Part shown: one piece after another, positions 1 through 38,034 of the stretch
Layout of the letters: every line of letters begins with the position of its first letter
How positions within the stretch are numbered: the stretch's first letter is position 1
Origin: an uncultured Bacteroidales bacterium
Lineage (GTDB): Bacteria > Bacteroidota > Bacteroidia > Bacteroidales > Bacteroidaceae
DNA: 38,034 nt
Direction: 5' to 3'
Assembly (NCBI GenBank): GCA_902802265.1
Contig: CADCLN010000029.1
Location: forward strand, 1 to 38,034
Notes under the pieces: model-generated
The model's input: the letters and a program-made list of their open reading frames with translations, nothing else
What the model was told of the DNA's origin: nothing
The model's database searches: none
Program-made: the position numbers and the translations under genes

Positions 1-2
1 GT

Positions 3-53
3 TCTACAACGCGGTTTTGGCATCTTGCCGAGGCTAACTGGCTGAAAATCTAA
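3..53 (+). CDS. Possible 3' end of a gene cut by the window edge
   Basis: A frame open from the window edge reads 16 codons ending in WHLAEANWLKI and a TAA stop. A 9-base-arm inverted repeat follows it directly, as expected behind a gene end. The piece is too short to assign, and the open frame could be chance. Confidence 0.25.
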   Translation, partial: STTRFWHLAEANWLKI

Positions 54-56
54 TGC

Positions 57-75
57 AACTTTTTTGAAAAAAGTT
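57..75. terminator. AT-rich perfect inverted repeat, possible terminator
   Basis: AACTTTTTT and AAAAAAGTT form 9-base arms around a single central G. It lies four bases after the stop of the possible partial gene and reads the same on both strands. The stem is weak in GC, so this is a tentative terminator call. Confidence 0.35.
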
Positions 76-408
76 CAAAGCGTCAAAGTTGGGTTAATCT
101 ATATATACAAGGGACTATTAAAAAAGCTCTACAACATTTGCAACAAAGTTAAAGCTGCGAACTACGGACTGAACCACGGATTTCGCAAATTACGCAGATT
201 TTGCAATAACAAATTAACGAATCCTTAACTCGACGAAGTCAAATGGACGAATACTGGGGACAACGGATTGGTTTTCTTGATGCCACCTCTGGCAGAGGGA
301 AATCCGTTTAATCCATTCAATCCGTTGTTTTTTAAGAAAAATACACAAACCCGTTGTACAATCCGCTGCCACGAATGTTGCAAATGTTGCAGGCATTTTT
401 TTGGGGGG
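76..408. repeat. Non-coding spacer with degenerate intergenic repeats
   Basis: No gene is supported here. At 171-205 there is a degenerate copy of the 'ccacagattacacagatttt' motif that recurs near 1989 and 37350-37410. An 11-base perfect inverted repeat (ACAACGGATTG at 260-270, CAATCCGTTGT at 318-328) sits in a 70-base stretch of related AATCC/GGATT words, a REP-like hairpin. Short open frames here overlap these repeats and show no protein-like features. Confidence 0.4.
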
Positions 409-1908
409 TCATTTGTTCAGTTTCCAGCTGAAGCCATCCTTTGTGTCCTTTACCTCAAAGCCAAGGGCTGCGAGGTTGTCACGAATGTGGTCGCTGGTGG
501 CCCAGTCTTTGTTTTGCTTGGCTTTCATGCGCTGTTCAAGAAGCATATCCACAACTTTTCCGAAGGCTTCTTCACGGGCGGCGTTGGATCCGCCTGTGGC
601 TTTGGCTGCACGCAGTCCAAGCAGATCGAATGTCCACAGCGAGAAGGTGTGACGGAGTTCCTCCAATGTCTCGGCACTGATGGTTTCTTTCTTGTCGGCA
701 AGGCTGTTGATGATGCGGCTCGCCTCGAACAGGTTGCTGATGACGATGGGGGTGTTGAAATCGTCGCACATGGCATCGTAGCATTTCTGCTGAAGTTCCT
801 TGATGGCGGTCATCCCGATGGTGGGGTGTTCGTCGTGGGAAGACGTCAGCTGCCCTAACGTCTGCCATGCATCCATCAGTCTTTCCAACCCCTTTTCGGC
901 TGCTTGAAGGGCTTCGTTGGAGAAGTCAATTGTGGAGCGATAGTGGGCTTGCAGGATGAAGAAACGTATGGTCATGGGGCTGTAGGCCTGCGTGAGCTGG
1001 GAGTGGTCGCCGCTGAAGAATTGGGGCAGGGTGATGAAGTTGCCGAGCGATTTGCCCATCTTCTGTCCGTTGATGGTAATCATGTTGTTGTGTATCCAGT
1101 ATTTCACCATCTGGTCGCCCTGGCTTGCTACGGCCTGTGCGATTTCACATTCGTGGTGGGGGAAGATGAGGTCCATGCCGCCGCCGTGGATGTCAAAGTG
1201 GCTGCCCAAGTATTTTCGGCCCATCGCTGTACATTCACAGTGCCAGCCAGGGAAGCCGTCGCTCCAGGGGCTGGGCCAGCGCATGATGTGTTCGGGCTGG
1301 GCGGCTTTCCACAGGGCGAAGTCTGCCTGGTTCTTTTTCTCGCCTACGCCTGCCAGTTCACGGCTGGCGTCTTTGGTATTCTCCAGAGATCGGCCCGAGA
1401 GAATGCCGTAGTGGTATTTCTTATCGTAGGCTTCGACGTCGAAGTAGATGGACCCGTTGCTTTCATAGGCGAAGCCGCCAGCAAGGATTTCCTTGACAAG
1501 CTGAATCTGCTCGATGATGTGTCCTGTGGCGTGGGGTTCGATGCTGGGTGGCAGACAGCCGAGGGCTGTCATGGCGTCGTGGAAGCGGTTGGTGTAATAT
1601 TGTGCCACCTCCATGGGTTCCAGTTCTTCCAGCCGTGCTTTCTTGGCAATCTTGTCTTCGCCTTCGTCAGCATCGTGTTCCAGATGTCCCACGTCGGTGA
1701 TGTTGCGCACGTAGCGCACTTTGTAGCCCATATGCTTCAGGAAGCGGAAAACGATGTCAAAGGTGATGGCTGGGCGTGCGTGGCCGAGGTGTGCATCGCC
1801 ATATACGGTGGGGCCGCAGACGTACATTCCTACGTGGGGTGCGTGGAGCGGCTTGAATACTTCTTTCTGTCGTGTCAGTGTGTTGTAAACATAAAGTGCT
1901 TGTTCCAT
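409..1908 (-). CDS. cysS: Cysteinyl-tRNA synthetase
   Basis: This class I aminoacyl-tRNA synthetase charges tRNA-Cys with cysteine in the cytoplasm. The start chosen gives 499 residues beginning [10 protein letters not shown]; a longer frame exists upstream, but those extra codons cover a promoter-like box and tandem repeats. Visible signatures are the HIGH motif as HLGH (residues 40-43), the KMSKS loop as KMGKS (283-287), and the zinc ligands C31, C226, H251 and E255 (in HHECE). The length is normal for the family. It is a single gene on the minus strand; the spacer to the GH2 gene upstream is about 290 bases and repeat-rich, so separate transcription is likely. Identification is secure. Confidence 0.97.
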
Positions 1909-1938
1909 GTTTTTTGCAGTTTTACGGTTTTGAGACGG

Positions 1939-1946
1939 CAAAGGTA
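1939..1946 (-). promoter_or_regulatory. Candidate -7 box for cysS
   Basis: The minus strand reads TACCTTTG, matching the Bacteroidetes -7 consensus TAnnTTTG, about 30 bases before the cysS start. No clean TTTG -33 box is seen at the expected distance, because that position is occupied by the 7-base tandem repeats. Confidence 0.5.
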
Positions 1947-1953
1947 AGAATAA

Positions 1954-1981
1954 TTTACCATTTACCATTTACCATTTACCA
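1954..1981. repeat. Four tandem copies of a 7-base repeat (TTTACCA)
   Basis: Four exact TTTACCA units are followed by a run of seven T. They occupy the region where the cysS -33 element would lie, so a change in copy number would move upstream promoter sequence relative to the -7 box. Confidence 0.8.
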
Positions 1982-1988
1982 TTTTTTT

Positions 1989-2130
1989 CACCACAGATTA
2001 CAGATTTCATGGATTTTCAATCCAAAAACGATTTGAACGATTCAACCGCAGTCGCGGATTTAAAAAAAACAAAGAAAAAACAAGAAAAAACAATTTGTTT
2101 ACTTGCATTATAATGGGTTATCTTTTGTTT
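1989..2130. repeat. Intergenic repeat block, copy 1 of the 'AACCGCAGTCGCGG' element
   Basis: A 'caccacagattacagatttc' motif at 1989-2008 is followed by an element from about 2041 that starts TTCAACCGCAGTCGCGG, runs through A-rich AAACAAAGAAAAA text and ends in TTATAATG...TTTTGTT. Two close relatives lie at 37191-37292 and 37544-37649. No gene is visible between cysS and the GH2 stop. Confidence 0.65.
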
Positions 2131-2196
2131 TGGGGGAACCGCCGCAGGCGTAAAACAGCGTGGTAAGGAATGTTTGTTGTTTTTATGAAAAAAACG

Positions 2197-7697
<5,501 letters not shown>

Positions 7698-7706
7698 CTT
7701 GCAATC

Positions 7707-8273
7707 TTATTTTTGCATCTTTGTTCCGAGTGGTTCAGAGAGGCTAAACTCACACCCGCAATACTGCTGATTATAAAAACCATTCTCCTTCAACAATTCA
7801 TTGCGGCGTTGCTGAAGACCTCCTTTTCGCCAATTGCGGCCATTAAAACAAATGCCGCCGCCCACTTGTTCCACAGCCCACAGACCCGCAGCATTGATTT
7901 GCTCCAGCGACTTCCAGCGACTGCTTGCCAACGTCGTCGTAAACTCATCAAAACCCAACTCCCTGCACTTCTCCGCAGCACGCAACAACCGATACTTGAA
8001 GCACATCAGACAGCGGCTGCCTCGCTCTGGCTCATTCTCCAGACCACGCACCCACTCCAACCAAGCCTTATGGTCATAGTCTTCATCCATGATGTCCAGC
8101 CCCAACTTCACAGCATACATTGTACATTCATTCTTTCGAATCAGATATTCCTCTTCAGGATAAATGTTCGGATTACAGTAAAACAACGTAGGGCGCACAC
8201 CATTTGCCAACATCCATTCGATGATGGCACTGGAACAAGGTGCACAGCAACAATGCAACAAAACCTGCTTCAT
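7707..8273 (-). CDS. queH: Epoxyqueuosine reductase QueH
   Basis: This 188-residue protein belongs to the QueH family (formerly DUF208), which performs the last step of queuosine synthesis in tRNA, reducing epoxyqueuosine to queuosine. The cysteine pattern of the iron-sulfur/adjacent metal site is intact: HCCCAPCS (C8, C9, C10, C13), CLMC, and YCGC near the C-terminus. The ATG at 8273 overlaps the ispG stop as ATGA; a TTG three codons upstream is possible but less likely. QueH replaces QueG in many anaerobes and Bacteroidetes. Placement between ispG and GH78 looks like operon packing and not a functional link. Confidence 0.93.
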   Translation of the reverse strand: MKQVLLHCCCAPCSSAIIEWMLANGVRPTLFYCNPNIYPEEEYLIRKNECTMYAVKLGLDIMDEDYDHKAWLEWVRGLENEPERGSRCLMCFKYRLLRAAEKCRELGFDEFTTTLASSRWKSLEQINAAGLWAVEQVGGGICFNGRNWRKGGLQQRRNELLKENGFYNQQYCGCEFSLSEPLGTKMQK

Positions 8274-9679
8274 GGTTGGCAATCCGTCAAATCATCGTCA
8301 ATAAACGCAATCAGCCTTTCCACGGCATGGGCTTCGGGGATGTTTTTTTCTATACACCGCTTGCCTTTGTAAAGGCTGATTTTGCCCACACCTGCACCCA
8401 CATAGCCATAGTCGGCATCTGCCATTTCACCAGGGCCGTTGACAATGCACCCCATGATGCCAATTTTCAACGTAGAGAAACGGGAATCGGTAGCAGACTT
8501 CTCCTTTATCGCCCTCTTGATGCGGGCAATGGTTTCTTCCAGATTATATAAGGTACGACCACAACCTGGACAGGAAATATACTCAGTCTTGGTAAACTTG
8601 ATGCGAGCAGCTTGCAAGATGGCATCAGCAAGATCTGCCAGCTGTTCAGAGTCGAATCCATCGGAAAGAAGCGTCAGTTTATGCGCCAAGCCATCGATAA
8701 AGATAGCACCGGCCGTCATGGCAGCTTTCAATTGCAAATCTTCCAAACTATCGGCTTGCAGACGGAGTGTAACCGTGTCGCCCTGGATATGGGCTGTAGC
8801 TTCTGCTCTCAAAGCGGCACATTCGGGGATGAGTTCCACGAGCCGACGCGCCACAGGTATTTCGTGTTCAGGAGCTTCAGAGAGGCTGACACGGATCGTG
8901 TCGCCGATACCTTCGCAGAGCAAAGCGCCGATACCCACAGCACTCTTGATGCGTCCGTCTTCGCCATCGCCAGCTTCAGTAACTCCCAGATGAAGCGGAA
9001 ATGCCATGCCTTCAGCATCCATCTGACGAACCAACAAACGGACTGTTCGAACCATTACCACACAGTTACTGGCTTTTATGCTGATGACAACGTCCGTAAA
9101 ATGTTCACGCACGCAGATACGCAAAAACTCCATGCAAGATTCTACCATGCCTTCGGGCGTATCGCCATAGCGCGACATGATACGGTCGCTGAGCGAACCA
9201 TGGTTCACACCAATACGAATAGCGGTGTGGTGCTTTTTGCATATATTCAAGAAAGGAACAAAACGCTCGTCTATTTTCTTGATTTCATCGGCATACTCCT
9301 GGTCCGTATATTCCAATTTCTTGAAAGTGCGGGCAGGGTCAACATAGTTGCCTGGATTGATGCGCACCTTCTCACAAATCGTAGCAGCCGTATCAGCAAC
9401 AGAAGCATTAAAATGCACGTCGGCCACCAAAGGAGCCTGATAGCCAGCCTGTCGCAACTGCTCCTTAATACATTTCATATTGGCTGCTTCCCGCTGTCCC
9501 TGTGTGGTGAAACGAACCAGTTCACCACCTGCAGCGATGATGCGTTGGGCTTGCGCCACACTGCCAGTAGTATCCATCGTGGAGGTGTTGGCCATAGACT
9601 GGATGCGGATGGGATTATCCCCACCCAACAGCAAGTTACCCACTCGTACTTCTGTTGATTTCCTTCTTTTATAACTCAT
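8270..9679 (-). CDS. ispG: 4-hydroxy-3-methylbut-2-enyl-diphosphate synthase (GcpE/IspG)
   Basis: This enzyme reduces MEcPP to HMBPP in the non-mevalonate isoprenoid pathway. The N-terminal TIM barrel carries the family text (IQSMANTSTMDT, VADVHF, RINPGN, IRIGVNHGS). The three [4Fe-4S] ligands are C370 and C373 in SCPGCGRT and C411 in GCIVNGPGE. At 469 residues it is longer than the roughly 370-residue two-domain form, yet, from memory of the family, shorter than the roughly 600-residue form with the inserted A* domain common in Bacteroidetes and plants. About 90 residues lie between the barrel and the cluster domain. It starts 27 bases after purE and overlaps queH by four bases. Confidence 0.95.
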   Translation of the reverse strand: MSYKRRKSTEVRVGNLLLGGDNPIRIQSMANTSTMDTTGSVAQAQRIIAAGGELVRFTTQGQREAANMKCIKEQLRQAGYQAPLVADVHFNASVADTAATICEKVRINPGNYVDPARTFKKLEYTDQEYADEIKKIDERFVPFLNICKKHHTAIRIGVNHGSLSDRIMSRYGDTPEGMVESCMEFLRICVREHFTDVVISIKASNCVVMVRTVRLLVRQMDAEGMAFPLHLGVTEAGDGEDGRIKSAVGIGALLCEGIGDTIRVSLSEAPEHEIPVARRLVELIPECAALRAEATAHIQGDTVTLRLQADSLEDLQLKAAMTAGAIFIDGLAHKLTLLSDGFDSEQLADLADAILQAARIKFTKTEYISCPGCGRTLYNLEETIARIKRAIKEKSATDSRFSTLKIGIMGCIVNGPGEMADADYGYVGAGVGKISLYKGKRCIEKNIPEAHAVERLIAFIDDDLTDCQP

Positions 9680-9706
9680 GATGACTAACTTTTAATAATT
9701 AAACCT

Positions 9707-10213
9707 TCAGCACTTAAATTTGAACACCACCTCCTTAAGTTCCTCATTGGCTTTCTCTACCTTTCCCCTGAGACCCTGTTTGTAGGCAGCGAACCTATCT
9801 GCCAAAGCGTCATCGGAGAGGGCAAGCATCTGCACAGCAAGGATGGCAGCATTCAGGGCGCCATTGATAGCAACGGTGGCAACGGGAATGCCTGGAGGCA
9901 TTTGGAGCATGGAAAAGACCGCATCGATACCGTCGAGAACACTTCCCTTGACAGGTACACCGATGACGGGCAGGGTTGTGCTGGCAGCAATGACACCTGG
10001 CAGCGCGGCAGCCATGCCTGCTCCGGCAATGATCACCTTGATGCCTCGCGCCCTTGCACCCTTGGCAAAAGCTTCGACTGCATCAGGTGTACGGTGGGCA
10101 GAAAGTGCGTTGATCTCGAAAGGAATCCCCATTTCATCGAGAAAAATTGCTGCTTTCTCCATGACTGGCAGGTCGCTGGTGCTCCCCATGATGATTGAAA
10201 CGATTGGTTGCAT
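9707..10213 (-). CDS. purE: N5-carboxyaminoimidazole ribonucleotide mutase PurE
   Basis: PurE class I interconverts N5-CAIR and CAIR in purine synthesis in the cytosol. The 168-residue length is normal. Key elements are GSTSD (10-14), which holds the phosphate and ribose, SAHRTP (38-43) with the catalytic H40, and AGAGMAAALPGV, the loop closing the active site. It follows the PAP2-like gene by 39 bases and precedes ispG by 27 bases on the same strand, so co-transcription is likely. Identification is secure. Confidence 0.95.
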   Translation of the reverse strand: MQPIVSIIMGSTSDLPVMEKAAIFLDEMGIPFEINALSAHRTPDAVEAFAKGARARGIKVIIAGAGMAAALPGVIAASTTLPVIGVPVKGSVLDGIDAVFSMLQMPPGIPVATVAINGALNAAILAVQMLALSDDALADRFAAYKQGLRGKVEKANEELKEVVFKFKC

Positions 10214-10252
10214 AATTTTATGGTTTTACGGTTTTGCGAAAATGAGACTCAC

Positions 10253-10876
10253 TCAAAATGTAAAAAAAAGAATCGATATGAAGGCACAAAAGAAACCGAT
10301 GGCAAACCCCACAAGCACTTGGCTGAGGGTATGCTGACGCAGGATGATGCGGCTGGTGCCAAGAGCGCCACTGAGCAAAACAAGTCCACATACGGGCCAA
10401 AGAGGATTGTAGAAAAACAGCAAGCTGAAAGCGACGAGTGCTCCGACTAGTCCACCCATCCCGACCATGTGTGTGCTGACCTTCCACCACGCATTAAGTA
10501 CCACACAGATAACCTGAGAAATAAAGGCTGCCATGACGATGCCACGGATGAACATGGCAACATTCATCTTCGACATCAACACCAGACACACGGTATAGCT
10601 GATGATGGTGAGCAAATAAGGCATGTGGCGATGCTCACGATGGGACAGTTGCCAGTGAGACCAACGCATCAGCATACGGAACACGTTGATTCCAAGCCGT
10701 GGAATGAACACCGTAAAGAGGTACACCATACAGATAATGAACAATTTGTACTTAAGGGGCAGCAACTGCAGGTAGCTAAAGAAGAACAGTCCTATCAAAA
10801 TCCAAATAGGAGCATAGAAGGGCGAAAACACAGCCGAAAGCGTGCGGGCTATCTGCATCAAACGTTTATCATTCAT
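10253..10876 (-). CDS. PAP2-superfamily-like integral membrane protein
   Basis: This 207-residue protein has about six hydrophobic helices. It keeps relics of the acid phosphatase motifs: a basic HREHRHMP segment, KVSTHMVG where the family usually has PSGH, and SRIILRQHTLSQ matching SR(x)5H. This suggests a membrane phosphatase for undecaprenyl pyrophosphate or another lipid phosphate, with the active site facing the periplasm. The altered second motif makes activity less certain. Its start overlaps the rpoN stop as ATGA, so it is translationally coupled to the sigma factor gene. Confidence 0.75.
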   Translation of the reverse strand: MNDKRLMQIARTLSAVFSPFYAPIWILIGLFFFSYLQLLPLKYKLFIICMVYLFTVFIPRLGINVFRMLMRWSHWQLSHREHRHMPYLLTIISYTVCLVLMSKMNVAMFIRGIVMAAFISQVICVVLNAWWKVSTHMVGMGGLVGALVAFSLLFFYNPLWPVCGLVLLSGALGTSRIILRQHTLSQVLVGFAIGFFCAFISILFFTF

Positions 10877-12384
10877 ATACTAAGACGGTGTTGCATGGGA
10901 GGAATGCCTATTTCATCACGGTATTTTGCTACTGTGCGGCGTTTTATGTTAATACCCATTTTTGCAAGAAGCGACGAAAGCTGCTGGTCACTCAATGGGT
11001 GAGCCTTGTCTTCAGCGGCCACCAATCGGCTGATGGCATCATGGGCTTTGGCGGCATCCACCGACTCACCTTTAGCATTCGAGCGGGGATGCTTAAAGAA
11101 ATAGCTCAAGGGGTACATCCTGCCATCAAGCAGACAATATTTGCTGTTGCGCACCCGCGAAACAGTAGAGATATCATAACCCGCCTGTTTAGCCACATCT
11201 TTAAGAATGAGTGGCTTCAAATCATTAGGGTCTTGACTGAGAAAGAACGGCCGCTGCATCAGGACAATCGCATTCATGGTGCGCAGCAGGGTTTCCTGCC
11301 GTTGGCGGATGGCCTCAATGAAAAGACGTGCAGCATCCACTTTCGGGCGAGTATAAGCTACAAACTCCTGTTCGTCACGAGTCAGTTTGCGCTGAGTCGT
11401 TTCGTAGGTCTTCAATTGCTTCACGTATTCTCGGCTGACACGAAGTTTCGGCAAGTCTCCCCTATTCAACTGCACGTTGATTTCGCCATTCAAGTCGGTT
11501 TCAACGATAAAATCGGGGATGGCTGTCTGCACCCTGTCTTTGGCAGATTCAGTGAGCGAGAGTCCTGGATGAAGGTTGAGTTTCTTCAGTTCATCGAAAA
11601 TCAAGCGAAGACGTGCCGTAGAGACATTCAACACTGTTTTCAATTTCTCTACATTATTATTAACAAAGAGGTCGTAGTGGTCTGCTATCATGCGGCGACC
11701 ATCTTCCAGCAGAAAATATTTGTCACCCAGCAAGTGATCCTTGTCATTCATCTTCCGGTCAATTTGCAGGAGCAGACATTCCCGTGTATCACGAGCTCCG
11801 ATGCCAGGTGGGTCAAATTGCTGCAGAATGCCAAGTGCCTGCTCCAACTCCATTTCATCGGTTTCAATGTTATGGTGGAACATCATTTCATCGGCAATTC
11901 GGGGGAGCGGTGTGTCAAGATAACCATTGTCGTTGAGCGAACCGATAAGGTACTCCACCAGTTCCCGCTGATGGTCGGTCAGGTCGAAATCCACTAGCTG
12001 GTTCATCAGATCATCTACAAAAGTGACCGTTTCGCCGAGGGGGCGTTCTTGCCTGTCGTTATCAAAGCGCTGCTGAAAGGCTGGCAGGTCATCATTGTCC
12101 AGATATTCCTCCATAAAAGCCATCCGTTCCTCCATTTCATCGACACTCCCATCGCCTACTTCATCGGCACTATCGGCAACAGGTTCATCATTTCCGTCGA
12201 AAGTGTCCGCCTCGCCACAATCGCCTGTTTCCAAGGCAAAATTCACGATGGATTCGTCTTTCACCCTTTGCTCCAGCTCCAGCACAGAAAGCTCCAGCAG
12301 CCTCGTAGTCATAAGCTGCAGAGGTGAAAGTCGCTGAAGTTGTGCTTCAGACTGCACTTGATATTGTCCCTGTTGTTGTGGCAT
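10873..12384 (-). CDS. rpoN: RNA polymerase sigma-54 factor RpoN
   Basis: This 503-residue protein is sigma-54, which directs RNA polymerase to -24/-12 promoters that need an enhancer-binding ATPase. Region I at the N-terminus is glutamine-rich with the LSPLQL...LLELSVLELEQRV pattern. An acidic region II follows, then the core-binding and helix-turn-helix parts. The RpoN box, which contacts the -24 element, is visible at the C-terminus as RRTVAKYRDEIGIP. It is the first gene of the minus-strand string ending in GH2, preceded by a consensus promoter. No enhancer-binding protein is encoded in the window. Confidence 0.95.
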   Translation of the reverse strand: MPQQQGQYQVQSEAQLQRLSPLQLMTTRLLELSVLELEQRVKDESIVNFALETGDCGEADTFDGNDEPVADSADEVGDGSVDEMEERMAFMEEYLDNDDLPAFQQRFDNDRQERPLGETVTFVDDLMNQLVDFDLTDHQRELVEYLIGSLNDNGYLDTPLPRIADEMMFHHNIETDEMELEQALGILQQFDPPGIGARDTRECLLLQIDRKMNDKDHLLGDKYFLLEDGRRMIADHYDLFVNNNVEKLKTVLNVSTARLRLIFDELKKLNLHPGLSLTESAKDRVQTAIPDFIVETDLNGEINVQLNRGDLPKLRVSREYVKQLKTYETTQRKLTRDEQEFVAYTRPKVDAARLFIEAIRQRQETLLRTMNAIVLMQRPFFLSQDPNDLKPLILKDVAKQAGYDISTVSRVRNSKYCLLDGRMYPLSYFFKHPRSNAKGESVDAAKAHDAISRLVAAEDKAHPLSDQQLSSLLAKMGINIKRRTVAKYRDEIGIPPMQHRLSI

Positions 12385-12411
12385 GGATACTTTTATTTAC
12401 GATATAATTTG

Positions 12412-12442
12412 CAAAGATAGTCTATCTTCTTGAAACCACAAA
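12412..12442 (-). promoter_or_regulatory. Bacteroidetes sigma-ABfr promoter for the rpoN gene string
   Basis: On the minus strand TTTG (12439-12442) and TATCTTTG (12412-12419) are separated by exactly 19 bases, a full match to TTTG-N19-TAnnTTTG. Transcription should start near 12405, about 20 bases before the rpoN ATG. It is the only strong promoter seen for the genes from rpoN to GH2. Confidence 0.8.
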
Positions 12443-12567
12443 ATTTCAAGCGTAAAAAGCGTCACGACAGCGATTTTAACTATTTTTGGCTACAGTTTTT
12501 CTGGTTCAGAGGCGGGGTTTTTGAAAAAAATGCACTATCTTCGCAGCCAAAAATTATTTTCATCACA

Positions 12568-15500
12568 ATGGAAGACTTCATTCACCTGCACGTCCACACC
12601 CAGTACAGCATCTTGGATGGCCAGGCAAACATCTCGAAACTGGTCGATAAGGCGATTGGCAACGGTATGCGAGGCATGGCGGTTACCGACCACGGCAATA
12701 TGTTCGGCATTAAAGAATTCTTCAACTATGTTTCCAAAGTAAATAAAGGGAAAAGTCCGGAGGAGATGTTCGTGCCCATCTTTGGTTGTGAGGTTTATTG
12801 TGCACGGCGCAGTCTGGAATTGAAGGAAAACAACGGCATCGACAACAGCGGATGGCATCTTATTTTACTGGCAAAGAATGAAGTGGGCTATCACAACCTC
12901 ATAAAGATTGTAAGCAAAGCTTGGGTTGATGGTTATTACCATCGTCCTCGCACTGACCACAAGCAGCTGGAACTCCACCACGAAGGCATCATCGCTTCGT
13001 CGGCTTGTTTAGCAGGCGAGATTCCTTATTACCTGCGCCGAGGCGAAAGTAATAAGGCAGAAGAGAGTGTCCGTTGGTTCAAAAACCTATTTGGTGACGA
13101 CTTCTACATCGAACTGATGCGCCACGAAGTCAAAGACCCCATGCAGCGGGCTAACCGAGAAACATTCCTTGAGCAAAAACGCATTGAACCGCAGCTGATT
13201 GAACTGGCTAGAAAATACAACGTAAAACTGATATGCACCAACGACTCGCATTTCGTCAATGAAGACAATGCTGAGGCACACGACCGTTTGCTTTGCCTCT
13301 CTACGGGGCGTGACCTTGATGACCCCAACCGTATGCTTTACAGCAAACAAGAATGGTTCAAGACGAAGGAAGAGATGAACGAAGTGTTCAGCGACATCCC
13401 CGAAGCACTGGCGAACACGATTGAAATACTCAACAAGGTAGAACCCTACAGCATAGACCATGCCCCCATCATGCCCTTCTTCGAAATCCCCAAGGAGTTC
13501 GGCACCGAAGAAGAATATCGTCAGCGTATCACGGAAAAGGACCTATTCGATGAATTCACACAGGACGAGAAAGGCAATGTGGTCCTGAGTCAAGAAGATG
13601 CCGAGAAGAAAATTAAGAAATTAGGTGGTTACGACAAACTCTACCGCATCAAGTTCGAGGCAGACTACCTGAAAAAACTGACCTACGATGGCGCCAAGAA
13701 ACTCTATGGCGACCCCGTTCCGCCCGACATTCAGGAACAGCTCGATTTTGAACTCCATGTCATGAAGACGATGGGGTTCCCTGGCTACTTCCTCATCGTC
13801 TCAGACTTCATACGTGCTGCTCGTGAAGAACTGGATGTGAGAGTGGGTCCTGGACGTGGTTCGGCAGCAGGCAGTGCTGTGGCATACTGCTTAGGTATCA
13901 CACGTATAGACCCGATCAAGTACGACCTGCTGTTTGAACGTTTCCTCAACCCTGATCGAATCAGTCTCCCCGATATCGATACCGATTTTGACGATGACGG
14001 CCGTAGCAAAGTGCTGCAATGGGTAACCGACAAATACGGTGCTGAAAAGGTAGCACATATCATCACTTACGGCACCATGGCGACGAAGCTCGCCATCAAG
14101 GATGTTGCTCGAGTTCAGAAAGTTCCGCTCAACATCAGCAATGCTTTGTGCAAAGCAATACCCGACAAACTGCCCAACGGCAAGAAGATGAACCTGGCGA
14201 ATGCCATCGAATGTATTCCTGAACTACGTGACGCTGCCACCTCGACCGACCCGTTGCTGCGAGACACCATGCGGTTTGCCCAAATGCTTGAAAATAATGT
14301 TCGCAACACGGGCGTACATGCGTGCGGTACTATTATATGCCGTGACCCCATCGACGCCTGGGTACCCGTTTCAACCGCCGACGACAAAGAAACTGGCGAG
14401 AAAGTCCGCTGCACACAATACGACGGTCATGTCATCGAGGAGACGGGACTCATCAAGATGGATTTCCTGGGACTCAAAACATTAAGCATCCTGAAAGAAG
14501 CCTGTGAAAACGTCAGAGAAAGCCTAGGCGTTGAGGTAGATATAGATCAAATCGACATCTGTGATCCTGCCACCTACCAACTCTACTGCGACGGCAGAAC
14601 CGTCGGCACGTTTCAGTTTGAAAGTCAGGGAATGCAGAAATATCTACGAGAACTTCAACCGCATGTATTCGAAGACCTCATCGCCATGAATGCGCTCTAC
14701 AGACCAGGGCCCATGGACTACATCCCCGATTTCATTGACCGCAAACTGGGTCGCAAACCCATCACATACGACATTCCTTGTATGGAGAAATACCTGAAGG
14801 ACACGTATGGCATTACGGTCTATCAAGAGCAAGTGATGCTGCTGTCAAGACAACTTGCCGACTTCACCCGTGGCGAGAGCGACGCTCTGCGTAAAGCTAT
14901 GGGCAAGAAGAAAAAAGACATCGTTGATGCCATGAAGCCCAAGTTTATCGAGGGTGGAAAAAAGAACGGCCACGATGAAAAAACATTGGATAAAATTTGG
15001 TCGGACTGGGAAAAATTTGCCTCATACGCTTTCAATAAATCTCACGCCACCTGCTATTCGTGGGTCGCCTTCCAAACCGCCTACATGAAGGCTAACTTCC
15101 CTGCGCAATATATGGCTGCCGTGATGAGTCGTTCATTGGCAAACATCACCGATATTCGCAAATTGATGGACGAATGCAAAGCTGTTGGTATCAACACATT
15201 AGGGCCAGATGTCAACGAATCCCGTCTAAAGTTCAGCGTAAACACTAAAGGTGACATCCGATTTGGCATGGGAGGCATCAAAGGTGTGGGTGAAAGTGCC
15301 GTGCTGTCCTTGATTGCAGAAAGAGAAAAAAATGGTCTCTTCACCAGCGTGTACAACTTTTTCGAGCGCAACAACAGCAATGTTTGCAACAAAAAAAGCC
15401 TGGAAGGTCTGATACTTTCAGGAGCTTTCGACTGTTTCAAAGAATTGCCCCGTGAAGCCTACTTTGCTCCGGTCGGAACCAAAGGCGAAAACTACCTGGA

Positions 15501-16278
15501 CGTATTGGTACGCTATGGTCAGAAATTTCAGTTGGACAAACAACAAGCAGCCACCTCGCTCTTCGGCGCGATGGACTTCGGCAACGATGTCGTTCACCCT
15601 GCCATCCCCAAAAACTATGAAGAATGGGGAACTTTGGAAAAACTAAATAAGGAACGTGAACTCGTTGGCATCTACTTGAGTGCCCATCCATTGGACGAAT
15701 ACGCCATTGTCCTGAACCACGTTTGCAACACGCAGCTAGTTCAACTTGAGGACAAAGAGCCCCTGTCGAAACTGGAAGAACTGACCTTTGGCGGCATTGT
15801 GACCAACATCCGAGTGGGAGAGACCAAGAAAGGAAACCTTTACGGTATAGTAAAGATGGAAGATTTCTCAGGCGGCGGCGAAATAGCTCTCTTTGGCAAA
15901 GACTGGCTCGACTTCCACAATTGCTTCATCGAAGGAGCATCGCTCTTCATCCGAGCAAAAGTCGCACCCAGTAAATGGAAGGCGGGCGAATACAATTTAC
16001 AGCTAAAATCCATCGAATTACTCGCCGACATAAAGGATCGGCTCATTGAACGCATCACCCTCTTTGTACCCTTAGATAGACTCACGACGGAAATGGTACA
16101 GGATTTGGCAGAAATCGCCCATGAATGTCCAGGCGAGGCTGAACTCTACTTCCACGTGCACTCCGCAGACAGTATGCGAGCACGGCTGTTTTCGAGGAAA
16201 ATCAAAATCAGTGTCCAGAAACCGCTGATACACTTCTTTAACGAACACCCTGAAATTCAGTTTAAAATAAACGAGTAA
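12568..16278 (+). CDS. dnaE: DNA polymerase III subunit alpha
   Basis: This is the replicative polymerase catalytic subunit, 1236 residues from the ATG chosen here. A longer frame upstream adds 46 non-conserved residues that run through promoter-like DNA, so it is rejected as the start. The N-terminal PHP domain begins at once (HLHVHTQYSILDG). The polymerase aspartates are in PDIDTDFDDD (D469, D471, D473), preceded by GPGRGSAAGS. The RPGPMDYIP and KSHATCYSW blocks, a helix-hairpin-helix region and a C-terminal OB-fold follow. A possible -7 box TATCTTCG lies at 12536-12543, one base off consensus. trxA follows after 22 bases. Confidence 0.97.
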   Translation: MEDFIHLHVHTQYSILDGQANISKLVDKAIGNGMRGMAVTDHGNMFGIKEFFNYVSKVNKGKSPEEMFVPIFGCEVYCARRSLELKENNGIDNSGWHLILLAKNEVGYHNLIKIVSKAWVDGYYHRPRTDHKQLELHHEGIIASSACLAGEIPYYLRRGESNKAEESVRWFKNLFGDDFYIELMRHEVKDPMQRANRETFLEQKRIEPQLIELARKYNVKLICTNDSHFVNEDNAEAHDRLLCLSTGRDLDDPNRMLYSKQEWFKTKEEMNEVFSDIPEALANTIEILNKVEPYSIDHAPIMPFFEIPKEFGTEEEYRQRITEKDLFDEFTQDEKGNVVLSQEDAEKKIKKLGGYDKLYRIKFEADYLKKLTYDGAKKLYGDPVPPDIQEQLDFELHVMKTMGFPGYFLIVSDFIRAAREELDVRVGPGRGSAAGSAVAYCLGITRIDPIKYDLLFERFLNPDRISLPDIDTDFDDDGRSKVLQWVTDKYGAEKVAHIITYGTMATKLAIKDVARVQKVPLNISNALCKAIPDKLPNGKKMNLANAIECIPELRDAATSTDPLLRDTMRFAQMLENNVRNTGVHACGTIICRDPIDAWVPVSTADDKETGEKVRCTQYDGHVIEETGLIKMDFLGLKTLSILKEACENVRESLGVEVDIDQIDICDPATYQLYCDGRTVGTFQFESQGMQKYLRELQPHVFEDLIAMNALYRPGPMDYIPDFIDRKLGRKPITYDIPCMEKYLKDTYGITVYQEQVMLLSRQLADFTRGESDALRKAMGKKKKDIVDAMKPKFIEGGKKNGHDEKTLDKIWSDWEKFASYAFNKSHATCYSWVAFQTAYMKANFPAQYMAAVMSRSLANITDIRKLMDECKAVGINTLGPDVNESRLKFSVNTKGDIRFGMGGIKGVGESAVLSLIAEREKNGLFTSVYNFFERNNSNVCNKKSLEGLILSGAFDCFKELPREAYFAPVGTKGENYLDVLVRYGQKFQLDKQQAATSLFGAMDFGNDVVHPAIPKNYEEWGTLEKLNKERELVGIYLSAHPLDEYAIVLNHVCNTQLVQLEDKEPLSKLEELTFGGIVTNIRVGETKKGNLYGIVKMEDFSGGGEIALFGKDWLDFHNCFIEGASLFIRAKVAPSKWKAGEYNLQLKSIELLADIKDRLIERITLFVPLDRLTTEMVQDLAEIAHECPGEAELYFHVHSADSMRARLFSRKIKISVQKPLIHFFNEHPEIQFKINE

Positions 16279-16300
16279 AAACCTAAAACAGAAAAAGATT

Positions 16301-16615
16301 ATGATTATCAACGACAGCAATTTTGAAGCCGTGGTTGCCGAAGGCAAACCGGTTGTACTTGACTTCTGGGCTACTTGGTGCGGTCCTTGCCGCATGGTTT
16401 CCCCCATCATTGAAGCTTTGGCGGAAGAATATGCCGACAAAGTAACCATCGGAAAAGTAAACGTAGAAGAAGATGCAGATGAACTGACTCAGCACTTCGG
16501 CATCCGCAACATCCCCACCATCCTCTTCCTGAAGGATGGGCAACTGGTTGACAAATTGGTCGGTGCTGTGCCAAGAGCCACCATCGAGGAAAAAATCAAA
16601 GCCCTCCTGCCATGA
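16301..16615 (+). CDS. trxA: Thioredoxin
   Basis: A 104-residue classic thioredoxin with no signal peptide, so cytosolic. It reduces protein disulfides using electrons from thioredoxin reductase. The active site WCGPC is at residues 26-30, preceded by the buried D21 in LDFWATW, and the cis-proline loop is RNIPTILFLKDG. It starts 22 bases after dnaE and its stop overlaps the next start as ATGA, so the three genes form one unit. Confidence 0.95.
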   Translation: MIINDSNFEAVVAEGKPVVLDFWATWCGPCRMVSPIIEALAEEYADKVTIGKVNVEEDADELTQHFGIRNIPTILFLKDGQLVDKLVGAVPRATIEEKIKALLP

Positions 16616-16929
16616 GCACCATAGACAATGAAATCCTCCTCGGCGCTGAAGAGGATGCCAAGGAGGTAGCCTACATCCTGAACTACATCGGACAGGAAAA
16701 CCGAGAACGCTTCAGCGAAGACGACATCTACTACTGCCTTGATGTCTTCCTGGAATACCTCGAAACGCTGAACGATACCACAGACCCCGACGGCTATATC
16801 AACGTGGATGTCGTGGCTGCCGTGCGTTACATCGAAAAAAAGGCAAAGAAGGAGGGCATGGGGCCTTATGACCACGATGCTCTCATCCTTTTGGTTAACG
16901 GCGAACTGGAGTATAGCGAACAGGAGTAA
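16612..16929 (+). CDS. Small acidic conserved-looking protein of unknown function
   Basis: 105 residues, strongly acidic, with no signal peptide or membrane segment. It is predicted mostly helical, with motifs such as YILNYIGQENRERFSEDD and a C-terminal GPYDHDALILLVNGELEY. The start overlaps the thioredoxin stop as ATGA, which supports real translation and coupling. It ends exactly one base before the tsaE stop on the other strand. I do not recognise a named family. Coupling to thioredoxin suggests, but does not show, a cytosolic partner or regulator role. Confidence 0.8.
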   Translation: MSTIDNEILLGAEEDAKEVAYILNYIGQENRERFSEDDIYYCLDVFLEYLETLNDTTDPDGYINVDVVAAVRYIEKKAKKEGMGPYDHDALILLVNGELEYSEQE

Positions 16930-17340
16930 CTACATCTTTACAATCCTACTTCCATCTTTCTGCTCCTCGATAGCGACCTTTACGGTCTCTTCGGGGAGCA
17001 GTTTTTCGATGTATTCGGGCCACTCAATGAGGCAGAGGTGACCGCTGTAGAGGTAGTCTTCCAAACCGATGTCAAGAGCTTCCTGAAGGCTTTTTATGCG
17101 GTAGAAATCAAAGTGGTAGATGGGATTGCCAGTGCCGGAAAGGTATTCGTTGACGATGGCGAAGGTGGGAGAATTGACGGATTCTGTGACACCGAGTGCT
17201 TCACAGAGAGCACGGATAAAGGTGGTCTTGCCAGACCCCATCTGACCATAGAAGGCAAAGATGGTGCGGTCGCCCATAGCTGCGGCGAATTGCTGGGCCG
17301 CAGAGGGAAGGGAACTGAGCGTGGGGATTTTTAGGATCAT
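16930..17340 (-). CDS. tsaE: tRNA threonylcarbamoyladenosine biosynthesis ATPase TsaE
   Basis: A 136-residue P-loop protein that, with TsaB and TsaD, forms t6A at position 37 of ANN-decoding tRNAs. The Walker A motif is GQMGSGKTT (32-40), then the switch text SPTFAIVNEY, the HFDFYR motif and LIEWPEY, all diagnostic of TsaE. Length is normal. It lies 29 bases downstream of the transporter gene on the same strand. Its stop abuts the convergent small acidic gene with no spacer and no visible terminator. Confidence 0.95.
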   Translation of the reverse strand: MILKIPTLSSLPSAAQQFAAAMGDRTIFAFYGQMGSGKTTFIRALCEALGVTESVNSPTFAIVNEYLSGTGNPIYHFDFYRIKSLQEALDIGLEDYLYSGHLCLIEWPEYIEKLLPEETVKVAIEEQKDGSRIVKM

Positions 17341-17369
17341 AATAAGAAGGATTAGAAAAGAACAGGAAA

Positions 17370-18347
17370 CTACAACCCACGCCGGAAGAGGTTGGCCAGA
17401 ATGGTACCACTGATGGAGTGCCAGGCACAGCTGATGGCGCAGGGAACCACTGCCATGGGGTTGGTGGCGACAAAGAAGGTCATGGCAAGGTTGGTGCCAA
17501 GACCTGCGTTCTGCATTCCCACTTCTATCGAGAGCGTGCGCTTTTTAGCGAGGGAAAAGTGGCAGAAACGGCCGACGGTATAGCCCAGAACGTAGCCAAT
17601 GGTATTGTGCATGAAGACCATGCCAAAGGTAAGCAGGAAGAGCAGCAGACCGTTTTCTACTAAGGGGTCGTGAACGGTTGTAACCACTCCCCCGACAATG
17701 CAAGCAAGGCTGAGTACACTGACACCAGGCATACAGGATTGTATCTGGCGGAACACGTCTTTACTGCCCAGCCACAGATTCAGGCAGAAGCCAATGGCAA
17801 TGGGAATGATGGTGACAACAAGTATCTGCTGGAACATGCCCACAGCATCGACATCGACCCTTTCACCGGCAAGCCAAAGCACGAGGAGCGGTGTGAGGAC
17901 AGGCGCCAAGAGTGTACTGGCACACGTCATACCCACACTATAAGCCACATCTCCCCCACACAGGAAAGACATGATATTGCTGCTGACACCGCCTGGGCAA
18001 CAGCCCACTAAGATGATGCCGATAGCCATCGCCGTGGAATAGTCTGCAAAGGCGGGCACTTGGCTGAAGATCCACGTAAGCGTGAATGCCACCAATGGCA
18101 TGATGGTAAATTGAGCTAAAGCACCTATCAGAATATCAAGAGGACGACGAGCCAAAAGCCGAAAGTCTTCAGGAGTAAGTGTCAAGCCCATCGTGAGCAT
18201 AATAACACCTAAGATGATTGTCTGAATGTTACCTTTGACCCACGCAAAGAGCGGAGGATAGAAGAAGGTGACAATCGCCGTGAGAATGATGAACACGCTG
18301 GCTTTTGAAGCCAGCGTGTCGCTTAAGAATTTGAGGGTTCTATACAT
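17370..18347 (-). CDS. Bile acid:sodium symporter (BASS) family transporter
   Basis: 325 residues with about nine to ten hydrophobic helices. It carries the BASS family hallmarks: GLTLTPEDF after the second helix, the GCCPGGVSSNIMSFL segment with discontinuous helix residues that bind sodium and substrate, and a matching inverted-repeat half around NAGLGTNLA. It sits in the inner membrane and likely imports an organic anion with sodium. PanS-type ketopantoate or pantothenate precursor uptake is as plausible as bile acids; the substrate cannot be read from sequence. It follows the modular secreted protein by 27 bases and precedes tsaE by 29. Confidence 0.9.
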   Translation of the reverse strand: MYRTLKFLSDTLASKASVFIILTAIVTFFYPPLFAWVKGNIQTIILGVIMLTMGLTLTPEDFRLLARRPLDILIGALAQFTIMPLVAFTLTWIFSQVPAFADYSTAMAIGIILVGCCPGGVSSNIMSFLCGGDVAYSVGMTCASTLLAPVLTPLLVLWLAGERVDVDAVGMFQQILVVTIIPIAIGFCLNLWLGSKDVFRQIQSCMPGVSVLSLACIVGGVVTTVHDPLVENGLLLFLLTFGMVFMHNTIGYVLGYTVGRFCHFSLAKKRTLSIEVGMQNAGLGTNLAMTFFVATNPMAVVPCAISCAWHSISGTILANLFRRGL

Positions 18348-18360
18348 TATTTATAATGTA
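18343..18360. other. Perfect palindrome across the transporter start
   Basis: TACATTAT and ATAATGTA form perfect 8-base arms around TT, covering the transporter's ATG and its leader in the 27-base gap after the upstream gene. It could be an operator or an mRNA hairpin hiding the start; it could also be chance in AT-rich DNA. Confidence 0.4.
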
Positions 18361-18374
18361 AACAATAGGATGAA

Positions 18375-21350
18375 TTACTGTGCCAGATATTGGTCGATGA
18401 GGTTTGTGATGGTCGTAACAGTGATACCTTCCACACCGTCAAGATATTGGTCGATGAGAGCGGTGATGTCTTCAACGGTAATCACCTTCACTGGATGCAG
18501 TTCAGCACCTGCAGGCACTTCGTCGCTGACGTAGGTGAGTGTCCAGTTATCCAGCTTGAACCAGCCCTTGCCGCTGCCTTGAGCAATGCCGTCACGGTCT
18601 ATGTTATTGGTGCGGAAACCAATGAGGATATCACCCTTTTCTGCCAAACCGAAGGTGAGGCTGACCGTGTGTGAATAGTCGCTGCGTGGAGATTCACATT
18701 GGTAGCCACCATAAATGAGGTGAGGCACTTCGATGCCTTCTACGAGGTTGTCAATGGCGATAGCATCCTGCGCGTCTGCAGGCATATTGTTTGCGTAGTT
18801 GCCTTCGAATGAATACATGGCTACATAGTCGTTGGCGAAGATACGTTGGGTGGTGATGCAATAGCCTGCCCAGTTGTACTGCACGAGTACGTCGCACGTC
18901 AGCGTGTAGGTACCTGCTGGCATATTCTGGAGTGTCTGAGAAAGTTCAATTTCTGGAATGGTTCCGTTCCAGATACCCCACAGGTGGTCGCCGTCGGAGT
19001 ACTGGTGAGTAACTACTGTTCCATCTTCCAGTTCCACATTGATGTTGTCACCATTGTTGATGGCACACCAGCCTGTAATACCGGCTTCACGGGTTTCTGC
19101 AGCTGTTACGCACTGTGCACCGTTGACATAGAGGTTCCAGCCCTTCGGTGTGTTTTCTACGCCACCACTTGAGCCGCTACCTTGTGTAGAATAGTCCTCG
19201 AAAGAGGGATTCTGGATGTAGTCGGTCAGGTTCATACCTGGTTCGATTTCATCGCTCTGTATGCAGGCTTGCAAGGCTGCGTTGAGGACGGCAATAATGG
19301 AATCTACGGCTGCTTCGTCGGCAGCAGTACCATTTTGATAAGCATCTTCTGCCTCCATGATGATGTCAAGGTAATCGTTGGCACCCATCTTTTCGCCGTA
19401 CTGTTCCAAATACTGGTAGTGCTCTTCGATGGCATTACCAAGACGCTGATAGGTTTTTACAGAGGCATCGACCGTGGCCACAAGTTCGCGTGCGGCAAGT
19501 ATGGCACTGACCATCTCGTCGAGTGGGGTTTCTTCGGTAAGGCTTCCCATCTTATCGACAGCGGCTTCGAGTTCTGTAGCCACAGCTTCTGCCATGGGGT
19601 CACCGTTGGCGTTGATTTCCTGCAGGATGTCGCAATAGAAGTCATAAACAGCGATGGCATCAGCAGGAACGTAGCCCACCTTTTGAATCTTGAAGTTGTC
19701 GGTCTTGAACCAGCCATCGCCGCCAGCACCATTACTGCTTTGGCGGTTGGCTGCAGCAATATTGTTGTCAGTACGAACACCGAAAGTCAATGTGCCATCG
19801 TAAACGAAAGCACGTACTTCAACGGGCTGCAAGGTGCGGTCGGTCGTCAGTTCGGTCAGTCCGGCAAAGTCGTAAACCTCCGATTTGTCAAGCAGAGAAA
19901 GGTCGTATTCGTTCTCCATAGCAAAATAAGTGGAGTTGAGGTTACCGAAGATACGCTGGGTAGTACGACGGCTTCCGTTGCCATTGGCACCGACCATCAG
20001 ACCTGCGGTGATGATGTAGGTACCATTCTCCAGGCCATCAATGGTCTGAGAGATTTCGTAATTCGGGATGGAACCATTCCAGATGCCGAAGCCGTAGAGA
20101 CCATCCTTGATGTCGCCGTCACAGTCATCGTTCACGCCATGCCAAGCTGTAATGCCTGCTGCGCTCACTTCGTCGGCTGTGGTGACTTGCTGACCATTGA
20201 TGTAGATGTTCCATCCATAAGGTGGTGCTGCCACACTGCTGGTGCCGGCACCGTTCTGTGCACGGAGGTCTTCAAAGGACATATTCTTACCGAGGCTGGT
20301 CACGTCGCCAGTGCCCATGCTGTAGTCCACCTCAGCCTGCTTCAGGGTTTCAGTAGCAGCAAGGAGTGTGGCTGCATCAGTGGTCGTCGTGAAGATGTCC
20401 ATGGCGTTTGCGATGGCAGCATTGAGCACGTCATCATCTTCTTCGTTGAGCAAGATAGCATTCTCGATTTCCTGATAAAGCTCAATCTTGTTGTTCAGCA
20501 TGTCGGTGAGCGTCTGTGCTTCGTCTTCATTGAATTCGTCGCTCTCATAGAATGCCACGGCTGCTTCGAGGGTAAGCTGGAAGCCTTTGTCGTATTCGTC
20601 GAGGTCGCAGTAGTTCTCAGCAAAGTCGTTGATGAGTTTTACAACCTGCATGTCAGCCATGTAGGCAGGGATGCGCTCTACACTGACAAATCCCCAGTAG
20701 AAGGAAATGGAGTCGTTGGCTTCGAACTGGAGGTCACCGGTGTCTTCGTCGTAAATTTCATTGATACCGCCGAAACAGTCAGGATAGTACTGATTGCCAG
20801 GATAACTGGTGACGAAAAACTGGCAACCATTGTTCAGGTGCATACGGATGTCGCCGGTCGGGGTGTTGATGCCCTGAGCCAAGGCGTCGCTGTTGTTGCC
20901 TTCGCCCAGAATCAACTGGTAGTAGTTGTTTTCACGAAGGTCCACACCCCACTCCACGGGTTCGGTAGCCCTGAAGTTGACATTGGGACTGCCATCGGGA
21001 AAAGCCATGTAGAGCGTGATGGGCTTTTCTTCGGTGATGGGCTTGCCATCATCATCAATTTCACCAGTTTCCACCGTTTCGACACCAGGAATGGTGAACG
21101 ACCAAGTGCCGTTTTCATTCTGCTGAGCAGTGAAGGCATGGGTGGCATACTTTGAGTCTGCTTCGGGCAGGAAGTAGAGTGCTCCATCCCAACTGGTACG
21201 ACTCATGTACTGGTTGGCTGACATTGCCTGGTTGACAAGTACATACTGATGCCCGCTGACCAGTGTCTCGGGCTTCACTTTCGGCTCGACACCTGCCTGT
21301 GCGACAAGGGTAGCAGCCCAAAGTGCTGATAGTAAAATCTGTTTCTTCAT
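18375..21350 (-). CDS. Large secreted protein with duplicated carbohydrate-binding-like modules and dockerin-like tail
   Basis: 991 residues with a signal peptide ending near VAQA. Rough layout: a beta-rich N-terminal region with trefoil-like text (GHQYVLVNQA, about 25-220), an acidic helical segment (about 225-350), module 1 (about 355-557), a second helical segment (about 560-705), module 2 (about 712-940) and a dockerin-like tail (about 950-991). The two modules are clear duplicates: each opens with xSFEDxxxQ, contains GIWNG(T/S)IP, (I/L)SQT(I/L) and TTQRIF, and closes with GxGWFKxDNW or DNF. The jelly-roll pattern suggests glycan binding. No catalytic motif is seen. It is 75 bases downstream of the GH31 gene, so co-expression is likely. 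Function is inferred only. Confidence 0.85.
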   Translation of the reverse strand: MKKQILLSALWAATLVAQAGVEPKVKPETLVSGHQYVLVNQAMSANQYMSRTSWDGALYFLPEADSKYATHAFTAQQNENGTWSFTIPGVETVETGEIDDDGKPITEEKPITLYMAFPDGSPNVNFRATEPVEWGVDLRENNYYQLILGEGNNSDALAQGINTPTGDIRMHLNNGCQFFVTSYPGNQYYPDCFGGINEIYDEDTGDLQFEANDSISFYWGFVSVERIPAYMADMQVVKLINDFAENYCDLDEYDKGFQLTLEAAVAFYESDEFNEDEAQTLTDMLNNKIELYQEIENAILLNEEDDDVLNAAIANAMDIFTTTTDAATLLAATETLKQAEVDYSMGTGDVTSLGKNMSFEDLRAQNGAGTSSVAAPPYGWNIYINGQQVTTADEVSAAGITAWHGVNDDCDGDIKDGLYGFGIWNGSIPNYEISQTIDGLENGTYIITAGLMVGANGNGSRRTTQRIFGNLNSTYFAMENEYDLSLLDKSEVYDFAGLTELTTDRTLQPVEVRAFVYDGTLTFGVRTDNNIAAANRQSSNGAGGDGWFKTDNFKIQKVGYVPADAIAVYDFYCDILQEINANGDPMAEAVATELEAAVDKMGSLTEETPLDEMVSAILAARELVATVDASVKTYQRLGNAIEEHYQYLEQYGEKMGANDYLDIIMEAEDAYQNGTAADEAAVDSIIAVLNAALQACIQSDEIEPGMNLTDYIQNPSFEDYSTQGSGSSGGVENTPKGWNLYVNGAQCVTAAETREAGITGWCAINNGDNINVELEDGTVVTHQYSDGDHLWGIWNGTIPEIELSQTLQNMPAGTYTLTCDVLVQYNWAGYCITTQRIFANDYVAMYSFEGNYANNMPADAQDAIAIDNLVEGIEVPHLIYGGYQCESPRSDYSHTVSLTFGLAEKGDILIGFRTNNIDRDGIAQGSGKGWFKLDNWTLTYVSDEVPAGAELHPVKVITVEDITALIDQYLDGVEGITVTTITNLIDQYLAQ

Positions 21351-21425
21351 AAAAATGTTAGTTAGTTAGTTAATAAAAAGATTGACAAAGTCAATGATCT
21401 AATTCGTCATTCGTTGTTGCGGGGG
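21351..21425. other. Leader between GH31 and the modular secreted protein
   Basis: This 75-base gap holds four GTTA units (21357-21372) just before the ATG and a small hairpin, ATTGAC-AAA-GTCAAT (21381-21395). On the minus strand TGACTTTG (21386-21393) is one base from the -7 consensus, so a weak internal promoter is possible; no matching -33 box is seen. Confidence 0.4.
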
Positions 21426-23807
21426 TTATTTTACCGAGACAGCTTTCCCTGAATAAGTCACGGTCTTCTCTGTGCCTCCGATGATTCTCACACGGAAGGT
21501 GCGATTGGCAGGCATTCCGGCGAAGGTACCTGTGCGCTTGCCGATGGTAAGGGTGCGGCTGCGGTCGTTCCAGGTAAGCGGAATGGTGGAGTACTGGCCC
21601 TGCTCGTAGTTGTAGTTGTCGCCCTCGTCTTCGTAAAGAGTGAAAGAGGCATTGGCTCCAGGATAGACCACGAGTTCCAGGTTGTCATACTTGTTCTCAT
21701 TGGCGTACTGCACATCGGGACCCAGCGGCAGGATGGAACCGGCACGGACATAGAGGGGTGCATGACTGAGGGGTGCTGCTGCCTGAAGGGTCTGACCGCC
21801 GTCGAGTTTCTTGCCAGTCCAGTAGTCGTACCACTGTGCACCTGCGGGCAGATAAACCTGGTAAGTCTTGGCTTCGGTCCAGTTGACAGCTGCATAAGTC
21901 TCACGCTTGCCCTCCTTGCGGTCCCAACCAGACATGGGGTCGGTCTTCACAATCTTCTCCTGTGTGTAGAGCGGATCGAGTACGGGACAAACGAGGACAT
22001 TGCGACCAAACATATATTCACGGTTGTTGTTCCAAGTCTGCTTATCCTGCTTGAAATCCATGAAAAGAGCACGCATGAAACTGTCATCGTTCTTGCTGAC
22101 TTGCCATGATTGGCTATAGATGTAAGGCAGGAAACGATAACGAAGACGGACAGCATCGACCAGGGCTTCGTAAACGGGTTCACCAGGTTTGCCAAAGTAA
22201 TAGAGCTCACGATAGACCTCTGTGCCGTGGCTACGCATCATGGGCGTGAAGGCTCCGAACTGCATCCAGCGCACATAGAGTTCCTGATACTGCGGATTGC
22301 GTGTGCCCGAATTGGCACCCTGAGTGTTGTAACTACCAGCAAAAAATCCACCAATATCCACATTGACATGAGGGCAAGCTGTCAGCGTATAGTTCAGCAT
22401 GATAGGCACCTGCTTGCGCATATTTTCCCAACTGGACCCGATGTCACCCGACCATGTATTGGATCCGTAGCGTTGCTGTCCGGCAAAGTAGGAACGGGTG
22501 AGAATGAAGACACGCTTACCTGTATCGACAGCACGCTGATGGTCATACACACCACCCACAGTCATCAACGGGAAGGCATTGCGCACGCTGCGGTAACTAC
22601 CCATGGAGCACATTTCGTCCAGATCGCTGTCCTTGTAGCTGTGGTGGTCAGGGTCAGTCGAATCCATCCACCAGGCATCGATGCCCATCTTGTGCAGATT
22701 GGAGAGATACTTCCAGTAGATGTCACGAGCTTCTGAGCTGTAAGGGTCATAGACACGTACACCGCTGGGGTAGTCCATGCGTGGCGGCCAGAAAGAAAGT
22801 CCACTCTGCGGCCAAGTCTCGAAAGAAAACAGCAAGCCTTTTTCTTTCAATTCACGGAATGCTTTGGTTTCAGGACCAAACGATGCCCAGATGGAAATGC
22901 TCATGTGGGCATTCTGCTTGTGCACCTCGTCAATCATGCGCTGTGCCTGGCCAAAGTCTTCGTTGATAAACTCCATGGCGTTCCATGTGTAGTTGCTTCC
23001 CCAGTATTGCCAGTCCTGAATAATGCCGTCGAAAGGCACTTTCAGTTCACGGTATTTGCGTACAACCTCAAGCAGTTCCTGTTGGGATTTGTAGCGTTCA
23101 CGACTTTGATGAAAACCGTAGGTCCAGAGGGGCATCATGGGCACTTTGCCAGAGAGGTGACGCATCTCTCGGATAACGCCGTCGGCATCGCCACCATAGA
23201 TGAAGTAGTAGTCAACCAGCTTGCCGACTTCCGACTCCAGTTCCACGGTGCCAGCCTGACCCTCAGCCGGAGTAACCAGACGAGTGGGTGAATAGTTGTC
23301 CCAATAAATGCCGTAGCCCTTGATGGTCTGGTAGAAGTGAGCATAATCTTCCAGGTTGCTCTGCTCCATGCGGCGGTTTTCGCCGCGCTGGCTCATCTTG
23401 CCGTTCTGCAAAAGTCCTACACCATAAATGCCTTCATCTGCTCCCACAGTCCACGACTGCTTCACTTTGTAAGCACCTTTGTCGGGGCCGTTCTGAATGG
23501 GCGTGAATCCCCAGTTGCCTTCCTGTGTGAGCAGGTTGCCTTTGCTATCGGCAAAACTGACCTTGCCGTCCTTCACGGTGACGGTCAGCGCAGAGGATTT
23601 ATACACAGTTTCGCCGCCCTTTGTCGTTTTGCTCACCTTCACTTTTTCGGGAGTGGCAATGACGACGAGCGATTTCTTCTCCACGCTTTGTCCATTGTCC
23701 TTCACAATGCGCACGGTAGAGGGAGTGTAGAACTCCACCGTCTGTGCCCATGTAGCGACAGAAGCTAACAGGGCAGCCATAGTAAACAACGTCTTTGTCT
23801 TCATCAT
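21426..23807 (-). CDS. Secreted GH31 alpha-glycosidase (alpha-xylosidase or alpha-glucosidase)
   Basis: 793 residues with a signal peptide ending TWAQ (about 22). The N-terminal beta-sandwich (about 25-215) is followed by the GH31 TIM barrel (about 220-560) and C-terminal beta domains. The catalytic nucleophile is D382 in WWMDSTDP and the acid/base is D455 in TWSGDIGSSW. FDGIIQDWQYWG (259-270) and NVDIGGFFAG are further family blocks. The QDWQYWG signature occurs in Bacteroidetes alpha-xylosidases, but substrate cannot be decided from this. It follows the GH-A gene by three bases, which implies one mRNA and shared substrate. Unlike both neighbours it has no dockerin-like tail. Confidence 0.92.
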   Translation of the reverse strand: MMKTKTLFTMAALLASVATWAQTVEFYTPSTVRIVKDNGQSVEKKSLVVIATPEKVKVSKTTKGGETVYKSSALTVTVKDGKVSFADSKGNLLTQEGNWGFTPIQNGPDKGAYKVKQSWTVGADEGIYGVGLLQNGKMSQRGENRRMEQSNLEDYAHFYQTIKGYGIYWDNYSPTRLVTPAEGQAGTVELESEVGKLVDYYFIYGGDADGVIREMRHLSGKVPMMPLWTYGFHQSRERYKSQQELLEVVRKYRELKVPFDGIIQDWQYWGSNYTWNAMEFINEDFGQAQRMIDEVHKQNAHMSISIWASFGPETKAFRELKEKGLLFSFETWPQSGLSFWPPRMDYPSGVRVYDPYSSEARDIYWKYLSNLHKMGIDAWWMDSTDPDHHSYKDSDLDEMCSMGSYRSVRNAFPLMTVGGVYDHQRAVDTGKRVFILTRSYFAGQQRYGSNTWSGDIGSSWENMRKQVPIMLNYTLTACPHVNVDIGGFFAGSYNTQGANSGTRNPQYQELYVRWMQFGAFTPMMRSHGTEVYRELYYFGKPGEPVYEALVDAVRLRYRFLPYIYSQSWQVSKNDDSFMRALFMDFKQDKQTWNNNREYMFGRNVLVCPVLDPLYTQEKIVKTDPMSGWDRKEGKRETYAAVNWTEAKTYQVYLPAGAQWYDYWTGKKLDGGQTLQAAAPLSHAPLYVRAGSILPLGPDVQYANENKYDNLELVVYPGANASFTLYEDEGDNYNYEQGQYSTIPLTWNDRSRTLTIGKRTGTFAGMPANRTFRVRIIGGTEKTVTYSGKAVSVK

Positions 23808-23810
23808 GTC

Positions 23811-26582
23811 TTATTGTTGTTGTTGTAAATATTTATCTATAAGTTGAGTGATGTCTTCAATCGTAATCTTCCCGTTATTTTCCCCTGACAGGTATTGGGC
23901 GATGAGGTTTGTGATGTCTTCAACCGTAACGGGCTTTTCTTCGGGCAAAATACTGCTGTCGATATACTGCGACACTTCGCCCAAATCCTCCATCACCTTG
24001 ACAATTTCTTCCTGAGTAAGCGGATAGTTGTAAATACGGAAATCGTCGAGATATCCCTTGAAGAGCGGGTCGGCAGAGAACTGGCTGCGTCCCAGATAGC
24101 AGAGCGAAGCAGCAATGTCGCTGGGCTTGATGGTGAAAGCATCGCTCGTTGCCACTTCTTCGCCATCGACATAGAATTTCACCTGCACATTGCCTTCGCT
24201 GAGAGGATTGATGGTCAGGGCAACGTGTTTCCATGTGGATGTTCTCAGTTTACTTACAGAGAGTATCTGCTCATCGCTACCGTTCTTCATCACAAAGCGC
24301 ATCTCGCTGCCATTCGACGGTGTGAAGAACATATAATGATCGGTATCGTTGCCAAAGTCAAAGACGCGTTGCCAGTTGTCTCCCCCACTCCAGCGCACCC
24401 AGAAGGCCAGGGTCATGGCATCTTGCTGAGTGACGGCGTAGGGCAGTTCCAAATAACTATTCTGCGAAGAGAGATTCAGCGACTTTGCACCCGACTTCAC
24501 CATCGTTGACACCGTGCTGTACTTCTCCGTACCATAGAACGAAGCATTCATCTGGTTAGCCGTCTTGTCCATCAGGTCGCCTTCAAACTGCTGCTGCATG
24601 ACCAGGCGTTTCTCGCCGAGAGTCTGAGCAGTCACTTCTTCAGAAGCAACAGAACGGTTGCCTGCATAATCCACTGCCACCACCTTATACTGATAGCTGT
24701 GCCCCAACAGGGCTGTATTGTCCAGGAACGTAGTCAAAGTGTCATTGCGACCGATGGTGTTCCACTCACCATTTTCGCCACGCAGGATGTTATAGCAGAT
24801 GGGGTCAGAATCCGACACAGCTGCCCAGTCCAAACGAACACTACCTGTCTGTGCCGTTGCCTGCAAACCAGTCGGAGCTTCTGGAGCCTTCGTGTCGTTC
24901 TTTGAGTCGATGGGCTGGAAACGCCACTTATACTTCTTCAGGTTGGTGCTCGTGGTCTGTGGCGTCGGTGCACTCTGGAGCTTCACTTCTGTTCCTGTCT
25001 GGGTACTTCCACAGAACAGATACATACCACTCAAGCGATTGATAATATACCAATAGCCTTCACCAGCATACCGCAGCAACCACTGCTCGTTCATGGCATG
25101 ACCTGCATCGAAACAGATGACACCGGCATTCGCACTGAGACTATTGTTCAGCAGATTCAGATGTGTTGCCGTCAACTTAGGATTGGCGTTGTCAATAAAC
25201 CAGTAAGAGCAGTCGCCATCCGTATGCCCAGGCGTCACAATCCACTGCTGGGTATAGCCCGAAGTGACCCTTGTATTGCTCTGCACATTGGCCGAGCCCT
25301 TATAGGTCAGCATCTTCTTGCTCGACATATTCATAATCTGGTAAGTGCCATCGACAGGAGCCTGCGGCACATCTTCGCCCCAAGTGACGTCGAAGGAATA
25401 TTCCGCATTGATTTGTCCCTTCTGATAACCTGTTCCACCAGGCAAATCATAGACAAACTCACGCATCGGACCATAACCGTTGAAATAGACATCCTTCGCC
25501 GTGGAAACAAACCGATAGGAAGAATTGTTGGCCTGACGTTCCGACGAACCGATGTATCCATGCACCTCGCCCGTAGAGTCGTTGCGATACACAGCACCAG
25601 CCGTCCAGTGCCTGCGATCCTCACCATAGCCTAAGCGCACACCTTCATTAGAATCAATGCAGAACTGGCCACGGGCACGGCTGTCAAAGCCCCACCAAAT
25701 GCCGTTCTGCATTCCATACTGCACACCCACGATGGCTTCGCCCACATTGTGCAACTCGTCTGCCGAAGCCTCTTTGCCGTCGGCCCTCACTTGCGTGAAA
25801 AATTTTGCGTAGTTATCAAACGAACCTGCCAATTGGTGCGTATTTCCTTCGTCCAGATAGTCCTTCAGGTAGTTGTACCAGGGTAAGGCGCGGTCATCGT
25901 TCAGCGTATTACCACCGCACACGCGGATATTGTCAAAATACGGGTCAGCCTTGATAAGCTTGGCAATCTCCAGGAAATCGACCATGGCCTGCGATTCATT
26001 GGCAGCCTGGTCCCACACGAAGTCAGGCTCATTGAAGGGCGAAATGCTCACCACCGTCAGCCCCTGACTCTCCACGTAGGCCACGCTGGCCTTGATGAGC
26101 TTGTACCACTCCAAAGGCTTCCCCTGATAATTGGTACGGCCCGTGTAGTCGGTATTTCCAGTACTGTTGCCCTTGGAATTCAATTCATTGAACAGTGCCT
26201 CGTGGTCGCAGTTGATGTTCACCATCGTGGTGCCCGTCAACTTCATCAAGTCACACCGCCACTTCAGCCTCGTTTGCTGCCGCGCCGTCAGCGTGTAAGT
26301 GCCATCGCCATTGTCTGTCACCAAGTCGCAAGGCTGGAACGACACACGCCCTGTAGCAAAATTGCCCTTGCCAATCCAGTTCACACCGCGTTTCACATTG
26401 AAGTCCCAGTCCCATGCAGCATCCATTCCCCAATTAACCTTATACTCTGTACCCTGGGCTGTTACATCAAACGGAATCGTACAGTCCGTCATTTTGTAAG
26501 CCTGCAAAAAATCCATACCCGTCTGAGCGTTCATCCCTACAAAACAAAACGCTAAACAGCTAATAAGAAAACCTTTTTTCAT
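23811..26582 (-). CDS. Secreted multidomain clan GH-A type glycosidase with trefoil, FnIII, LamG-like and dockerin-like modules
   Basis: 923 residues with a signal peptide ending MNAQ (20). The N-terminal part (about 25-400) looks like a TIM-barrel hydrolase of clan GH-A: ISPFNEPDF puts the likely acid/base at E185, and E282 in HNVGEAIVG is a candidate nucleophile. It resembles GH30-type enzymes, but I cannot fix the family. After it come a ricin-type trefoil (about 404-555, with QQWIV and NEQWLL), a fibronectin III domain (about 565-650), a LamG/concanavalin-like domain (about 655-865) and two dockerin-like helices (about 880-923). It has its own promoter and leads the GH31 operon. The domain set suggests an endo-acting enzyme on a plant polymer. 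Confidence 0.85.
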   Translation of the reverse strand: MKKGFLISCLAFCFVGMNAQTGMDFLQAYKMTDCTIPFDVTAQGTEYKVNWGMDAAWDWDFNVKRGVNWIGKGNFATGRVSFQPCDLVTDNGDGTYTLTARQQTRLKWRCDLMKLTGTTMVNINCDHEALFNELNSKGNSTGNTDYTGRTNYQGKPLEWYKLIKASVAYVESQGLTVVSISPFNEPDFVWDQAANESQAMVDFLEIAKLIKADPYFDNIRVCGGNTLNDDRALPWYNYLKDYLDEGNTHQLAGSFDNYAKFFTQVRADGKEASADELHNVGEAIVGVQYGMQNGIWWGFDSRARGQFCIDSNEGVRLGYGEDRRHWTAGAVYRNDSTGEVHGYIGSSERQANNSSYRFVSTAKDVYFNGYGPMREFVYDLPGGTGYQKGQINAEYSFDVTWGEDVPQAPVDGTYQIMNMSSKKMLTYKGSANVQSNTRVTSGYTQQWIVTPGHTDGDCSYWFIDNANPKLTATHLNLLNNSLSANAGVICFDAGHAMNEQWLLRYAGEGYWYIINRLSGMYLFCGSTQTGTEVKLQSAPTPQTTSTNLKKYKWRFQPIDSKNDTKAPEAPTGLQATAQTGSVRLDWAAVSDSDPICYNILRGENGEWNTIGRNDTLTTFLDNTALLGHSYQYKVVAVDYAGNRSVASEEVTAQTLGEKRLVMQQQFEGDLMDKTANQMNASFYGTEKYSTVSTMVKSGAKSLNLSSQNSYLELPYAVTQQDAMTLAFWVRWSGGDNWQRVFDFGNDTDHYMFFTPSNGSEMRFVMKNGSDEQILSVSKLRTSTWKHVALTINPLSEGNVQVKFYVDGEEVATSDAFTIKPSDIAASLCYLGRSQFSADPLFKGYLDDFRIYNYPLTQEEIVKVMEDLGEVSQYIDSSILPEEKPVTVEDITNLIAQYLSGENNGKITIEDITQLIDKYLQQQQ

Positions 26583-26605
26583 AAGTTAGTCAGTTTAATT
26601 CGCTG

Positions 26606-26638
26606 CAAATGTACAAAAAAATAGACAAAACCCACAAA
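26606..26638 (-). promoter_or_regulatory. Promoter for the GH-A/GH31 gene string
   Basis: On the minus strand TTTG (26635-26638) and TACATTTG (26606-26613) are 21 bases apart, a good match to the Bacteroidetes promoter. The start point would be near 26599, giving a leader of under 20 bases. Confidence 0.65.
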
Positions 26639-26676
26639 AACAAACAAAAAAAAATAATTTTCTGCTCAAAAATCCT

Positions 26677-26684
26677 TAACTTTG
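26677..26684 (+). promoter_or_regulatory. Candidate -7 box for the HAD gene
   Basis: TAACTTTG matches TAnnTTTG about 22 bases before the ATG of the HAD gene, in the divergent spacer shared with the GH-A gene. A proper -33 box is not evident. Confidence 0.5.
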
Positions 26685-26706
26685 CACCATTTCAGTTCTA
26701 CAAACT

Positions 26707-27396
26707 ATGCACAACATCATCTTCGACCTCGGCGGCGTACTGCTCGACATCGACATGCAACGCAGCCTCTTAGCCTTCGAAGCCCTCGGCATCGACACCA
26801 AGGCACTTCTTGCCCCCAAACAGGACAACACCCCACAAGCCACCATCTGCGAAGGCATGTCTGCCACAGGCTTCATGCACCTCTATCAAATCGGCAGCAT
26901 CACGACCGAACAGTTCCTCAACGAACTGCGCACCCACTGCCATCCAGGCACCACCCAGCAGCAACTGCTCAACGCCTGGAACGCTTGCCTGATCGACATC
27001 CCCCAGTTCAAACTCGACGCCATACTGCAACTCCGTCAGCAAGGCTACAAAGTCCACATGCTTTCCAACACCAACGACTCCCACTGGCAATACATTGCCC
27101 AGCAACTCTTTCCACAACCACCCCACCACTACTTTGACCACATTTTCCTCTCACAAGAAATGCACCTGGCAAAGCCCGACCCCACTATCTACCAAGCCGT
27201 CCTCCAGCAAATCAACGCCCAACCCCACGACTGCCTCTTCATCGACGACGCCCAAATCAACTGCGATGCAGCCGCCGCCCTCGGCCTCCACACCTACAAA
27301 GCCGACACAGCGCACCCCACCGCACAAGGCACTCTCCTCCGTCCCGCCACCGAATGGCCCAGCATCATTCACCAACTCCTCTCCACCCTATCCTAA
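26707..27396 (+). CDS. HAD-superfamily phosphatase (YihX-like)
   Basis: 229 residues, cytosolic. All four HAD motifs are seen: nucleophile D7 in FDLGGVLLD (glycine at +2, as in YihX-type enzymes that begin FDLGNV), motif II S120 in LSNTND, motif III K156 in KPDP, and motif IV D180/D181 in FIDDAQIN. A helical cap lies between about 15 and 100. This subgroup hydrolyses small phosphorylated metabolites such as hexose 1-phosphates; the actual substrate is unknown. It is the only plus-strand gene between 16930 and the right edge and is transcribed toward the peptide cassettes, with hairpin repeats just after its stop. Confidence 0.88.
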   Translation: MHNIIFDLGGVLLDIDMQRSLLAFEALGIDTKALLAPKQDNTPQATICEGMSATGFMHLYQIGSITTEQFLNELRTHCHPGTTQQQLLNAWNACLIDIPQFKLDAILQLRQQGYKVHMLSNTNDSHWQYIAQQLFPQPPHHYFDHIFLSQEMHLAKPDPTIYQAVLQQINAQPHDCLFIDDAQINCDAAAALGLHTYKADTAHPTAQGTLLRPATEWPSIIHQLLSTLS

Positions 27397-27424
27397 CCTC
27401 ACCCCCCATTTTAACTAGACATAG

Positions 27425-27579
27425 AAAAAGGTTCTAAGGAAACAAAGAAAAAGCATCAAGCAGAAATTCCTCTATTCCCAAATTCCTTAGAGACAAAAAG
27501 GTTCTAAGGAAACAAGGAACCAAGGGAAAAAGCATCAAGCAGAAATTCCTCTATTCCCAAATTCCTTAGAGACAAAAAA
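27425..27579. repeat. Two hairpin repeat units (about 70 and 78 bases)
   Basis: Two head-to-tail units each start GTTCTAAGGAAACAA and end AATTCCTTAGAGAC. Within a unit the ends are inverted (TCTAAGGAA against TTCCTTAGA), so each can fold as a long imperfect hairpin. The second unit carries an extra GGAACCAAGG-like stretch. They lie between the HAD stop and the terminator of the peptide gene. The related array at 31811-32050 has three 80-base units. Confidence 0.85.
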
Positions 27580-27612
27580 AGGCAAGCCCATGCATATTGC
27601 ACAGGCTTGCCT
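27580..27612 (-). terminator. Terminator downstream of peptide gene A
   Basis: A 15-base-pair stem (AGGCAAGCCCATGCA against TGCACAGGCTTGCCT, one G-U type mismatch) with a 3-base loop. Read on the minus strand it is followed by seven T, making a strong intrinsic terminator for the large protein/peptide A unit. Confidence 0.85.
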
Positions 27613-27625
27613 TCCCTTATATAAT

Positions 27626-27643
27626 CACCCTACCAACAGGGTG
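27626..27643 (-). other. Small conserved hairpin after peptide gene A
   Basis: CACCCT and AGGGTG pair around a 6-base loop, 15 bases after the peptide stop. The same hairpin and its flanks are identical at 32100-32117, so it belongs to the duplicated cassette. It may protect the mRNA 3' end. Confidence 0.6.
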
Positions 27644-27658
27644 AACGATAACACCTTC

Positions 27659-27853
27659 TTACCAAAGACTGCCGAAGTTGGAGTCAGAACCATAGTCATC
27701 ACGCTCCTTGGTTTCCATGCCTAAGCCTGGATTTGCTGGCTTGGGATTTTCACCACTATTGGGCATCACCTTTGGACCAGAGACTGCACTCAGCATTACA
27801 TCCATTTCAACCTTCGCAACGAAGATTTCAGGTTTCATATATATCTTTTTCAT
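27659..27853 (-). CDS. Small cassette peptide A, ends DYGSDSNFGSLW
   Basis: 64 residues, no signal peptide or membrane helix. The N-terminus (MKKIYMKPEIFVAKV) matches the pattern MKKxYxKPxxxVxKV of peptide B, and the last 12 residues DYGSDSNFGSLW are identical in both. The middle, rich in G, P, S and N (SGPKV...GENPKPANPGLG), differs. This leader-plus-core look recalls precursor peptides or short secreted peptides, but no modifying enzyme or exporter is nearby. It lies 139 bases after the large secreted protein gene with no clear promoter of its own, so it is probably co-transcribed. Function unknown. Confidence 0.8.
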   Translation of the reverse strand: MKKIYMKPEIFVAKVEMDVMLSAVSGPKVMPNSGENPKPANPGLGMETKERDDYGSDSNFGSLW

Positions 27854-27893
27854 AATCTTATTTGTTTTTTGTGATTAAGTTATACATTATTCA

Positions 27894-27982
27894 TTCATGG
27901 AAAATTTGTGAATAATTCGTGCTCATTCGTGTTTTTATTTAGACATATAATTGCCATAAATTATTCACGAATTTTCCATGAA
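27894..27982. repeat. Long inverted repeat between large protein gene and peptide gene A
   Basis: 24-base arms (27894-27917 and 27959-27982) match at 23 of 24 positions and enclose 41 bases. They begin TTCATGGAAAA and end TTTTCCATGAA. The equivalent spot in the second cassette (32366-32455) has the same design with more mismatches. It could cut down read-through into the peptide gene, or be a REP-like element. Confidence 0.8.
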
Positions 27983-27992
27983 TATTAATTAA

Positions 27993-30900
27993 TTACTTCA
28001 CGAGAACTTTCTTGGTTTCGCCATTACGCATCTTCACAATGTTGATGCCTTTCTGCAGACCGTTCAGTGGAGCACCATCGAGTGTGTAGATAGCATCTAC
28101 TTCACCAGAAGTCAATGCAGAGATAACAGAGATAAGTGTAGCATCTTCTTTCTCGACGAAGAGAACACGTGCCTTAACACCACTTTCTCCAGAAGTTGGA
28201 AGGGTGAGGTATGCACGGTATTCAGTGGCTTCAAAAGAACCTTCAATTTGATAGAATGCTTGAACACCATTTTGTGTTTGAAGTACGTATGAACCTTCTG
28301 AAATTGCATCAGTTGTATAAACACCTGTCAACAAACCTCCTACATAGCTTTTTTCGGCGGCAGTACCCCAACCAGAAAGATCTGTTGCTGTTACTCCGGT
28401 TGCTGAATAGAGCAGATATGGCTCGTTAGCCTTTGGTTCTGTTACTTCTTTCAATTCCAATACATCGTTTTCATAGCTATCGCAAGAATAAGCTACTACA
28501 CCAGCTGGCAATATTGGAGTGAATGGGAAGATGCGTGTTGCAAACTTGCCTGCATTAACAGTTACACTTACTGTAGCCTGTGAAGCCTCGGCAATAGTAA
28601 AGTCTGCATTACCAACTTCTGTATAGATATTACCTTCGTTTTGGCAAGCAATAGTAACATCTGTAATAGTATTCACAATATTGAATACATTCTCTGTTGA
28701 CGTAGCGACAATCTTGAACTCGCCCTTCTTTGCTGCATCTGTAGTTGCCTGAATTTGGGCTTCTTTCCAGTTAACCTGGCTATCGTTCAATGAACCATAA
28801 GTCAGATAAACTGCACCTTCTTCACGCTCCATATAAATATAATAGGTATTAGTCTTGCCTTCAACAGGAGTAAAGACACAGGCCTGTGCCAAATATTCCT
28901 CTGGACGACTGGAAGCTTTGAGAGTGAAACCGGTACTATTAGTTATATAGCTACTACTATATACAGGATATTCTGCAACTCGACCAAGCACAATAGCATT
29001 ACCTGTACTACTAACAACAATGTTGTAATGCTTGCTGGCCTCTGGTGCATTCAGAGCTTGATTCTTATAATTATTCAAACGATTATTATAAGCATTCAAA
29101 GCTGGTTGTATGAATGAAGCAGTGGCATAAGGATTATCAGGATAAACAGCAGAAACACTCATCATCGTGTTGTATGCTTCTTCGTATGTTGCATAAAGAC
29201 TGTTGTTGGTAGTTTCGTTGTACTGGAATACGCCTGTTCCGACATTCGTTTCGTACTTCGCAAATTTACCTGCGGCTTTAGCGGCAGCAAGTGCATCGTA
29301 AGCAGTAACAGCAGCACGGAAAGCAGCCTGTTTCTCTGCGATATCATCAATAACTGCCTTGTAAGCAGCCTCAGTTTCTTCAGCAGGAGTTGCAGCAAGG
29401 GCTGTTTGGAAATCATATCTTTCTTTACCAGTCACATTGTTATACAGTGCATTAGAAAGGTCTGCCGAAGCTTCACTCTTCAACTGTGGAAGATACTGCT
29501 TGTAGTAAACGAGCAGACTGCTACCATAGTAATAAAGACGGAAGTTGTCGAAGATAGTCCAGTCGCCACTAACATGATCTTTTGTACTCTTGAAGCCGAG
29601 CTTCAGGCTACCGCCGTTTTCGTCTGTTACGACAGCTGCACAAGTGGCATCATAAAGACCTGCTTCAAAATACAATTTAGCACCTTGCTGTGAGTTGGGG
29701 ACATATTTGTAAGCACCTTCAGAACCAACTTGGCTATCATACGGCCAATCGCCATAATTTCTACCTTCAACCTTATCAAGCTTAGGTGAAGTCTGTGCAT
29801 CAGCTGCAATGTTCTTCACATTTGATGTGATGCTGTTGATGTAGAGTACGCTTGAAGCATTGTCAGTACCACCGATATATGCATCATATACAGCACCAGC
29901 CCATCCTGGACGCTGGAAAGCCTGTACGCTGAGACTGTAGCTACCTGTAGGAAGACCATTCACTGTTTGATTGATGTCAAATTCATGTTCGTAGTATTCA
30001 CAGTTATCCCAATTTACATTAGGAGCATCACCTGTATATGACCAACCTTCACGAGAATTGTTATCAAATGCAGGATTTACCATCAGGCAAGTAATATTAA
30101 AATACTCACCATCATTCTTAGGCTCAGCACCAGCAATGTAAGTCTTAATGGCAGCGGTCAGTGCTGTGGTTGCCTCCGTAATGGCAGCAGCCGTAGTAGC
30201 ATTGTCAGCAGCAGATGTCTGAGTGGTGATGGCTGTAGCGAAAGTACTGTGACTGCCAGCAGTAGTTTCTGTATATTCCACTGCTGCAATAGCATCAGCG
30301 CCAGCCTTTACTTTCAGCCATGTGGCGTATGGAGAGGCCATGGCCTGGTAGTTGGTGTTGGCATTGGTGATGTTCTCAATTGCAGCGTTGAATTGGCTTT
30401 CCTCTGTGAAAGCGTTGTCGTCATTGTCATTATCATCAACGACAGTCTGCCAAGCTGCCTTTGCAGTTGCAGAAATAGCAGAACCGGCAGCACCATCAAT
30501 AAGAGCCTGAGCCTCTGCAACAGCTGCATCCAAAAGATCTTGATATGCTTTCAGGGGATCTCCATAAAATTTGAGACGGAAATTATCAACAGGTGTCCAA
30601 TCACCAGCAAAACTTTCAGTACCCACCTTTATAGTCAGAGTATTATTAGTAACATTTGTACGTACGGAATAATCGCCCCTATCACCTATAGCAACCTTAT
30701 CATCGTTTGCATAAAGATAGAAACCACTACCTCCACGAGCTTGTGCTAACACAGTCACTTCGTACAGACCATTATCAATACCCGTCAATGTTTGTGATAA
30801 TGAAGCATCAGGGAAATTCGATCCAGCCCATTTTTCAACCCATCCAACACCCTTATGCTCATTACCCCAGTTTCCATTATCCATATACCAATATGCATTA

Positions 30901-31580
30901 TCGGGGGTATTCGTCCATCCGTGCAAATTGAGGTATTCGAAACCTGGGTTGGTGATAGCATAAGTCATATCTGTTGGAGAACTAACAGAAGCAACATCAT
31001 TAAGGTCAAAGAGTTCAAACATACCGCAAATGAACCAAGACCCTGCCGCAGTATGTGTTCCTGTAATACCAATGTTGACAACTGTATTGTCCGCATCAAC
31101 ATCAAACTCTACAAAATTACGGTACATTTTCGTGTCAAATCGGTTTGCTGCTTCCGCCATAGAATTTGCGTAGCTAGCTTGACCTTCAATGCTACCAAGA
31201 GTTTTAATAGCCACTTGTTTGTCACCAGCTTTCAGATATGCTTCGGATTTTGTTGCATCAGTGTCATAGCTCCAGCTATATCGATAGAAAGAGTAATTAA
31301 CCAAACGGTAAGATCCTTTTGGTAAAGTGATGTCTTGTGTTAGTGAATAAGAAGGTCTTGCAGGACTTCCGTTATTATCGCCAGCCCAACATTCCACCGT
31401 ATAACCTACGGTATTATGCCCTTGAGTAGGTCCTGCATGGAAGCCCGTAGCTGTCCATCCTGTGCTGTAACCTTGTGACAAGGTGGAATTCGTGATGTAC
31501 TGCGAAGTCACATCCTTTTGTGCATTCATACCCAATGCACCGGCGACGAGGCACGCCGCCAAAAGTAGTTTTCGTTTCAT
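27993..31580 (-). CDS. Large secreted modular protein of cassette A
   Basis: 1195 residues with a signal peptide (ending MNAQ, 21) nearly identical to that of cassette B. Three jelly-roll, CBM-like modules are seen at about 25-195, 205-340 and 498-690; the last two end GDWTxxDNFRLxxYG. Alanine-rich helical FIVAR-like segments lie at about 342-485 and 695-890. The C-terminal 300 residues are beta-rich and finish IYTLDGAPLN...KKVLVK, a Prevotella-type C-terminal module. No catalytic motif is seen. The likely role is a cell-surface or secreted glycan binder or adhesin. It has a strong promoter with a leader of about 139 bases and is followed by peptide A. Confidence 0.85.
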   Translation of the reverse strand: MKRKLLLAACLVAGALGMNAQKDVTSQYITNSTLSQGYSTGWTATGFHAGPTQGHNTVGYTVECWAGDNNGSPARPSYSLTQDITLPKGSYRLVNYSFYRYSWSYDTDATKSEAYLKAGDKQVAIKTLGSIEGQASYANSMAEAANRFDTKMYRNFVEFDVDADNTVVNIGITGTHTAAGSWFICGMFELFDLNDVASVSSPTDMTYAITNPGFEYLNLHGWTNTPDNAYWYMDNGNWGNEHKGVGWVEKWAGSNFPDASLSQTLTGIDNGLYEVTVLAQARGGSGFYLYANDDKVAIGDRGDYSVRTNVTNNTLTIKVGTESFAGDWTPVDNFRLKFYGDPLKAYQDLLDAAVAEAQALIDGAAGSAISATAKAAWQTVVDDNDNDDNAFTEESQFNAAIENITNANTNYQAMASPYATWLKVKAGADAIAAVEYTETTAGSHSTFATAITTQTSAADNATTAAAITEATTALTAAIKTYIAGAEPKNDGEYFNITCLMVNPAFDNNSREGWSYTGDAPNVNWDNCEYYEHEFDINQTVNGLPTGSYSLSVQAFQRPGWAGAVYDAYIGGTDNASSVLYINSITSNVKNIAADAQTSPKLDKVEGRNYGDWPYDSQVGSEGAYKYVPNSQQGAKLYFEAGLYDATCAAVVTDENGGSLKLGFKSTKDHVSGDWTIFDNFRLYYYGSSLLVYYKQYLPQLKSEASADLSNALYNNVTGKERYDFQTALAATPAEETEAAYKAVIDDIAEKQAAFRAAVTAYDALAAAKAAGKFAKYETNVGTGVFQYNETTNNSLYATYEEAYNTMMSVSAVYPDNPYATASFIQPALNAYNNRLNNYKNQALNAPEASKHYNIVVSSTGNAIVLGRVAEYPVYSSSYITNSTGFTLKASSRPEEYLAQACVFTPVEGKTNTYYIYMEREEGAVYLTYGSLNDSQVNWKEAQIQATTDAAKKGEFKIVATSTENVFNIVNTITDVTIACQNEGNIYTEVGNADFTIAEASQATVSVTVNAGKFATRIFPFTPILPAGVVAYSCDSYENDVLELKEVTEPKANEPYLLYSATGVTATDLSGWGTAAEKSYVGGLLTGVYTTDAISEGSYVLQTQNGVQAFYQIEGSFEATEYRAYLTLPTSGESGVKARVLFVEKEDATLISVISALTSGEVDAIYTLDGAPLNGLQKGINIVKMRNGETKKVLVK

Positions 31581-31725
31581 AGAAAAACAGTTTTTGAGTT
31601 AATAATAAAAAGTTAATTTAGAATGCTCTGTTATATATTAATAATGTATATATGTCAGTTAGAATAAAGAGCTATAACCTTTCGGGTATCACAATTTGCA
31701 ACACCCTCATCTACACAATTCGCTG

Positions 31726-31756
31726 CAAAGGTACTAACTTTCTATCTTTCTGCAAA
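31726..31756 (-). promoter_or_regulatory. Promoter for cassette A
   Basis: On the minus strand TTTG (31753-31756) and TACCTTTG (31726-31733) are exactly 19 bases apart. The start would be near 31719, leaving an AT-rich leader of about 139 bases before the ATG, unusually long for this window and a possible site of control. Confidence 0.75.
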
Positions 31757-31810
31757 ATATTCAGAAAGGTTTTTTGTCATAAAACAGCCGAAATGGGTGA
31801 AAACCTGTGT

Positions 31811-32050
31811 TTTTGCTCTAAGGAATCAAGGAACCAAGAAAAAAGCATCAAGCAGATATTCCTCTATTCCTAAATTCCTTAGAGACAGAAAAAGGTTCTA
31901 AGGAATCAGGGAACCAAGGAAAAAGCAGTAAGCAAAAATTCCTCCATTCCTAAATTCCTTAGAGACAGAAAAAGGTTCTAAGGAATCAAGGAACCAAGGA
32001 AAAAGCACCAAGCAGATATTCCCCTATTCCTAAATTCCTTAGAGATAGAA
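31811..32050. repeat. Three tandem 80-base hairpin units
   Basis: Units at 31811-31890, 31891-31970 and 31971-32050 have an exact 80-base period. Each holds TCTAAGGAATCA...AGGAA near its start and TTCCTAAATTCCTTAGA near its end, so each folds on itself. The first unit's opening bases (31811-31815) have diverged. They lie between the cassette B terminator and the cassette A promoter. There are no variable spacers, so this is not a CRISPR array. Confidence 0.88.
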
Positions 32051-32053
32051 AGC

Positions 32054-32086
32054 AGGCAAGCCTATGCACATTGCACAGGCTTGCCT
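32054..32086 (-). terminator. Terminator-like hairpin downstream of peptide gene B
   Basis: 15-base arms with one G-U type mismatch and a 3-base loop, nearly identical to the hairpin at 27580-27612. On the minus strand it is followed by GCTTTCTAT, a poorer U-tract than in cassette A, so termination may be weaker here. Confidence 0.75.
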
Positions 32087-32099
32087 TCCCTTATATAAT

Positions 32100-32117
32100 C
32101 ACCCTACCAACAGGGTG
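32100..32117 (-). other. Small conserved hairpin after peptide gene B
   Basis: CACCCT/AGGGTG hairpin, identical in sequence and position to that at 27626-27643, 15 bases from the peptide stop. Confidence 0.6.
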
Positions 32118-32132
32118 AACGATAACACCTTC

Positions 32133-32330
32133 TTACCAGAGACTGCCGAAGTTGGAGTCAGAACCGTAGTCACCACGGTCCTTGGTATCGGATACTCCAC
32201 CAGCGAATTCGCCCTGACCTTTTCCTAAGCCACTGGCTCCGGATACGCTTGTAACTGGGCTACCAGAGAGGAGATTTTCATTTGCGACTTTCGTCACTTC
32301 CACATTGGGCTTAATATATACCTTTTTCAT
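32133..32330 (-). CDS. Small cassette peptide B, ends DYGSDSNFGSLW
   Basis: 65 residues with no signal peptide. N-terminus MKKVYIKPNVEVTKV, then ENLLSGSP, a glycine/serine-rich middle (SGASGLGKGQGEFAGG) and the tail KDRGDYGSDSNFGSLW, the last 12 residues identical to peptide A. The LLSGSP step between a charged leader and a glycine-rich part resembles a double-glycine type leader boundary, but this is inference. The gene follows the large secreted protein by 134 bases, which contain an inverted repeat, and no own promoter is evident. Function unknown; a peptide precursor, a surface-exported peptide or a regulatory small protein are all open. Confidence 0.8.
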   Translation of the reverse strand: MKKVYIKPNVEVTKVANENLLSGSPVTSVSGASGLGKGQGEFAGGVSDTKDRGDYGSDSNFGSLW

Positions 32331-32365
32331 AATGTTATTCTATGTTTTTATTGCGTTCAACAATC

Positions 32366-32455
32366 ATTCATGAAAAATTGCGGGTAATTTGTGGCAATTT
32401 GTGTTAAAGATAAAACATCAATTATCACCTGAATTAACCACAAATTTTCATGAAT
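32366..32455. repeat. Inverted repeat between large protein gene and peptide gene B
   Basis: 24-base arms (32366-32389 and 32432-32455) match at 21 positions and enclose 42 bases. Arm ends read ATTCATGAAAA and TTTTCATGAAT. It is the counterpart of 27894-27982. Confidence 0.75.
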
Positions 32456-32464
32456 TTCTTTTTA

Positions 32465-35400
32465 TTATTTTACAATGAACTTCTTGCCGTTCTTGATGTA
32501 CAGACCCTTTACAGGACGAGTTACAAGACGACCGCTGATGTCATAAATCTTGCCGTTCTCTACGTTCTCTGTAGCCTCGATGCCCTCGATAGAAGTAGCA
32601 ACCTCATCATTGACAACGAAGCGAACCTTAGTTTCAGAAGAAGCTGGTACCTGAATGTAAGCACGGTAAGGATTGATAGTAGCAGCTTTCGTAGCATCTG
32701 TACTTACCTTGTACAAGTTGTTTTCGCTTACTACATAGTAGAGATTCGTTGCGTCACTTGTCAGATTCTCAATCTGGCTGTATGTTCCCTTGAATGTAGC
32801 GCCATCCTTTACTACATCTTGAGGAGTAGCAGCAGCTACTTCCACATTATTAAGGGTAATGCCATAGCTATTAATCATGTTAACAGCCGTTGGATTAGTT
32901 ACACGCATCAAGAATGGCTGGTTAGCTGTGTTGTTACCTGATACAAAATTCAGATCACCATTTTTAAATGAATTCAGCGTAGCAATAGTGGCAGCAGAAG
33001 AAGGCATTGTTGATGGGAATTCAACAGCAAACGGATAAACAGCTGTTGCCCATCTGTTAACTGTCAACGTGCGAGTAACCTTCACTGTTGGATATGTGCC
33101 AGGAGCATATGTTGGAGCTGGTTGACCATCGACAAATTCAAGAACCTGAGAAGCTGCCTTCTTTAATTCAAAGTCTGTAATAACAAAGTTGTTACCACTC
33201 TGAACATGGAATACATAGTTACCAGCAGCACCTGTAACGAAAAGAATCTCATAAGAAGTCATACCTGCTGTATTCTTTGCGTTGCCAACTATGTCGCGGT
33301 CTGGAGTACCAAGATTGATTGCAGTCATGCCATCTTCGCCCTTCGATACTGAAACAGTGATACCACTACGGGTCTCGTTATTCCAACCTGCGGCCTTTAA
33401 TTTCAGCGTATAAATAGTGTTTGCTTTGAGAGGCATTTCATAACCTGTAGTTTCACCATAAGTGATACCACCGGTCCACGACATCATTGCCGATGCAGCT
33501 GATGCATCAGCAAGACCTGGATAGCTTTCAACATTCTTCAGCATCTTACGCATATTTGCACTAGTTGTCCATCCATTAGGTGTATAATCCAGTGGCGTTG
33601 TATCATCCTCAGCACATTCACTGAAATCACCATCATAGAATGCATTTACTTCTTCTGTATTAACTGTCCAAGTAGCATTAGTCAAAGCATCTATTGCAGC
33701 TTGAACATCAACCTTTAAGTTTTGAACTTCCTGGTTGATAGCTTTTGCTGCTGCGAGAGCGGCAATTGCCTCCACGTTGTTGTATGGTGCATATTCACCG
33801 CTTTCAAAACCGAGCGTATGAGATGCTATAGCCTCGTTCAAGGCTGTGTATTCAGCATCACCAGCGTAAGCGTCTTCATTAAAATCAAGCTGAATAAGAC
33901 GGAAACGGTTGAACGAAATCCATTGCTCGTATGCTGTAGAAGTAGCTGCAATTGCTAAAGTCAAAGGTTTTCCTTCGCTTTCAAATTCTATAGAAACATC
34001 GTCCCAACCATGACCGAAAACACCTTTTGCAACGCCTGAACCATTACGTGGAAGATTGACACTCTGACCACCAATAGAAAGGGTGTACGCTGTCAAGTCC
34101 ACAGAGCCACGTGCTGTTACAGTGAGAAGATAAGTACCAGCAGGAACAACCACTTCGCGTGTCATATTAATATTGACACCTGCAGAAGTGCTCCATCCAC
34201 CATTATAATATTTTCCAGAAGCATTGCCGCTGGCATCAGTATATTTTTCCTCAGCTCTATCATCTAAACCTATACCATTAGTCCAGCCTGTATTTACATC
34301 AGGATCAGCATCTGCTATTGCCGAAGCATAATTCACAGCGTCATCTTCACCTTCTGCCAAAGCATGACTTTCATAATATGCACGCAAGGCAGTAGTGATT
34401 GCAGCAGTCTTTGCATTAGCATCGGAGGCAGAAGTTGCAGCAGCAGCAGCTTTTGCATTGTCTAAAGCTGTCTTCTTAGCAGTTGCAGCATAAGCAAGCA
34501 CAGGAGATGCAGCCGCTTTAGCAGCCACAAAAGCATCATAAGCGTCCTTGGCACCCATGAACACATAATCAGCATAGCCTATATTGAAGGTTGCATCTGC
34601 ATAGCCAGCTACCGAAGCTGTTGGCTCTTCATTCACAGCTGTTTGCAGATTTGTTTTTTCTTCTCCTGTTACATTAACATAGTCCCCATCTGCAAGATGA
34701 TTTGTTGTGGCATTATAAATAGACTGGAAGCCCTTTAATGTTAAATCAGATGCTCCACAATACTCTAATGAAACATTGTCAATACCCATCCAGTTAGCTA
34801 CAGCTGTTAACTGATTTAATCCATACTCCAATTCATTAGCAGTAACATAGGTATATACGGTGTATGCTGTAGGAGTTGTTGTGTAAACGTATGTTTTATT
34901 ATCATTAGCATAAACATATTGTCCTTTGGCTGCATCAACAGTGTTAACGAAAGCGCAGATATTCAGCTTGTACGTTCCATTGGGGATATCTTTTACCGAT
35001 TGATACATTTTGCCAGTAAATGCAATATTATTCCAGTTTTCCCAGAAATTCCCCGTAAATGCACCAGTCTGGTTATTAGCCGTTTTAGAACTACTTGCAC
35101 CTGTCGTTGTAGTCCATCCGCTAATATTGGAGTCGAAAGTACCATTGGTAACCAATGATGTGGTGTATGGTGATTCAAGAGAATAAGATGTAGAGGCACC
35201 GAAAGCACCCACAGGTGCGAATGCAGAATCAGAAAGGAATTTTGCGGATGTAGCACCGGTAATGCCTATGCCACCACCATTTGCTGCAACAAGGATGAAT
35301 TCGTCAAAACGGTCGAGATCTTGATTACTATTATTAGACACATAACCTGTACGATATAGCTGGACGTAAGGCTGATTAACGATAGTTGCAGGGGTTGTGA

Positions 35401-36154
35401 ATGTAGTAGTAAAGGTTTGAATAGATTCTGTTCCTTTTGTGTTTTCGCCGGAACTGAAGTAATCTGATTTAAATTCCTCACTACCTACTTGGAATTTATA
35501 TTTTGCACCAGCTTGGTTATTTGTATTTGCCCTGTAATTATAGGAAATCTGATAAGGCGTAAAGTTCTTCATAACACCAGAAGCCAATTGCTGTGTCAGA
35601 TAATAACCTGCATTGTGCATCAGCATGTTGTAGCTGCCAGTCATTTCGCTTCCAGAACGAACAGAAACACCATTGTCGGGAGTACCTTTGTCTTTATTGT
35701 AAGGAGTCCAGTGAGTAGGCTTATATCGTCCATTGGAATAAGTTCCTGCAGAAGTATCTTCAAATCCACCATTCTGTATCAGATTTTCAGTTGAAGCGGA
35801 TGTCAAACCTGTTGGGAATGTAGGATTGGCAGGAGTAGAAACTTTTACAGTTCCTTTATATGCACTTTCTTCATATACATATACAACATCACCGCCATTC
35901 CTAACAAAACGAACAGTTCCACCAACTGTAGGAGTATAGGAGAATGAGCCACCAAGCACATTGATTGCCGTACCGGCAGTACATCCTGTCAATTCAAGAG
36001 TGTAAGTGGTTCCATTAGGAACAAATGTGGAGAGTGAAGAAATGGCAACTCCACTAAAATCACCCTTTTCAAAAAAGAATGGCACGTTTGTTTGTGCCCT
36101 CATTCCGAGTGCACTGGCGACAAGGGCTGTCGCCAAGAGTAGTTTTCGTTTCAT
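32465..36154 (-). CDS. Large secreted modular protein of cassette B
   Basis: 1229 residues, signal peptide ending MRAQ (21), nearly the same as cassette A. Layout: a short beta domain (about 22-110), CBM-like modules at about 121-290 (NLIQNGGFED), 333-471 (LVTNGTFDSN...WMGIDNVSLEYCG), 605-756 and 838-996, alanine-rich helical segments at about 475-600 and 757-835, and a C-terminal module (about 1030-1229) ending IYDISGRLVTRPVKG...KKFIVK. It shares ends and architecture with the cassette A protein but has more modules. The likely role is glycan binding or adhesion outside the cell. No consensus promoter is visible in the 113 bases before it. Confidence 0.85.
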   Translation of the reverse strand: MKRKLLLATALVASALGMRAQTNVPFFFEKGDFSGVAISSLSTFVPNGTTYTLELTGCTAGTAINVLGGSFSYTPTVGGTVRFVRNGGDVVYVYEESAYKGTVKVSTPANPTFPTGLTSASTENLIQNGGFEDTSAGTYSNGRYKPTHWTPYNKDKGTPDNGVSVRSGSEMTGSYNMLMHNAGYYLTQQLASGVMKNFTPYQISYNYRANTNNQAGAKYKFQVGSEEFKSDYFSSGENTKGTESIQTFTTTFTTPATIVNQPYVQLYRTGYVSNNSNQDLDRFDEFILVAANGGGIGITGATSAKFLSDSAFAPVGAFGASTSYSLESPYTTSLVTNGTFDSNISGWTTTTGASSSKTANNQTGAFTGNFWENWNNIAFTGKMYQSVKDIPNGTYKLNICAFVNTVDAAKGQYVYANDNKTYVYTTTPTAYTVYTYVTANELEYGLNQLTAVANWMGIDNVSLEYCGASDLTLKGFQSIYNATTNHLADGDYVNVTGEEKTNLQTAVNEEPTASVAGYADATFNIGYADYVFMGAKDAYDAFVAAKAAASPVLAYAATAKKTALDNAKAAAAATSASDANAKTAAITTALRAYYESHALAEGEDDAVNYASAIADADPDVNTGWTNGIGLDDRAEEKYTDASGNASGKYYNGGWSTSAGVNINMTREVVVPAGTYLLTVTARGSVDLTAYTLSIGGQSVNLPRNGSGVAKGVFGHGWDDVSIEFESEGKPLTLAIAATSTAYEQWISFNRFRLIQLDFNEDAYAGDAEYTALNEAIASHTLGFESGEYAPYNNVEAIAALAAAKAINQEVQNLKVDVQAAIDALTNATWTVNTEEVNAFYDGDFSECAEDDTTPLDYTPNGWTTSANMRKMLKNVESYPGLADASAASAMMSWTGGITYGETTGYEMPLKANTIYTLKLKAAGWNNETRSGITVSVSKGEDGMTAINLGTPDRDIVGNAKNTAGMTSYEILFVTGAAGNYVFHVQSGNNFVITDFELKKAASQVLEFVDGQPAPTYAPGTYPTVKVTRTLTVNRWATAVYPFAVEFPSTMPSSAATIATLNSFKNGDLNFVSGNNTANQPFLMRVTNPTAVNMINSYGITLNNVEVAAATPQDVVKDGATFKGTYSQIENLTSDATNLYYVVSENNLYKVSTDATKAATINPYRAYIQVPASSETKVRFVVNDEVATSIEGIEATENVENGKIYDISGRLVTRPVKGLYIKNGKKFIVK

Positions 36155-36267
36155 AGAAAAATGAATTTAGTTAATAATAAAGTTAATTAGAATGATTGTT
36201 ATATTGAAATATTTAGCTGCTCAGAATAAAGATTTGTTATTTAGAATTCATTATGTTGGGGTAAACA

Positions 36268-36665
36268 TCAAGAAATTCTTTTGGTGACATCACTGGTATA
36301 TCTGATTTTGTGAAGTCTTTTTTTATTTCGTGTAATGATGCAGTCGCAACCTGTTTGAATTGCCGCATAATATTGCATGGCATCCTCTATGTCTGTAAAC
36401 CGACAATCCTCTGCAATTGCTTTACGTACTACTTTTTCATCAATCGCTGCCACATTTACAATGGAGGAGAATTGACGTAATGCTAATGACAAATCCTCAT
36501 GGGACATCTTGTTCTCCAACACATAGGCACAAAATCGCAGCCACACAAGCTTCTACTTTTCCTCGGTCAACCCAAAGAGAACAGCATCGTTGCATCATCA
36601 TAAAACGGTTCTCGGTGGGCAATAAGGTCTAACATCACATTGGTATCGATAAAAAGTCTCATCAT
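36268..36665 (-). pseudogene. Broken PIN-domain (VapC-type) toxin gene
   Basis: The minus strand starts MRLFIDTNVMLDLIAHREPF, the PIN N-terminus with the first catalytic aspartate, then hits TGA after LFSLG. The match continues in another frame as DRGKVEACVAA, and then in a third as YVLENKMSHEDLSL to the end, including FTDIEDAMQYY and CDCIITRNKKRL with the later acidic residues. So two frame changes, near 36571 and near 36530, break a gene of about 130 codons. The start overlaps the antitoxin stop as ATGA. An intact VapC would be a ribonuclease; this copy should make no full toxin unless sequencing errors are at fault. Confidence 0.85.
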
Positions 36666-36970
36666 CAAGCATATTTTTCTTTCAAATGCCGTCTATACGC
36701 TTCTTTTTCATCAAGCATATCGGACAAATCGACTTTTTTTCCGATACTAAGCACATAAGGAGTAGCTCTCATTCCATTCATATCCTCACGCTCTATTTCT
36801 TTTAATAGCTGAGCCACCACAAGCTGTTTGTCATGTGCTGTCAGTCCTTGTAGAATTGCCCAAATGCCATTTAGTGAAACCTGTGTATTAGGGGCATCCT
36901 TCAAGTTTGCCGCCAGCAGTTCTGGAGCCATTTCATTAAATGCCGAATTTATGTATCCCGTGGTATCCAT
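36665..36970 (-). CDS. Probable antitoxin partner of the PIN gene
   Basis: 101 residues from the start MDTTGYINS; a longer frame exists upstream, but its codons run through the operator-like repeats. The protein is helical and acidic/basic mixed, ending LSDMLDEKEAYRRHLKEKYA, a charged tail of the sort that wraps around PIN toxins. Position and the ATGA overlap with the PIN gene define it as the antitoxin in a type II pair. I do not recognise a named antitoxin family. It appears intact while its toxin is broken. Confidence 0.75.
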   Translation of the reverse strand: MDTTGYINSAFNEMAPELLAANLKDAPNTQVSLNGIWAILQGLTAHDKQLVVAQLLKEIEREDMNGMRATPYVLSIGKKVDLSDMLDEKEAYRRHLKEKYA

Positions 36971-36984
36971 TTTTCTTCTTATTT

Positions 36985-37029
36985 GTATGCATATTTTTTC
37001 GCATACGCGCATACGTGGCTGCAAAATTA
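36985..37029 (-). promoter_or_regulatory. Promoter and operator-like repeats of the toxin-antitoxin pair
   Basis: Three copies of one 6-base word lie before the antitoxin: GTATGC at 36985-36990 and its inverse GCATAC at 37001-37006 and 37009-37014. On the minus strand TAATTTTG (37022-37029) is a -7 box and TTG near 37052-37054 a weak -33. The repeats lie between start point and ATG, as expected for autorepression by the toxin-antitoxin complex. Confidence 0.6.
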
Positions 37030-37190
37030 CAAACTTTTTGTTTTATTTGCACAATGTTTTTCGTTTTTTTTGATAAAAAAGGGGTATTGGGGTTACTTTT
37101 TGATAGAAATTGCTCTATTTTGTTCCGATTTTTTAGAATCTGAACACACTTATCAATATGACTAAAGTTTCGGTTGTTCTCTTTTCACCA

Positions 37191-37292
37191 GATTTAACCG
37201 CAGTCGCGGGCTTTAAAAAACAAAAGAAAATAAAGAAAAACAAGAAAAAAATTTCTTTCATTTGTATAATAACTTGTATGATAAGGGGTTTG
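37191..37292. repeat. Dispersed intergenic element, copy 2
   Basis: Begins GATTTAACCGCAGTCGCGGGC, continues A-rich (ACAAAAGAAAATAAAG), then TTTCTTTCATTTGTATAATAAC and ends near TTTGTTC. It is about 90% identical by eye to copy 3 (37544-37649) and related to copy 1 (2041-2130). The plus-strand open frame that crosses it is not credible as a gene. Confidence 0.8.
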
Positions 37293-37344
37293 TTCTTTAC
37301 TAAAGTTTGGCTACGCCGAGCTAAAGGTTCGTTTGTTCTCTTTT

Positions 37345-37502
37345 ATCACCACAGATTACACGGATTTTTGCTTATGAACCACAGATTACACAGATTTTCA
37401 GATTACACAGATTCTTCATCCTCCCCATTAGAGGGGGAGTTAGAGGGGGGCTCCCTGAAGGGCTTTCGGGAAATCTGTGCAATTTGTGCAATCTGTGGTG
37501 CA
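37345..37502. repeat. Imperfect palindrome built of 'ccacagattacacag' motifs
   Basis: Two and a half direct copies of CCACAGATTACACAGATTTT (37352-37411) are answered by an inverted form ending GTGCAATCTGTGGTG (37488-37502). Between them is a GC-rich core with CCCC/GGGGG runs (37417-37470). The whole can fold into a long hairpin. This looks like a REP or MITE-like intergenic element; no gene is present. Confidence 0.65.
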
Positions 37503-37543
37503 AAATCAGAAGAATATAGTAATTGTAAAAAATAACTTGGTTC

Positions 37544-37649
37544 GATTTAACCGCAGTCGCGGGCTTTAAAAAAACAAAAGAAAACAAAGAAAAACAAGAA
37601 AAAAAATTTCTTTCACTTGTATATAATAATTTGTATGACAATAGGTTTT
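37544..37649. repeat. Dispersed intergenic element, copy 3
   Basis: Same start (GATTTAACCGCAGTCGCGGGC) and same order of A-rich and TTTCTTTCACTTGTAT parts as copy 2. It ends against the stop of the transposase remnant. Confidence 0.8.
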
Positions 37650-38024
37650 ATTGTGTTTTGTTTTTACTGTTTTCTTTTATTTTTTGAGGTGCCGCAGCAG
37701 GCTCGTAGTCGCTCAGGTGATTCTTGTACACTTGGCCAAGATAGTCACCGTCAATGCCGTGACTGCGACCGACGGAGCGCGAGGTGACAGGACGGTTATC
37801 TAACTCCTCCTTTTTAAGAAATCAGCAAACTCGGGGGAGATGCTGGTGCCGTCGGCCTTGATGGGGAATTCGCTGAGAATAACGCTCTTGTCATCTGCAT
37901 CCAGATACCTGCGACGGCGGATGTGCAGCGTCAGCCCGCCCGAAAGCGAACCAATGGCTTTCGGGCGGTATTGTGAACTAATCAGAACATGTAGTATTTG
38001 GTCAGGAAATAGCTCTTGTTCCAA
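37648..38024 (-). pseudogene. Remnant of an ISAon1-type transposase N-region
   Basis: On the minus strand a frame from a TTG codon reads ELFPDQIL...LHIRRRRYLDADDK...ISPEFADFLK, then stops after a run of five A (37811-37815). A -1 shift at that run restores DNRPVTSRSVGRSHGIDGDY and LGQVYKNHLSDY up to a stop at 37648. The RRRRY block, EFADFLK and the following helix-turn-helix-like text resemble the N-region protein of ISAon1-family elements. No transposase catalytic part follows, so this is a fragment. The shift could be a mutation or a programmed slip on A-AAA-AGG. Assignment is from memory of family text and tentative. Confidence 0.5.
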
Positions 38025-38034
38025 TCAACGATCT
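37982..38034 (-). CDS. Possible C-terminal end of a gene entering from the right edge
   Basis: An open frame from the window edge ends VDWNKSYFLTKYYMF and TGA. The aromatic-rich end with a final phenylalanine resembles outer-membrane beta-barrel C-termini. It overlaps the 5' end of the transposase remnant in another frame, so only one of the two readings may be right. Confidence 0.25.
   Translation of the reverse strand, partial: IVDWNKSYFLTKYYMF

What the first reader, a model, noticed from the sequence alone, without database searches (positions are those of the whole stretch)
27571..36154. Tandemly repeated cassette: giant secreted modular protein plus a small peptide with an invariant 12-residue tail
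Two adjacent units have the same order: ~1200-residue secreted protein, long inverted repeat, 64/65-residue peptide, small hairpin, 15-bp terminator, hairpin repeat array. Signal peptides and C-terminal modules of the large proteins are alike while their middle modules differ in number and sequence. Both peptides share MKKxYxKPxxxVxKV and end DYGSDSNFGSLW. No modification enzyme or exporter is adjacent. I know of no described system with this layout. The pair could be a surface protein with a co-expressed peptide (signal, precursor or chaperone-like partner), kept as a family of swappable cassettes.
Basis: partly seen in the sequence, partly recalled or inferred. Interest (0 to 1): 0.78.

Follow-up and report, generated by a model that had tools for sequence, protein, structure and literature searches.

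The report
Processed-peptide genes paired with surface proteins
Two large secreted proteins of a gut bacterium are each followed by a gene for a small peptide that looks like a precursor cut and modified by enzymes encoded elsewhere in the same genome, which suggests an unrecognised kind of peptide made alongside surface proteins.

Summary
The window holds 2 of 18 such peptides found in this genome. The 12-residue tail does not define them; it is shared because the 3' ends are near-identical DNA. A fixed-length N-terminus does: Y-x2-P-x-hyd-x-hyd-hyd-x-hyd...hyd-hyd-[C/A]-x-S, like the YxxPxL leader that PqqD-type proteins recognise in lasso-peptide pathways (PMC10368454, passages).

The large proteins end in 'short' type IX secretion signals (PMC11969387, passages). 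In one genome of a distant family 19 of 22 peptides follow such proteins.

A PqqD protein, an HprK-like kinase and an S26-like peptidase lie together elsewhere in this genome. Across 295 Bacteroidales genomes peptide and kinase co-occur (9 of 12, against 37 of 295). In 5 of 18 kinase neighbourhoods a leader-type peptide lies beside the cassette, twice between PqqD and kinase.

Best reading: RiPP-like precursors, processed in trans and co-expressed with surface proteins. Recognition, modification, cleavage and function are inferred. The lasso leader peptidase was not found here.

The parts
32465..36154 (-). Large secreted protein 1 (1229 aa, P0004), T9SS-cargo-like, with jelly-roll-like 'NGxFD..GW' modules and helical Ala-rich spacers
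   Evidence: no Pfam or NCBIfam match better than E 0.06; modules and spacers named by eye
32468..32608 (-). Short C-terminal sorting signal of protein 1 (ATSIEGI...IYDISGRLV..KGLYIKNGKKFIVK)
   Evidence: motifs of short CTDs in PMC11969387 (passages)
32366..32455 (.). Inverted repeat (24-nt arms, 88% complementary) between large gene 1 and its peptide
32133..32330 (-). Peptide 1 (65 aa, P0002), leader-type precursor
32259..32330 (-). Leader part of peptide 1 (MKKVYIKPNVEVTKVANENLLSGS)
32099..32118 (.). Small hairpin (TCACCCT/AGGGTGA) just after peptide 1
   Evidence: read by eye; same in both units
32054..32086 (-). Terminator-like inverted repeat (15-nt arms, 3-nt loop)
31817..32051 (.). Array of 80-bp hairpin-forming repeats, 2.9 copies
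27993..31580 (-). Large secreted protein 2 (1195 aa, P0003)
   Evidence: NCBIfam best match E 0.017, below cut-off
27996..28142 (-). Short C-terminal sorting signal of protein 2, GxN type (ATLISVI...IYTLDGAPLNGLQKGINIVKMRNGETKKVLVK)
   Evidence: GxN subgroup in PMC11969387 (passages)
27893..27983 (.). Inverted repeat (25-nt arms, 96% complementary) between large gene 2 and its peptide
27659..27853 (-). Peptide 2 (64 aa, P0001), leader-type precursor
27782..27853 (-). Leader part of peptide 2 (MKKIYMKPEIFVAKVEMDVMLSAV)
27625..27644 (.). Small hairpin just after peptide 2
   Evidence: read by eye; same in both units
27579..27613 (-). Terminator-like inverted repeat (16-nt arms, 3-nt loop)
27420..27570 (.). 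Two diverged units of the same hairpin repeat

Best explanation
The two peptides belong to a family of leader-bearing precursor peptides (RiPP-like). SHOWN by sequence: a leader of nearly fixed length (Y-x2-P-x-hyd-x-hyd-hyd-x-hyd-x4-hyd-hyd-[C/A]-x-S) and a variable, Cys-poor, acidic core, usually with a Trp near the end; many copies per genome, most beside an exported surface protein (T9SS cargo with a short CTD, sometimes a dockerin-type protein, or a lipoprotein); in the same genome, but not nearby, a run of genes for a PqqD-type recognition protein, an HprK/PEPCK-like kinase, an S24/S26-like peptidase with invariant Ser and His, and a C11 peptidase; in some other Bacteroidales families a leader-type peptide within or beside an equivalent cassette that also has an ABC transporter and in several cases a nucleotidyltransferase. 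INFERRED: the PqqD protein binds the YxxP leader and brings the peptide to the kinase (and nucleotidyltransferase), which modify Ser/Thr of the core; the S26-like peptidase removes the leader after the A-x-A-like [C/A]-x-S; an ABC transporter exports the core, so that a modified peptide reaches the envelope together with the large protein that T9SS puts on the surface. What the peptide does there (cap, ligand or anchor of the paired protein, or a signal) is open; a role tied to the paired surface protein is favoured because the pairing persists across families while both partners diverge.
For: Leader statistics, 59 peptides of two genera: hydrophobic at +10 and +16 after Tyr in 56 and 55; Ser at +19 in 47; core Cys in 1; Trp within the last 12 in 50. 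Two of 37 members touch the paeninodin lasso family (best E 0.014) and one an rSAM RiPP family (0.0021), both weak. YxxPxL residues needed for B1 (PqqD-type) recognition and a B1-stimulated kinase: PMC10368454, passages only. Cassette in own genome: (PqqD over Pfam cut-off; C11 peptidase E 3.5e-51; peptidase to signal peptidase I 2.6e-6 and kinase to ScmC 1.4e-5 and HprK_rel_A 1e-4, all three below NCBIfam cut-offs). Co-occurrence, profile A7 built from two genera only: 9 of 12 peptide genomes have the kinase, against 37 of 295 (hypergeometric 5e-7); without the source genera 6 of 8 (4e-5); by genus 8 of 10 against 33 of 184 (1.7e-5); with the earlier profile A2, 6 of 8 (6e-5). Cis: a leader-only model on 283 kb around 18 kinases gives 5 short ORFs at E<=0.014 and nothing else up to E 1; best shuffled hit 0.15; 160 kb of other loci none. 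Peptide between PqqD and kinase in two families, G262 and G114 (Pfam run for G114 only). Surface-protein pairing. Coding constraint.
Against: In the window's genome the cassette is in trans, and the 160 kb control, which includes nine own-genus or f111 cassettes, has no leader-type peptide beside them; the link there rests on relatives. 13 of 18 kinase neighbourhoods show no leader-type peptide, and 28 of 37 kinase genomes had no peptide hit (two of these, G254 and G262, do have one): the cassette has other substrates, or its peptides are too diverged. Several peptide hits lie near the threshold (G032 0.009, G114 0.007, G263 0.004). Two peptide genomes (G263, G317) show no kinase by profile A4; they are 65% and 89% complete (a third, G109, has a diverged cassette by eye only). 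The tests ignore phylogeny. Kinase matches to Pfam are weak and below cut-off wherever tested, as are some peptidase matches (G135, G114; none at all for G043). No exporter was identified for the own genus. The PqqD domain alone occurs widely (18 of 20 genomes at E<=1, 14 over cut-off). The A2 and A7 peptide sets were picked with patterns that require [Y/F]-x2-P, so invariance of Y and P is partly by construction; the 5 seed sequences were not. In 11 peptides of other families Ser at +19 holds in only 5. Three of 18 own copies have no surface-protein neighbour. No structure could be predicted.
Confidence: 0.72

Rival explanations
1. The peptide is a dedicated partner of its own cargo (chaperone, pilot or stabiliser) that works without being modified; resemblance of its N-terminus to a RiPP leader is convergent.
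For: Pairing with T9SS-type cargo is close and repeated in two families. Gaps between the genes are often under 60 nt.
Against: The same leader type is paired with unrelated proteins (short-CTD cargo, long-type CTD cargo, dockerin-type proteins, lipoproteins), which a cargo-specific chaperone would not predict. Peptide genes lie within or beside the PqqD-kinase cassette in 5 of 18 neighbourhoods. The peptide has no signal peptide by eye, whereas the cargo is exported.
Confidence: 0.13
2. The peptide is a regulator or signal (for example a secreted autoinducer) for expression of the neighbouring surface protein; maturation as in the best explanation, but the pairing reflects regulation rather than physical partnership.
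For: Small exported peptides are usual signals (general knowledge); many paralogues with variable cores in one genome.
Against: Mostly encoded downstream of the paired gene; I noticed no recurring regulator gene at the loci read by eye, which was not tested systematically.
Confidence: 0.1
3. Hitch-hiking: a mobile or repeated 3' segment that carries a small ORF and terminator and is copied behind unrelated genes.
For: In the window the 3' end of the peptide gene, the terminator and the repeats are near-identical DNA, and a similar inverted repeat precedes 4 own-genome peptides.
Against: Other copies share the protein more than the DNA: peptides 19-48% identical to the first sequence of the alignment; the inverted repeat is missing from other gaps (for example L004); dN/dS is below 1 in 6 of 6 pairs.
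Confidence: 0.03

Closest known systems
Kinase-bearing lasso-peptide clusters (Bsf and paeninodin type: A precursor, B1 PqqD-type recognition protein, B2 peptidase, K kinase, N nucleotidyltransferase, C cyclase, D ABC transporter)
   Same: YxxPx-hydrophobic leader, PqqD protein, HprK-like kinase, and in clustered versions nucleotidyltransferase and ABC transporter (Bsf from PMC10368454 passages; details of paeninodin recalled).
   Different: No match to the B2-type peptidase PF13471 in 18 of 20 genomes, the window's included; an S24/S26-like peptidase is there instead; precursors are many, mostly dispersed, and paired with surface proteins. Cyclase not tested.
T9SS cargo with short C-terminal domains (Prevotella intermedia)
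   Same: Tails here carry the same short signal: T-x-I/V in 26 of 30, motif B in 30 of 30, GxY in 15 and GxN in 9 of 30, last residue Lys or Arg in 27 of 30 (PMC11969387 passages).
   Different: The words 'downstream' and 'small protein' do not occur in the main text of that paper; I did not read it whole.
HprK-related kinase A / PqqD and SynChlorMet (Scm) cassettes named in NCBIfam
   Same: Kinase and PqqD proteins match these families weakly.
   Different: All below cut-off; a link of these to T9SS cargo is not known to me, and the searches listed none.
RiPP clusters of Bacteroidales with GG leaders and peptidase-containing exporters
   Same: Small leader-bearing precursors in the same order (PMC10352776 passages).
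   Different: The leader here ends in [C/A]-x-S, not GG; no search for such exporters was made.
Prochlorosins (dispersed precursors, one maturation enzyme in trans; recalled, no call)
   Same: Works like: many dispersed precursors served in trans.
   Different: Different enzymes and leader; precursors not tied to surface-protein genes (recalled).

Membership tests
T9SS cargo with short CTD | Short C-terminal signal with cleavage motif, motif B, motif D (GxY/GxN) and basic end | tested here: met
   T-x-[I/V] 26, motif B 30, GxY or GxN 24, final Lys/Arg 27, each of 30 aligned tails (the two window proteins among them); definitions from PMC11969387 passages
T9SS cargo with short CTD | A T9SS in the genome | tested here: met
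   SprA (TIGR04189) over cut-off in 40 of 41 genomes, the own genome included; other T9SS parts not searched
T9SS cargo with short CTD | Signal peptide | tested here: inconclusive
   MKRKLLLA..ALGM.AQ read by eye in both; no predictor run
T9SS cargo, long type A CTD (TIGR04183) | Match to the TIGR04183 model | tested here: not met
   no match for P0003 or P0004 at E<=1; 1 of 30 tails at E 0.26; distant relation by profile comparison, probability 84.8%, one comparison
T9SS cargo with short CTD | Secretion, cleavage and glycan anchoring | not testable with these tools
   needs protein chemistry
RRE-dependent RiPP (general) | Precursor with conserved leader and variable core | tested here: met
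RRE-dependent RiPP (general) | Recognition protein (PqqD-type) in the genome | tested here: met
   own genome C11, E 1.2e-13, in an operon-like run of genes
RRE-dependent RiPP (general) | Precursor clustered with maturation genes | tested here: inconclusive
   not so in the own genome; 5 of 18 kinase neighbourhoods elsewhere
RRE-dependent RiPP (general) | Modified, leader-free product | not testable with these tools
   needs mass spectrometry
Lasso peptide | B2 leader peptidase (PF13471) | tested here: not met
   no match in own genome; over cut-off only in G030 of 20 genomes, a weak match in G317
Lasso peptide | Cyclase and ring-forming core | not tested
   no search made for the cyclase; cores not scored for a ring acid
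GG-leader bacteriocin with PCAT exporter | Double-glycine leader end | tested here: not met
   +17 is Cys or Ala in 41 and +19 Ser in 47 of 59

The most novel reading that the evidence does not exclude
A RiPP-like system whose products belong to surface proteins: each dispersed precursor is matured in trans by a PqqD-kinase-S26 cassette, and its modified peptide becomes a physical part of, or is attached beside, the T9SS-anchored protein or lipoprotein encoded next to it, so that one cassette decorates a whole set of surface proteins.
Probability: 0.25. Interest if true: 0.92.

Novelty: new variant of a known kind. Interest (0 to 1): 0.77.

Why it matters
18 and 22 candidate precursors in single genomes (G000 and G135; for G135 only 22 of 30 candidates were scored) would be an unusually rich peptide system in gut Bacteroidales, easily missed by cluster-based mining because precursors and enzymes lie apart. 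It would tie together two fields that the papers searched do not link (14 papers hold both 'type IX secretion' and 'RiPP', none with either term in title or abstract), suggest a function for an unnamed PqqD-kinase-peptidase cassette, and make a question directly testable: why these T9SS cargo genes are followed by small genes.

Tried and rejected
The 12-residue tail as family mark: rejected. Lasso peptides: rejected on the missing B2 peptidase, though the leader and kinase resemble those of lasso clusters. Long type A CTD: rejected for these tails. In the own genome none of the 13 loci of the TIGR04183 search (7 over cut-off) shows such a peptide, although in G043 and G263 long-type CTD proteins do have one behind them. 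The inverted repeat as part of the system: undecided; found only before 4 own-genome peptides in 219,711 bases examined with a narrow pattern, but that sequence was chosen around peptides and cassettes, and one gap (L004) lacks it. Arg-specific cleavage by the C11 peptidase: only suggestive (Arg in 48 and K.R, R.R or RR in 28 of 59 cores). Family scans of the peptides also gave single chance-level matches to unrelated families. Solved-structure searches: no relative of the peptides; tails match the C-terminal ends of three deposited chains at E<1e-3; nothing clear for the large proteins. Counting bias: profile A3 was built from peptide-linked tails, so '10 of the 30 best own-genome tails have the peptide' (55 tails at E<=1) is not an unbiased rate; the lipoprotein pattern is permissive, and the lipoprotein counts quoted (5 of 18 own, 8 of 11 in G079) are those I also checked by eye. 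dN/dS: in the closest pair the flanks are as conserved as the frame or more, so that pair says little.


Full report
1. The observation. Both units are in the sequence at the stated place. The large proteins share a signal-peptide-like start and a C-terminal module (18 of 24 and 26% of 215 aligned residues); the middles differ in number and sequence of jelly-roll-like modules (by eye). No Pfam or NCBIfam family explains them. The identical peptide tails are a trace of near-identical 3' DNA: the coding end, terminator and repeats align almost without change while the rest of the peptide gene does not. In the same genome other copies end ...FGDLW.

2. The peptide is a family. In the own genome 5 copies are found with one sequence, 7 strong ones with a 5-sequence profile and 18 with the broad profile A7. 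With the 5-sequence profile 20 of 24 genus relatives and 0 of 16 other genomes of the order match. The tool gave loci for part of these matches. Of the 39 loci read (L001-L039), 37 gave a peptide by pattern, and 31 of these 37 have directly upstream, on the same strand, a gene ending in the same kind of short tail, by eye; of the other six, two lie at contig ends, one follows a dockerin-type end and three have another neighbour. One named relative was found, in a MAG from roe deer abomasum titled Bacteroidaceae bacterium, again behind such a tail. The pattern used for extraction requires [Y/F]-x2-P, a bias to keep in mind.

3. Independent test of pairing. A tail model trained only on the window's genus was run on the neighbours of 71 of the 75 places listed (left out: two of G109, one of G079, one of G269). 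In G135, of another family, 19 of 22 peptides follow such a tail, one follows a dockerin-type protein, one precedes a lipoprotein and one has neither; G317: 5 of 7 plus one dockerin-type; G235: 3 of 6; own genome: 10 of 18, five more beside lipoprotein genes, three with neither (own-genus tails trained the model). In G079 the peptides instead sit directly before lipoprotein genes (8 of 11 by eye). In G043 and G263 they follow long-type T9SS tails by eye (PF18962 E 9.6e-4, below cut-off, for one of them).

4. What the large proteins are. The tails carry the motifs of the short T9SS signals described in Prevotella intermedia (PMC11969387, passages): T-x-[I/V] in 26 of 30, motif B in 30 of 30, GxY in 15 and GxN in 9 of 30. 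SprA of the T9SS is present in 40 of 41 genomes including this one. The long-CTD model TIGR04183 does not match, but a profile comparison with seven tails of the same genome that do match it aligns the motifs. I therefore read the large proteins as T9SS cargo with short signals.

5. What the peptides look like. Relative to Tyr (0): Pro +3, hydrophobic +5 (44 of 59), +7 (49), +8 (46), +10 (56), +15 (48), +16 (55), then Cys or Ala +17 (41) and Ser +19 (47). Cores: Cys in 1 of 59, Trp within the last 12 in 50 of 59, median net charge of the last 15 residues -3. In 11 peptides of other families +10 is hydrophobic in 11 and +16 in 10, but Ser at +19 holds in 5. [quoted passage not shown] Two of 37 members touch the paeninodin family, weakly. 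The [C/A]-x-S after two hydrophobics resembles a signal-peptidase site (general knowledge).

6. The enzymes. The own genome has, on contig C11, a run of genes for a C11 peptidase, an HprK/PEPCK-like kinase (GVSGTGKST, NDDNP), an S24/S26-like peptidase (Ser and His invariant in 8 of 8 aligned sequences) and a PqqD protein. The same order is seen in G007 (L136) and in part in the other genus members read (by eye). The kinase matches known families only below cut-off. G135 has kinase, peptidase, PqqD, ABC transporter and, nearby, NTP_transf_5. NTP_transf_5 is present in 16 of 20 genomes tested, twice in the own genome, there among glycosyltransferase genes by eye. The lasso peptidase has no match in 18 of 20 and is over cut-off in one, G030.

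7. Linking the two. In one sample of 295 genomes of the order, the kinase profile matches 37 (E<=1e-10) and the peptide profile, built from two genera only, matches 12 (E<=0.01); 9 are shared (p 5e-7; without the source genera 6 of 8, p 4e-5; by genus 8 of 10 against 33 of 184, p 1.7e-5). With the earlier profile A2 (E<=0.001) 6 of 8 are shared. These hypergeometric tests ignore phylogeny. Of the three exceptions G263 and G317 are incomplete genomes, and G109 has a diverged cassette by eye. A leader-only model was then run over 283 kb around 18 of the 37 kinase genes: five short ORFs at E<=0.014 and no other hit up to 1, against a best shuffled hit of 0.15 and none in 160 kb of other loci, which include own-genus cassettes. 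They are in G254 (peptide, lipoprotein, kinase, S24, PqqD, NTP_transf_5, ABC), G043 (peptide directly before kinase, S26-like by eye, PqqD, NTP_transf_5, ABC), G282 (peptide within the same 6-kb stretch, polysaccharide-export-like genes between, next to a lipoprotein), and G262 and G114, where the peptide lies between PqqD and kinase (G114 proteins also by Pfam). The other 13 neighbourhoods have none.

8. Coding. dN/dS is 0.68, 0.48, 0.30, 0.08, 0.44 and 0.52 for six pairs (from dN and dS). In the first, closest pair the flanks (98% and 92%) are as conserved as the frame (92%), so it alone would not convince; in the second they are 89% and 61% against 83%.

9. Conclusion. The best-supported mechanism is a precursor peptide, recognised in trans by a PqqD protein, modified by an HprK-like kinase and cut by an S26-like peptidase, and made together with a surface protein. 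Recognition, modification, cleavage, export and function are inferred. Literature: searches-107 of the held open library listed no paper whose title or shown abstract describes this link, and the passages read do not mention it; subscription papers and bioRxiv are largely not covered.

Noticed in passing
L195:1501-2610 (G269): A YxxP-type leader (MKKIYTQPRIETVATTPQQILCASGG...) at the N-terminus of a 369-residue open frame: possibly a leader on a larger protein.
   Followed up: no
L016, L101 and L113:6533-10750: Peptides also follow genes with dockerin-like C-terminal repeats; dockerin ends and short CTDs might play like roles here.
   Followed up: partly
L224 and L225 (G000 C17, C1); L172 (G282): The two NTP_transf_5 genes of the own genome lie among glycosyltransferase-like genes; in G282 the PqqD-kinase genes lie beside Wza/Wzc-like genes (by eye).
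   Followed up: no
window 31817-32051 and 27420-27570: 80-bp hairpin-forming intergenic repeats downstream of both peptide genes (10 TCTAAGGAA ends against 0.19 expected).
   Followed up: partly
window 36268-37024: Short ORFs that look by eye like a toxin-antitoxin-type pair (weak DUF6364 match, E 0.02, below cut-off), upstream of unit 1.
   Followed up: no
window 18375-26582: Neighbouring large genes: HpiC1-like protein, GH31 glucosidase, and a ricin-lectin/laminin-G protein, perhaps a glycan-use cluster.
   Followed up: no
L107, L110, L226, L228 (own genome); L256-L265 (G079): Peptides beside lipoprotein genes; in the own genome several of these have a ...VQLQHxxxLL-type leader. Of the two own-genome lipoproteins scanned one has a weak Lcl_C match.
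   Followed up: partly
G000 C2:13402-13572, C50:2032-2103, C5:86141-86212: Three own-genome peptide hits without an exported neighbour.
   Followed up: no
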